From NCBI GenBank assembly GCA_025617745.1, contig CM046858.1, positions 30,332,534-30,396,533 on the forward strand: 64,000 bases of DNA. The letters run 5' to 3'. The stretch's first letter is position 1, and the number at the start of each line of letters is the position of its first letter. Positions 1 to 64,000 of the stretch are shown here, in pieces. The translations under genes and the position numbers were made by a program. The DNA comes from Heliocidaris erythrogramma. Taxonomy: Eukaryota > Echinodermata > Echinoidea > Camarodonta > Echinometridae. Under the pieces are notes generated by a model. The model was not told where the DNA came from. It saw only the letters and a list, made by a program, of their open reading frames with translations, and made no database searches.

Positions 1-1110
1 AAATATCCCCTTACGCCCATGTCACATTTTCCAAACTAATTTCGGTTACCAGTCGTCAAGATATACATTGTACTGGAAATAGTGCGGGGGCGAGCATATA
101 GGCCTATGCGGTTGGATGCTTAGACAAATTTCCAATACTACAATCGGAGGATAGAGAGAAATGTGGGGAAAAGCCTTTTTTGTATCTTCAGAACAGCAGG
201 ATCATGCGATCGACTGAAGAAACAATGAACACATAAGATTTTATTTTGTCTCCTTGGACGGGGAATTGATTAGGGAGATGTACTACTTGTCATAAGAGTG
301 TGGCATCCCCCTGGCCCCCTCCCCCCTCACGTCAGTGATTTTTGTTTGGGGGTTTCTTTCTTTTTTCTTCTAATATTTCTAATATTGGGCTATAGCCTAA
401 CATTCTGGAAGCTTGATTATTGATAATATCCAAGTCATATCAGGTTACCGTCATATCTGAAAAGTGAGAAAATTTTCATTACGCCAAAATCATCCAAATG
501 TTTGTGGTAAATTTTCTCAAAATGAAATAAAAAAATCGGAAGTCCATACCAGTAATATATTCAACGCCAGCAGTCCGGGCCGATCTTGACCCAGCCCCCT
601 ACCCTCATAGGCCTACACCTGATTTGCCAAGTCATCTGGCTAAGGAGTGTAAGCTTCTTGCTCTGACTGGGGAGGTGGAAGAGAGATCTCTCTTCTACCT
701 CCCTGCTCTGACCAAGGAGTTATGACAGAAGTCCTTGCTCTTTACATATAGCCCACACTTGTGAAATTTGTATTGCTGCTCTCCGTGGTTCACCTCGGCT
801 TCATAAATATTCTTTTCACCAGGTAGCTGCAGAATGCTCTTTTTCAAAGACAGTTTAGACTGGGCATGGACATCAATTTCTGTCAGCAAACGCCTCGCCC
901 TCCCCTCTTTCTTTCTCTCTCTCTCTACATACACATCCTTACTCTAACACGTTCACAAGCTTCCATCTAATCACGATGTTGGTTCAGGCAAGGAGTTATC
1001 AAGTGTTTTTTAGTTATAAATTTGGTTTAGTAAATAAATACACATAGATGCAGAATACATGAAATGAAGAATAAAATTAATGCAAGAAGGTAGGCCTACC
1101 CATGCACTTA
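1..1110. other. Gene-free stretch
   Basis: I see no gene here. The ORFs are short and lack any family resemblance. The stretch has CT-rich patches (about 660-720 and 895-930) and a C-rich patch near 305-330. Nothing indicates an RNA gene or an element boundary. Confidence 0.6.
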
Positions 1111-1114
1111 TCTA

Positions 1115-1415
1115 GGGGAGGGGGTGTCCAAACACCCCCTTTGACGAAAGGGGCATTTTTAGGTGGTCGAACACCCCCTTTTTGTGTTATTGTAAGTCGG
1201 CACACGCCTTTTTGATGTTAAAAACGCCGCCTTAGAATTCCTGTTAACTTTTTTTAACACATATTGGATAATTTGAAAGTAACCCCCAAATAATGTTACT
1301 TTTTTTTCTTTTTGTTTGGCTTGTCAGAGATTTTTTGGAGTAAAAAGACCCCCAAAATACTGATATATACACCCACCCCCCTCCCCTTTTAACAAATCCT
1401 GGGTACGGCACTTGG
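1115..1415. repeat. Dispersed repeat fragment with C/G runs
   Basis: The stretch opens with a G-run and repeated accccc words and ends in tcctgggtacggcactt. The phrase 'gtacccagg' next to C/G runs is typical of the ends of non-autonomous hAT-like elements. No target duplication was found, so the limits are approximate. Confidence 0.35.
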
Positions 1416-1420
1416 CCTAC

Positions 1421-2250
1421 TAATATTTCAAAATTCACTTTGGGATTGTGTTCACTCTTCACTATTCTCCCTCTCTCTCAATATCTCCATCGCTGCGTTC
1501 TCCCTCATCCTCTTCTCATGATTTGTTTCTCCATCCTTTCCTTCCTTTCTCTCAATGGCTTGCTAAGTTGTTTTTACCGTTTTTTTTGCACCTCTCCATT
1601 TTCTCCTCTCTTATTCCCTCTCCTTTCTGACCCTTCACAAGAAAAGGAAGTTCAAATTAAAGGAAAAAGTTCATTTTTTGTTTCAATAAGGGTATATTCA
1701 AATTACAATACAACAGAAATTACAGACTAACTGGTTCGGACCATTATGTGGCTCTGTATTGTTGGTAAGGGTAGGGATTTTTCAAGAAGGATATTATCAG
1801 TGGCAAAGGATGTATCAACATTTTAAATAATATATCTGGACATAATATTTCTTGGCAGCAACAAGTGCTGAAGACAACATGCAAGTTGTCTTTAACACTT
1901 TTCCTAAAGATTCAGGAAAGGGGGGGGGGGGGCACAAGTTACACCCACTCATCCTATTACCACCATCACACCACCAAACCGACCAGTTCTTTGCCATTCA
2001 GGGTAATTTTGTTCTGGGTCTTGTGTCGGTCTTATTAGTGTGATTGAGGTATTAGGAAGATGGACAAGGAAAAAAGCCATCAATTGATAAATGTTAAAAA
2101 AAAAAAAAAAAAAAGAGGCAAATTTCATTTTCTCTACATGTACAGGAATTCATTGCTACTGAATTGCCATTCACAATAATAAAATTCCATTTCTACTCTA
2201 TAAAAAAGAGTCACAGCAAAATTGAATTAAGTTTAAATCACATTTCGATG
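1421..2250. other. Gene-free stretch with simple sequence
   Basis: A CT-rich tract (about 1455-1630) makes overlapping short plus-strand ORFs that I read as compositional shadows. A G12 run lies near 1920 and an A-run near 2095-2114. No gene or element is supported. Confidence 0.5.
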
Positions 2251-2256
2251 GAGAAC

Positions 2257-2488
2257 AAGAGCCCCAGGGGGCATGAAGCTCACCTGACGTGGATCAATTC
2301 ACATCTGGTGCAGGGGCCCCTATAAGGCCACCCAGAAAAATTTCATGAACAACTTTCATTCTTCATGTATAGAGGTATCTCTATACACAATACCAAGTCT
2401 GAGCTTCCTACCAAGTTCGGTTAAATTCCAATCATTGGTTTTGGAGAAGAAGCTGAAAATGTAACAAGTTTATGGCTGGCGGACAACT

Positions 2489-2522
<34 letters not shown>

Positions 2523-2880
2523 AGTATGTTACCCCCACAGACCCCCTATAGGGCCACCCAGAAAAAAATCATGAACAACTTTCATTTTTCGTCTATAGAG
2601 GTATCTCCATACACAATACCAAGTCTGAGCTATTCCTGATTCTTGAGAAGAAGATGTTTGAAATTTAAATAGCTTTTACAATCAGGGGCTCTCCCCCAGG
2701 GTAGCAACTTTGGGTCCCCTAACCCTAAGGATGATTCCTACCAAGTTTGGTTGAATTCCGATCATGTATTTTGGAGAAGAACATGAAAATGTAAAAAGTT
2801 AACGGACGACGCACGACGGACGACGGACAAATTTCCATCGCAATAGCTCACTCAAGCCTTAGGCTCAGGTGATCTAACAA
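2257..2880. mobile_element. MITE-like element with internal duplication
   Basis: The outer ends form a short inverted repeat: agctcacctga at 2277 and tcaggtgatct at 2865. Inside, a ~110-bp block is present twice in direct orientation (about 2311-2425 and 2530-2640; both contain aggccacccagaaaaa and atacacaataccaagtctgagc). A C29 run lies between them at 2491-2519. Before the right end is a gacgacggacgacgg stretch. This is the structure of a widespread non-autonomous repeat of marine invertebrates. It has no coding capacity and the superfamily is not resolved. Confidence 0.6.
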
Positions 2881-3319
2881 GAAAAGTCCAGGCCGGTCCA
2901 CTCTTTGATATCGTCTTCCCATCTTTTCTTCTGTCTTCCTCTTTTTCTTCCACCTTTCACTGTGCCTTGCAGGATGGTTTTTGCAAGACCCGAAGAATGT
3001 GAAACATGACATATCATTTCAGTTTGCGCTTTTTCACGGTCATGAGGAGTTCTTCGTATGGCCCAATTGCTTGGCGGATGATGGTGCGGACCGTCTCGTT
3101 GGTTATGTGGTCTTTATATGAGATTTTACAGAAGCATCTCATTTCCATTGCTTGAATTCGCCTCTGGAGGTCTGCTTTGAGTGTCCAGGATTCCCAGGCC
3201 AACAGGTAGATGGATAGGACGAGTGATCTCATCAATCGTATCTTGGAACTGAGCAAGACCAGGAAGTCTAACACCATAACTAAGCTGACAGTGGCAGGGA
3301 ATCCAATCAGCACATACAA
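2881..3319 (-). pseudogene. LINE reverse transcriptase C-terminal fragment
   Basis: On the minus strand, 3319-3014 reads as the tail of a non-LTR retrotransposon ORF2. It has the ESWTLKADLQRRIQAMEMRC and ISYKDHITNETVR segments that follow the RT domain in RTE-like elements. After a stop near 3014 and a frame change, the match resumes in another frame at about 2970-2885 (GLAKTILQGTVKGG and KKRWEDDIKEWTG), the usual end of these proteins. The catalytic RT core is absent. This is a 5'-truncated, frameshifted relic of about 440 bp abutting the MITE-like element at 2880. Confidence 0.8.
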
Positions 3320-3960
3320 CAGTTTGGTGGTGCTGTAATAAAAGAAAAGATAGTTTAAAAAAAATGAATTAGAATTTCAATGAAATAGAATTTTTCTTCT
3401 TTTGTGAAAAGGCCATGGCCTGAATTCATGAATACTTCTGTAAGGGTATTACAAGCAACGTACATGGCCTCATGCCCAATCATAAATGGCAATACAGGCG
3501 ACGCTTATTTTAAACCATAGTTTAGACCATGGGTTTACCCTCCTTTGTGAATTGTGGCCAATGTGTTTCTTAACAAGGTGTCAAGCTTTTCATAACACTT
3601 TTTTGGTCATGAACTGAAATGGAAACTGTCCTAAAGTGAAATATGCCAGTGTTGCGAACACAACATGCACTGGTCTACATGATGGTAGAGGTACCTTTTA
3701 AAAATATTCTAGTAATTTACACAACAACACCTCGTGTAAAACTAACGTGCAAACAAATCAGACATGAACTAACAACTGCCTACAAAAAAATTACTTATAC
3801 TAACAAAAATCTCTATATCTGTAATACAGAATCCCATAAATTATTCATCATAAGAATATAAAATGTAAAGTAAATCCATCCTTTATCCACAAATATTTCT
3901 TTCATCATTCATCAAGACAAATTTACAAAATCTATAGGAATGCAGATATAAATATAAATT
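3320..3960. other. Gene-free stretch
   Basis: The sequence is AT-rich with one short ORF (3643-3861) that has no recognisable features. I see no element ends. Confidence 0.5.
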
Positions 3961-3965
3961 TGTCA

Positions 3966-4258
3966 ACCGGGGCGTCGCTAGCGGCAAATGCGCCACCTCT
4001 GTTGGCAACAAAAAAAAGAGGGGGGGGGGGAAGAGTGAGGGAAGAGGAAATATAGGGTAAAAAAGGAAAGGAAGGGAAAGGAAAATAAACACTAAAAAGA
4101 AGGAAAGGAAGGGAAGAGAAAGAAGGAAAAACTGGTCAAATTTTTTTGCTCGCTCGCTCAAGTCGCTCGCAAAAACATTGAGATGTTAATCTTTGGGCAA
4201 ATGGCTGCCCCCTGGGATTGTCAAAGTTTAGATGGTCACATTCGGGCAGCGAAGTGCT
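3966..4258 (-). repeat. hAT-like dispersed repeat, truncated copy
   Basis: It begins ggggcgtcgctag, a form common at hAT-type ends, and contains a purine-rich insert (4010-4135) and gctcgctcgctc words. The 4140-4215 part is similar, in the same orientation, to 5165-5245. It is a truncated member of the same family. Confidence 0.4.
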
Positions 4259-4270
4259 AGTATACATGTA

Positions 4271-5090
4271 TATGGGTCTGTTCACAAAGTTGGGGCACCA
4301 AACCTTGACATTTTATCGTAAAAACATTGTAGTTTTAACACTATGACTTACACCATTAAGTTGTTTTATATGAATGTACTTGGTGCCTCCAGGAAGCTTT
4401 TGAAGAACACAGACAAATTGTTTTGAGGGGCATTTTCAAAATATTGACAAAAATATACTGGTGTTCCATGTTACATCCACAACCACCTTTTTTTAGATTA
4501 CCAGCATATCTACATGCATGATACCTTTATTACAAAGATAAATCCTATTAGTAATGGGTACATTGTGTTATGGTGCTGACTTAATGAAGCAAAACTTTTA
4601 ACAAAAGAATAAATATCTTCCCTGAGTTTATCATGAATGTTGTGGGTGTAACGGTTTCCAATCAAATGTCAAGTTGTCAAGTTGTGGATGAACGGGACAC
4701 CAAAGAATATCTGCAACTTTCATCAATAACTCTTGAAGTCAGTATATACTCTCATTGCAGTTGTTGTTGCATTGAATTAAATAGAGAACCTAAAGTAACC
4801 AGGCAAATATTTATCATCAAGAGCATTATGGATGTGCCGTTATGTCTCAAAATAAGACTTTGCGGATGTAACACGGACACAATGTCCGGTTACATCCACA
4901 CGCTGGTTTTTCATAATTATTTCCAAAATACATTGTGGAACAACATGTATATGTTTCTCAGATGCTTTTTATTTTCACCAGAGATAGAACGGCCAAGTAA
5001 GAAAATTCTAACTAGACTTTTTCATCAAATTACAGGGGATTAAAGAAAAAAATGTCTCAAAAGGTGCCCAACTTTGTGAACAGACCCATA
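4271..5090. mobile_element. Terminal-inverted-repeat element, ~820 bp
   Basis: The ends are ~29-bp inverted repeats: tatgggtctgttcacaaag at 4271 and ctttgtgaacagacccata at 5072-5090, continuing inward to a ggcacc/ggtgcc pair with one extra G on the left. Inside, the phrase ggttacatccaca recurs. One 136-codon ORF (4633-5043, plus) has no family resemblance and is probably fortuitous. The element appears to sit inside the older gggcgtcgctag-type repeat. No target duplication is clear. Confidence 0.7.
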
Positions 5091-5164
5091 TCCACATATT
5101 GAAGAAGAAAGGTTCCAGGATAATTACATAACTTATGTAAGTTAACTTCAGTAATTTTCACCTA

Positions 5165-5361
5165 AAAAAAGTTCAAAAAAATTTTGTCTGACTCGCTTCG
5201 CTCTCTGGCAAAATATTTAGAAATTGAAAAGCTGATATTTGGGCAAAAGGGGAGAGGGATTAGGGTGCAGCAGTTTTGTTGGCAAAAATGGGTATCGCAT
5301 CCATTTGTTGGCAAATTTGGGTGTCACAATCCCATTCAAAATGTTCTAGCAACGCCCCTGT
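5165..5361 (-). repeat. hAT-like dispersed repeat, second copy
   Basis: It ends in aacgcccctg, the complement of the caggggcgt start seen at 20,079. Internal words (gttggcaaa, ggtgtcac, cattcaaaatgttctag) match 20,080-20,150 in inverse orientation. It is a short member of that family with no coding capacity. Confidence 0.5.
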
Positions 5362-6635
5362 TAGTCAAGCTCTTGCATGACAAAAACTTTAATGGAATAG
5401 ACCCGAGTGGCAATAAACCAGCTTAATTTTATTTTTATTATACTTCATTTCTTTATTTTTTACATGTAGACCCTACTACTCCAAATACAAAATTGTTCTT
5501 TGTTTCATTCCTGTTCTATAATTGCACATCTCTCAAGTAAACATGGAAGGTGACGAAAGAGGATATTTACCTGTAGGTGAGTGTAGATCTATTTGCATGT
5601 TTCTGGCATGACTGTGTCTGCTCCATCATCAAATAAGAGATGCATGCATCTGTAAGCAAAATAGAATGACTAGTCAAATGTATCCATAACAGACTATCAA
5701 ACCGTTTTCTTAGACGAGTATATGGATCTGAATGAAGACTGAAAATAAGAGTTTGTCGATATCTACTGAATCATATACATGTACCTGTGAACAGCCCACA
5801 CCTCCATGTCCTATTGCATATCCACTTATCCAGGAGAGTATTAAAAAACATTTTAAAAATAAAATTCAGTAGTATGAAGGGGTGGGTCCATATAACTGAA
5901 GTTTGCCATTGGATTTCTCCAAAAATAATATGCATGGAATAGCACTAACCAAGATAAAATATTTATTCATGCTTATGCCCAACATACATTGCGATTTCCC
6001 GAATATTGAATGCAAAATTTTTAAAATTTACAGATCAGATCTACCAGTAGTTGGAAACTATCTGTCCGGACACCCAACATAGGTATACTTAGTGATAAGG
6101 ATTTCTCATTCTCATTGATAAGAACTGTCACATATAAATCCTATATAAATCAAGATTTTGAACTGCTAAGAAAACAATGCAATTACTCAATGGCATGATT
6201 GGTATGTAATATTCCACCAGATTGGAAAAGCGGCAAGAAGAAGATTCAAAATTCCTGGAAAGAGCAGAGTGAATCTAAGTGTTTATTTTTTTCAAATCTG
6301 GAAGAAAGAAACAGATTTAACGACCCCGGGGGGGGGGGGGGGGGGGGGGGGAGTACTCAGTATATACATGTACATGCAGTGTGTGGTGGGTATGTGCCGC
6401 CCAGAAGGCCCCCATTTTTACACTAAAGTTTTCGTTCCAAAGCATACCATTTTTTTCTTGAGAAAAAAAGAAAAAACATTCCAAAGCAACGTTTTTTTTC
6501 TTCATTTTGTCGTTCTCGTCGTTCTGGCATGTCTCGGCCTTGCCCGTTTCGCTTCAAAGACAACATAGAATAGACGTGCCATCACATCAGCAAGCAATGG
6601 TCATATTGACCATTAGAATCATATACATGTGTGGG
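5362..6635. other. Gene-free stretch with a long G tract
   Basis: No gene is seen. The notable object is a G24 run at 6328-6351, which creates artefactual glycine/proline-rich ORFs in several frames. The rest is AT-rich single-copy-looking DNA. Confidence 0.5.
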
Positions 6636-6638
6636 TAT

Positions 6639-7230
6639 CCGGTCAAAACGTCCCCGCGTCAAAACGTCCCCGCCTTGCTACGACCAAAACGTCCCCGGGT
6701 AGCGTACCAAAACGTCCCCGTGTAGCGTACCAAAACGTCCCCGCCCTTTTCCCCCGCTCTGCCTCTGGCTCAATTTTTGCGTCATTCGCTCTTTCTATAG
6801 TCAGTTGGTAGACTGCTTACTCTTATTTTTTTTCTTCTGCAAAGTATAACTATATAAAGCTTGACTCACGAGTGAACTTGCTTTAAAACCCCTAAAACCG
6901 TGTGCATGCCTCCACAAAACTGGAAAACTCGGCCACACATGCGCACATTGCACCGGGTAACCTCGCCAATATGCTCAATTAATAACAAGCTTGATGATTT
7001 TCATGCCGTGAATGCAGCGGTAATTCAGTCGTGTGGTGGATGGTAAATGACACAAAACTATTCTTGTTGGTTAAAGATTTCATTTACTTCAAAATATGAT
7101 GTAATAACGGTGAGAATTCGACATATTTTTTAACAAAACAGCCCGGGGACGTTTTGACCCGAGGACGTTTTGACCCGGGGACGTTTTGGTATCACCCGAG
7201 GACGTTTTGACGCGGGGACGTTTTGACTGG
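6639..7230. mobile_element. Inverted-repeat element with clustered aaaacgtcccc motifs
   Basis: Five copies of aaaacgtcccc lie on the plus strand at 6645, 6661, 6686, 6709 and 6732. Five complementary copies (gggg/gaggacgtttt) lie at about 7145, 7162, 7177, 7199 and 7214. The outermost pairs form terminal inverted repeats: ccggtcaaaacgtccccgcg on the left matches the complement of cgcggggacgttttgactgg on the right. TA lies just outside both ends (6636-6637 and 7231-7232), with one extra T on the left. Clustered subterminal motifs in mirrored orientation are typical of transposase-binding ends. The interior (about 6750-7130) shows no gene. Confidence 0.75.
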
Positions 7231-7529
7231 TAAAGCCATGTGTGTATACTGGGTATTGGGGATACAGATGTAATTTTGTTTGAAATTGATGTTTTTGTGG
7301 GCAAACTGATACTTAAGTATCATTCTTTAGATTTTAAGTTATCAGTTCGTTAAGATACAAAATGTAGAAAGTTATAAAAACTTACATTTACAGCCCTCTT
7401 TTTGGTACTTGTAACCCACACCTCCATACGGATGACGACTGCTCTCAATAATGTTGCGCACTAGTGAGGCCGCTCTACATGGTTACGCACCGTAGATACG
7501 TACGCAGAATGTTACGCACACAAGCTATT

Positions 7530-7640
7530 CTACGAAGACCTGGAAGGGCCAAACTGACGACGTACAAAAATAAAAAATATTACGTACGACGTACGTAGTA
7601 ATTATTACGTAGTCAGTTTGGCCCTTTCAGGTCTTCGTAG
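7530..7640. mobile_element. Short hairpin MITE
   Basis: The two ~36-bp arms are inverted repeats: ctacgaagacctgg at 7530 and its mirror near 7627-7640, continuing through gggccaaactga. They surround a ~40-bp loop rich in tacgtac. The whole unit can fold on itself. No target duplication was determined. Confidence 0.65.
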
Positions 7641-8150
7641 GAGATCGACGAACCCATCGCGCCTGTACTACTACGAGCGCTGAGGGCTCCCTTCATCATA
7701 ATCGTGAAAAATACAAACTGGATGCTGACGGACAGTCTCGATAGCAGTTATCGACAAAAAGGACCCCAAATTTCAGGAAACCCTCTTCAAAGGTCACAAA
7801 ACAACCTGGTAAGTTTTAATCATCTATTATTCAATATAATTCTTTGGATGTAAGTAAACTGCAATATATGATATTCAATTAAATATAGCCAAAAATGCAC
7901 AGTGATGCAGTTTAGGTATGGGATGTGTGTTGGCTGCGTTACTACACAGTCGGCAATGGCGTGTACCTATGAGTGCGTGCCACGGCACACTGCGTATTAA
8001 GCGAATGCATGGGAGCTTGTGTGTGGGTACCAGGTAGCTGTACGAGCTCCTTGGCTTATCAATCTGGTACTTGCCTATGGAGCTGTACATGGGATCCATA
8101 TACCTTGTGTGTTGGAAGGCATCACCCCAAAAAACTACATCTAAATATCA
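7641..8150. other. Gene-free stretch with a direct-repeat word
   Basis: No gene is supported. The phrase ccttggcttatcaatctggt at about 8050 recurs near 8653, so this flank and 8640-8700 are copies of the same repeat on either side of the hairpin element at 8151-8553. Confidence 0.45.
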
Positions 8151-8553
8151 CCATTTCTCACATAATTTGACCCATGCAACCCACCCTCGGAATTTGCTAT
8201 AGGGGTTACCTTCCAGGATCAACTAAGATTGTAAAAATTGAATGACTAAAAAAGGGGGAAAAAAGACTAAAATCGACAGATTTTTTTACCTTGCATTTGT
8301 AACGTATATATATATATGGGACACACAAACCTTTAAATACCTTGCATGGGTAGTCCCATATAACTTACATCATGTGCAAGTAAAAAAAAACCTGATCACA
8401 CCTGCCAGTTTTGTGTTGTTTTTTTTTTTGTCAATCAATTTTTACAACCTTAGTTGATCCTGGAGTTGAAGGTAACCCCTTTAGCAAACTCTGACTCTGA
8501 GGCCTGGCTGAGGATGGTTTGCATGACAGTGACTCACAGTATGTGAGAAATGG
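8151..8553. mobile_element. Hairpin MITE, ~400 bp
   Basis: The arms of about 90 bp are inverted copies. The left arm (8151-8241) runs from ccatttctcacata through aggggttacctt and gatcaactaag. The right arm (about 8434-8553) holds the complement in mirrored order. The right arm has ~20 bp not in the left (a ctgactctgaggcc segment). The loop holds a short AT microsatellite and no gene. Confidence 0.65.
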
Positions 8554-9262
8554 CAATATTTATTTTAGATCTATTTTTTTTTTTGGGGGGGGGGGGGGGT
8601 TGATATCTCATTATCTGCCTCCACACACGGTATGGATCCTACCTATATTATGAGCTCCTTGGCTTATCAATCTGGTACTAGTACTAGTAGTACTGGCCTA
8701 CGGAGCCATGGTATCCAACTGTGAGTGGAGTCGGAGGCACATATCAACAAAAACAAGATCTAACAATAACATGTAACAACTAACATGTCATGCATGTCTA
8801 AATGAATTATAATCATTTCTCACATACTTGCGAGCCATGCAAACCAGACATTTTATTCACAAGCCTCAAAATGTTGTTTTTCACGTCAAAAACTCCCGAA
8901 CTGCGTGTAAATGAATATTTGAATAAGTGCGCAGACATGGGATTGGGAACCATGCAAGATTGTTTATAATTATATTCAAATCAATGTTGAATTACTTGAA
9001 ATGTCATGACAAGACCACCGTTTCTTGTGAAAATGGCATTGTCCTTGCTCTAATTTTGATGCAATTTTTTTTCAAACTTACTCTTTAGAATATCAGGAAT
9101 AAAATAAAATAAATCTTTAGAGGAATAGTAAAGAAATTCTTGTTCATTTTTCCCGTCAAAACCTTAGGTGCGCAGACCTAGCGCTCCCCATACAGCTGCG
9201 GAGGCCAGTAGGCAGTACCACTGTCACTATACCAGATTGATCAGACAAGGAGCTCGGCGTAC
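8554..9262. other. Gene-free stretch
   Basis: The stretch holds a T-run then a G-run (about 8575-8600), the second copy of the ctccttggcttatcaatctg repeat with a small actagt iteration (8670-8690), and no supported gene. Confidence 0.45.
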
Positions 9263-9312
9263 AGTAAATAGTCCATGGGCCAGAAACCGAAAAGGTCCCC
9301 CCCCCTTAGGCA

Positions 9313-10860
9313 CAATTTTAAATGATGTTTTTCTGTTAGCTAGGACCCTCAGCTATCAGAATCTGCTTGTTTGCCATAAAGTTGGTGGTGGGTGTGGCCA
9401 CCAGGGCCGTTACCATGGTAACGGATCAAGAAAAATATGAATTTTAGGAAAAGTCATATAATTCCAATTCACGAATCTAAAAATACTTGGTAAGCATCAT
9501 AATATATGTATTTTAAGGTGCCCAATCGATTGCAACCATAATCAGAGCCATTTAAAGTCATGGGCGTGTCCAAAAATGGCCGTTACTATGGAAACGGTAC
9601 CATAAAAAGCCGGGTTTTTTTACAACTTTCCAAATTTATAAATATGAAATAGCCAAAAAGGTGTATGCACAAGCCTAAAGTATGTTTTTCTATTAGCTAG
9701 GACCCTCAGCTATCATAATCTGCCTATTTCATGTACAGTTGGTGGTGGGTGTGGCCTGTAGGACCGTTACTATGGTAACACACCAAAAATACTGGATTCT
9801 TAGAAAATACTGCATCTTTGTAATTCAATAGCTATAAAATATATGGTAAGTATCCCATTATGTGTATTTCAAGCTGGCTGATAGATTGCAATCACAATCT
9901 GAGCCATTTAAAGTCATGGGCGTGTCAAAAAAGGCCGTTGCTATGGAAACGGTCCAACAAAAAGCTGATATTTGTGAAAAAATCTATAACTAACCATTAC
10001 AAAATAGAAAGAAAAAAATGTCTGCACAGTCTTTGATAATTTTTTTATATTAGTTGTGACCCTCAGCTATCATAATTTGCTTGTTTGACATCAAAGTGGT
10101 GGTGGGCGTGGCCGCTAGGGCCGTTACCATGGTAACACATAGCGAAACACTGGAATTTAGAAAATACCGTATATTTGTCATTTAGCGGCATAAAATATAT
10201 GGTAAGGCCTCTAATATATGTATTTCAAGCTGTCCTACTGATTCCAACCACAATCTGAGTCATTTGAAGTCATGGGCGTGTCAAAAAGGGCCGTTGCTAT
10301 GGAAACGGTCCCACAAAATGCTGCTATTTGTGGAAAATATCTATGATTTATCAATACAAAAAAGGAAACAACTGTCTCCACAAACATAAATCATGTTTTT
10401 TCTGTTTGCTAGGACCTTCAGCCCTCATATTCTTCCTATTTTACATAAAGTTGGTAGTGGGCGTGTCCACTAGGGTTGTTACCATGGTAACACACCAAGG
10501 AATTGAATTTTAGAAAATACTATATATCTGTAATTCAACATCACAAAAACAAATTGTACCCATATAACTATATGTATTTTGGGGTGCCCGTTTGATTGCA
10601 AGTAGAATCAGAGTCATTGGAAGTCACCGTCATGTCAAAACATGGCTGTTGCTATGGAAACAATATGATAAAAATTGAATATTTCAACACAAAACAAAGA
10701 ACAAGTAGTATATACAGCTTAAAATGCTGTTTATCTGTCAGCTAGGACCCTCAGCTATCATAATCGAAAGCTTCCTAGTAGCCACAAAGTTGGTTATGGG
10801 TGAGACTGTCAAGGTAGCTACCATGGTAAGGCACCAAAAAACAGAGTTTTAGAATAATAG
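9313..10860 (+). repeat. Left array of ~356-bp units
   Basis: About four and a half tandem units, with starts spaced 357, 357, 355 and 333 bp. Each unit holds two palindromes, at 9409, 9582, 9766, 9937, 10123, 10293, 10478 and 10648. Their spacing alternates between 170-173 and 184-186 bp. The first palindrome follows a gggcgtggcc phrase and the second follows tcatgggcgtgtc. The fifth unit is decayed, and a SINE lies just beyond it. Confidence 0.85.
9407..9424. promoter_or_regulatory. Perfect X-box (RFX/EF-C type) palindrome
   Basis: The sequence CCGTTACCATGGTAACGG is a perfect 18-bp palindrome. Its core fits the RFX-family X-box form GTNRCC-N2-RGYAAC. It is the best of about eight in the left array. 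The match is seen in the sequence; binding by an RFX protein is inferred. Confidence 0.6.
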
Positions 10861-10884
10861 ATAATAATAGAAAATTGATTTTAC

Positions 10885-11085
10885 TTACCCAGGATAAGCA
10901 CATCAGTAATATTACTGCCCTGCAACTATCATTGCCTTGTACACATTTCATACATCTGGGTCAAGCAAAACAAATGTGGGCAAAACACCTTGCGCAGGGA
11001 TGTAAGCACCGATCAAGGATCGAATCCAAGAGCTCTCGTATGAGAGTGAAAGGTCTTCACCAATATACCACAGTGCTTCCACCAT
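10885..11085 (-). mobile_element. tRNA-derived SINE
   Basis: Read on the minus strand from about 11,083, it has a box A-like tggtatattggtga (11057-11070) and a box B-like ggattcgatcc (11018-11028), ~35 bp apart as in tRNA promoters. A ~130-bp body follows. It cannot fold as a working tRNA gene because the acceptor stem is not complementary. It sits at the inner end of the left X-box array. Confidence 0.65.
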
Positions 11086-11089
11086 GTAT

Positions 11090-13080
11090 TTGTAATGTAA
11101 CGAAGTACAATGTAGGCATCTAATTATACACAATTGAAGCTGCACCTTTAATTGCAATCAAAAGCCGGATGAATTTAGGTTAGTCATATAAAAATATGCC
11201 GTTGCTAGAGGAAAGGAATGATAAGAAAGCTAATATTGATTTTTAAGAAAGGGATATTTATGTATCTAAATAATGAATTATAAACAAGTGCAACTGTCCT
11301 ATTGGTTCAAATCCAGATTAACAATATTTTCCAGGTTGGAGGCCTCAAGTTCATGCCTGGGAGGACACTTGCTATGACAAACGAAGATGCAAATGTTCAA
11401 ATAGATATGCAAGGCTTCTGAAAATTCATTGTATTTTATAAGCCAATTCATATTAAAAAGGTACCACTGTACTTAGAGATACTCTCATCTACTGTGCTGT
11501 CGTATTACAGTATTAACTTTGACCACTTGGTAGGTGTTGTACTGTGGCTGTGAGCACCAAAAGCATCTTTAAAATATTGGCATTTCAGAAAGTGGCATTG
11601 TTTTAGTTGAACATTATTTTCTGACTGTACTGCTAACTGCAATTAATGTGTCGGTTTTGAGTTCACAGTCATTCTGTGAAATGATAACTGAGGTACATAA
11701 GTGTCCATACCCAGTTGACATGAGTGAGAGCTACTTTTATTCCACTTTGCCACTTCAAGGAGTTCTATAAATGGATGCCATTAGGAATCAGAAGTTAGAG
11801 AGCATCCTTGGGATAGAGGTACGGAACATTTTCAGCAGAATTCCTCTTGCAGCAACACCCGCTACTTTGGATGAGGTTGAGGATTACCCATCAGAGTTAT
11901 CATGAAGAACAGATACAATAAGGCATTGACAGACTTCAGAATTACATACCAAACTATACTAAGTAAATTTGAATTCCCTCTCGGGTGAAGTGAGGATTCA
12001 CTCATCATCTTCATCCTAACCATAGAGACAATACTCAAGTATTGCAAAAAATGTATTCTCTTCTAACATAGTGGTGGAGGTATAGATGACACCTATATCT
12101 CCATCCTGAGTTCTGACTTTATTCCGCCAAACCAAACCGGAGGAGGGTTGGACAATCTCCTCACCATGACCTTCTTAGCCTGTGATTCAAGCCAGATAAG
12201 AGTGCCTCACCATATCAGACTTGTAAGAAAGTCAACCAAGTTTTAATAAAAGAATGCTCAGTTCAAGTAAGGCTCCAGAACGCCTTAAAGCTGTAAAAGA
12301 TGGATAGACAAACCCGCTGGTGATCACTAATTTCAAAATATTATGGACTTAGCCACTAAACTCTGCCAAAAATATACCCCGCCAAAAATATACCCCATCC
12401 TTTATCCAACCATGCTTAAGGCAAGATAGTATTAGAGGAACAATCTCACAAACTATAGGCCATATCTCCTCTAAAGCCAAAAGAACTGCAGCTTAACTGT
12501 AAGGGCAACCAATATGTAAACTTATAGGTCTTATGGTCCCCAACACATCAAGTCCATGGCTAATATACGTGTACCCCAATCATGCAAGTCATGAGAACGC
12601 TGAGCTGCAAGTGCACCACAGGCCTTCTCAGTGACTCTTTTGAATACCTTCTAGCAAATATAAAAAACTCCAGGCAGGTATCAACACTGGACTTGATCTA
12701 TGATGAGGCACCCAAAAATTCAATTCTTTGGCCCTGTTTCTGATGAAGTCCAAATCCTAGACCACCTTGGCCATGCTGTTAATCCTTAATGAACATGCAG
12801 ATTTCCTATGGGTAGGATTAGGGGAAAGTATGCTAAATTCTATTCCAATCTTCTCAGATTTATTTCAAGTAGACAGGTTTATCATCTTATGAATACATAA
12901 GGTTCTGTGACTGAGGTGAATCCATTTATTAAGCCTCCATTGCCTCCCTCCCAACGCCAAGGCATAGAGGTGGAAGCATAACTACTCAAGTACAGCTAAC
13001 CAGTTAGGATCAGCTGTTGTTACTGCAATTAAAAAATGTCTTTGCAACATAATTGCCGCTGTGTAATAACAAAAATCTGT
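11090..13080. other. Middle section of element 1
   Basis: About 2 kb with no recognisable protein domain on either strand; the longest ORFs are about 60 codons. One degenerate X-box (gttgctagaggaaa, near 11200) suggests decayed array sequence at the left margin. A 19-bp tandem duplication (gccaaaaatataccccgcc type) is near 12367-12405. It could be the remains of a coding core. Confidence 0.5.
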
Positions 13081-13084
13081 CACC

Positions 13085-15228
13085 TTTTTAATAATAATAC
13101 TACCATGGCAACAACCATGTTTTGACATTACTATGACCTTAAGTGATTCGGATTATGACTGTAATTTAGTGTCATAACTCTGGAAGTTTATGATATGTAT
13201 ATCCAGACCAATATTTTGTGTTTTCTATTATTGAAACAGAATATATATATACATGTATATGTTATTTTCAAACAATTTCCAATATTTTGATGGTGCGTTG
13301 CCATAGTAATGGGGCTGGTGCTCACACCCACCATCGGCGTCAGTTTGAGACCAAACGGATAATAAGAATTATAATCGTGTACCTGACTGTGACCTTGAAA
13401 GCGCACAACAGAATTGCACTCAAAAGAGCTGCTTGAAATAGATGTAATGCCGACTAAATATTTTCACGTTGTTGAATTACACATATACGTTATTTCCTAT
13501 CTTATTACCATGGTAACAGCCCGAGTGGTCGCCCAGTATCCACCTTTGTGGCAGTCAGGGAGGATATGATATCCAGGGTCCTAGCTAACCTACAGGGGAA
13601 AAACCTCATTTCAGGTTGTGGATACCCTTACTTTATGCAGTGCATTGGATAGTTACATATTTTTTCACTAATATTTATTAATTCCCCATAACATTTCTAT
13701 AGCAACAACCATGTTTTGACATGACGGTGACTTCCAATGACTCAGATTTAGCTGATTTTAGGGTGTACATACACCTGTTCTTTGTTTTGTGTTGATTAGT
13801 TACAGAAATATTCAATTTTTATCATACTGTTTCTATAGCAACAGCCATGTTTTGACATGACGGTGCCTTCCAATGTCTCTGATTCTACTTGCAATCAAAC
13901 GGGCACCCCAAAATACATATAGTTAGATGGTTACAATTTGTTTTTGTGATGTTGAATTATAGATATATAGTATTTTCTAAAATTCAATTCCTTGGTGTGT
14001 TACCATGGTAACAACCCTAGTGGTCACGTCCACTACCAACTTTATGTAAAATAGGAAGAAAATGAGAGCTGAGGGTCCTACCTAACAGAAAAACATGATT
14101 TAAGATTGTGCAGACAGTTGTTTTCTTTTTTGTATTGATAAATCATTGATATTTTCCACAAATAACAGCATTTTGTGGGACCGTTTCCATAGCAACGGCC
14201 CTTTTTTGACACGCCCATGACTTCAAATGACTCAGATTGTGGTTGGAATCAGTGGGGCAGCTTATAATACATATATTAGAGTCCTTACCATGTATATTTC
14301 ATGCTGCTAAATTACAAATATACGTTATTTTCTCAATTCCAGTATTTCGTTATGTTACCATGGTAACGGCCCTAGCGGCCACGCCCATCATGAAATCTTT
14401 GGAAAACAGGCAGATTATGAGAGCTGAGGGTCCTAGCTTACAGAAAAACATGATTTAAGATTGTGCAGACATTTGTTTTCTATTTTGTATTGATAAATCA
14501 TAGATATTTTACACAAATATAAGCATTTTGTGGGACCGTTTCCATAGCAACGGCCCTTTTTTACACGCCCATGACTTCAAATGGCTCAGATTGTAGTTGG
14601 AGTCAGTGGGGCAGGTTGAAATACATATATTAGAGGCTTTACCATATATTTTATGCTGTTAAATGACAAATATACGACATTTTCTAATTTCCAGTATTTC
14701 GTTATGTGTTGCCATGGTAACGGCCCTAGAGACCACGCCCACCATGAACTCTATGGAAAACAGGCAGATTATGATAGCTGAGGGTCCTAGCTAACAGAAA
14801 AATATAATCTAAGATTGTGTAGACACCTCTCTGTCTATTTTATACTGATAAGTTTAGATATTTTTCAAAAATATAAACTTTTTATGTTACCGTTTCCATA
14901 GTACGGCCATTTTTTGACATGACCGTGACTTTAAATGACCTAGATTTTGGTTTCAATCAATCAGGAAACTCAAAATACATATATTTAGATGGTTACCGGT
15001 CATTTTTCAAATTTCTGAATTAGAAATATTAGGTATTTTAATAAATTCCTATATTTCCTTGATGCGTTGTCATGGTAACGGCCCTGGTGGCCACACCCAC
15101 CACTAACTCTTTGGCAAACAGGCAGATTCTGATAGCCTAGGGTCCTAGCTACCAGGAAAACATCACAAAAAATTGTGCCTAAGGGGGGGGGAGGGGGGTC
15201 TACGTTGGCCCATAGACTAAAAGTACGC
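13085..15228 (-). repeat. Right array of ~356-bp units (inverted)
   Basis: The mirror image of the left array. Palindromes lie at 13504, 13829, 13999, 14183, 14354, 14538, 14708, 14892 (one base short) and 15066. From 13829 on, spacing alternates 170/184/171/184/170/184/174. The units from 13990 outward are the best preserved. The inner ones (13085-13830) are degenerate. Orientation and spacing match the left array read backwards. Confidence 0.85.
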
Positions 15229-15237
15229 AGTACAATC

Positions 15238-15895
15238 ATGTATGGTGGTGTGACCATATTTCGCGCATGACCTAAGTTCGCGCACAGGGCAATATCTAAA
15301 AAACTACAAAAGATTTCGAAAATCTGATAGCGCTATTAGATAGAGGAAGCTAAAATTACATATGGACTATATTTTCTTTTACGTTGGGTGAGAAATTATG
15401 AAGATATTGACAAAATATCGGCAATTTTGCTACTTTTTGCGTCAGTTTCCGAAAAATATGAAGTTACCGACAACGGTCCAAAAATCCTCATTTTGATAGA
15501 AGATGTCATCAAAGTTGTAGGTAAAACGTGATACCAAATGATTGTATGATATTTTGTCTTACAAATGATGCAATTATCTTCCCTTTACTGGACCGCTACG
15601 TTGGATAACTTAGATGTTAATTTTCGTGCGCGAACTTAGGTCTCGTGGTTTTTATGCCCTTTTTTTTTCTTCAGTGTTTTGCGATCCGACACTGGGTTTT
15701 GAGTTCGCGATATTTCCGAAATTCTTCGTCGATTAATGTTCTTGTTGAATCAAGTTTTAGTCCAGAATTTTGCTTTCCGTTTGGTATAAAACTTTATAAA
15801 TAAATTATTGTAGAATATGAGAAATCAAGTATCGAATATCACATTTCTAATAAAAATTTGAATGTGCGCGAAATATGGTCACCCCATCATACATG
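15238..15895. mobile_element. TIR element with nested inverted motifs, ~660 bp
   Basis: The ends are ~30-bp inverted repeats: catgtatggtggtgtgacc at 15238 and ggtcaccccatcatacatg ending at 15895, each followed inward by catatttcgcgca or its complement. A second inner pair, acctaagttcgcgcac (15270-15285) and gtgcgcgaacttaggt (15626-15641), is also inverted. No ORF of note is present. It abuts the right end of element 1 and probably inserted there. Confidence 0.75.
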
Positions 15896-15949
15896 TAGGT
15901 CACCCCATTATACCCGGGATACCACTCCAGTCGATAGAGTCAATAAAAT

Positions 15950-15985
15950 CTTACAAATCTTACAAATCTTACAAATCTTACAGTG
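15950..15985 (+). repeat. Nine-base tandem repeat
   Basis: The unit cttacaaat is repeated about four times in a row, immediately after the TIR element. It is a simple microsatellite with no evident function. Confidence 0.8.
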
Positions 15986-15989
15986 AGTT

Positions 15990-16793
15990 GTGGATATCAC
16001 ACTGTGCCCCTGTCCCGGCGCTGGCATTATGTTTGGTCAATCTGACTAGACTGCCGCTGCTTGTCTGAAGGAGAAAAAAATCTCAAGTCTCAAGATGATA
16101 AAACAAACGTCGAGAACTAGCTTTCAGTTGGTATACATACTAGCTGCACTGAGCTAGCCGAGTTAGTTAGCTAGCTACATGCGATATGCGTATATACGCT
16201 GGCGCTGGCATGGCTCGCCGACGGGTACGGTACGACCGTATACCGTTGCACTGTACAAGTAACTATCCCGACAGCTCAGCTAGCTAAAAGCTGATATATC
16301 ACTGGCGCCTAGCGCCTGTAAGTTGATGTTGGGTATAAACTGGCTTACCAGAGATACATACTATGTACCAGAGATACATACTATGTATCTCTAACATGTA
16401 GGAAACACACATAGCGTATTGCCAATGTCTCACAACGAACGCATGAGGACGCTAGACCAAATACTGTTTGAAACGTAGATCTGCCGTTATTTCAGCCAGA
16501 ATTTTGATTTCAAAACCATATTTTATTTTCTTTTTTAAAAATAGTGAATGAGCTCCAATTTCTATCTTACTTTCACATGTCACTAATTATAGTTCTAACA
16601 GTAGGATTATATATCATTGGACCACTTTCACGCTGAATTTGTCAAATTTTGCAAAGCTACACAATACCTTTAACACGAATCAACAACGTTTTAATGATCA
16701 GAATATGAAAGTGTCTGAGCCTTTACAAGACTCTCATCTTTGCTGATACGAGCCAGAACCCATGACATAATGTACCTCGCGTAAGACAGTGTG
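15990..16793. other. Gene-free stretch
   Basis: No gene is seen. A 20-bp tandem duplication (accagagatacatactatgt) lies at about 16357-16396, and there are several agctagcta words near 16140-16180. Confidence 0.5.
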
Positions 16794-17588
16794 AGTGGCC
16801 ACGGCTTGTCTCGAATGGGTGGGTTGCGGGAGCGGGATGGGAGCGGGAACGGGCACACCCTTTCGAGACAAGCCCCCCCCCCCCCGGTTATCTCGAATGG
16901 ACGCGTTCCCAGCGAGAAGTTCAATGAACGCGCCACCTCGAGACAACCCGGGGGGGGGGGGGGGCTTTCCTCGAATGGGTGTGTTGAGTAGACTTTTGTA
17001 ACAGACGTTTTAGAAACTTTTGAAAAATGTACTCTTGCTGTTTTTGTTTTTCGTTTTTCTTTTGTCTAAGATGTAGAAAATATAATAAAACAGTATGTAA
17101 AAGAAGCTTTTGACAAGGAAATCATTATTTGTGCAAAATAAATAGGAGAATTGAATAATTATGCCTTAAAATACACGGGGACGAAAGGGCAAATGGCATA
17201 GCTAGGATTTTTGTATTTATTTATTTATTATTATTTTTGTTTGGCGGGACCTGGGCCCCGTAACATAAAGAGTGTTTATAACCTCCGATCAAACGCTAAT
17301 TGCAATCAATCGCTAACATCCGTAACACAAAGCCCCCCCCCCCCCCCCTTCAATCAAAGGCTATTAGAGCATGATTCATAGCGATCAATCGTTATTAATT
17401 TTTGCAATGAATTTAAATAACACGTAACGACTTGTCTTGAGACTATGACAATTCCACATTTCCCCGCTGATATCGCTGAAACTAGTGAAAGCATGACTGG
17501 AAAAATGAGGTAAGTACCTCCGTTTTATTCATATTATATGACGATGTCCATATATTTTAATAAATCATGACAATAATTATGTAAAATT

Positions 17589-17825
17589 CTAATGTAAGTA
17601 GCATTCTATGACAATGAATTGTGCATATATAAAGATGAAAGCTGATATTTTACCGGAATTAAGACGCCTTTTTATCCTATCGCGCAACCCTGTTTCAGTG
17701 GCAAGAAGCACACGCTGACGGAACAACCAAGGGTCCTTCGCCCGTGATCTCCAGCAGACCTCGCGTTGCGTGGCCGTGTTGTGTACGGCAGAATTTTTTT
17801 CTGACTTGGACGATGCAAATTTCAT
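17589..17825 (-). CDS. Hypothetical ORF in left arm of palindrome
   Basis: A 78-codon minus-strand ORF that mirrors the one at 18207-18419. The shared part contains KDPWLFRQRVLLATETGLRD, so the frame has stayed open in both arms. The amino-terminal third differs because the left arm carries a short insertion. I do not recognise the product. It may be a captured exon or only an open frame in a long TIR. Confidence 0.2.
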   Translation of the reverse strand: MKFASSKSEKNSAVHNTATQREVCWRSRAKDPWLFRQRVLLATETGLRDRIKRRLNSGKISAFIFIYAQFIVIECYLH

Positions 17826-18206
17826 TGTGCTTGTAAAACTAATTGTGTATTTGTTATGATGGTATTATTATGACCCATGTCTCTTATTTCTTAACACACT
17901 TGGGCAAACCCACAAAATATGGGCGGGATTTTTTTCCAAGCTATTATAAGGCCAACCAATAACAACATGCTTGCAACAGGCAGGCCCAAATGTTTGGCCT
18001 GCCTGTTGCATGTTGTTATTAATAATAATATTATTACTGTTGTTAAACATAGTGGGCCTGCCTGTTGAATGTTGTTATTGGTTGGCCTTATAATAGCTTG
18101 GAAAAAATCCGGCCCCTATTTTGTGGGTTTGCCCAAGTGTGTTAAGAAAAAGTAGGAGACATGGGTCATAATAATACCATCATAACAAATTAGTTTTACA
18201 AGCACA

Positions 18207-18419
18207 ATGAAATTTGCATCGTCCAACCCACCGGGCAAGCAACGCGAGGTCTGCCGGAGATCACGGGCGAAGGACCCTTGGTTGTTCCGTCAGCGTGTGC
18301 TTCTTGCCACTGAAACAGGGTTGCGCGATAGGATAAAAAGGCGTCTTAATTCCGGTAAAATATCAGCTTTCATCTTTATATATGCACAATTCATTGTCAT
18401 AGAATGCTACTTAAATTAG
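18207..18419 (+). CDS. Hypothetical ORF in right arm of palindrome
   Basis: A 70-codon plus-strand ORF, the inverted partner of 17589-17825. It is basic in the middle (RDRIKRRLN) and hydrophobic at the end (FIFIYAQFIVIE). No family is recognised. Conservation of the frame between the arms may simply reflect their near-identity. Confidence 0.2.
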   Translation: MKFASSNPPGKQREVCRRSRAKDPWLFRQRVLLATETGLRDRIKRRLNSGKISAFIFIYAQFIVIECYLN

Positions 18420-19084
18420 AATTTTACAAAATTATTGTTATGATTTATTAAAAAATATTGACATCGTCATATAATATGAATAAAACGGAGGTACTTACCC
18501 CATTTTTCCAGTCATGCTTTCAGCGATATCAGCTAAACACTCTTTATGTTACGGGGCCCAGGTCACGACAAACAAAAATAATAATAAATAAATAAATACA
18601 AAAATCCTAGCTACGCCACTTGCCCTTTCGTCCCCGTGTGTTTTAATGCATAATTCAGTTCTCCTATTTTTTTGCACAAATAATGATTTCGTTGTCAAAA
18701 GCTTTTTTTAGATACTGTTTTATTATATTTTCTACATCTTAGACAAAAGAAAAACGAAAAAAAAGCAGCATGAGTACATTTTTCAAAAAATTCTAAAACG
18801 TCTGTTACAAAAGTCTACTCAACACACCCATTCGAGGAAAGCCCCCCCCCGGTTGTCTCGAAGTGGCGCGTTCATTGAACTTCTCGCTGGGAACGCGTCC
18901 ATTCGAGATAACCGGTGGGGGGGGGGGGGGGGGGGGCTTGTCTCGAAAGGATGTGCCCGTTCCCGCTCCCATCCCGCTCCCGCAACCCACCCATTCGAGA
19001 CAAGCCAGTGGCCACAACCAATACAAATTTTTGTCAACCATGGATTTTAGACCATTTCACAATGGCTTTTGCTCAGTTAAGCGT

Positions 19085-19150
19085 ATATGTTTTGGTGTCA
19101 TTTTACAGGAGAGACCCTAGGCTATCCATAGGTATGAACATCTCATGAAC
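19085..19150 (+). repeat. Short dispersed repeat shared with 29.58 kb
   Basis: The phrases gttttggtgtcattt, agagaccct and aggtatgaa occur here and again at about 29577-29640 in the same orientation. Only about 65 bp are shared. The family is unknown. Confidence 0.4.
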
Positions 19151-19254
19151 ACATTTTGAAATGTTCAGTGCCCATCCTCCCCCCCCCCCCCCCCCCGTAT
19201 ACTCATATAGGAGTGAATTTAAAAAAAAATCAAAATTCAAGTTTATTGAAATAG

Positions 19255-19780
19255 AATCCTGACATAATGATATGATTATCATCAAAACAAAACAAAACAA
19301 AACTCAGCAGAGGCATGCTGAATCATAGGAACAGAACACAACAAAGCAAATGCACATTATATCAAAACAAATGTGTACATAATTATCAGATTATACTTGG
19401 CTGAAAAGTAATGTAGCTATCCTTAGAAACAAAACAAAACAAGATAGCAGCACAAGAAACAAAACCTTGAAAAAACGTATCAGAACCAAATCGTATGTGG
19501 GATTATACTCTACAGAAAGTGATGTTGCTATCCTTAGAAACAAAACAAAACACAATAACGGAATGATCAATAGAAGCAAAGCCAATTATGATACAAAATT
19601 ATATCAAAACAAAATTCGAAAATTGTATGTATCGTGTTAAGTACTCTATTGAAAGAAATGTTGCTATCATATTTAAAACAAGCCTCAACAAAAACAAAGG
19701 CAAATTATATAAAAACAATATTGTATCGGGTTTCACTCAACAGAAAGTAATATTGGTTTCAGTAAAACAGAGCGGACGGT
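19255..19780 (+). repeat. Degenerate tandem repeat, ~110-135 bp period
   Basis: About four units containing a ttatact-aagtaatgttgctatcc phrase followed by gaaacaaaacaaaac. The gctatc anchors fall at 19416, 19527 and 19663. The repeated aaaac runs make it A-rich on this strand. No coding signal is seen. Confidence 0.55.
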
Positions 19781-19994
19781 AAAATCGATATCACCTACAG
19801 AATATACGCGAAGCATGTATGTAAGTGTATATCTTAATTTGACAAATCCATGTTGATTTTGTTTTTATATTATAATATAGGCCTAGATGAGATCTTATTT
19901 TACTATAACTATCATGTATGACTTATCTGTACATAATTATAATGTACACATTATCCAGTAATAAGTAACAATAAAGATAAGTGCACTTGTGAAT

Positions 19995-20078
19995 TGTCAT
20001 AGTCGAGTAAAATTGAACTTGTCTGCAAGATTCGAAGGTCATGGGTTCGATCCCCGGGCACTGCAGACTTTAGTGGAC
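19995..20078 (+). mobile_element. Possible SINE head (tRNA-like)
   Basis: A good box B match, ggttcgatccc, is at 20044-20054, and a weak box A-like catagtcgagta lies ~45 bp upstream. The acceptor stem does not pair, so a functional tRNA gene is unlikely. It is followed directly by a caggggcgt hAT-like start. Confidence 0.35.
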
Positions 20079-20234
20079 AGGGGCGTCGCTAGAACATTTT
20101 GAATGGGGGTGTGACATCCAAATTTGCCGACAAAAATGCTGCACCCTAAGCCCCCCCCCCACAAGTAATAATAAAAGAAAATCAAAGATGTATTGAGATC
20201 TTGATCACACGGGCTCATTTTCACAAAGGAGGGG
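20079..20234 (+). repeat. hAT-like dispersed repeat, interrupted
   Basis: It begins caggggcgtcgctagaacat, the full form of the family seen inverted at 5165-5361. It is broken at 20242 by the 2.6-kb element and resumes at 22875-22975, where gcgagcgagcgaagtgagcg is typical of the family. Confidence 0.5.
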
Positions 20235-20389
20235 GCTAGGAGGGCTTTTGCTAAACAGTCGGGTAACGTCGCGTCGCGTTGGTAGAAATTTTCGAACATT
20301 TTTCAGGAAGGTGTCTTCAAGGGGACAAATTGAAAAAGAGTCCATCACAGTATGATTTTTCCCGTTTTCAGGCTAAAAACGACAAACAA

Positions 20390-21190
20390 GGGAATAAAGA
20401 AAACAATAGAAGGATAATGCAAAGAAAAACATGAACTATATATAAAGAGAGAATAGAAGGGTAGGAAGGATGGAAGAAAATATGATGGAAGGAAACAAAG
20501 AATACAACAAAAGGAAAGTTGGAAAGTAAAAATAAGTGGATAAAAACAAAGAATAACATAAAGGAAGATAGAGACATAAATGATAGAAGGATAAAGATAT
20601 TAAGAGTAACATAAGGAAAGATAGAAGAGAAGATGATAATTTGAATAAAGGAATAACATAACGAAAGAAAAGATGAAAGGAAAACAAAATGATAGGATAA
20701 AAGCAAAGAATGTTTTAAGGAAAGTAAGTAAAGATGGGAAGCAGAGAATGATTTTAAAAAGAATAATATGAAAAATAGAGAGAGAAATGATAGGATAAAA
20801 AAAGTTTAACTTATATAAAGAAAGACAGAGAGAGAAATGATAGAAGGATAAAGATTAACGTGAGGAAGGTGGGGGAGAAAATGATAACAGGAAACAAAGA
20901 ATATCATAACGAGAGGAAGGATGGAAAGATAATTGATAGGATAAAAGCAAGAAATGACAAAGCGAGAGATAGAGAGAAATATAAAAAGATAAATATAAAC
21001 ATGAAGAAAGGTGGAAGAGAAGATGATAAAAGGGAACAAAGAATAACAAAGTGAAGATGGAAAGCAATAAAAAAAAAAGAGGATAAAAAGAATAAATATA
21101 AACAGTAACATTATGAAAGATGGAAAACAAAATGATAAAAGCAATAAAAGAATAAGGTAATGAAAGGAAAGGTGGAAAGAAAAAATTAAA
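20390..21190 (+). repeat. Polypurine tract of degenerate tandem units
   Basis: This ~800-bp stretch is almost entirely A and G on the plus strand, with recurring words such as ggaaagatggaa, gataggataaaag and aaagaataac. The minus strand therefore shows long F/L/S/Y-rich open frames, which I do not regard as genes. Long homopurine runs of this kind can form triplex (H-DNA) structures. Confidence 0.75.
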
Positions 21191-21199
21191 AGGATTAAA

Positions 21200-22099
21200 G
21201 GAGAATTAACCCCTGATTACAAATTTACTTATATTGGAAGGTGTAATATATTCCTACATATTGGCCTAAATCATTTTCTAATACGATATCAGAAAAGGGT
21301 ATAAGTAAAGATATTCCAGCACCCGGTATCGTCTCCTACTCATTTACGTGGGGGTTGCCATTTTCTTGCTGATTTGGAGTTGTACATGAACCATTGAGAA
21401 ATGTTCCAGTCAGGAAGATATTTTGAATCCAAATCCTAAATTGATTTTCTTCATTACCTAAAATCCCATATGTGACGAGAAATATAAAGTGGGTGTTTAC
21501 ATGTATTATAAAAATTAAATCTTTATAATGATACTTTTAAATGTCTGGTTTTGCTTAACAAAAATCTATTTTCTTGGGTTTGCCAAACAGAGCAGAACAT
21601 AATATATGCAGCATGCATTCTGACTTTTCAAGTCCATTATCCGAAAGCAGGTGAATGCATAGTTTGCCGCTGTAGATGCTCAGGGAAGAAGCATCCATAA
21701 AATTTGAATTAATTTGCTCCGTCCCATACGTCCAGTATCGAGAAAATAGATTTCTATTAAGCGAATATCGATTTTCAACAGAAATATATAAGGAAATCTT
21801 CAGTTTAAAAATAAATTGACATATCTATTCTATATTTTTAATCTCAAATGGGTTTTTAATTTTGAAAAAGGCAATTGAGCATTTGGATTAAGAAAATCTT
21901 CTTGTACACATAAACAAAATGGCAGCCCCCATGTGCTGCTAGCAGACGATACATATTGCTAGCAGATGGTAAATTTTGCTCAGAAAATCTTGATTCGTAT
22001 CGATCTCGTATATTTTGACGCGAAGCCATATAGTCTAACAAGTAGGAATAAATAACACCTTTGAACACTATCATCTTTATTTTTTGAGCGTAATTCTCC
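21200..22099. mobile_element. TTAA-flanked MITE, copy 1
   Basis: It is bordered by TTAA (21196-21199 and 22100-22103) and has ends aggagaattaacccc and gcgtaattctcc as short inverted repeats. A second copy at 35150-36020 is very similar throughout. TTAA duplication points to the piggyBac or Kolobok superfamilies. It has no coding capacity; the 97-codon minus ORF near its right end is not conserved in copy 2. It is nested in the 2.6-kb element. Confidence 0.85.
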
Positions 22100-22289
22100 T
22101 TAAAAAAAAAAAAAATTGAATTAGTAATTACGCGATGCGTAATATACATGTATGTCCCCGCCAGAAGTGTAGATCTGTGGAATGGCTGTTAATTTATGTA
22201 ATTTCTGATAGAACCTTGAAGATAAATGTGAGAAATGAATTATCAAATTAATGTTCTATGATTATAAATGCATTTTCTGTTGATTTTGA

Positions 22290-22570
22290 ATAAATTACAA
22301 TAAATTTGCATAATTAATGAATTTCAAAATTCTGTGTAGAGGTTTGACAGCCCCTACCCAGCCCTATCAGATAAAACAATCAGATTCAAAATACGGTGTG
22401 AAATAGAGAAGTAGCATTTTTCGTCGATTTTGAATAAATTTGCATAAATTTGCATAATTGATGAATTTCATGATTTTGTGTAGAAGATTGGAAGCCCCCA
22501 CTCAGCCCTATCAGATAAAACAATCAGAATAAAAATCGGCCAAGAAATGACGGAGAAGTAGCATTTTCTA
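22290..22570 (+). repeat. Direct duplication, ~143 bp
   Basis: Two adjacent units contain ttgcataattgatgaattt, a tttgtgtagaag phrase and cagccctatcagataaaaca. They end near cacggacggacggatgg, a form common in invertebrate MITEs. Confidence 0.65.
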
Positions 22571-23040
22571 ACTATTTGAGCACGGACGGACGGATGGTTT
22601 TTTTGTTGTTTTCTTTGTTTCCTTCCATCATATTTTCTTCCATCCTTCCTACCCTTCTATTCTCTCTTTATAGTTCATGTTTTTCTTTGCATTATCCTTC
22701 TATTGTTTTCTTTATTCCCTTGCTTGTCGTTTTTAGCCTGAAAACGGGAAAAATCATACTGAGATGGACTCTTTTTCAATTTGTCCCCTTGAAGACACCT
22801 TCCTGAAAAATGTTCGAAAATTTCTACAAACGCGACGCGACGTTACCCGACTGTTTAGCAAAAGCCGCTAGGAGGGGGCTGACGCCTTTTGCCCGAATAG
22901 CAACATTCAATTTGTAAAGATTTGCGAGCGAGCGAAGTGAGCGAGCAAATTTTTATGACTTCTCGAAGTGAAAATGTACAGAAGTTACATACAGTTACAC
23001 AATATACAGTTACACATACAGAAGTTACACAAATTTAATC

Positions 23041-23190
23041 CAAGAAGAGGGTCGCTATTCTTAATCCAAGAAGAGGGTCGCTATTCATAATCCAAGAAGA
23101 GGGTCGCTATTCATAATTAGAGAAGATGGTCGCTATTCATAATCGGAGAAGAGGGTCGCTATTCATAATCAAAAAAGAGGGTCGCTATTT
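23041..23190 (+). repeat. 26-bp minisatellite, 3' block (about 6 units)
   Basis: The unit is agaagagggtcgctattcat plus aatc and two variable bases. Six units of 26 bp follow each other with only substitutions. The last runs into tatttatttattta, the tail of the LINE to the right. The same repeat in the same orientation returns at 29172-29535. Confidence 0.85.
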
Positions 23191-23419
23191 ATTTATTTAT
23201 TACGTTTTATTTAAAAACAGGGTAGTCTTTTCAGAACTAAAGGCCTGCTTTAAAAAAGAGCCCTATGTACATACAAAGAACTGAGTGTAAACAATAGTAA
23301 TATGTTATAAGCAACATAATACAAATATTCAAAACACATAGGCAAACAAAAACAAAAACAAAACAAAGCAAAAAGAAACTTTTGTTATAACATGCTATAC
23401 CAGTGTATGTATTGATAAC

Positions 23420-23864
23420 GAGCGGATTTGTTGTTTAAAGCTTTGAAGTGAGGTAACGGTTTTAATTTGCACAGGCAATTTGTTATAGATTGAGGGAGCA
23501 GTGTAGGAAAAAGGATCGCTTTTTTGAATTCAGTGTTTGGTTTTGGGGTAAAAAGAGGGTTTAAAGTGGAATGACGAGTAACGTAATAGATGGGACGTTT
23601 ACACGCAAAGTGTTTTAAATAATAAGATCATTTAGAATTTTGAAAACAGCAATGCTACATTGGTAATGGATCCTGTTATCAACACTTTGCTAGTCAAGCT
23701 TACCTAGTAATGTATCTTTGGAGGTTGTATAATCAGTTTTGAGCACTAATCTAGCATATCTATTTTGGCTACGTTGTAATTTTAATAAATCTGTCTTTTT
23801 ACAGCTACCCCACACGACTGAACAATAGTCTATATGTGGAAGGATAAGAGAATAGTACAATTGT
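23420..23864 (-). pseudogene. LINE ORF2 C-terminal tail
   Basis: In a frame different from the RT ORF, the minus strand reads LYYSLILPHIDYCSVVWGSC, then a KLQRSQ-ARLVLKTDY segment. An in-frame stop follows before HYQC and a FSYTAPSIYNKLPVQIKT-like end. This is the conserved region that follows the RT domain in CR1/L2-type LINEs. A frameshift near 23865 separates it from the RT ORF. Confidence 0.75.
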
Positions 23865-25139
23865 TCAAGTATTCGCCGAGTTAAACAAGACTGGATACGT
23901 CTTATACATGCAATGGCTCGATTTATCTTCTTGATAATATGGGATATTATGTAAGGACCAACTTAAACTCTGATCCAGTATGACTCCTAGATATTTAAAA
24001 TCAGTGACAGTTACCAAATAATCATTTCCATGTCTTGTTTTCAAAATATAATTTTTAATTTTGCGCTTGGTGCCAAATATCATAGTTTTTGTTTTTTTAG
24101 CATTTATTTGCATCTTATTGACCTTAAACCATTTGTTTATCAAAACATATTCCCTTTGAAGGCACGTTTGGCAATCTGTAATACTATTTCCTTTACAGAA
24201 AATTGCTGTGTCATCAGCGTAGAGAGCAATTTTGGTTGATTCGTTAAACTTTAAATTGCATATATCATTAAGACATAAACAAAACAACAAGGGCCCCAGT
24301 ATTGAGTCCTGGGGCACCCCACTCTTGACAGTCAAAAAAGAACTTTGAACTCCTTGATATGATACACACTGTTGTCTGTTCTGAAGAAAACCATTCCAAT
24401 GTATGTGTTTTATACCATAGTATGGCAATTTAGATAAGAGGATACTGTGCGATATAACATCGAAAGCCTTCTTCAGGTCTAGAAAAATTGCCCCAGTTAT
24501 TTGACCAATATCAAGGTTATTCAACAAAAAGTCAGTTATTTCAATTAAGCATGTTGTGGTTGAGTGCTTCGGGTGAAAGCCTGATTGACGCTCAGATAAT
24601 AATTGATGTTCCTTGAGACGTTCATAGAGCTGTACGTGGACTGCTCTCTCGAGAATTTTCGAAACACATGACAACAACGAAATTGGTCTGTAATTGCCCA
24701 ATTCATTTGAATCACCGCTCTTTGGAATTGGAATTACTTTGGCCCTCTTAAAGTCATCAGGAAAACTTCCTGAGTTTAGAGATTTGTTAAAAATTGTTGT
24801 AAGTGGTTTGGCAATAAACGGGGCTGCGACTTTTCGCATCCCCGGGTGCAATTCATTCGGGTGCAATTCATCCAGACCTGTAGCCTTATTTACTGCAGTT
24901 TTCTCCAATTCATTTTGCACATACTTTGATTGAATTTCATTGAAAACAAAATCAGTAGTAGGTTTCAACGAAGTGTGTAAAGAATTAACATTTTCCTCGC
25001 TTCCGCTTCCGTGAATGCGCCGTTTGTGGCGCTCTACTTGTAAACAAATAATATTGACGATGATAAAACTATGTCGGGCGTGCGGGGAAAGAATGAAGTC
25101 ATTGCTCAAAATGTGACGTTGCACGCACCTCATTAGCAT
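23865..25139 (-). pseudogene. LINE reverse transcriptase domain
   Basis: The 424-codon ORF contains the RT fingers (NYRPISLLSCVSKILE, about residue 150), the first catalytic block (GAIFLDLKKAFD), the VKSGVPQDSILGPLLF block and the catalytic YADDT box. The Q-to-D change in PQDS is unusual, because the family has PQGS. Residues 1 to about 70 do not resemble a LINE: that DNA is the edge of a GC-rich insertion, so the ORF start is an artefact. The endonuclease-to-RT linker is missing, and the frame breaks before the C-terminal tail. Confidence 0.85.
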
Positions 25140-25358
25140 AAACGGCCACGGCCAGGCCCCGTTTGCTTTTACACTACCTCGGGTCGTGGCCGAGCCGCGG
25201 CTCAGCCCGGGCTCAGACTACCTCCTGAGCTGGTCCGAAAACTGGCCGCGGCCTGGCCTCGGGCCTGGCCCCTTTTGCTTTTACATCACCCAAAAGTCGC
25301 GGCCAGGCCGTGGCTGAGTCGCGGCCTGGCCGCGACTTTTGGGTGATGTAAAAGGGGT
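25140..25358. mobile_element. GC-rich hairpin MITE
   Basis: The stretch is much richer in G+C than its surroundings. At 25269-25358 it forms a strong hairpin: cccctttt and acatcacccaaaagtcgcgg pair with ccgcgacttttgggtgatgt and aaaagggg. A related ctttttacac-like end, gtttgcttttacactacc, is at 25160. It interrupts the LINE between its endonuclease and RT parts, and a large part of ORF2 is missing at this point. Confidence 0.65.
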
Positions 25359-25359
25359 C

Positions 25360-25713
25360 TTAGTCGCCGAGCATGATGACATTATCTGATAAAGATATCT
25401 GGTCTAATGTTGACTCCAGTTCATCGAAGAATGACAAGGTGTAATCAGGCTTACGATATACAACTCCGAGAAAAAATAGCTGTTGGTTTGGAATCTTGAT
25501 TTCCAACCACATTATTTCTAAATCTTTCTTTTCAAGATCATTCCTCCTAATATACGTCACATTATTACAAACATAGCACCCAACGCCTCCACCACGAATG
25601 TCTCTATCTTTTCTCTCGAATGAATAACCATCAATGTTTAACATATCGGATCCAAAAGAGTCGTCAATCCATGTCTCAGAAAGTGTAAGAAGGCTAAATG
25701 GATGTCTTTTCAA
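25360..25713 (-). pseudogene. LINE endonuclease (APE-type) fragment
   Basis: A 117-codon piece with LTLSETWIDDSF, RGGGVGCYV, the LGVVYRKP block and the end VIMLGD, where the family continues GDFN. These are conserved motifs II-V of apurinic-like endonucleases. The carboxyl half with the SDH motif is absent. Its 5' continuation lies beyond the TA-flanked MITE, at 25946-26020. Confidence 0.85.
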
Positions 25714-25715
25714 TA

Positions 25716-25941
25716 GAGTACCGAAGTGCTGACGTCATATTCGCTCGTCGTCCAGGATACTGGTTCCAAATAACAGAGCCCGCGCATGAGGTTCACCGCG
25801 AAGTCATTCGAGCAACGGGCTGGAGCAGGGCAATTTCAGTGTTTGGCGCTGGTGTGATCACCACGCCATTGTTTAGCACAAAATTGTTTAGAACCAGCGA
25901 CCTTGACAACTTGGCCGGTATGACGTCACACTTCGGTACTT
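25716..25941. mobile_element. TA-flanked MITE, copy 1 (226 bp)
   Basis: The ends gagtaccgaagtg and cacttcggtactt are inverted repeats, followed inward by tgacgtcata/tatgacgtca. TA borders each end (25714-25715 and 25942-25943). A second copy is at 45958-46181. A TA duplication fits Tc1/mariner-type mobilisation. It splits the LINE endonuclease frame. The ORF running through it is only an open frame. Confidence 0.85.
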
Positions 25942-25945
25942 TATA

Positions 25946-26300
25946 GAATACTGATTTCTTCTTTTTTATTCCTCAAGCATCTTACATTGAGATGAGAAAT
26001 TGACAAACATTTATTGTTTATAACATTTTTAAGTACATTGTTTTCAGATCATATCACATCATTATGTGGTAATTCATGATCGCCACTGGGTATTAATTCA
26101 GGTTCACTGTGCAAAAAAGATACATTTTGGGCATTGCCAGTTTTCAAAACGTTCCCTTTCGTTATCATATATCCTTCGATTCACCTGCACATGCAATGTG
26201 AAGACATTTACTGCTCACTGTGCACAACAAGGCTTTTTGGTTATATTTCACTGGTTTCTTGCAACATACACACGGGTAAAGTATGGGCATGAATAGCCAC
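25946..26300 (-). pseudogene. LINE ORF2 amino-terminal region with PHD-like finger
   Basis: On the minus strand, 26020-25946 reads CLSISHLNVRCLRNKKEEIS, the classic start of a LINE endonuclease, and it continues into 25713 once the MITE is discounted. Upstream (about 26290-26110) the cysteines of a PHD-like finger are visible: YPCVCCKKPV, ALLC, CLHIACAGE, then after a frameshift ENWQCPKC. PHD fingers in this position are known in CR1-like LINEs. Two stops and a frameshift disable it. Confidence 0.65.
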
Positions 26301-26928
26301 TAACACAACACAAAAAAAAAACAAGAAAAACAATACAATAGTTACATAATACCACTTCGAGCAAAGGGAAGGCTCAGCAATTATGAAACCGGTAAAAAGA
26401 GAATAATGTCAAGCGACATATACAAACGACCTTGAAATGATTATAGAAATTCCTCAAAAGAGGTTAAACAGCAGTTTTGTTATTTAAGATTACAAAATAG
26501 TCACAGGACAACTATAGAAAAGACACAAAATATCTGGCATAGCAAAAATGAGATAAAGCATGGCTGCACCAATAATTATATCATGATTTGATTTGAGAAG
26601 TGACAGTGTAATCATCGACTATTTGCATTGAATTGATTTTCAGGAGTACAATTTAGAAAAAGCAAAACAAGAAGTCAATATTAAATGATTAAAAAGAAAA
26701 TAAAATCATTTCGACATTTAAAGTTAATACAAGAGTCAGTGCGGGGGAACTATTTACTCAACCATTGTATTCGTAGACGTTCAGAGATCGTAATCCCGTT
26801 CTTCGTTGTTGATATCAATTAACATGTCAATAGGAGACAACTCAGACGGTACAAGAAATCTTCACCGTTCATTCGAGATTATACGTCAGGTTAAGTTGAA
26901 TGAACTAATGAAGGACTCTCTCACCCCC
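26301..26928. other. LINE spacer between ORF1 and ORF2, decayed
   Basis: The stretch is AT-rich, with no clean coding. A ~35-bp word (gtaatcccgttc, then atatcaattaac) at about 26790-26826 recurs at 28467-28500. The two sides of the inserted element therefore share sequence. Confidence 0.4.
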
Positions 26929-27104
26929 TGTTCAGACGCTATTCAGTTTATACCGAAACTCGATAAAGAAACGACGTATAAAGAATCATTGTATAGCTAA
27001 CGGGTCGTTCAGACGCATATTGCGACCGTCGTGAAAAAGGTGGTATAGATGCGCAGTTTCCCACTGCGCGTGTTGTTATGATCACGAGGTATCCGCTAGC
27101 CCCC

Positions 27105-28139
27105 TAGCCTCTTGTCGAGGCCCTGGCGCTGTTGAAATCCTTGGCGATATGGAGGCAAAATTTCTGGCGAGCGAAATGAGCCAGAAAGACCGAGGCGCTT
27201 GCGCCGAGGGCCTCTTGACACCTGATCTGAATTTCTTTTGTATTTCATTGTTTTGACGAATATTCCGACCAAAGTTTGGTCGGTGAAAATCATCCAATAA
27301 GCGCGAGCTACCATGACGTAATGTTAAATATTCATGACTGGACTGCACGCTAGCTTACATATTAATTAATCGCAGCCCAAAATGGCGTTCAACGTTTCTT
27401 CCACGACGAGTGATGAGGATATTTGTAGGAGCTTAGAATATGCCGCTAGAATGTTGAAGATTGACAGATTCAAAGATTTGCAAGTTGATGCAATCAAATC
27501 TGCACTTAAAGGACAAGATGTTTTTGTGACTCTGCCTACTGGCTATGGAAAAAGTGTTATTTTTCACGCGCTACCGCTCTGTGCTGATTACCTCCATGGG
27601 CCAGGGATGGAGAGTGAGACTGCTGCTAGCGAGCAAGGGCCAGACGGATCCCCCGGGGCCTTGCCGGGCAGTGAAGTTGCTGGTAACTCCTTGGTTACAT
27701 CAGAATTGATGGAGATGCATCTATTGTTGAACGGTGACTTTTATTACCCATTCTTCATTATTTGTAAATATATGATGAGTTCTGAGAAATATGTACATTT
27801 ATCTTATTTCAAATTACCATGGTTTGTAAGCTAGAGATCGAATTCTTCATAATGTGCTTGTCTGTGAATGTATTTTGAGCAAGAGATTTACGTAATGCCC
27901 CCCAAAAATAATAGACTAGTCCAGAACTGAAGTAAGAAATCCTTGAGATTTCATTGGCCAATTTGCTTGGCGATCGTCGTGGTTATCTAACTATTCACGT
28001 TTTACATGCATAATTCAGTAGAAAATCGTGCCTCATGAATATATAATTCAGGTCGGGTGTCAAGAGGCCCTCGGCGCAAGCGCCTCGGCCTCCATATCGC
28101 CAAGGATTTCAACAGCGCCAGGGCCTCGACAAGAGGCTA
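27105..28139. mobile_element. Mutator-like element carrying a helicase exon, with 9-bp TSD
   Basis: A perfect 9-bp direct repeat, ctagccccc, borders it (27096-27104 and 28140-28148). The ends tagcctcttgtcgaggccct and its complement start ~105-bp inverted repeats. The left one has an extra ~34 bp (near 27157-27190). The 1,035-bp unit contains a putative promoter region and the first coding exon of a RecQ-like helicase. A 9-bp duplication with long TIRs fits the Mutator superfamily, so this is a Pack-MULE-like gene-capture structure or a remnant of an autonomous element. Confidence 0.8.
27382..27834 (+). CDS. RecQ-type helicase amino-terminal exon (partial)
   Basis: The ORF starts at an ATG in a strong context (aaaATGg). 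It reads through DLQVDAIKSALKGQDVFVTL and the Walker A segment LPTGYGKSVIFHALPLC, diagnostic of RecQ-family superfamily 2 helicases. Similarity stops near residue 70. A possible splice donor (ctggtaac) is near 27680; the downstream codons look non-coding. The Walker B box, motifs III-VI and RQC/HRDC domains are absent from the window. The upstream 140 bp holds a tgacgtaa CRE-like word. As it stands it cannot encode an active helicase. Confidence 0.6.
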   Translation: MAFNVSSTTSDEDICRSLEYAARMLKIDRFKDLQVDAIKSALKGQDVFVTLPTGYGKSVIFHALPLCADYLHGPGMESETAASEQGPDGSPGALPGSEVAGNSLVTSELMEMHLLLNGDFYYPFFIICKYMMSSEKYVHLSYFKLPWFVS

Positions 28140-28525
28140 CTAGCCCCCCTGCCTGGATGTCCTCTTCCACCTTTCACGCGCGCTCGCTCCCGTTAAGCCC
28201 CGCCCAGTTATACCGTTCTATGGTCGCCATACGTTCAGACGGACACGGAACAGTGATTCTTTATCGAGTTCTAGTTCGAAACGATGCTCTGACCCTCGTT
28301 TTGCTATACGTCGTTTCGCTATAAGTCGTTTCGTTAGTCAGCGTTCAGACGCAAAATTTCATCGTATAGCTATACCGTTCTAGTATAGCTATACCGTTTT
28401 GGTATAGATTTTTAGCGTCTGAACACCCTGTCAATCGTGTCATGCATTGTATGTTGAAAAGCTTGTAATCCCGTTCCCTGCTATTAGTATCAATTAACGT
28501 TGCTACTGGACGGATTTCAAGCGTA

Positions 28526-29049
28526 TTATGACCGGATTCCATCGATATTGGGTGGCTTTAGCTTTGCGATGTCAGCGTGCGTTGTCATGGTGACACGGCG
28601 ACCATCGCTTGTCAGTACTCGTATTCGGCCATCTTGCGTCCATATGCTCTTCACCTTCTCCTTGTGCTTAGATTTAATATCCCAGAACAGATCACCGCGC
28701 TTCTTGGTTAGGCTCTCTTGTATATACACCTGGGGTCCTTCTTGATCTCTCAGAATCCTTCTCGCCTGATAGATGGCGTTGCGAGAGGTATAGTTCATGA
28801 ATCGAACAATGATCCCTCTCGTTTTCGCTTTCTTAGGAGCCAATCTGTGAGATATCTATCTATATCATTTTTCTCGATCTGAACTTTCAATCTCTCTTTG
28901 CACACTTGAATAATAAGAACATCAGTGTTCTCACCTTCCTTTTCAGACATTCCATGAAACACGAGGCAGTTTCTTCTTGAATACTGTTCTGCATCCTCTT
29001 GCTTCTCCTTCAACTCGTTGATTTCCTTCTGTAGTTTCTCTGTCTTCAT
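28526..29049 (-). pseudogene. LINE ORF1 (RNA-binding protein), frameshifted
   Basis: Two overlapping minus frames form one protein. The first has a short coiled coil (KLQKEINELKEKQEDAEQYS) and the RRNCLVFHGMSE start of an RRM-like fold. The second, joined by a frameshift near 28830, has the APKKAKTRGIIVRFMNY strand, VYIQESLTKKRGDLFWDI and the terminal WTQDGRIRVLTSDGRR. This is the coiled-coil, RRM and carboxyl-domain order of LINE ORF1 chaperones in CR1/L2-like elements. The protein would coat the LINE RNA in the cytoplasm. Confidence 0.8.
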
Positions 29050-29171
29050 GTCTCTCTCTACCTATTCGAAAGCAAAGCTTTCTTTAATGTTTTCTGCTAC
29101 ACGTTGTGTGATAACTGATGTTAATTCCTCGATCAGAGTCGTTTAAACTTTAGATACTACTGTATCTAATA

Positions 29172-29535
29172 GAGAAGAGGGTCGCTATTCATAATCGGAG
29201 AAGAGGGTTGCTATTCATAATCGGAGAAGAAGGTCACTATTCATAATCGGCGAAGAGGGTCGCTATTCATAATCAAAGAAGAAGGTCGCTATTCATAATC
29301 GGAGAAGAGGGTCACTATTCATAATCAGAGAAGAGGGTTGCTATTCATAATCAAAGAAGAGGGTCGCTATTCATAATCGAAGAAGAGGGTCGCTATTCAT
29401 AATCAAAGAAGAAGGTCGCTATTCATAATCGGAGAAGAGGGTTGTTATTCATAATCGAAGAAGAGGGTCGCTATTCATAATCGGAGAAGAGGGTCGCTAT
29501 TCATAATCGGAGAAAAGGGTCGCTATTCATAATCA
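29172..29535 (+). repeat. 26-bp minisatellite, 5' block (14 units)
   Basis: Fourteen consecutive units of exactly 26 bp (364 bp), type gagaagagggtcgctattca plus taatcg, with point differences but no length change. The orientation matches the block at 23041-23190. There are no unique spacers, so this is a minisatellite and not a CRISPR array. Confidence 0.95.
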
Positions 29536-30045
29536 GAGCAGAGCTATTCTGCGCACTCAAGCGTAGAATATTGATAGATGTTTTGGTGTCATTTGATAGA
29601 AGAGATCCTCAGCTGTCCACAGGTATGAAAATATCCTTAAAATATTGTGAAACATTTATATGGGGAGACTTTTTCGAACTGTAAACTTTTTTGCTGGGAC
29701 GCACTGTACATAGTTCCAAAGGTTAAATCATATTTGTACATTGTGAAGAAAATTATTACATGTAACATAAAAACTCTTAGATGCACATTGATTTCAAAAA
29801 CTGCAATGCACGTAAACAAAAAGATTTAAAATTAAAATAGACTAGCCATCTTACCCGTATCGCGATTTTTGAAATGGAGCGTTTAGTGCATAAACGTGTT
29901 TAAGATGTGGGATTTTTAGGCAGGAAAAACAGGATATAGTACAATTTTTTGGACTTTTTGTTGCTATGATGTACAGCACTGTGTACAGCACTGTTGATTT
30001 CCTATGCGCGCGGAGAAGTTTATAATCGATTATGTTCATGATCGA
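29536..30045. other. Gene-free stretch
   Basis: It includes the ~65-bp repeat shared with 19085-19150 (29577-29640). No gene is seen; the overlapping 60-codon ORFs on the two strands are chance. Confidence 0.5.
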
Positions 30046-30049
30046 CTGT

Positions 30050-30265
30050 ATGTGTTATGAAACAGTGTTTATTTTTACCTTTGACCCCAGTGATGACCCC
30101 AGTGACGTTTTAAAAAAAAAACCAACCCCTCAAGGGCAATTCTGGGGTCCCCCTACATACACCATCCGAGTTTGGTGAAGATCTGTCGAAGGATCTAGGA
30201 GGAGTAGGGGAACAAACAGACAGACAGACGAACAGACAGACAGACAGACGAACAGACAAACGGTT
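30050..30265 (+). repeat. Dispersed repeat ending in a cagacaga microsatellite
   Basis: It has the phrases tgaccccagtga, caattctggggtccccc, gagtttggtgaagatctgtc and then (cagacaga)n mixed with cgaa. This form recurs across marine invertebrate genomes. It is non-coding. Confidence 0.5.
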
Positions 30266-31700
30266 CTCGAATTATAGTATGATACAGGCTACATACATAG
30301 CGGAAGGCCGAGAAGCATAAATATGAAAGTATATAATATTACCAAGTTGCGTTAATACGTATAAATTGTAAATCACAGTGTACCACCATGCTGCAGATAG
30401 AAAAGTGGGTTAAATAATTTTAAAAAGGGAATCAAAGCATAGTAAATGTTGTGGTGTGCCAATCCCAGTTATAAGGCTGTATATACAAAGTGAATATGTT
30501 TGCAGAATGATAAATTATGGCATATAACGATTCAAGTGCTTTTAAACATATAATTATAAGTATAATTAAGTTCTCTGTACATAATTATCTGAATTTAGGG
30601 TGATATTTAGCCCCCCAAAATGAAGAAAAGTCCAAAATGGACTTAAATCCCTTCAAAGGAAGGAGGAGCAAAAGATAAAATCATACAGAAAGAAGAACTC
30701 GCTAAACATCAGAGAAAGAACAAAGCATGAGATTGAAGTGAATTACTTTGTAAAAGTGCCCCTTCCCCTTTTGATCTCTGATAAGCTCCCTGTTCATTTT
30801 TTCACGTGCCCATTTTCAGTCGACAAGTTCCCAATTTCCTTTGAAATAAGACAGTGTCCATTTTCCATTATCATAAGTGCCTATTATAATCTCTTGTAAG
30901 TGCCCTGTTTTCTTGGCGCCCCTCCCCCATTTTGGAAGGCACTCAGTCACTCCTGAAGATAAGACTAGACTACAAGCAAAGCACGTCAGCCTCCCCCAGA
31001 AAATAAATAAATATAAATGTCTGACATGTTAATGTCAGAGTCGTTACTCAATATTAGTAGGCGAGGGAGGGGAGCTCGGAGGGGGCAATTCATTATGTAA
31101 TGATGTATTTCTTCTGTAATGTCTATATTGATTCATGAAAATTCACGTCAAGCTTACTCCTCTTTTTTGGTCGTTCACTTCATTGTAGTTTTTAAAATTT
31201 GGTTCAGCTATTAAAGTCGGCCTAGCCTAATGTAACATTTATCATTCGTGTGTGAACCTGCATACAAGGTATCAGGCCTGTAACTGGGATTTTCAGGGGT
31301 TCAAACTAAAAAAATAGGGGACCTTTTTTAGGGAGTGACGCAACGAAGGAGGCTAGGGTCTGAGAGGGGTATATTTTTAAACGAAGAAAAAACACAATTT
31401 TTCACCTTTAATAGTTTGGTTTGACATGTGTATCGACCATTAAGAAAAGCTAACGTGGCCCGGCACCGTATCGAATACATGGAACAGTATCTCGCTCAGC
31501 CACATACACAGGAATGATTTCCCCCTTTTTTTGAGTGGGGGTGCTTTGGGCAGAAAACAAATATTCAGTGGCGACCCACCGGCGAACATTATATTCTCCT
31601 CCTACATCGGGAAAAACAACGATGTTGCCCCTACCCCCCCCCCCCCCCCTAATATAATTTGGGGAGGGGTTGAAGTTTCGGCCCGAATTTTAAGTTTCCC
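30266..31700. other. Gene-free stretch
   Basis: No gene or element end is identified in this ~1.4 kb. A C15-type run lies near 31627 with aatataatttgggg beyond it. The small ORFs crossing the C run are artefacts of composition. Confidence 0.5.
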
Positions 31701-31710
31701 TTTTCTATGG

Positions 31711-31918
31711 GCTTGTCTCGAATGGGTGGGTTGCGGGAGCGGGATGGGAGCGGGAACGGGCACACCCTTTCGAGACAAGCCCCCCCCCCCCCGGTTATCT
31801 CGAATGGACGCGTTCCCATTTTGCACAAATAATGATTTCCTTGTCAAAAGCTTTTTTTAGATACTGTTTTATTATATTTTCTATATCTTAGACAAAAGAA
31901 AAACGAAAAAACTAGCAA
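31711..31918 (+). mobile_element. Internally deleted relative of the 16.8-kb palindrome
   Basis: The first ~105 bp (gggcttgtctcgaatgggtg up to gacgcgttccca) match the left end of the 16803 element. The sequence then jumps to ttttgcacaaataatgattt and on to gcaagagta, which matches the inner part of the right arm near 18668-18775. The terminal ~200 bp of the right arm are missing, and no target duplication is found. Confidence 0.75.
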
Positions 31919-31919
31919 G

Positions 31920-32558
31920 AGTAGCGAAGCGGCAAGAGAGGAAAAATTTGGCACTGTCTTTTGTAGTGAAAATGCACAAAAATCCCAGTATTAAACTAAA
32001 TATGAGGATATTGGAGCACCTCCCTGCCCGTAATGAGTAATGAGTCTAGCCAATATCCTTCTCAAAATCCTCAAGGGGGTGCAGCACTTCGTACGCCTAT
32101 ATCCCCGGTACCGGTACCGAGCGTCATAACATCTCGCTGCACTGGACGTGCCCGAGGACGTAGCTGTGCTGTCAGGGTATGAATATTTCATAATTTATGA
32201 TAACGGCTAAATACATCCATTAAAAAAAAACAGCAACAACAACGTTAAAGGCAAAACCAGTTATTCTTGCTCCAGGGAATTTAATTGTAAATTGGAAATT
32301 TCCACATGAATTCAATTCATATTATCTTTTAAATAATTCTATTCATTAATTTTTGGTTATTCATGAATTTATTTTTTGTATTATTTTTTATTCATTTAGT
32401 TGTTTACTTTATTTAAATTTATTTTTAATTAATTAATAATCAACATTATTAATATTAGGTTTGTATTTATGTATGTATGTATTCATTTATTAACCTATTT
32501 CATTTCAGGAGGGGTTAAGCTAAATTTAATTTGAAAATCGGCACCACTTCTATTCAGA
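31920..32558. other. Gene-free stretch
   Basis: AT-rich sequence with TTATTT-type low complexity (32330-32500) and a ccggtaccggtacc word near 32105. Nothing else is supported. Confidence 0.5.
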
Positions 32559-32566
32559 CCTCACCC

Positions 32567-32670
32567 AGGGACGGATCCAGGATTGAGTATAAGAGGGGGC
32601 ACTCAAATGAAGGTTTGTCAAGGTATATCCGTATTTTTTTTTGGTCTCGCCAGCTTCTCGAAAAGTCGAT

Positions 32671-32711
<41 letters not shown>

Positions 32712-32933
32712 ACAAACAAAAAAAAATTTCGCCAGACCTTCAAAATTTGCTCAGTGGGGGGGGGGGTTTGGGGGTCCAGTTTTCCCTCCATAATTCCCTG
32801 ACAAGCAAAAAAAAAAAAGAAAGAAAAAAGGTCTTCATTCTAAAAGGGGGCATAAAATGCATACTTTTCTTCCAAAGGGGGGGGGGGGGGGTAGGGCCCG
32901 GAAGTGCCCCCCCCCCCCCCTGATCCGCCAATG
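32567..32933 (+). mobile_element. hAT-like non-autonomous element with 8-bp TSD
   Basis: It opens agggacggatccagg and ends cctgatccgccaatg. A cctcaccc direct repeat (32559-32566 and 32934-32941) borders it, though one base may belong to the element. It has a G38 run (32672-32709) and further G/C runs. The words ctcgccagcttctcg and ccctccataattccctgac are shared, inverted, with 33856-34347. No transposase is encoded. Confidence 0.75.
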
Positions 32934-32944
32934 CCTCACCCATT

Positions 32945-33413
32945 GTCATTTTTAACCCATGTGTACATAGTGAATTAAACGACAAAGTTTAAATTAAAGA
33001 ACAAAGTTTCATTTCAACAGTAGTCTCATATTTATTCCATTGTATTAATACATCTTTTCCGGCAGCTCTTCTTATTACGCTCTTCATTTTCATATTTGTA
33101 TTGCAATATTGCATTGTAACCCTTCAAACGTTTTGGGTATGCACGATGTATGAAGTGTTTTAATGTTTTTTTTTAATGTTATCATTATTATTGTCATTAT
33201 TATTAAATTCTACACAAATTAAATCTTGTCGACAGTGGACTTTAGATTTTTTCGGCGGAAAACAGTTTCACGTCTGATCCAGGACGCTTCTTCAGCTCGT
33301 CTGAGTTGGTTCTCCGCCTTATAAATCGTAAGTCCAGTCCACAATACATGTATTTAATTTGTATAGTATTTGATTATTTCTTAGATGATTCAAAACTCAG
33401 TTTATTAATATTA

Positions 33414-33455
<42 letters not shown>

Positions 33456-33847
33456 GTATTATCGGCTAAGTCAATAGCATATTAAATTATTTATTCAAGG
33501 CATTATGGTGGACCCTTTTTATCTTCTCAATTTTGTAAGTCTCTGAAAGAAATTTGTCAGATTTTTGCAAAAACAATCGTAACGATTCCCGGGTAATATT
33601 AATTGACCTGAACTGATTTAATATACTTCATCTTTATTCTTCACTTTCAACCTCTCTCTCCCATCCCTTCTCTCTTTCCATATCTTCTCAGTTTCGCCTT
33701 TTCTCATCTTTTTTGTCTTTCCTCTCTCTCTGGCATACATACACCTCGATCACACGTCCTGGTTCATTTCACCCCTCCCCTGTATGGTTCATTTAATCAT
33801 TGATATAATGTGAAAGGACCTTTATCATGTTCACAGAATAATTTTCA
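32945..33847. other. Gene-free stretch with (ATT)n
   Basis: A long (att)n microsatellite lies at about 33410-33455. The 33225-33350 part (gtggactttagat, gatccaggacgcttcttcag) resembles a dispersed repeat but has no visible ends. No gene. Confidence 0.5.
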
Positions 33848-33855
33848 ATTACATG

Positions 33856-34142
33856 CAGTGGCGGCACCAGGGGGGCATGGGGGGCATTTGCCCCCCCAGT
33901 CAGAAGCTTTGCCCCCCCACTTGCCCCCCCAATAATTTTCGGAGTGAAAAAAATTTAAAGGTGAAAAAGTTGTTTTTGTATGCCATTGCCCCCCCTTTTT
34001 CTTTTTTTCCTTGGCGCCGTCCTTTTTTTTTTTTTTTTTTTTTTTGCTTGTCAGGAATTATGGAGGGAAACTGGGCCCCATAACCCCTATACTGAGCGTT
34101 TTTTGGAAGTTTGGCAAAAAAATTTTTTTTTTTTTTGTCCCT

Positions 34143-34174
<32 letters not shown>

Positions 34175-34347
34175 TGAGCGACTTTTTGAGAAGCTGGCGA
34201 GACCCAAAAAATACGGGTCTACGTTTGACATATTTTGACACATATTCATATTTGTACCCCCTATTTTACTTCCTGCATCTGCCCCCCCAACATTTTCTTT
34301 TGCCCCCCACTTGCCCCCCCACTTTAAAAATCCTGGTGCCGCCACTG
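33856..34347 (-). mobile_element. hAT-like non-autonomous element with perfect 8-bp TSD
   Basis: It has canonical hAT-type ends: cagtggcggcaccagg at 33856 and cctggtgccgccactg ending at 34347. A perfect attacatg duplication lies at 33848-33855 and 34348-34355. Inside are ttgcccccccac iterations, a T-run and a C31 run (34144-34174). The inner words match 32567-32933 in inverse orientation. There is no transposase, so it would depend on an autonomous hAT element. Confidence 0.9.
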
Positions 34348-34359
34348 ATTACATGTATA

Positions 34360-35140
34360 TCTTTCTCACAATCAAGATTTAAGGTACAATAGTTTACAAA
34401 CGTCGATTCAGAAATAGTTTATATTTTCTCACTTTTTAATATTTTCTTGCATGCAGAAATGAGGACAGGTTTTAGAGAAGTTTAGACATTGTCTTACTTC
34501 TTAAATATACGTTTACTTCTTCTCCTTTAAAAAATCCAACATAATTTATATAATTCATCTGCAGTTATACACTTTTTTTCATATATTACAATACAATAGA
34601 GTTCCATCATAGCCGACTTGTCAAGGTCAAATAATATTCTCTTTATCAGAGTAGTACAAATTATGTACATGCATTAAAAAAAAAAGAATTTCAATCTAAA
34701 TGAATCATACATTATTAATTTCAATCCCTTTCCAAGAAGTAAATTATTTGAATAGAAGAAATGATAAAAGAAATAAACGACCATCTAATTTCTGTTCAAC
34801 ACACACCAATGACAACAATTTTACTCCTAAAAACAAAGATAATTTTGACAGTTGTAAGAACTCTTTAAATGATCCATCTCCTTTTAGGTTGGTACATGTA
34901 TATTGCATGTTATTATTATTATAAATCTAACTATAAAAAGGGGCAGGGGAACACACATAGAGATCTAATTAGATAGTTTCAAGTCAAACGAAGTGTTGGA
35001 TAGTATGGATTTTCTCAGTAGATCATCAATAATTGAATAATAATTTACTTAGCACAAATTCATAGAATCAGATAATAAGATTATTATTAGTTTGTTATAC
35101 ACTGCGAGCAGATTTAGTAAAGAAGTGGCCCTGGCAGTGC
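34360..35140. other. Gene-free stretch
   Basis: AT-rich. The 74-codon ORF at 34700-34924 is asparagine- and threonine-rich and has no family resemblance. No element ends are seen. Confidence 0.5.
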
Positions 35141-35149
35141 TTATCTTAA

Positions 35150-36020
35150 AGGAGAATTAACCCCTGATTACAAATTTACTTATATTGGAAGGTGTAATAT
35201 ATTCCTACTTATTGGCCTAAATCATTTTCTAATAAAAGGGTATAAATAAAGATATTCCAAAACCCGGTATCGTCTCCTACTCATTTACATGGGGGCTGCC
35301 ATTTTCTTGCTGATTTGGAGTTGTACATGAACCATTGAGAAATGTTCCAGTCAGGAAGATATTTTGAATCCAAGACCTAAATTGATTTTCTTCATTACCT
35401 AATCCCATCTGTGACGAAAAATATAAAGTGGGTGTTTACATGTATTATAAAAATGAAATCTTTATAATGATACTTTTAAACTGTCTGGTTTTGCTTAACA
35501 AAAATCTATTTTCTTGGGTTTGCCAAACAGAGCAGAACATAATATATGCAGCATGCATTCTGACTTTTCAAGTCCCATTATCCGAAAGCAGGTGAATGCA
35601 TAGTTTGCCGCTATAGATGCTCAGGGAAGAAGCATCCATAAAATTTGAATTAATTTGCTCCGTCCCATACGTCCAGTATCGAGAAAATAGATTTCTATTA
35701 AGCGAATATCGCTTTTCAACAGAAATATATAAGGAAATCTTCAGTTTAAAAATAAATTGACATATCTATTCTATATTTTTAATCTCAAATGGGTTTTTAA
35801 TTTTGAAAAAGGCAATTGGGCATTTGGATTAAGAAAATCTTCTTCTACACATAAAAAAAATGGCAGCCCCCATGTATTGCTAGCAGATGATAAATTTTGC
35901 TCAGAATATCTTGATTCGTATCGATCTCGTATATTTTGACGCGAAGCCATATAGTCTACAAGTAGGAATAAATAACACCTTTGAACACTATCGTCTTTAT
36001 TGTTTGAGGTTAATTCTCCT
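35150..36020. mobile_element. TTAA-flanked MITE, copy 2 (871 bp)
   Basis: It is bordered by TTAA (35146-35149 and 36021-36024), with inverted ends aggagaattaaccc and ggttaattctcct. It is very similar along its length to copy 1 at 21200-22099; small deletions distinguish them, for example about 10 bp near 35235 and about 25 bp near 35880. It is non-coding. Confidence 0.9.
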
Positions 36021-36231
36021 TTAATATCATTTTAATAGGGGCCCTGTAAATCTCACTAGGCCACATAAAAGATCGAGGAAGACCTCCTCACAATAACCAG
36101 CTACTATAAAAAAATGGCTGCACGTGACTAGAACATTTGACATGGGGAGGGGGTGGGTAAGACGGTAAAGATATAATTGAAGAACTTTAAACTCCTGTTC
36201 AGTTATTCTAATTATAATAATATACATGTAC

Positions 36232-36500
36232 ATGTATGTCCATTTATATAGCGCAACTACTATACACACAAACTCTACTGCCCTTTAATTACCGCAGCTT
36301 TAGCCGAGCCGCCATGAAAGGCGCTAAGGCATTCAAGTAATTTCTTCCCACCGGTACCCATTTACTTCACCTGGGTGGAGAGTGACAAATGTAGATGATT
36401 GTCTTGCCAAAGGACATTAGCGCTGCAGCAAGAATCGAACCGTGAACCATGTGATCCACATTCCGGTGACGTATCCACTAGACCACGACACCTCAACATG
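36232..36500 (-). mobile_element. tRNA-derived SINE
   Basis: On the minus strand the head carries box A tggtctagtgga (36473-36484) and box B ggttcgattc (36432-36441). Next come a body with cacccaggtgaagtaaatgg and gccgcggt-like words, and a tail containing gcgctatataaatgg (36240-36255). Head, body and tail order is that of deuterostome SINEs, probably using an L2-like LINE whose 3' end also carries tatatagcgc (compare 57342-57690). Confidence 0.8.
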
Positions 36501-36547
36501 CATATTATACTTGAATCCAAATATGATTTTGATATGAAGAAATGGGG

Positions 36548-36830
36548 TAACCTCGCTATTCACAAGGACCGCTATTCATAAAGACCACTTATTCATAAGG
36601 ACCGCTATCCATAATGCGTGACTAAATGAATAGCGGTTTTGTATGAAAAGCGGTCCTTCTAAATAGCGAGCAAACCATAGACAAATTACCTTACTATTCA
36701 TAAGGACCTCCATTCATAACGACCACTATTCATAACTATTCATAAGGACTGCTATTCATAACGCGTGTTAAATGAATATAGCGGTTTTCTATGAATAGCT
36801 GTCCTTTTGAATAGCGAGCGGACCCGGAAG
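36548..36830. repeat. Two tandem hairpins built on gaccgctattcataa
   Basis: Each ~140-bp unit starts ctattcataaggaccgctat-type and ends with the complement (aatgaatagcggt, gtccttttgaatagcgag). The first hairpin ends near 36670 and the second near 36830. The core cgctattcataa is also the heart of the 26-bp minisatellite at 23.0 and 29.2 kb. Confidence 0.7.
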
Positions 36831-36834
36831 AGAT

Positions 36835-39335
36835 ACCTGTTGATCACAGCAGGGGGCTAAATCTGAAGAGCTGAAGTAGAAATCCATATCTGTTGAAAGA
36901 AAAGAGGAAAGATTTTAGAAAATAACATCCATTGTGTATTTGATAATTAAACAAGCAACAATTAGAATTAAAATAAAACCCTGAAATTTGGAGCTTCCTA
37001 TTAACACAGTTAGCGTCAACACTTTATATGAAATAGAATAATAAGTGGGATTCTCAAAAGTATTTAAAGAGGAAAACAGTTTGTCCAGTTGGACACATGA
37101 AATTTTCAAGGCTATTCAAAAGCAACCAAATTAGTAAAGTCTCAAGAAAATTCAGTTACATGGTATTTTTATGTGAAAAAAAATATGTGTACTTAGATTG
37201 TATTGAGGTACTAATAACAACCAGGGGCGTCGATTATGCAATGGCAGTTGCCCCCTCCCCCCGAAAATATTGAGAGAGGCAAATATATCATTTTGTCCCC
37301 CCCCCCCCCTCCCCCTACCCGTAACCGTGGATAATCTGGTAATTAAGAGGCGTTGAAAAAAATTATATAGAGTACTATTAGGCTGTTTTGCCCCCCCCCT
37401 CCCCCCCCCCCGCCCAAATCCAAAAAAAAAAAAGCAACCCTACTCTTACAGCATAGGCCTACCATGCAAAACAGGAGCAGCTAAGTATTTATTTGTTCCT
37501 CTCAAAATTTGCCTTCATTCTCAGTGGTAAGCCTTCATCTTCATCATCATCTTTAAAAAAGATGAAGTAGAGTCGTGTAGAGAAGCATTATTCTGTATTA
37601 AGACACAAAAAAATGAGATACACTCATCCTCACCCTCTTGATCTTTTCAAAGAGGATAAATACTAATTGCATGTACAATCCATCCTAAAAAGATTTGTGG
37701 ATTTTAATTTAAAGTGTAATGTTTTCACCCATCTTATTTTGTTTTGTTTCTGTTGCATTAATTAATGAAATGTGTAATATAATAATTAAGGGGACTAAAA
37801 ATTCTATTTATAGTGACATTACACTGAACATTCCCTAAAGAGCTCATAATTGATTTTTTTAAAGACACTAAAACAGCTAATTTAATATTACACTGAAGAA
37901 AACAGATCTCAGTGGTGGATAAAGGAAAAGGACAAATGAAATGTCCATTTCCTAAGAATTTTGTTGTTGTTGTTGCTGTTTTGGTTGGACAATGTAAACT
38001 TAACCCCCCCCCCCCCCCGGTAAACTGATTCTGGATCCACTACCACTACCAGACGTATAATTTTTAGCTGTAATTCCCTGTGGTAACTCCTTGATATTAC
38101 TAAGTCTAGGTCTAACTAGTTAGGTCTAGACCTACCTGTTTATTTCGTCTCATCAAAGTCTTTTATAGTAGGACTTTCCGCTTCATCCGGCACCTCCAAC
38201 AGTTGTTGAGTTATGTAGACCTCTAACATTATGCTCTATTAGAACTTCAAGTAGATCAGCCACAAGTTAGTTCCTTGCCACGTTTATCTGAGGGAAATCA
38301 AAGTCAACATGATGAGACTAATGTGAGAATGTGATTACTGAAACTTCAACTTAGTCACTGAGTGAAACAACAAAGGCCATCCATATATTCTGTGGAGATG
38401 CATTATTACCTCTCATTGAAAGTGTTTTGATTCTGGTCTACAAATAGTAGAATCAAGACTAAATATGAACCCCACCCTCCCCTCCCCCTCTCTCTCTCTC
38501 TTGAAAAAAAAAAAATAAAACCTCATCATGCTTGCCTAGTTTGACTTTGAATTGACCTTGTCTCAAGTTTGTGAAAATATGGTTAGGACCTAGGCCCTAT
38601 TTCTTAAATTTTTAAATACAAGTGTTTGATCTAACTTAAACGATTATTTATGGAAAAAATATATCGATGATGAATATCACAAATTCTATTCATGGTTTAT
38701 GTTGAATCTAAATACAAAAGGAAGGCTTCATTTTTGTTAAGTGCCCGGTCATCCGAATCTGATCCCCCATCCATCAATCATCATCGCTCCATCCAGCATC
38801 CGAACAATTTTTTAAAATAAATTTTAATTTAACGTTACAATACATGCATGCTAACAGTAACATCTCTCTCTATTACCCTCTAGATTACCAAATTTGTTTC
38901 ATCATCATTTCAAATAAGTTAATCTAAATTTATAACTAAAATCAAACCTTGATTGATCCGGCATAGTCGAGCTCTGAGTCTGACTCTGAGTCCTAAGCAG
39001 TCAGATCGAGAGTGAGAACTGTATGTACGTAGCAATCTATAATGTACACGGTACATATGCACACGGACATGGATCGAAATCGAAATACAATACATTAGCA
39101 GCGAAATAGATCTGAAGAATGTCAGCAACCTCACAAATACATATTATTGTATCGTAAAGTAAAATGATAAATTTATAACAATTTTAATCTTTTTTCTCTT
39201 GAAAATTATAAAAATCTTATAAAAATATTATTGAACATAACATCGAATTTTAACATTTTAATTCAAAAGTTTTTGAAAGTATAAATTGAAAAAAAAAATC
39301 AAATCTACAATCTACCTAAAAACCTCTCTGAGAGA
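36835..39335. other. Gene-free stretch, 2.5 kb
   Basis: No gene is identified on either strand. C-runs lie at about 37300-37315, 37390-37410 and 38005-38018. The caggggcgtcgattatg phrase at 37226 resembles a hAT-like start without a partner. A CT run is near 38485-38500. The remainder is AT-rich and unremarkable. Confidence 0.5.
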
Positions 39336-39339
39336 AGTG

Positions 39340-39745
39340 AACCTTCCTCATAGCACGACTGCAAAGTGTTGCCGCCCTCTACGTTCGTTGGTCTTGACCA
39401 GCAGAATCTTGAGCGGGCGACATTTTCAAGAGCTCCGTAGCTGCGTTATTTATCCATAGACATTTTGGCGGGAAAATTAAAACCCAGCGGCAACGGTGCC
39501 AACAAGTAACCGCCACCAGCCCTTCGACCTACACCCATCTTTGGCTTCTATCCAGTCTACTTCTTATAGCTTCTGGCGAAATCCGACTTCGTTCCAGTCG
39601 CCTAGTTAGTGGAGGCTGAGGCTGGGGTTACCCACAGGCGTTCCCATGGTGATATTGTCACTCATTTTCATACTTTTCTCCACGTATTAATAACATTACA
39701 ATAACAGGTAAGAGGTTGATTAATTCATTAACATGCGCATGAGAT
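39340..39745 (+). promoter_or_regulatory. Probable 5' UTR and internal promoter of the I-group LINE
   Basis: This ~400-bp block is GC-richer than its left flank and lies immediately before ORF1. LINEs of this group carry internal promoters here. No TATA or Inr element is clear, so this is inferred from position. Confidence 0.35.
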
Positions 39746-41122
39746 ATGGCGTACTCTAGTTCTTTGTCCTCAGGAGAAGAGGATTACAATAATGCAGCAG
39801 ATAATCCAAAATTTCGGGATACACCGGAGGTATTATCTTCCGATGGTCACACTCTCCGTGAGGAGAGTGATGACGATTCAAATTGTTCATGGAAAACGGC
39901 AATGAACATAAATTCTGTCAGATCCAAGAAAAGGGCAAGGGTTAGAAGCAATAGCGATGGTATGTTAAATACGAAGAACAACAAGATTCCTAAATTCTCA
40001 ACTCCAACGCATTTAAGTAGGAAAGTGGTCATTGTTGGTCTGGAAAAAAATATATGCAGTGCTAATCAAGTGCGGGTTTACAGAGAAATTCATGATCTCG
40101 TTGGAAAACTTGTAGGTATGGTTAAAGTAAAAAATATGTTGATTTTGACATGTGAGAATGAGAAACAAATTATAACCCTGTTACAGTTAACACATTTGGC
40201 TGGTTTAGACGTAAAAGCTACACGTTATGAAGAAGATCAGGTGGTTACAACGAAAGGGGTCATCCATAGAATCGATACTCAAATCAGCAATGAAGAAATA
40301 GCAGATGTATTAAGAGAACAGAATGTAATAAATGCTAAGCGATTTAGGAAGAAGATCAATGGAGAAATGGTACCCACTCCATCGGTACTTATTACTTTCA
40401 AAGGTAAAAGTAAACCGGATTCTGTAAATTTTCTCTATGAGATTAGGCGTGTGGATAACTTTGTCCCACCCGTGACAAGGTGTCATAAGTGCCAACTATT
40501 TGGTCATATGAAAGATAATTGTAAGGGTAAAATACGTTGCGTGAGATGCGGAGGCGAACATGAATTTGACGCTTGCGCACAAAAGGAAAACAGGAAGTGC
40601 TTTAGATGTGGAGATAATCACTCGGCGGCGTATCAAGGATGCAAATCTTATATAGAAGCTAAGCAAATACAAACAATTAAATTGAATGAAAAGCTCACAT
40701 ACGCGCAAGCGACAAAAGTGTATAGCACTCAGAAAAATGTAAATGTTGTAGAGACGACTAATAACACAGTCAACACGAGTAACTCCAAAGAGAACCCTCA
40801 AAGTAAACGGAACAAATTAGATTCCAACTTAAAATTACAGAGTCCTGGACAAGAAACAAGCCCTCACTCCCATATCCCACCCGCGGCTCAAGTACACAAG
40901 AGAAAAGAGAAAAGGCGGGAAAGAGACGGGGAGTCAGAGCAGGGTTCTTCAAATAATAATCAAACTGGCTTTCCCAATAATGTGACATCATTAGATTTGA
41001 TTATGTTCATTCTGGTTGCGATACGTAAGTTACTTCTTTCTGTGGAAGCTGCTGTCAAAGCGGGTAAAGATTTTTTAAAGGCAGACATTACCATGGAAAT
41101 GGTAAAAAGCCGCCTTAAATGA
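39746..41122 (+). CDS. LINE ORF1, gag-like zinc-knuckle protein
   Basis: The 458-residue ORF is uninterrupted. It has a basic serine-rich start (residues 1-90), a PRE_C2HC/RRM-like middle (about 90-240), then three zinc knuckles: CHKCQLFGHMKDNC from residue 246, CVRCGGEHEFDAC from 265 and CFRCGDNHSAAYQGC from 285. A charged, low-complexity carboxyl part and a short hydrophobic helix near the end follow. Such proteins bind and package LINE RNA. It is the only LINE ORF in the window that looks full length. It is followed after about 20 bp by the remains of ORF2. Confidence 0.85.
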   Translation: MAYSSSLSSGEEDYNNAADNPKFRDTPEVLSSDGHTLREESDDDSNCSWKTAMNINSVRSKKRARVRSNSDGMLNTKNNKIPKFSTPTHLSRKVVIVGLEKNICSANQVRVYREIHDLVGKLVGMVKVKNMLILTCENEKQIITLLQLTHLAGLDVKATRYEEDQVVTTKGVIHRIDTQISNEEIADVLREQNVINAKRFRKKINGEMVPTPSVLITFKGKSKPDSVNFLYEIRRVDNFVPPVTRCHKCQLFGHMKDNCKGKIRCVRCGGEHEFDACAQKENRKCFRCGDNHSAAYQGCKSYIEAKQIQTIKLNEKLTYAQATKVYSTQKNVNVVETTNNTVNTSNSKENPQSKRNKLDSNLKLQSPGQETSPHSHIPPAAQVHKRKEKRRERDGESEQGSSNNNQTGFPNNVTSLDLIMFILVAIRKLLLSVEAAVKAGKDFLKADITMEMVKSRLK

Positions 41123-41143
41123 CACAGCCCGTTTCAGAACTAT

Positions 41144-42573
41144 AATACAATGGAATGCACAAGGTATGATTTCACATGGTGCGGACTTTTTAACGTCAAT
41201 ATTTGATAATAATTTAGTGGGTTCTAACCCAGATATTATGTGCATTCAGGAAACTTGGTTTAATGATTATAATGTGTCTTTTATTCCGAATTACATTTGT
41301 GTCTGTAGAAATAGACCGGATGGTAGAAGAGGTGCTCTAGTTATATATTTTTAAAAGGATATTACTTTCCAGGTTATGAACGTTAAAGGGAATATCGAAT
41401 ACCAAAGAGTTGATATTTTTTCAAAGAAAGGGATCATTTCAATTTTTAATTATTATAATCCATGTAAAAAGATTGAAGTGGAAGAATTAAATGAGATGGT
41501 TAGAAATGTGCCAGGGAGGATCATAATTCTGGGCGACTTTAATAGCCACAACCCACTCTGGGGGAGCAGTAAATTAGATGCAAACGGCAGAAGATCAGGA
41601 TCTAGCATTGCTAAATGACGGTTCTCCAACGAGGTTAGACCCTCATTTTGGAACACATTCAATGTTAGATTTATCTATAGTTTCCAAGGAACTAGCGTGT
41701 AAAATGGAGTGGAAAGTACGGTCTAACAACTTTGGAAGTGATCACAATGCGATTGTTATTAAATTGAAACAGTCGGGCAATACTATTATACATGAATACA
41801 CAGATATCGGATCTAGATGGAGTTTTAGAAATGTAAATTGGGAAGGGTATAGAAATGCTATAAAAAGGAATTATTAAATCAAGATTATAATAGTGACTTT
41901 AAATTAGATATTCAAAGTCGATACAACGCCATTGTTAATGATATTCTGAATGCGTCAAACAGGTACATTCGTCGAGTTCGACTAGGAGGGGGGAAAATAA
42001 GTAAAATAACTCCCTGGTGGAACGAGGAGTGTCAAAAAGCAGTTGCGGAGGGGAATCATAATAAAAACAGATTAAAAAGGTATTATGACATAAATGATGT
42101 TAAACAATAATTACAAAAGAAAGCCTTTGCACAGAAGGTACAGAGAAGGGCTCGTTTCGACTATTGGTCTCAATACTGTGCTAGAATGAATAGATTTACA
42201 GACATAGGGAAAGTGTGGAAACAGGTGAAAGGAATGCGAGACAGCACAAGTGACATCCTTTTTCAAATCTATTGATAGATCATTTTCCGTAAACGATAAT
42301 GAAATTGATCATGCTCTATTTACCCACATTATGGATGATGACTGTATTAATGATGATTTTAATATGAATGAGTTGAACGTTTTAAAAGAAATGAGAAACT
42401 CCGCTCCAGGTAAGGTAAGATGACATTTAGGTGATTATGTTAAAAAACTTGCCCCCAATAGCACTTGTTTACATATTAGAGTTATATAATGAAATCTGGG
42501 AAAATTCATGTTTTCCAAGCCAGTGGTATGAAGTTGTCTAGATACCTGGAAACCTGGAAAAGAAGCGACGGGT
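41144..42573 (+). pseudogene. LINE ORF2 endonuclease and linker, multiply broken
   Basis: The reading starts at IIQWNAQGMISHG and proceeds through CIQETWFND, a stop at 41352-41354, then IIILGDFNSHNPLWGS and, after a frameshift near 41590, LDLSIVSKELA and the SDHNAI motif. Another frame change lies near 41870, with a stop near 42107 and others near 42420-42540. The linker includes ITPWWNEECQKAV and RARFDYWSQYC. All catalytic endonuclease blocks (E, D, SDH) are recognisable but in several frames. Confidence 0.85.
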
Positions 42574-43635
42574 GTGTCATCTTACAGACCAATTTCGCTA
42601 TTATCTTCCCTCTTTAAAGTCATGGAAAAAATGATTAAAAATCGGCTGACTTGGTATTTAGATAAAAATAAACTTTTAAACCCAATTCAATCAGGATTCC
42701 GTAAATATCGAAATGTCAAAGATCATTTAATCACACTCGAGACCGACATACACTCAGCATTGAGTGAGAAAAAATATACTGTAGCTGTTTTTCTAGACTT
42801 GGAAAAGGCATATGACTCGTTATGGAAAGGAGGTCTCTTAAAAAAATTGTCAAGGTTAAAAATTCATGGAAAATTATTGTGTTTTATTAAAGCTTTCTTA
42901 AAGAATAGATATTGTAATGCTAAGGTTAACAATTGTTTGTCGGAAAATTATGTGTTAGAAAACGGTATCCCACAAGGGAGCTCTTTAAGTCCTGTACTTT
43001 TTAATTTAATGTTGAATGACTTAGAGATTAACGAAAGTGGAGTTAAACTATCATGTTATGCCGATGATATTGCAATTTGGTTTTCTGGTTCCAACTTAGA
43101 TCTGATTCGCCAGAAACTACAGGAAGCCCTCCATGAAATTGAAATTTGGTGCTGGAGGTGGAAATTAAAGATTTCACACACCAAGTCGGTAGTTTTGGTA
43201 TTTACCAATAAACAAAAGAAAGACATTGCTTTGAAAATAAATGGGCATGTTTTGCCTCATTGCGAGCAGTTTAAATTTCTTGGTATGTGGCTGGATTATA
43301 AACTAACTTGGTCGGTCCATATTAACGCACTTATTAAGAAGTGTAAGAAAAGATTAAATTTATTACGTTGCGTTTCAGGAACTACATGGGGAAATAAGTA
43401 TGAAATTTTGATGATGATATATAAAGGACTTATTTTATCTGTTTTAGACTATGGCAGTGAAATGTATGATTCTGCGTGTATATCTCTGAAGAAAAAGCTC
43501 GACGCTATACAATACAGAGCACTAAAAATTATTACAGGGACTATACATAATGTATCCTTGGAGGCTCTACAGGTGTTAACCGGAGAATTGCCGTTGGAAC
43601 TTAGGAGAAAATTATTTAATGATAAATGTAGATAA
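42574..43635 (+). pseudogene. LINE ORF2 reverse transcriptase domain
   Basis: A 353-codon open piece with SSYRPISLLSSLFKVMEK, the first catalytic block VFLDLEKAYDSLW, GIPQGSSLSPVLFNLMLND, the catalytic CYADDIAIW box (about residue 160) and the thumb region FLGMWLDYKLTWSVHI. All catalytic aspartates are present. The initiator ATG is internal to the original polyprotein. The frame ends at a 10-bp tandem duplication (gataaatgta twice, about 43620-43640). Confidence 0.9.
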
Positions 43636-44410
43636 ATGTAGATATTATTTGTTGTTTAGCTCATCCAGTCATCCTTCTAAAGAAATTCTTGGTGATCATT
43701 ATACCATGAAAAGAAGTGAATGGAAGGGTGGGAAAGCACCATTTAGCCTTAGAGCCAGTCGAGACGAAGTAAATGTAGAAAATCAAGACAATTTAATACC
43801 GAAAATTCCCGAATGGCGGTTATCCCGTCCTCGTGTGTCATTTGATACTCGAGGCAAAATACCAAAAAGGGATATGCTTGCAGCCGAGATGAAATCCATT
43901 GTTCAGGACAGAATAGGAATAATATGGAAAGGATATTTGCATGTATATACAGATGGGTCTAAACTTGAAGATCTCAGAACAGGAGCTGCGTTTTATGTTC
44001 CCCAATATCAGGTGATTAAATCTTTTAGATTGTCACATGTACGTATCATGAGAGCGGAACTCGTCGCCATTCTAATGGCTCTGGAGTGGTTAGACAGTTT
44101 CGTAAAGTCCTGTTCAGTGGTCATTTTTAGCGACTCATTGTCAGCCCTTCAAATGATCGACTCATACTTTATTAGATGCGCTATTGTCAATGAAATCTTA
44201 CACAAAATTCATAATTTTTTGTCAAAGGATATTCTTGTCTTTTTTGAATGGATTCCATCTCACTGTGATATTAACGGCACTGAAATAGTTGATAGGGCTG
44301 CCAAGAAAGGCGCTCTGAAAAATCATTTAGACATTGTTTTATCTAACACTACAAGCGAACTTGCATGCTCTCGGTTGGTTTATTATAAAAATATTTGGCA
44401 AAATGAATAG
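43619..44410 (+). pseudogene. LINE ORF2 RNase H domain
   Basis: In the frame after the 10-bp duplication: YTDGSKLED (first Asp), MRAELVAILMALEWL (Glu), IFSDSLSALQMI (second Asp), EWIPSHCDINGTEIVDRAAK (His and last Asp). The complete D-E-D-D set of the RNase H fold is therefore intact. RNase H would remove the RNA template strand. A frameshift near 44350-44400 follows. Confidence 0.9.
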
Positions 44411-44765
44411 TTCAGAAAAGGGAAGATTTCTATATGCTCTGCAGGACAAGGTTACCGAGCAGGCATACAGAAAAGGCTTGTCTCGGAGAGATGAATGCCT
44501 GATCCAACAACTGAGAGTAGGTAAGTGTACATTCAATTTTTATATGTTACAAATCAATCAGCATTCTTCCGGTCTTTGCGAAGTGTGTAAAGTATTTGAA
44601 ACTATCGAACATTTCATTTTACATTGTTCAAAATACGAAAAAGAGAGACACATAATGATCAGAAAGTTAAAACTCAATAACCCAACCCTTAAGCAACTTT
44701 TGACCAACCCTGATTATATTCGGGAATTATTATGTTATGTACATGCCACTAACCGTTTTGGTTAG
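44334..44765 (+). pseudogene. LINE ORF2 carboxyl tail with zinc motif
   Basis: It contains RRDECLIQQLRVGKCTFN and the CEVC-FETIEHFILHC pair (CCHC-type), the terminal zinc motif of I-group and R1-like ORF2 proteins. It is in a frame different from the RNase H ORF. It stops at 44763-44765, before the 3' UTR. Confidence 0.8.
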
Positions 44766-45061
44766 TCTGCTTTTTCCATGAACAGTTAGTATCGCGCGCA
44801 TTGCATTTATCTCACAATTCTTAAACTGGATTATTGTATTTTGCTATTTCGCTTCGGCTTTCGCGTACTAATTTAGGTGATGGAATATATATATATATAA
44901 TTTGTTTTTCACTAATGATTTCATGCAACTAATAATCACCAAATGGATCGACGTTATACGTGGGCCTTCCTTAGCCGAAGTACCACTGACGAAAGTGGCT
45001 GGCGAGTATAATCTGGAGAGATTGAAGTGCGCCATCATATTCAACTACAACAACAACAAAT

Positions 45062-45957
45062 CTTGACAACGGATAACCTGCGGCTGAATATTGCTGGATC
45101 CTGACTCTGTCATAAATTTATGGATGTTTTGAATGTAACGATGAAAAAGATGAGATTCCAGCGCTTCCATACATATGTGTCTTCATGGCGGCTCATATAC
45201 TTTTTATGTCTTTTAACAACTTGAAATCTTGTGAAAAAAAGGCTTTTGTATGACTATTTCATCAGTTATTTTAAACAACTTATTTTCAAAATTCTGACTG
45301 AAACAAAATATCCCTGTGTTGGTAAACTATTCATTTATTTATGCAGAAAGTCTAATGAGCACAGCATTAATATTTATTGAAGAACATAACTTTAAAGATG
45401 ACCATGCGATACAGCAGACTGGGTGCAGGGAGAGAGTCCATTTCGGGCACTGGAAATAAAATACGCGGTTTTTGCTCATTTGCATATGACCTGCGGTCTG
45501 ACTGTACGAGGATTAGGAAGGTTGAATTGAGAAATTATTTTGCAGGAGTTATAGAAAAGACTATTAATTACCTGCGTTACGTTTGTATAGCAGGTAAATG
45601 TTGTTTGTCTCCTTAATGTATGCATACTTATGCTTGGTAAGGGTTGTCCAAGAGTAAGAAGTCCTTATGCAAGAATGTTCTCCGCATGTGGTGCGGGGCA
45701 CGAGCATTAGGGTGTGGTAGAAGATGTTTGAGGCGTTATTCTAGCTTGCTCTTTCATCACGACAAATTTTAAATTTGTTTTTATTGCGAAAATTTGTGAA
45801 ATTTTTTATTGTGTAAAAGTGGATCCGAAGGTTTTCCAGAGTTTTTTCTTAGTGAGTTTTATCTCTGGTTTTTTACCCTGGGCCTACTTGTCGCAGAATA
45901 ACTGTTAGGGCCTATTCAGTTGTGGTTATAACATTTGTGTATATGTACAGATCTATA
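45062..45957. other. Gene-free stretch with one repeated block
   Basis: No gene is seen. The block at about 45505-45620 (gattaggaaggttgaattga and atagcaggtaaatgttgtt) recurs at 46318-46432. The 79-codon ORF at 45377 runs into it and is not supported. Confidence 0.5.
45505..45620 (+). repeat. Direct repeat, copy 1 (~115 bp)
   Basis: It shares ggattaggaaggttgaattg, ttattttgcagga, atagaaaagactatta and gcaggtaaatgttgtttgtc with 46318-46432. The two copies lie on either side of the TA-flanked MITE. Confidence 0.7.
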
Positions 45958-46181
45958 GAGTACCAAAGTGTTGACGTCATATTCGCTCGTCGTCCAAACT
46001 GGTTCCAAACAACAGAGCCCGCGCAATGAGGTTCACCGCGAAGTCATTCGAGCAACAGGCTGGCGGCGGGCAATTTCAGTGTTTGGCGCTGGTGTGATCA
46101 CCACGCCATTGCTTAGCACAAAATTGTTTAGAACCAGCAACCTTGACAACTTGGCCGGTATGACGTCACACTTCGGTACTC
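45958..46181. mobile_element. TA-flanked MITE, copy 2 (224 bp)
   Basis: It has ends gagtaccaaagtg and cacttcggtactc, with TA on each side (45956-45957 and 46182-46183). It is near-identical to 25716-25941, including the tgacgtcata subterminal pair. The ORF 45968-46264 starts inside it and is incidental. Confidence 0.9.
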
Positions 46182-46317
46182 TATTTCGAATGCGCATTTC
46201 GCAATCGCATCGATATCGAATTAAACGAGCGGCTCCTAGTCGTTGGGCAAGGCTATCCCATTAATATTTGATGGTATAAAAGCGTGTTTAATGTGTTGTG
46301 TCACATAAGGAGTTCAG

Positions 46318-46432
46318 TACTAGGATTAGGAAGGTTGAATTGAGAAATTATTTTGCAGGAATTATAGAAAAGACTATTATTTACCTGTGTTACGTTTGAT
46401 AGCAGGTAAATGTTGTTTGTCTCGTTAATGTC
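46318..46432 (+). repeat. Direct repeat, copy 2 (~115 bp)
   Basis: The second copy of 45505-45620, differing by a few substitutions and a small deletion in the gttacgttt part. It flows directly into another duplicated block, at 46430. Confidence 0.7.
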
Positions 46433-46820
46433 TTTGGTACAGTTGGCGATGTAGTCTGCGATCACAGACCCTAATTCGACACTTTATCAGGAAGTCATTT
46501 TTTCTTGAGAAAAACGCAGCTCAGCAACCATATTGGTCGAGCAGCTATAGTACATGCTCTATAGTAACGTTGTAAAGAATCATCGATGTGGTTTTTTTTT
46601 ACCTGGCGATTTAGTCTAAACTATCTTATCAACGAATAATGCGTTGTTTACTTTCGCATGTCTCGCAAGCAAAACTAGCTCTAACTGGCAAAATTCCTTC
46701 TATGATCTACAAAGGAGATCATCCATGCGTTGTAAAAAGAACATCGATGTGTCTTTGGTATAGCGGGCGATGTAGTCTGCGAGCACAGACCCTAATTCAA
46801 CACTTTATCAGAGTTTCTGC
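46430..46820 (+). repeat. Tandem duplication, ~320-bp period
   Basis: The phrases gatgtagtctgcga, cacagaccctaattc and acactttatcag occur at about 46447-46492 and again at 46767-46812. An aacatcgatgtg-like word precedes each. No protein signal. Confidence 0.6.
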
Positions 46821-47600
46821 CTGCAAAGTAGGTAATTCTTTGTTTATTTATATATTTAGTTTTATTTCTGCATGGTACACGGCATTGGGAATAAGCATGA
46901 GTCTTCTTTTTGTTTATAAGAAGGTATGGCAATATAAGCTTAAAGCTTGAAGCATTGCAATAAGCCAGTTCGGGGTTAGCGCATGGTACAAATGACCCCA
47001 AATATCCACAGATATTTTAGACATGGAGGGTCCCTTTACGTGCACTTCAGAAAAATAACTCTGGGAGTGATAGAGGTGCCTCATGAATTGCTTTTGTTTC
47101 CCCCTTTAAAAAGAATACTTCCACCTGGATATCATGGAATGCACCATTAGTGCATAACTGAATAATGATTACATGACATTCATGAGCACACATCGAATAT
47201 TAGTGTCAGTGGGTTTTAGAATTTTGTACAGATGACCTTTATCTGCTCATGCTCAGATTGCGTCTCCGAAATACATATAAAAGATCTTTTACTTATTTAC
47301 TGTGGTATAGTGTATTATTATCCATATCGCAATGCAACCCCACAATATTTAAGCACAAAGTATCACTCTCATAATCAAATATACGTACTATGCCCCCATA
47401 TAGCCCAATAAGGTGCTGACTGGGCGTTAAAAAAAATCACTTCAATTTAGCAAATAAAGATTTTGTGTCGTCTCGGGGATCAGAACTATGGGCGGTACAT
47501 ATGCGAATGGCTAAGCATTTATATTGTGCTTATTAAAGGTGCTTGACGCTGAGAGGGATCGTTATGGTAACAGTGATTGATATATATATTATTATACATA
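46821..47600. other. Gene-free stretch
   Basis: The 46920-47050 part (catggtacaaatgacccc, gagggtccctttacgtgcac) looks like a dispersed repeat, but it has no visible ends. No gene is supported. Confidence 0.45.
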
Positions 47601-47949
47601 TTCATGTAGGTAAAATACATTAAAAAAGTTATACAATAATATCTCATGCCTTTCAATTAATGAAAAGACAATTTCAAGATAAACCAAATTATCCAGTCGA
47701 AAATGAAAATGAGGGAAACTAAAATAAGGCCAAAAGGCCCTGTAAAACAAGTTCCCTAAAATAGACATTACAATGACATACAGGTATTTATAACAAATCT
47801 GTTACTGAAAGACATGGATAAAAACAAATTCAAATGAAACAAAGATAAAGACATACGACAGAGGAACAGCAACATGCACAGTAAGTGTACAAACAGATGT
47901 ATATAAAACTGTGTCAGTATTTGGATAAGTAAAATGTTTTCAGATTTTC

Positions 47950-48230
47950 TTAAAATGAGATTTGGCTAATGCAAACAGAAATATAATTTGGTAATGAATT
48001 CCAAATTAGAGGTATACTAAACCGAGGAGATTTTTCTTCATACATAACTATAACTTTCCAACGATGGAAATTGGATCGATTTCTTGTACTGTAATTATGA
48101 ATATCGAGATTTGTAGAGAACATAGATAAAATATTATATGGAAGGAGTTTATGAAAATATAAATATCCTAGCACTGCTGTGTGATACTTATATAAATCAA
48201 ATATATTCAAAGTTTTGAGTTTTTTGAAGA
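47950..48230 (-). pseudogene. LINE ORF2 carboxyl tail
   Basis: After a frameshift near 48225 the tail reads LNIFDLYKYHTAVLGYLYFH, TRNRSNFHRW and IPLIWNSLPNYI. The final WNSLP-type motif is the signature of CR1/L2-type carboxyl ends. It ends about 350 bp before the 3' end of the element. Confidence 0.8.
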
Positions 48231-48341
48231 GAGAGCGAAGTGGGCAAGATAATGGCTGCTAGTGCAAATACGCAAAGCTTTTTTCTGTAATTTAAATAAA
48301 GTGTTTAATTTCAATTTACCACAATTACCCCAGACACTGAC

Positions 48342-50252
48342 TCAATATGATAAATATGGCAATATAAGTGCATTATATAATGAGAACAAAGCATGATTTG
48401 AGATATATTTAATTTTGAATAAGATACCAATACATCTGGATACTTTACAAATTATGTTGTTCACATGAGTATCCCATTTCATATTACAGTCAATATGGAC
48501 TCCTGGGAAACTTACGACATTAACTCTCTTTAAAGGAATAGAATCAATGTAAATGGTAATGCCTGTCAATGCATTTGAAGTTTCAAAAGTACTATTTAAA
48601 GAAAATATCATAAAATTGGTCTTCTTTTTGTTTATAAGAAGTCTATTAGCTTTAAACCAATTACAAACTTTATTCAATTCAAAATTAAAATTCTGTTCTA
48701 AGTTAAATAAGTTGGGTTGCGTATAAAATATCGTTGTGTCATCTGCATACATTGTAAAATCAAAAATTTCAGAAGACTTAACTATATCATTTACATATAT
48801 TAAAAAGAGCAAGGGCCCGAGGATTGATCCTTGTGGCACACCGCTATTTACCATAGAACGATCTGATAAATATTCATAATATACAGTATATTGATAACGA
48901 TTTTCTAAATAACTCTGAAACCACTGATATGGTATACCCCTTACACCATAATATTCAAGCTTATATAAAAGAACATCATGGTTTACAATATCAAACGCTT
49001 TGGAGAGATCCATAAATAAACCTATTCCGAAGTTGTTATTTTTTATGGCCCTGATTATTTTGTCCTGTAAGTCCATCATTGCATGTACAGTGGCATGATT
49101 TGAACGGAATCCATATTGACTGTTGATAATATAATTATTGCGATTCAAGTAAGAATAAAGACGTTTGTGCATACACTTTTCTAGTATTTTTGACAAAGAA
49201 GGTAAAATTGAAATAGGCCTGTAATTTTCGAAAGTATGAGGATCATCTTTTTTATGAACTGGAACAATTTTAGCAATCTTGAGTTTATCTGGAACAATTC
49301 CACTAGATAGGGATTGATTATAAATATGTTTTACTGGTTTAACAACTGAATGGATGATTCTTTTTAAAATATCAGTACTAATAATGTCAAACCCACATGA
49401 TTTGGTATTTTTAAGTGTTTTACAGTTTTCAATAATTTCGCTTTCATCTATCGGCGTTAAATATAATGATACAGCACTTGGAGTTGTTAGATAATCTTTA
49501 AAATCAGGGGATACATAACCATTGTCTTGAAGCAATAAATTAATTGCCTTCGCACATGAATTAATGAAATGATTATTAAATTCATTCACATTTTGTAGTG
49601 GATCATCAACACGTTTGTCATCAGATAAAAAATACTTAGGAAGAGAATTTTTTGATTTTCTCAATAAATTATTCAAAACCGACCATGTGCCTTTGACATC
49701 ATGCTCATTCTCCAATTTGTTGGAGTAATATGATTTCTTAGCATGCCTCAAAATTTGGTTCACTTTGTTTCTAAAGTTCTTGTATTTATTTTCATGAGAA
49801 GAAGAACGGTCATTCAAAAATATTTTATAAAGCTTATTTTTTTTTCTAATGTAACGTAAAAGTTCTGGAGTGATCCAGGGTTTACGGATATGCGGTTTCT
49901 TGACATTACGTTTAATATATGGTAAATGTTTGTCAAATGCATAAAGTAATTTTGATAAGAACAATTCATAAGATTCATTTACATCAGTACAACAATATAT
50001 ACAAGACCAGTCTGTAACATACAGTTCCGCAATCAATGCGTTTATGCCATCATTCGTGATCTTGCGAGACAATATTTTTGAAGTACATGCTTCTTTTGGA
50101 TTATATTCAGTTTGAGAAAGATGGAAAATGGGTAAATGATCTGAAATGTCAACACTAAAACATCCACTATCAATACTTGTATGATTATCAATCAGGGAAG
50201 CAGTATTGGCAGTAATACGTGTGGGAAATACAAAGGTTAACTTCAAAACCAA
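48342..50252 (-). pseudogene. LINE endonuclease end and reverse transcriptase
   Basis: The 636-codon open frame starts within the endonuclease (SDHLPIFHLSQ motif near residue 36). It then has a basic linker and the RT: FENYRPISILPSLSKILE, GIGLFMDLSKAFDIVNHD, MVNSGVPQGSILGPLLFLIY, the catalytic MYADDTTIF box and a FPGVHIDCNMKWDTHV thumb. It ends at a TGA at 48342-48344. Because SVWGNCGK continues in the same frame, the TGA is a premature stop. The first ATG is not the natural start. Confidence 0.9.
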
Positions 50253-50520
50253 TTGTTTTTCTTCAGACTGCTACTGAAAACGAATGAGAGTTTATATCGA
50301 GTATTGGCTCTCACCTCTCACACAAATCCCATCTCATTTTACAAATTGAACAACTTTTATCTCTTTGCTTTTATCTTTTCTTTCTCAACCTGTTTTAAAT
50401 GTATCGGGCCGATACACATATGTGAAAATATGCCCGTGGAAAACTATGACTTTCTATTATCAAGATCGATGAAACCAATAATCACAATACAAGTATTACT
50501 TTACTTTTCTACATCAGGCC

Positions 50521-50955
50521 TCGAAACTCATCTATTACAGCGGAGGAGAAAATACTCTCTTAGTTGAGGAGCCTGCACCTTCGGATGTTTTAACAGAAAT
50601 TTGGTGCTACGTAAATGCTGTGAATCATAATTTTTTTCATTATCTTTCAAATATATTGCCTTTTACACAAAGGGCTTTCAGAGGGATTTCCGATATTATT
50701 GTAGATACCACAACTCAGAGTAGAAAGCCTTTTTATAAAAAGGTTGAGTACAAAAAAATGTCTTACACTCTCAAAAAAGGATTTTACTTGACTCCAGAGA
50801 TTCCTTTTTTTGTAGATGATCTAGCAAGATGTGATTCTAATCGGCTTAAAGTGATAGCTGGCAAACTGAATAGGAGAGTAAAACTAGGCGGATACTGTTC
50901 CTTCAATTACATGTGTAAAAATCTTCTGGCAAGTTCATGGTATATTTTTGTGTAA
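50521..50955 (+). CDS. Hypothetical ORF, unrecognised
   Basis: An open frame whose readable part is about 145 codons, from LIYYSGGENTLLVEEPAPSD through SRKPFYKKVEYKKMSYTLKK to the stop at 50953-50955. The first ATG is at 50620, but the frame is open and protein-like upstream. I do not recognise the family. It has mixed composition and no repeats, so it may be a captured exon or a decayed domain of a larger element. Just downstream is a segment duplicated at 62.15 kb. Confidence 0.25.
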   Translation, partial: SKLIYYSGGENTLLVEEPAPSDVLTEIWCYVNAVNHNFFHYLSNILPFTQRAFRGISDIIVDTTTQSRKPFYKKVEYKKMSYTLKKGFYLTPEIPFFVDDLARCDSNRLKVIAGKLNRRVKLGGYCSFNYMCKNLLASSWYIFV

Positions 50956-50959
50956 TTAT

Positions 50960-51375
50960 GCCATTATACTGTTAATGCCAAACTGAGAAGAATGGATAGT
51001 TCAATTCACTAACAATTACCTAACAATTATTTATTCTAATTTTCCTAATTTTTTCCCAAAAATTTTGCATTAGATATACAGTCATGGAAACAATTATTAG
51101 ACCAAAAATGGTTACTGAAAGTGTTATATTTGTGGTAAGGGGGAAATACAATATCATAAAAGCAAGGTACAGTTGCTGGAATAAGTTATTCATTCAATGA
51201 AATACAAAGAAATCATTTTCATCAGTTTGAATGCATATTATAGTACCTTTATTACAGAAGCTTGGTCTAATAATTTATTCCAGGGCTGTATGGAATGATT
51301 TGCTTTAAAATTTGACTTTTTAAAGAAAATGTCAGGTTAATTAAAGTGTACCAATCACCTACAACAATGTTTTTG
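50960..51375 (+). repeat. Segment duplicated at 62145-62330
   Basis: The phrases ttaatgccaaactgagaag, ttctaattttcctaa, aattttgcatta and tggaatgattt-ctttaaaa match the second segment in the same order. The only large difference is the ~210-bp Tc1-like MITE here. The copies are clearly diverged. Confidence 0.6.
51079..51288. mobile_element. Tc1/mariner-type MITE (210 bp), TA-flanked
   Basis: The ends cagtcatggaaacaattatt and aataatttattccagggctg are inverted repeats (with agacca/tggtct inward), bordered by TA (51077-51078 and 51289-51290). The paralogous segment at 62.25 kb lacks it and keeps a single junction, so that locus is an empty site. Confidence 0.85.
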
Positions 51376-51745
51376 TGTATGGCTAGAAAGTATAAAAGTA
51401 ACCTCAATGAATTTTACCTAGCATTCTATAGGTCAATAGTTAAAGGGATAGTCCTCCCAGATATTCACTTTGAAAGATTTAGCAAAGTCCGATAAGAAAT
51501 ATTAAAGTTAGGAATTTAACACAAGTTGGCAACTCTGAGACGTATCTTGTGACCTCGTCTCCCATTTCCCCTGTGTGCTGTACTGAAAACACCCCATAAA
51601 TTTCCATTTTCTCGAAAATAGTTTATCCTTTATACCCTAGATATAATCATCTCACTTGTACGATACAAATCTATTCCCTTATCAAAAACAAAGAAAATTA
51701 TAACATGATTTTTGTTTGTTTACACATCTAGCCAATGGAAGAGGA
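51376..51745. other. Gene-free stretch with a possible TTAA-element end
   Basis: The phrase ttaaagggatagtcctcc at about 51439 resembles the start of TTAA-type elements, but I found no matching right end. No gene. Confidence 0.4.
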
Positions 51746-52005
51746 GCTCGCAAGATATAATAATAATAATAATAATCACAGCATTTATAATGCGCCATCG
51801 ATCTAGTATGACTATTCAGAGGCGCAGAGGGATAAAGAAGTTAAAGGATTAAAGGAGGATAGAGACAAGGTATGATAATGTATAAGTGTAAGTATAAGTA
51901 TATAAGTGCAAGTAATTATCTAACAAATTTAACAAAAATATGATTAAAATAAGTAGGATTTAGGACACGTTTTAAATGTTTCAACCGATTCTGCTGATCG
52001 GATCC

Positions 52006-52455
52006 TCAGTGGAAGAGCATTCCAAAGTGATGGAGCTGAAAAAGAAAAAGCCTTTCTCCCAGAGTTGAATTTGTCCTTTGAACCTTTAGCTGATTACTAC
52101 TAGATGAACGCAAATTTCTTCCTGGAACATATTTTGAGACAAGGTTTTGCAGGTATAGGGGAGATTGACCATGCATTGATTTCCATGTGAGGAGTAAAAT
52201 TTTAAATTCTATTCTTTTGGTTACCGGTAGCCAGTGGAGATTTTTGAGAATTGGTGTTATATGAGAGAAACGAGATGCTCCACTGAGGACCCGAACAGCA
52301 GAATTTTGAGCATGTTGCAGCTTGGCAAGTTGATGAGATGTAGTTTTAAAAAGTAAGGCATTTCCATAATCAATTCGAGATATTACATACGAATGAATTA
52401 CAGATGCTGCAACTTTAGATGGCAGAGATTTCCTAATACTATGAATGCTTATCAT
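52006..52455 (-). pseudogene. LINE ORF2 carboxyl domain
   Basis: It has SYVISRIDYGNALLF, KLQHAQNSAVRVL, ILKNLHWLPVTKRIEFKILL and a GRKAFSFSAPSLWNALP-type end in a shifted frame (about 52070-51975). These motifs are typical of the segment after the RT domain in L2-like LINEs. The two frames part near 52045. Confidence 0.85.
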
Positions 52456-53482
52456 CGTTCAATTTTAGTTTGTTCTTTACCATCCACTTCCTCATGTCAT
52501 CAATGCAAGATTCAAGTTTATGTTTAGAAGAGGCCTCGCTTAAAGGGTCAGCAGGATCGAATGGCATGTATAGCTGGGTGTCATCAGCATAGAGATGTAT
52601 ATTGATGCCATGTGATCTTGCAATTTTGGCAAGAGGGCTGGCATAAAGACTGAAAAATGACGGACCCAGAACGGATCCCTGTGGCATGCCGTATGGAAGC
52701 TCAGCTACCGATGACGAGCAATCACCAATCTTCACAATCTGCTAGCGGTTGCTCAGATACGAAGAAATCCAAGCTAGAGCAGATCCAGTCAAGCCTATCG
52801 AGCCAAACCTTCTGATCAGAATATCCTTGTCGATGGTGTCAAAGGCTGCTGACAGGTCAAGTAGCACCAAAAAGACAGCCTGCTTCTGGTCAAGGGCTTG
52901 AATGATATCATTGTGAACCTTAATAAGAGCAGATTCGGTGCTATGATGCTTCTTGTAAGCTGACTGAAGAGGTTCACAAAGATCATTCAGTTCCAGATAA
53001 TATTGAAGACGCTGGGCTGCGACTCGTTCCAATACCTTTGAGACGATCTTCAGGTTTGACACTGGTCGGTAGTTCTTCAGGATATCCGGGTCAAGCCTTG
53101 GCTTCTTCAAAAGAGGACGAACAACTGCTTCCTTGAACGAGTCAGGAAAATGCCTGTTTCCAATGACATATTGACAATAAGTGTTATACTTGGCAGAATA
53201 AGATCTAAATGTTTTTTTCAGAATCCATGTGGGAACTGAATCGTGTGTGCTCGAAGTTGATGGAGAACTTTTTATAATCCTATTCACTTCATCCTCAGAT
53301 GCCAAGTCGAAGGTGTCAAGCACTTGGTCTTTCCCAGCAGAATGTTCGGTAACTATATCTGTGCCAAATACCACTTCGGCGTCTAGTCCTTCTCGAATGG
53401 CCTTTATCTTTTTGGAAAAGTATAGGCAAAACTTCTCCGCAAGTTCTTGGTCACAGCGGTGTGTAGGAAGCATAGATTTCAC
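52439..53482 (-). pseudogene. LINE reverse transcriptase domain
   Basis: Two pieces in one frame separated by a TAG (52742-52744). The first has KNYRPVSNLKIVSKVLERV, AVFLVLLDLSAAFDTIDKD and ISSYLSNR. The second has PYGMPQGSVLGPSFFSLYAS and the catalytic LYADDTQLYM box. All three catalytic aspartates can be seen. One base change would account for the stop; separate frameshifts bound the piece on both sides. Confidence 0.9.
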
Positions 53483-54686
53483 ACGGATTATGAAGCATCT
53501 TGTTTATGACTCTGTACACTTCTCTTTGACCACAGCACTCGGAGATCTGCTTCTCATAATAAGAGGCATTTGCATGCTTTATCATGTTCCCCACAACCTG
53601 GCGTTGAGTTTTGAAGCACTGCCTATGAACTTCAAGTCTGGTATTTCGCCACTTCTTTTCTAACCTCCTCCTAAGCTTCTTTACCTCTGTGATCTCTTCT
53701 GAATACCAAGGATTTGGCGAGTGTAAGGAAACAACACCATGCTTAACAGGGGCATGCTTATCCAGAATATCTGAAAGAGTTCTCTCGTACTGATCTGTCA
53801 GCTTGTTGATGTCAGTCTCTGGTTCCTGAAACAGATCAGTTGACTCCAGGTCTTTAGCAAATGCATCGTGATCAATTACCTTCAGTTTCCGATACACTAT
53901 TTCTTTACGACCTAATGCTGGCTTGAAGATATTAAGGTCACAGTGTACCTCTGCATGATCACTAAGGAAGGAAGAGACCTCTACGGACTTGACAATATCC
54001 TCATAATTTCTAGATAAGATGTAGTCCAAAATGTGCCCACTTGTATGTGTACAGTCACATACATATTGAAGAAGGTCATAAGTCTTCATCATGTCAGAAA
54101 AGTTCTTGGTATCAACATTCGCCTGATCATCCCAGTGAATATTGAAATCACCAACTATCATCAGCTTAGAGGGACAAGTTGATAAGACAGATAAGTAATG
54201 AGCAAAGTCCCGAAGAAACATTGATGTTGTTGTTCTATTCCTTCGACTGTATGGTGGCCTGTAGATTACTACCAATTTAACAGAGACCGAGGAGCTACTG
54301 TCAGGCATAATATCACAGCACATACTTTCAAAGGTGGCAAAAGTTTGAGACGAGGATGTAACCAGATTTGGTGAATCTCGATGAATAACAGCAATCCCTC
54401 CTCCTGTTCGATTCAAACGTGGAGTGTGCTGGAACTTAAATCCTGGAAGTGTCAGATCAGCAATAACTTTACTGAGGGCTGCTCTACTGTAACGTATTCT
54501 TTGCAGAGTTCCCAACTCATCATTCCTGTCACATTTCGACCCATCTTTGTTTATTGGGCCAGGGTTTGCCTCAATATCTCCTGCTACCAATAGTAATACA
54601 TTAAATGTTGGAGTAGAATTGCTGTAGTAGTAGATTCTCTTTCCAGTGTACTTGGGTAGGTATAATATATTGTTCACTCCATTCAA
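53451..54686 (-). pseudogene. LINE ORF2 start: 2A peptide and endonuclease
   Basis: The open frame covers a leader, the 2A motif (residues about 31-44), and the endonuclease: RTGGGIAVIHRDS, VVIYRPPYSRRN, MIVGDFNIHWDD, GHILDYILSRN and the SDHAEVHCDL block, then a linker to INKMLHNP. The first codon of the frame is TTG, and the reading stays open further upstream (to about 54,760), so the natural start is not fixed. The early part of the endonuclease (SETW block) is missing between LGTLQRIRYS and the RTGGG block. Confidence 0.85.
54555..54599 (-). other. 2A ribosome-skipping motif
   Basis: The encoded LLLVAGDIEANPGP fits the 2A consensus (D-x-E-x-N-P-G-P) with the usual hydrophobic lead-in. 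In 2A sequences the ribosome releases the chain before the final proline, so the leader would be separated from the endonuclease/RT protein. 2A motifs in CR1/L2-type LINEs of sea urchins and other animals are established knowledge; activity here is inferred. Confidence 0.85.
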
Positions 54687-54766
54687 TATTAAGGAGATTG
54701 ACTGGATAGGACAATCCTCGATGAAAGGACTACTAGTACACGGCTCCTCGTCACAATTTTAAGGGA

Positions 54767-55800
54767 TACTTAAAATTTTCTGTAGAATCTGATTTTTTGT
54801 GCTATATCCCCTATTTTGGGGGTGCTGAACATGAATTTACTTGTTGCCATTTTTCTAAATGACGTCTTCGGCCGTAACGAAATATTTTCTAAAAAATAAC
54901 ATATATCTCTTAACAAACAACATAAAAATATAATGTTAGTGATGAAGTGTATCAATTTCAGGCTACCCGTTCAATTAAAATCAAAATCACAGTTGTCAAA
55001 GGTCATGTTATGCTCAAAAAGGGCCGTTGCTATGGTAACGCCTAATTTTTTTCAGAAAATAGCATATTTCTGCAATAAAAACATAAAAACATAATGGAAG
55101 TGTTTAAATATATCTATTTCATGCCAAAACTTTGATTTCCATCAAAATATTGGTCTTGCAAAGTCATATATGTGCCACAACATGGTCGTTGCTATGGCAA
55201 CAATATGGCTGAAATTGGTATTTTAAGAAAAAAAATATAGCATTTCTGTATCAAAACAAAACATACAACATAATAAGAAATGCCTAAGTACACATACTGT
55301 CCACTTTCTGATTCTTTTCATTCTAGGTGTAGATTTTGAAGTAATAGTCATGCCTGATAGGACAGTTGCTATGGCAACAAATGATGCAAAAGTTAAAGTA
55401 GGTATGCGTAGCTTATGAAATTCATTTCAGTGCATTTGTTAACATACCTAAAATCTACCTCCTCCCCTTGGACATATTTTTTTCCTCACTCTGTTCTTTC
55501 TTATTACCTAGTTGTCTTGGCCATCAATATCATTATCTGCCTCTTTGCCATAAAAAAAGGGATGGTGGATAAACGTGCCAGAGACGTTACCACGGTAACA
55601 AATTAATTTCACGAAGTAAAATGTCTCTGAGTAAACCACGTAAAGGCATAAAGTTAATATCTAAGAACATCTCTTCCAGCTACTAGTTAGGCCGCAATTA
55701 ACATCTGAATTATCCCAGTTCATAGTTATGCTAAAAAATGGCCGTTGCTATGGTAACGTCTGAATATTCAGAAAAGCATGTATTTGTAATGGAACAATCA
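54767..55800 (+). repeat. Left array of element 2
   Basis: Palindromes lie at 55026 (gttgctatggtaac), 55188 (gttgctatggcaac), 55365 (gttgctatggcaac), 55586 (gttaccacggtaac) and 55744 (gttgctatggtaac), with a half-site near 54872. The spacing is about 155, 162, 177, 221 and 158 bp. Each unit also has tcaaa-tcat phrases and an aaaacata-taat word. The array is cut at about 55800 by a LINE fragment. Confidence 0.8.
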
Positions 55801-55802
55801 AT

Positions 55803-57330
55803 CAAGTCAGGCAGAATTTCCGAGATCCATGGATAAGTTCTTTCCAGCAACCTTTGTCATTCATAAGTTCAGCGATGCCTCGCGTCTCCTGGAGACCAGT
55901 GTCCATCGTTAATGAATCGACATGTCCTCCTATGTCTCCCTCTTCTTGCTTCTCCATGAAGGGCCACTCAGTGTAGTGTGAGTTCTGGTTGCCTTTGATC
56001 ATGCCCTGAAGGCTTCAATCTCCTCTGGGTTACTTTGGAGCTGACGTTTGGAAGGTTTCCCTACAGCTCCGAGTTCCTCAATCTTGTTGCGAATTGGTTG
56101 ACGTTCAGAGCCATCCTTTAACATTCTAGTGTAGCGCCCATCAACCATCTGAGTAAGTCTCTTTGTAAGGGTCCAGGTCCCTGACCAATACAACAAAACA
56201 TACTCCACCGTAGCTGTGAAGAGACTTATCTTTAGGACTTTACGGAGGTCTGATTCCCACACCGACTTCAAGCTGTAGCATGCTGCCCAGGCGTTCTTCA
56301 CCCTATCCACAACGTCATCCTCTGTGTTCCTGATCTTTGCTCCCAAGTACAGGAAGTCATCCACCAATTCAATTGGCTTCCCACCAGCACTCACGATTCC
56401 CTCTGGCTCCAAGACGTTCTCCAGCAGATAGTCTTGCTCTCATTTATCCGCAGTCCTACATTCATAGCTACCCCTCCACCTCTCCCAGTAAATCCTCTGC
56501 CTCCTTTACTGTGATTGCCAACAGAACTATGTAGTCAGCAAACTGAGCATCTGATATCTTCTTAGCCTTAACTCTCCTGCTCCAAGGTGGAGTTACGGTG
56601 AAGCCAGAGTCATGGTGTTTCTCCAGTGCCAGGGTCAATTACGATCAAAAAAAGATATGGAGCTAATGTATCACCCTGGAGTACTCCAGTCTGTAACTCG
56701 AACTCTGTCAGCCCATCGGGTGTGATAACCTGGGCTTTGGTGTTTGTGTACAGCAGGGATATCAGGTCCATCTTCTTGGGGGTTCCATAAGCCCATACAA
56801 TGTTCATCAGGCAGTTTCGGTCTACTGAATCAAAGGCTTTTCTAAAGTCATTGAACACCATGACAGCAGGGAGGCCCTTTGCTCTGGCACCCTCAAGAAT
56901 GCTCCTGACTAGTGGCGGATCTTCCCTCTCTAAAGCCATTCAGGCTGTCTCTGAGCTGCTTCTCAATCTCTTGCTGGATTCGGTTCAGAATCATCCTGTT
57001 GAGGGTCTTTGCAGCAATGCAAGTAACGTTAGTGAGATGCCCCTGTAGTTGTTGGTGTTAGTAAGGTCACCTTTCTTTGGTACTGGGACAGTGTTACTTA
57101 TCCTCCATTGATCTGGGAAAACACTCTTCTCAAGTGCCTGATTACAGAACTCCAGGCTGATATCACTAAAATCCACATCTCTTCATCACCTCCCGCGACA
57201 CTCCATCATATCCATACCCCTTACCCTCCTTGACCCCCCCCCCCCCCCCCCCCGCTGGCTCTCTTAAGCTCTTCACTGGTAAAGGGCCTGTCTCGATATC
57301 CATTTCTTTGAATAGCTGCCTGATCACCCT
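55803..57330 (-). pseudogene. RTE-like LINE reverse transcriptase, fragmented
   Basis: On the minus strand: VFPDQWRISNTVPVPKKGDL (57176-), the first catalytic block FNDFRKAFDSVDRNCLMNIV and GVLQGDTLAPYLFLIVID (56939-56610), then VDDFLYLGAKIRNTEDDV, ESDLRKVLKISLFTATVEYV and GTWTLTKRL (56412-55999), and the tail MDTGLQETRGIAELM (to about 55810). The catalytic YADD region falls in a broken part near 56500-56600. A C19 run (about 57235-57253) interrupts the 5' part. At least four frame breaks exist. Confidence 0.8.
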
Positions 57331-57341
57331 GGTGTTCTGAT

Positions 57342-57690
57342 ATAATAATAATAATACATGACATTTATATAGCGCTAATTGCCAAAGCCTCTAAGCGCTT
57401 ATAGAGTGATAGTAAGAGAGAGATACCAGAACAATTACACATACTGAGAAACTACAAAGAGCAAAATATAACAAGATACATGTACACATTATGAATAAAC
57501 AGATTTGAACAGATGGGTTTTTAACATTGTTCTAAAAATGTTCACATTGTCGGCTTTACGAATTTGGTGCGGTAAGTTGTTCCAGAGTGATGAGGCAGCA
57601 AATGAGAAAGATCTTTGACCGTAGGCTTTAGAAGAAATCTTTGGAATTTGAAGGAGAAATATGTGGGAGAGGTTTGTCCTAGTAAGGTCT
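57342..57690 (-). mobile_element. 5'-truncated L2-like LINE 3' end
   Basis: On the minus strand the end of an ORF2 is readable (GQRSFSFAASSLWNNLPHQI, then KTHLFKSVYS and stop). A ~170-bp 3' UTR follows with gcgcttagaggctttggcaa and tagcgctatataaatg, and a (tta)n tail at 57342-57356. It interrupts the RTE-like LINE: the piece at 57700-57853 belongs to that older element. Confidence 0.8.
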
Positions 57691-57699
57691 TAAAATGGT

Positions 57700-57853
57700 T
57701 CAGCAACTTCCCCTTCCTACTCAAGGCCTGTTCTTTGATCTGACTCGAACTCCCTCTCTTCTTCCCCGTGATCTCGTTGATGATCGTCAAACTCCCTATG
57801 CTTTTACAACTGTCTGCTGCTCTCTCAACTCTCCAGATCTTCTCAATCAGCAA
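57700..57853 (-). pseudogene. RTE-like LINE linker fragment
   Basis: It reads SIGSLTIINEITGKKRGSSS and SRKGKLLNHFKTLLGQTS, the segment between endonuclease and RT in this LINE type. It is the continuation of 57330-55803 across the inserted L2-like tail. Confidence 0.65.
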
Positions 57854-57859
57854 AGACTC

Positions 57860-59800
57860 CTCCCTAGCTTTAGTGCAGTTGGCACGAGGTCTTCCTTCCT
57901 CTCCTCAACACACTTCTTCTTCTCTCCGAAGGATCAGCACAGAACTCGTCCATAGCAGCTCTTAGGTGTTCTCTGGCTGCACACACTCTGGGATCTTCAG
58001 AGTAGTCATCTGCCATCTTCCTCTTCCTCTTCAGCACCAAGTCCTCTCCAGCTTCTGTTACTGCAGTGGTGAAGTGAAGAAACTATAGTTGATAAAGTAG
58101 GCATTCCCCATTCGTTTTGTACACAGAACTCAGAAATTCTCCATTTTCGGGCTGACATGAGGTCACAAAAGGTCATGTAACTTGGTAACGGTATGACCGA
58201 TTTTTTAAAACATGATGTCACAAGATGTAGAAGACTTGAAAGAAAAACTCAGAAAATGGCGTGGCGTGAAATGCAGTGGTTCGAAACGCGTGGCGATATT
58301 TGTCTCAGAGCCCCCCCCCCCCCCCCCCAGTACAAAGGGTTAATTACCCAGGTATCAGCTGTTATGATATAACTGTTTGGTATTAAACAGATGATGGGTG
58401 TTGAATATTGGAATTTAAAAAAAACATACACTTTCTGGCTGACATCATGAAAATGGAAAATCAAATGTGCTTTTCTGCAAGATTCCCAGTCGATAAAGGC
58501 CGTGGTTATGCCAGACAAGGGTCATTGCTATAATAAACCTGTGATATACAAAGAGAATGTGTAACAAGATTATTTTTGAATAATTGACAACATTTGGTAG
58601 TGGATTTGTAGCTGAATCTGGACTGTTGCCGAACAACGTTCAGCTGCAAAAAAGGGGGGAGTTAAAAGTATGCGTGCTAGGTCTACAAAATTAATGGGTA
58701 TAAGCGTAATATTGGTTGCTTCAAAATTTTATCCTCCCGCCCTCCTATGTAACATCTTAATGCATGTTGTAGGATATGAACTTGTAGATCTTGCCCATCA
58801 ATAGAGGCTTTTCAGTTCCTGCAGATTATTGAAATGGCCTAGAGGATGATTATTGCATGTTCCAGCTAGCAAGGTCTTATCTGCAACTAATAGGTGCCCT
58901 TTCAAGGTCACAACTGAGTCCTACAAAGTGTTAAACCTTAGTATCAATGAACACAGGAGGAAAACTGCTAGAGGAACTGGTAGATCTAGTCTCCTTCTGG
59001 GCCTGACTTGATCTAGATCTAGTTTATATGCATTTACCTAGGTCAGAGCAGAATTGGAGACCTCATAGGGTGGCTCCAGACCTCCAGGTTCATGTAAGCA
59101 TCTGAGAATGCAATCTTCGAAGATCAGAGTAACAACCGCTGCATGCAGGGCTGTGTGACATCTACTCAGACATTAGAGGCAGAGTTGTCTGCTATTTTCA
59201 AGGGAGGTTGAAGCTGGAGTTTCAGAAAAAGGATTTGTTGGCATTATTTGCGTTTGCCCAGATATTTTCAAAACTGGCATCGGAAACTGGTTTCATTTTA
59301 CCATTCTTTTTTGTTGTTGTTTTTAACCACGATCTACGTACATGTATTTAATGTTTTCAAATTGCTATAAATATTGTAAATATTGAAATGTATTGCCTCT
59401 TGTTATTAGTAAGTAATAATACAATCATATCACATCAATCACATCAAAAGAGCCTCCTTTGAAGCCCACACTATCTACATGTAGGCAGGCTGTTCAATTC
59501 ATGGATATTTTCATAACAAACCGGCAGATGATAGCTACAAAAGGCTAATAGGCTTATAGAAGAAGATAAAGGAAAAAAGGTGTCTAATACGACAGGGCAG
59601 TATTGCAGTAGATGTACTCCGTTTGTTTTCAGTGTATTTGTTTACTATCACCATTGAGTTTGATGTCCTTTTGAGGGAGGATTGCGTTTATTCGTTGGAG
59701 TATGACCTTCGCCCCTTTTGGCCAGTATCTTGTTAGTATGATCAAATAAACGGTTGGTAGACATGATTGTGGCTGGTAGTCGTTCAATGATGTCATGGTT
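57860..59800. other. Central part of element 2, no gene
   Basis: No protein domain is recognised. Degenerate X-box words (ggtcattgctataataaacc near 58518, aacttggtaacgg near 58180) suggest decayed array units. A C-run lies at about 58311-58328. The 58680-59640 part is unique-looking. Confidence 0.5.
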
Positions 59801-61611
59801 GCAGCGGCGGGATAATAATGTCATATCAGGACGTTGCCGTAGCAACAGCCATGTTTTGCCATAAAGCTGCCTATGAATAACTAACAATTTAATGAATATC
59901 AAAGAGGTACGTTGAACTACATTTGATATATTCTTGAACACTTGTATTATGCTTTTATGTATGTTATATTTAGATATACATGTATGTGAAGGCTATACAT
60001 TTTTCTTTCAAAATTTCAAAATTTAACTGATCGATTACCAAGGCAATGTATCTGGAATGTTTGGATTTATCACTCACCACCAGTTTAACAGCAATCAGGG
60101 AAGATTATGACAAAGAGTCTGTTGGTAGATCCCATTAGAGAAAACTGTGTCACGGGTGGGAGTACACTTTCTACATATTAGCCCATGCATTTTTTATTAT
60201 TGATTCATAAGTCGAGCATACTTTCTTTTATTTTTTTTCACATCAATGTGTTGTCATAGCAACTATTCTATCAGACATGACTGTTACCTAAAAAATATAT
60301 CAAAAATACATCTTTATTGAAAATAATTGGAGAGTTGGAAATTTGTAACATTTTTACTACTTTCTTAGACAATGTTTTTTGTGTTAGTGTTAAGATAGAG
60401 AAATACCATATTTTTCCTCAAAATATCAGTCTAAACCTGGTCGTTGCCATAGTAACGACCATATTATGGTATAAATACATTGTTGTAAGACTTTGCATGA
60501 CCAAGGTTTTGATGGCAATCAAATTTGGAGCATGAAACGGACAAACGAACACACTTGTTATGTTAATACGTTGTTGCATCATAAATATATTGGCATTTTC
60601 TAGAAATTCAGATATTACCATGGCAACGGCCAATTTGGAGCATAACCATGACCTTTGATAAGCCAGATGTTAACTGCAAGGTAATGTGCAGCTTGAGAGA
60701 TTCTGAGACATTAACGACATGTATTTATGTTGTATGTATTTATATTTATGAAAAATATGTTATTATCTGAGAAGTAATTTGTTACCATGGCAATGTCTTT
60801 AGCACTTTCATCCACCACCAAATTGATGGCAAATAGGCACATAATGATGACTGATTCATCTGGGTAACCAACAATAACAGAATGGATGAAACTGTGCCTA
60901 AGAGGATGGGGTACGTTTTGGGTATATTAGCCTATACACTTTTGTTATTGATTTCATAAGCCATTCATACCTAACTTTAACTTTTGCATCATTTTGTTGC
61001 CATAGCAACTGTCAAATCAGGCATGACTGTTACCTGAAAATCTTCATCTAGACCTAAAAGAATTTGAAAGTGGAAAGTATGTGTACTTAGACATTTTTAT
61101 TATGTTTTCTTTTTTGTTCTGATACAAAAAAGCTATATTTTTTCTTAAAATACCAATTTCTTCCATGTCGTTGCCATAGCAACGACCATGTTGTGGCATA
61201 AATATGACTTTGCACGACCAAGACTTCGATGGAAATCAAAGTTTTGGCATGAAATAGATATATTTATACACTTCTATTATGTTTATGATTTTTCATTACA
61301 GAACTATGCTATTTTCTGAACAATTTTAGGCGTTACCATAGCCACGGCCCTTTTGAGCGTAACCATGCCCTTTGACAACTGAGATTTTGATTTTAATCAA
61401 ACGGGTAGCTTGAAATTGATACACTTCATCACTAACATTATATTTTCATGTTGTTTGTTAAGAGATATGTTATTTTTTAGAAAATATTTCGTTACCATGG
61501 CAACGGCCGAAGACGTCATTTAGAAAAATGGCAACAAGTAAATTCATATTCAGCACCCCCAAAATAGGGGATATATCACAAAAAATCAGATTCTACAGAA
61601 AATTTTAAGTA
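59801..61611 (-). repeat. Right array of element 2 (inverted)
   Basis: Palindromes lie at 59833, 60250, 60443, 60613, 60781, 60996, 61170, 61332 and 61491. Read inward from the end, spacing is 159, 162, 174, 215, 168, 170 and 193 bp, the mirror of the left array over the first five units. The outermost unit ends in aacggccgaagacgtcattt, shared with 54855-54875 on the left. Confidence 0.85.
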
Positions 61612-61620
61612 ACCTTTTAA

Positions 61621-62144
61621 CTTGCCATATACTATACACAATAAGAGGAGGTGCAATACATAGTGAGGAATCCCATTGTCTATTCAATGGAGAATACACG
61701 ACAATCAAAGCACTGCTTCCACTATTGTTGGTCCAACTCTTTACAACAATGCAGACTAGCAGAAAAGAGCATGGTGTACATGACTGTGCAACATCGAGTA
61801 TGGCTCCTTCCAGCTATAACAGTCCAAGTTAGCAAGGTGAAAAATAGGACCAAGGAATAAATGATGATGTACGATGAACCAGAGTTCAAACTTTGTCCGG
61901 CAGAATCTAAAATGTATAACTGCTATGCTGGTAATGTTAAAAACACAAACAGAAAAGAATATTCCATTCAAAAATTAAATTAGAAGAGACAGGTTCCAGA
62001 GCTGCTACTCCCTCAAAGAGCGCTAAGGTAAAAAAAAAAAATCAATTTGTGTTTGATTGATTATCCGATTTTGCTCAAACTTTCATTGATCTGGCTCTTT
62101 ATTTTTCGGCTTCTTTTAAAATCAACTTAGTATCAGGTGGACTT
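61621..62144. other. Gene-free stretch
   Basis: No gene is supported. The overlapping ~70-codon ORFs at 61651-61860 and 61756-61971 lie on opposite strands without family resemblance. Confidence 0.45.
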
Positions 62145-62330
62145 TCCCTTTAATGCCCAACTGAAAAGTAGGAATGGTACAATATATTATAAATTATATT
62201 CTCATTCTAATTTCCCTAAATGTTTCCTTCAAATTTTGCATGAGATTTATGGAATATTCAACTTTAAAAGGATGACTTTGAAAGAAATGTTAGGTTTATT
62301 TAATATTGAAAGCTAATCTGTCAACAGCAA
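62145..62330 (+). repeat. Segment duplicated from 50960-51375 (empty site)
   Basis: It contains ttaatgcccaactgaaaagt, ctaatttccctaa, aaattttgcatgaga and tggaatattcaactttaaaa, in the same order as the first copy but without the Tc1-like MITE. The junction at about 62249 marks the pre-insertion sequence. Confidence 0.6.
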
Positions 62331-62701
62331 TGAACCAAAACACAAAAGAGCTGTTTGTTTATTTACGCTTTAAGGCGCTTCTCATTCAGAAAGAATATTT
62401 GCGCCTTAAGCTTTTCAGTTCTGCTTGTTTTATCAAGAAGGGAGTTACTGTCATGTGCACTGGGGAACTTAAATCATTTTGTCACTGGTACTTCGGTCGA
62501 TCTTACAATTTTGATGAAAAAAAAAACCCAGCTTTGAATTGTGTTATTCATCAGCTAAAGTCAAAAGAGACTGGTGTTAATTTTTCCCGGTTACCAAACA
62601 TGCCAAACCGTCATTTTGCTCTCGATTTAAAAAAAAAAAATTTTAATGCAGCAAAATCTTACATTCACCTATGCAAAATAAAGAAAAAAGACATCAAGTG
62701 A
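62306..62701 (+). CDS. Hypothetical ORF, unrecognised
   Basis: A 131-codon frame rich in lysine, with segments such as GVTVMCTGELKSFCHWYFG and ALNCVIHQLKSKETGVNFSR that look protein-like. I recognise no family. The A-runs at about 62518 and 62630 lie in the frame and may mean the ORF is fortuitous or partly decayed. Confidence 0.25.
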   Translation: MKANLSTAMNQNTKELFVYLRFKALLIQKEYLRLKLFSSACFIKKGVTVMCTGELKSFCHWYFGRSYNFDEKKNPALNCVIHQLKSKETGVNFSRLPNMPNRHFALDLKKKNFNAAKSYIHLCKIKKKDIK

Positions 62702-62709
62702 GAAGAGAC

Positions 62710-63381
62710 ACAACATATTTGAAAAATTAGATCATTTTTTTTTTTAGATTTTTTTTTCATGGGGGGGGGGGGGGAGGGTGGGGCAAGGGTTTAGAGTGAA
62801 TTTGTTCTAACGAGCTTTAAAAAACTTTTGGCTACCCGACGACAGGTTATACAAATTAAAATTTACCAATAAAACCACACCCTTATTTACACCACTGGGA
62901 CACTTGTTTGATAAAAAAAAAGATATTTTAGAAACAGAGGGGGAGAGAGAGAGAAAAAAAGAAAGAAAGGAACCACTTTTTTTCTAGAGAAGGAGATGAA
63001 AAAAAAGTCTGGGAAGAAAGTAAAATGTAAGAAAGGAGTCCGAGTGAGGAGAAAGATTGGTAGATATAAATTACGGAGGGGGGGGGGGGGGGGGGGTAAA
63101 GGCAGAAATATATTCCCACTGTAAACTTATTAACAAAAAGACAAAAGATAATTTCATTAAGGCCTAACGGGGAGGGAAAGAGAGATGGCGATGGCAATAA
63201 AGGAAGTGGTGTGATTATTATTTTTAAAAGAAGTTCAATGATTTGATTCTATTTGAATTGGTTTATTTATCTTCATTTTACATCCATATGAGGGAGGGGA
63301 ATTGCAGAGAAAATAACAGATATTCAGAGAGGAAAGAGAAAAAGCGAGCGAGAGAAAGAAAGACTGACAGGAACGTCAACG
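62710..63381. other. Gene-free stretch with G-runs
   Basis: T-runs and a G14 run near 62761, a G20-type run near 63078, and a purine-rich patch (62930-63050). The proline/serine-rich minus ORF here is a compositional artefact. Confidence 0.5.
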
Positions 63382-63540
63382 ATGTCTAAAGGAATATCGT
63401 TTGTAAAAAAGAAATACACTAAAGGAAAAAAGAAACTTATAAAAGTTCAAGAGATCACCAAATTAAATTCTCTGCATGGAAATGTACCAAATTTGGATAT
63501 AATGTTGATTCAATGCATGGCTTTAAATGACAGTCAATAA
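63382..63540 (+). CDS. Small basic ORF with overlapping poly(A) signal
   Basis: A 52-codon ORF starting MSKGISFVKKKYTKGKKKLI and ending IMLIQCMALNDSQ. Its stop codon is inside an AATAAA (63536-63541). The composition is protein-like and the amino end very basic. No family is recognised. It could be a last exon or a chance ORF. Confidence 0.25.
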   Translation: MSKGISFVKKKYTKGKKKLIKVQEITKLNSLHGNVPNLDIMLIQCMALNDSQ

Positions 63541-63641
63541 AAAGTTTTCTTCAATGCCACAAAAGAAATGTGCACTGAAGCAAAGGACTCTCTAATCCCC
63601 AAGTCACAAAGACAAACTGCAGCCTTGTACACCATATGCAT

Positions 63642-64000
63642 GTCAATGAATGAAACAAAAGAATTTCAAAAGGGATTTGCACCCCTCGAGCAAGAGGATA
63701 TTGATGTTCTGCCATGGTTCGCCCGTTCACCAGACCTTTCCCCAATTGAACATCTCTGGGAAGAGCTTGGTCGACGTGTGTCAAGGCGTGACAATCAACC
63801 CATCAATAGGGAGACGCTCATTGCAGCACTGCAAGAGGAATGGAACAATGTTCCCCAGGCTACCATCGCGAATCTGATCGGAAGCATGCGAAGACGGTGT
63901 ACAGCTTGCCAGCAAGCTAGAGGTGGACATACTGGCTATTAATCTGTTTGGATATGAACTTGCAAATCCCTTTTGAAATTCTTTTGTTTCATTCATTGAC
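63642..64000 (+). mobile_element. Tc1-like element, internally deleted
   Basis: The ends are perfect 40-bp inverted repeats (63642-63681 and 63961-64000), starting gtcaatgaatgaaacaaaag. The right repeat ends exactly at the window edge, so the repeat may continue outside. Between them is only the 3' end of a transposase gene. It would be mobilised by a full-length Tc1-like relative. Confidence 0.85.
63683..63942 (+). pseudogene. Tc1-like transposase, carboxyl fragment
   Basis: It reads DVLPWFARSPDLSPIEHLWE, containing the last catalytic acidic residue (E of PIEHLW) of the DD34E/D triad, then LGRRVSRRDNQPINRETLIA and a carboxyl helix with SMRRRCTAC, ending at a stop before the right repeat. 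The DNA-binding domain and the first two catalytic aspartates are deleted. The ORF's first codons (63568-63680) belong to the flank and the left inverted repeat. Confidence 0.85.

What the first reader, a model, noticed from the sequence alone, without database searches (positions are those of the whole stretch)
9263..15228. Mirrored arrays of X-box palindromes form a 6-kb inverted-repeat element
The sequence shows two inverted tandem arrays of a ~356-bp unit. Each unit has two GTTNCCATGGNAAC-type palindromes, one of them perfect over 18 bp (9407-9424). RFX-family proteins are known to bind X-boxes of the form GTNRCC-N(0-3)-RGYAAC. A mobile unit whose ends consist of dense RFX-like sites is not something I know as a described class. 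Inference: the sites could recruit a host RFX factor or an element-encoded protein, or nucleate foldback structures.
Basis: partly seen in the sequence, partly recalled or inferred. Interest (0 to 1): 0.88.

Follow-up and report, generated by a model that had tools for sequence, protein, structure and literature searches.

The report
Sea-urchin foldback elements bearing RFX-like sites
Two old hairpin-shaped mobile-DNA relics in a sea-urchin genome carry mirrored rows of a DNA word that looks like the docking site of a cilia and sperm gene switch, and that word changed far less than the DNA around it.

Summary
9269-15219 holds two inverted tandem arrays of a ~356-bp unit (arms 84.5% identical over 1449 columns), each unit with one strong and one weaker X-box-like palindrome, alternately about 170 and 185 bp apart. 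It is not a one-off: a second, diverged foldback of the same unit family lies at 54763-61614 (arms 80.8%; a profile trained only on element-1 units finds nine stretches there, best E 6.7e-14). All 17 strict GTNRCC-N2-RGYAAC matches in 64 kb lie in the four arms; 0.1 were expected. The two palindromes are the best-conserved 14-mers of the unit. Element 2 has TTAA-containing flanks and GG ends, the published Kolobok signature; element 1 has no convincing duplication. Pfam finds no transposase in either interior. The closest named protein relatives are sea urchins. Best reading: a non-autonomous foldback family, perhaps Kolobok-moved, whose inverted repeats are arrays of dyads for a dimeric protein, most like RFX sites. 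RFX binding is untested. Copy number could not be checked: the genome-search machine did not complete (eleven tries).

The parts
9269..15219 (.). Element 1: foldback element, two inverted arrays around an interior without recognisable domains
   Evidence: arm alignment 84.5%; outer limit = end of shared TAGTCYATGGGCCA in both arms, by eye
9296..10725 (+). Element 1 left arm: four ~356-bp units
13755..15192 (-). Element 1 right arm: four ~355-bp units in reverse orientation
9407..9424 (.). Perfect 18-bp palindrome CCGTTACCATGGTAACGG (strong site); equivalents at 9766, 10123, 10478, 13999, 14354, 14708, 15066 (start of the 14-mer; not all perfect)
9582..9595 (+). Weak site of the first unit (GTTACTATGGAAAC); equivalents at 9937, 10293, 10648, 13829, 14183, 14538, and near 14892 (one base deleted)
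10707..11430 (+). Decayed inner units of the left arm
   Evidence: profile hits 10707-10854, 11106-11237, 11292-11422
13098..13752 (-). Decayed inner units of the right arm
   Evidence: profile hits 13166-13098, 13335-13251, 13627-13461, 13751-13643
11431..13097 (.). Element 1 interior, no Pfam domain in six frames
   Evidence: stretch 10860-13090
54763..61614 (.). Element 2: second foldback of the same unit family
   Evidence: inverted arms 54754-55797 / 61624-60571, 80.8% over 1075 columns; nine stretches found by a profile trained on element-1 weak units only
54757..54762 (+). TTTTAA next to the left end of element 2 (candidate target-site duplication)
61615..61620 (+). TTTTAA next to the right end of element 2 (candidate target-site duplication)
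54763..55810 (+). Element 2 left arm, palindromes at 55026, 55188, 55365, 55586, 55744; the outermost one lacks 9 bp of its core
59824..61614 (-). Element 2 right arm, palindromes at 59833, 60250, 60443, 60614, 60781, 60996, 61170, 61332, 61491; a ~750-bp block is duplicated (60175-60793 / 60924-61503, 67%)
55811..59823 (.). Element 2 interior: reverse-transcriptase fragment (minus strand), one possible decayed unit at 58490-58536 (E 0.002), no transposase found by Pfam

Best explanation
These are two old copies of one family of non-autonomous foldback DNA transposons in a sea-urchin genome. Element 2 has the insertion signature of the Kolobok superfamily (TTAA-type duplication, 5'-RR ends). 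The long inverted repeats grew by tandem amplification of a unit holding two protein-binding dyads, and the arms were later copied or converted into each other. Shown: the arrays, their mirror symmetry, the second copy, the concentration of RFX-consensus sites, and their slower change. Inferred: the dyads bind a dimeric protein, most likely a host RFX factor, since the sites match the RFX consensus with a constant spacing of 2. RFX proteins act in ciliated cells and, in mouse, in spermatids, so arrays of X-boxes would keep the element ends open or transcribed in the male germ line, where transposition is inherited. Movement itself would need a transposase from elsewhere.
For: Arrays and symmetry. 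Second element with the same unit: direct BLAST matches between the elements (best 79% over 80 columns, E 1.6e-11) and nine profile hits. All 17 strict RFX consensus matches with spacing 2 lie in the arms (7163 of 64000 bp), 0.1 expected over 20 Markov sequences. With the looser Drosophila X-box GYTRYY-N1-3-RRHRAC (PMC2375033 passages), at spacing 2: 27 of 30 window matches lie in the arms, 2.3 expected, and 26 of the 33 arm sites fit. Palindromes tie for rank 1 of 343 windows. 8 of 224 cells differ from the majority in palindromes, 383 of 2264 elsewhere; the true position is the single best of 356 circular shifts. 6 of 7 substitutions fall at positions 4, 6, 9, 11 (see evidence against). TTTTAA on both sides with GGGATACTT / GGTTACTT ends; Kolobok = TTAA and RR..YY (PMC9587614). 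Tandem repeats of Galileo carry extra binding sites (PMC3573991). Host. RFX2 in spermiogenesis: PMC4498915.
Against: No binding or expression data. Element 1 has no convincing duplication: its longest flank match is 5 bp, which 69 of 300 random boundary boxes reach. For element 2 a 6-bp or longer match arises in 26 of 300 boxes, so only the TTAA identity (joint chance 0.0014) carries weight. No Pfam transposase in either interior. Only two copies seen, both in one window. The eight units share ancestry and conversion, so they are not independent. The set of tolerant positions (4, 6, 9, 11) was chosen after seeing the site counts: P is 0.003 with it, 0.03 if the free spacer positions 7-8 are added, and 0.12 if 3 and 12 are added too. 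The spacer AT is kept in 31 of 33 sites, although the RFX consensus leaves it free. The element-1 weak sites break the strict consensus at position 11, and 7 of 33 arm sites fit neither consensus. Sites for base counts were chosen by likeness to the motif. The 75 bp upstream of sites are barely more alike between elements than shuffled DNA (0.533 against 0.483), so the family link rests on BLAST and profile hits.
Confidence: 0.47

Rival explanations
1. The dyads are binding sites for the element's own (absent) transposase or accessory protein, repeated to raise its affinity for the ends, as proposed for Galileo. The likeness to RFX sites is then convergence.
For: Secondary binding sites in tandem repeats of long inverted repeats are stated for Galileo, there as work then submitted (PMC3573991; also cited in the Tetris paper). 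Strong conservation of the sites. The constant CCATGG centre is not required by the RFX consensus.
Against: The match to the RFX consensus at one fixed spacing is specific. Most sites lie hundreds of bases from the ends, and the outermost palindrome of element 2's left arm is broken.
Confidence: 0.28
2. An ordinary foldback or satellite-like repeat in which the palindromes have no function; their conservation is chance or a recombination by-product.
For: Foldback elements with tandem repeats are a known kind; unit copies are partly homogenised between arms. Only two copies are in hand.
Against: Homogenisation acts on tracts, but two separate 14-bp spots 170 bp apart are spared far more than their flanks (8 of 224 against 383 of 2264 cells; best of 356 shifts), and the motif type is kept in element 2.
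Confidence: 0.17
3. Local inverted duplications of a satellite-like array, not mobile elements.
For: Element 1 lacks a convincing duplication; any inverted duplication has sharp outer ends.
Against: Two separate foldbacks about 40 kb apart share the unit and the mirror layout, and the element-1 query found no similarity between their interiors apart from decayed units; element 2 has TTAA flanks and RR ends.
Confidence: 0.08

Closest known systems
Foldback elements with tandem repeats in the inverted repeats (Tetris, Galileo)
   Same: Long inverted repeats containing tandem units (Tetris ~220 bp, Galileo F ~210 bp; passages), copies without intact genes, arms of unequal length
   Different: Unit is ~356 bp with two RFX-like dyads; the passages read mention no such content
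TU elements of Strongylocentrotus purpuratus
   Same: Sea urchin, long inverted repeats with internal tandem repeats (the Tetris paper cites a sea-urchin foldback; details recalled)
   Different: Recalled TU outer domain is a ~15-bp repeat with 8-bp duplications; here the unit is 356 bp and element 2 has a TTAA-type duplication. No TU sequence was at hand to compare
Kolobok superfamily, including Xenopus T2-MITEs such as Xmix/Xstir
   Same: TTAA duplication and 5'-RR ends in element 2; T2-MITE Xmix also carries an amplified internal segment, Xstir
   Different: No transposase here; arrays are mirrored in both arms and carry X-box dyads; element 1 shows no TTAA duplication
RFX X-box (and RFX-bound AAV terminal repeats)
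   Same: GTTRCC-AT-GGYAAC dyads; RFX1/RFX3 bind the AAV terminal-repeat D sequence (PMC5760533 abstract)
   Different: X-boxes in the passages read are promoter elements upstream of or near gene starts; here 33 sites of this type, 17 of them strict, stand in regular arrays

Membership tests
Foldback transposon | long terminal inverted repeats containing tandem sub-repeats around a unique middle | tested here: met
Foldback transposon | target-site duplication at the ends | tested here: inconclusive
   element 2 TTTTAA on both sides; element 1 none above chance
Foldback transposon | dispersed in multiple copies | tested here: inconclusive
   two diverged copies in 64 kb; genome search unanswered
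Kolobok superfamily | 4-bp TTAA duplication | tested here: inconclusive
   element 2: present, with 4-6 bp phase ambiguity; element 1: absent
Kolobok superfamily | 5'-RR / YY-3' termini | tested here: inconclusive
   element 2: met in the 4-6 bp phasings listed; element 1 ends undefined
Kolobok superfamily | encodes, or is moved by, a Kolobok transposase | tested here: inconclusive
   no Pfam transposase in either interior, so non-autonomous at best; the mover is unknown
piggyBac | CCY-type termini at TTAA (recalled) | tested here: not met
   element 2 ends GG
TU elements | ~15-bp repeat outer domain and 8-bp duplication (recalled) | tested here: not met
   array periods 354-357 bp; longest flank matches 6 and 5 bp in a scan of up to 12
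RFX X-box | GTNRCC-N0-3-RGYAAC | tested here: met
   17 sites in arms at spacing 2, 0.1 expected; of 33 arm sites 17 fit this, 26 fit the looser Drosophila form, 7 fit neither
RFX X-box | bound by an RFX protein | not testable with these tools
   needs binding assay or ChIP

The most novel reading that the evidence does not exclude
A transposon family whose inverted repeats are built as regular arrays of RFX dimer sites, in element 1's left arm one every 169-186 bp (close to a nucleosome repeat), so that a host cilia/sperm transcription factor opens or holds together the element's ends in the germ line. The element would spread on RFX activity and seed ready-made X-box clusters through sea-urchin genomes.
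Probability: 0.28. Interest if true: 0.78.

Novelty: new variant of a known kind. Interest (0 to 1): 0.5.

Why it matters
Foldback transposons with tandem repeats are known, but what the repeats are for is mostly open. Here the repeated unit has two sharply conserved dyads of a recognisable transcription-factor type. That turns the question (docking sites for transposase or for host factors?) into a simple binding test, in animals where RFX presumably drives cilia and sperm flagella (inferred from other animals). It would also name a source of dispersed X-boxes.

Tried and rejected
Genome-wide copy number, ends and autonomous partner: the genome search on the window's own assembly was sent eleven times in the same form and never answered. 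A scan of viral contigs with the extended palindrome gave one record; its 9505 bases hold one site within one mismatch, taken as chance.

Hairpin or cruciform selection was rejected as the main cause: dyad positions 4/11 and 6/9 are complementary in 15 of 33 sites each, no more than shuffled (218 and 575 of 1000 shuffles as good). The flanking pair just outside the 14-mer does show an excess (20 of 33; 20 of 1000 shuffles as good), which could mean an extended site, methyl-C decay or some pairing constraint.

Strong and weak half-units as duplicates of one ~178-bp ancestor: not supported outside the palindrome and a short GGGCGTG stretch (mean local scores 14.8 against 13.0 and 18.9 against 15.8 for shuffles, 0.8 and 1.1 standard deviations). 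The strong-unit profile does reach weak sites of element 1 (E about 1e-6 to 5e-4), but those stretches include the palindrome.

Element 2 inserted into the LINE reading frame at 53454-54758: the ORF shows no methionine before its 2A motif while relatives P0122 and P0125 begin upstream, but reading the two flanks by eye gave stops, so this stays open. An alignment of element-1 ends with element-2 spacers mis-oriented two rows and was not used. Rfam gave one match far below its threshold in 8000-16500, and ARAGORN found no tRNA gene.

Literature: searches for the dyad words and RFX with mobile elements and for foldbacks, sea urchin or Kolobok. By titles and starts of abstracts no listed paper describes X-box arrays in a transposon. 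Lists were partial: 6 of 6, 5 of 5, 15 of 82, 12 of 46; 20 of 51, 20 of 37, 20 of 55, 5 of 5, 10 of 18. Of eight papers opened I saw the abstract and outline (PMC2872659, PMC5760533), passages (PMC6004289, PMC4079207, PMC2375033, PMC3573991, PMC4498915), and passages plus the Background (PMC9587614). This is not proof of absence.

On re-checking I lowered the best explanation from 0.50 to 0.47, the novel case from 0.30 to 0.28 and the interest from 0.52 to 0.50, and raised the transposase rival from 0.25 to 0.28, because the tolerant-position test weakens under a wider set of positions.
Full report
What is there. The window most likely comes from a sea urchin. A LINE reading frame at 53454-54758 (minus) is 82% identical to Lytechinus variegatus LOC121411977 over 64% of its length and 71% identical to a Diadema antillarum protein over 52%; the only other named hit of 27, a snail, is at 32%. 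A gag-like frame at 39743-41119 is 65% identical to a Lytechinus pictus protein over 76%; its other named hits are also sea urchins. This decides the group, not the species.

Element 1. Two arrays with periods of 357 and 354 bp face each other at 9296-10725 and 13755-15192, 84.5% identical over 1449 columns. Further decayed units continue inward to about 11430 and from about 13098. The sequence between has no Pfam domain in six frames. The arms stop matching near 9269 and 15219, just outside a shared TAGTCYATGGGCCA. No flanking duplication stands out: the longest match is 5 bp, reached by 69 of 300 random boundary boxes. In the left arm each unit is closer to its mirror partner (0.77, 0.78, 0.84, 0.92 from outside in) than to any other left-arm unit (0.66-0.74); in the right arm R14354 and R14708 are closest to each other (0.86), and L10123 is as close to R14708 (0.85) as to R14354 (0.84). 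So the arrays were copied or converted between arms after tandem growth, with some exchange out of register. Arm identity is 0.74-0.88 in the outer 900 bp of element 1, 0.92-0.97 further in and 0.80 in the last bin; in element 2 it falls inward from 0.91 to 0.63-0.75.

Element 2. At 54763-61614 a second foldback has arms of 80.8% identity over 1075 columns, with palindromes of the same type at steps of 158-221 bp and one gap of 417. Direct BLAST links it to element 1 (best 79% over 80 columns, E 1.6e-11). A profile built from the eight weak half-units of element 1 alone finds nine stretches in element 2, best E 6.7e-14, weakest 0.0043, the longest 184 bp, so the unit, not just the palindrome, is shared. 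The strong-unit profile had two element-2 sequences in its training set and is not used for this claim. The interior holds a reverse-transcriptase fragment (RVT_1, E 4.8e-8, minus strand), presumably a nested insertion; one further Pfam match was far below its cut-off. Both ends are flanked by TTTTAA, and the ends read GGGATACTT and GGTTACTT; 4-, 5- and 6-bp phasings are possible. A 6-bp or longer match turns up in 26 of 300 random boundary boxes, so length alone proves little. TTAA in 8-bp flanks on both sides has a chance of 0.0014. TTAA with 5'-RR termini is the published Kolobok signature (PMC9587614 Background read; PMC6004289 passages). I call this a signature, not membership.

The palindromes. 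36 sites in 64 kb lie within two mismatches of GTTNCCATGGNAAC against 3.6 expected; 33 of the 36 are in the four arms. For the strict RFX consensus GTNRCC-N2-RGYAAC the window holds 17, all in the arms (11% of the window), 0.1 expected; with spacings 0, 1 and 3 it holds 1, 0 and 0, the one outside the arms. The looser Drosophila form at spacing 2 has 30 matches, 27 in the arms, 2.3 expected; 26 of the 33 arm sites fit it and 7 fit neither form. In the aligned eight units the strong and the weak palindrome tie as the most conserved of 343 14-base windows (column identity 0.934, unit mean 0.724). Cells differing from the majority number 8 of 224 in palindromes and 383 of 2264 elsewhere (the outermost 45 columns left out of the latter). 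Of 356 circular shifts keeping the 170-bp spacing, only the true one does as well. Seven substitutions and one deletion occur in the sixteen sites. Six of the seven are at positions 4, 6, 9 and 11, where the RFX consensus is degenerate (P 0.003). I chose that set after seeing the counts; adding the free spacer positions gives P 0.03, and adding positions 3 and 12 as well 0.12. Across the 33 sites position 4 is always A or G and position 6 always C or T; position 11 is C or T in 26 and A in 7, all in element 1; the spacer is AT in 31. These sites were picked by likeness to a motif with positions 4 and 11 left free. The paired positions do not covary, so recognition by a protein fits better than cruciform formation.

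How it most likely works. Shown: two related foldbacks, arrays, preserved dyads. Inferred: a non-autonomous transposon, perhaps moved by a Kolobok transposase supplied from elsewhere, whose inverted repeats carry many copies of a dimer site. The site type points to host RFX. RFX proteins direct ciliary genes (PMC2375033 passages), mouse RFX2 directs spermiogenesis with a 14-bp inverted-repeat motif (PMC4498915 passages), and RFX1/RFX3 bind the terminal repeat of a parvovirus (PMC5760533 abstract). Arrays of such sites would keep the ends accessible or transcribed in sperm precursors and help bring the two ends together. The main rival is that the sites serve the element's own transposase, as tandem repeats in Galileo are said to do (PMC3573991 passages). 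The constant CCATGG-like centre, which RFX does not demand, is a point for it.

What is known and what is new. Foldbacks with tandem repeats in their inverted repeats are established (Tetris and Galileo), including one in sea urchin cited by the Tetris paper. A Kolobok-type MITE with an amplified internal segment exists in Xenopus. In the listings I saw no transposon whose repeats are arrays of X-boxes. From memory, not from a call: the RFX1-DNA crystal used a symmetric site very like the perfect palindrome here, and RFX1 is also known as a methylated-DNA-binding protein.

Limits. Copy number, defined ends in other copies, an autonomous partner and binding are all untested. The genome search did not complete (eleven calls listed in Tried and rejected). 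The eight units are related, so the conservation statistics describe this element, not independent evolution.

Noticed in passing
53454-54758 (minus): LINE reading frame with a 2A-like motif (GDIEANPGP; the name is recalled) near its N-terminus, ending against element 2; named relatives in Lytechinus and Diadema.
   Followed up: partly
27105-28139: About 1-kb unit with ~72% inverted ends around an ORF (27370-27834) matching the N-terminal part of RecQ helicases (Q1, BLM).
   Followed up: partly
15237-15895: Likely MITE: 31-bp inverted ends at 93.5%, about 20 bp from the right end of element 1.
   Followed up: no
8043-8069, 8652-8701, 9208-9255: Three copies (one inverted) of a GAGCTCCTTGGCTTATCAATCTGG repeat just left of element 1.
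   Followed up: no
54874-54876 against 61491-61504: In the left arm of element 2 a 9-bp core of the outermost palindrome is missing, with the flanks intact.
   Followed up: no
23036-23189, 29172-29543, 36554-36762: Dispersed 26-bp (and 16-bp) tandem repeats containing CGCTATTCATAA-type words.
   Followed up: no
10880-11090: Possible tRNA-derived SINE inside the left arm of element 1 (B-box-like word on the minus strand, judged by eye); ARAGORN and Rfam do not report it.
   Followed up: partly
63541-63939: Tc1/mariner-like transposase C-terminus (PDLSPIEHLW motif, recognised from memory; no Pfam hit).
   Followed up: no
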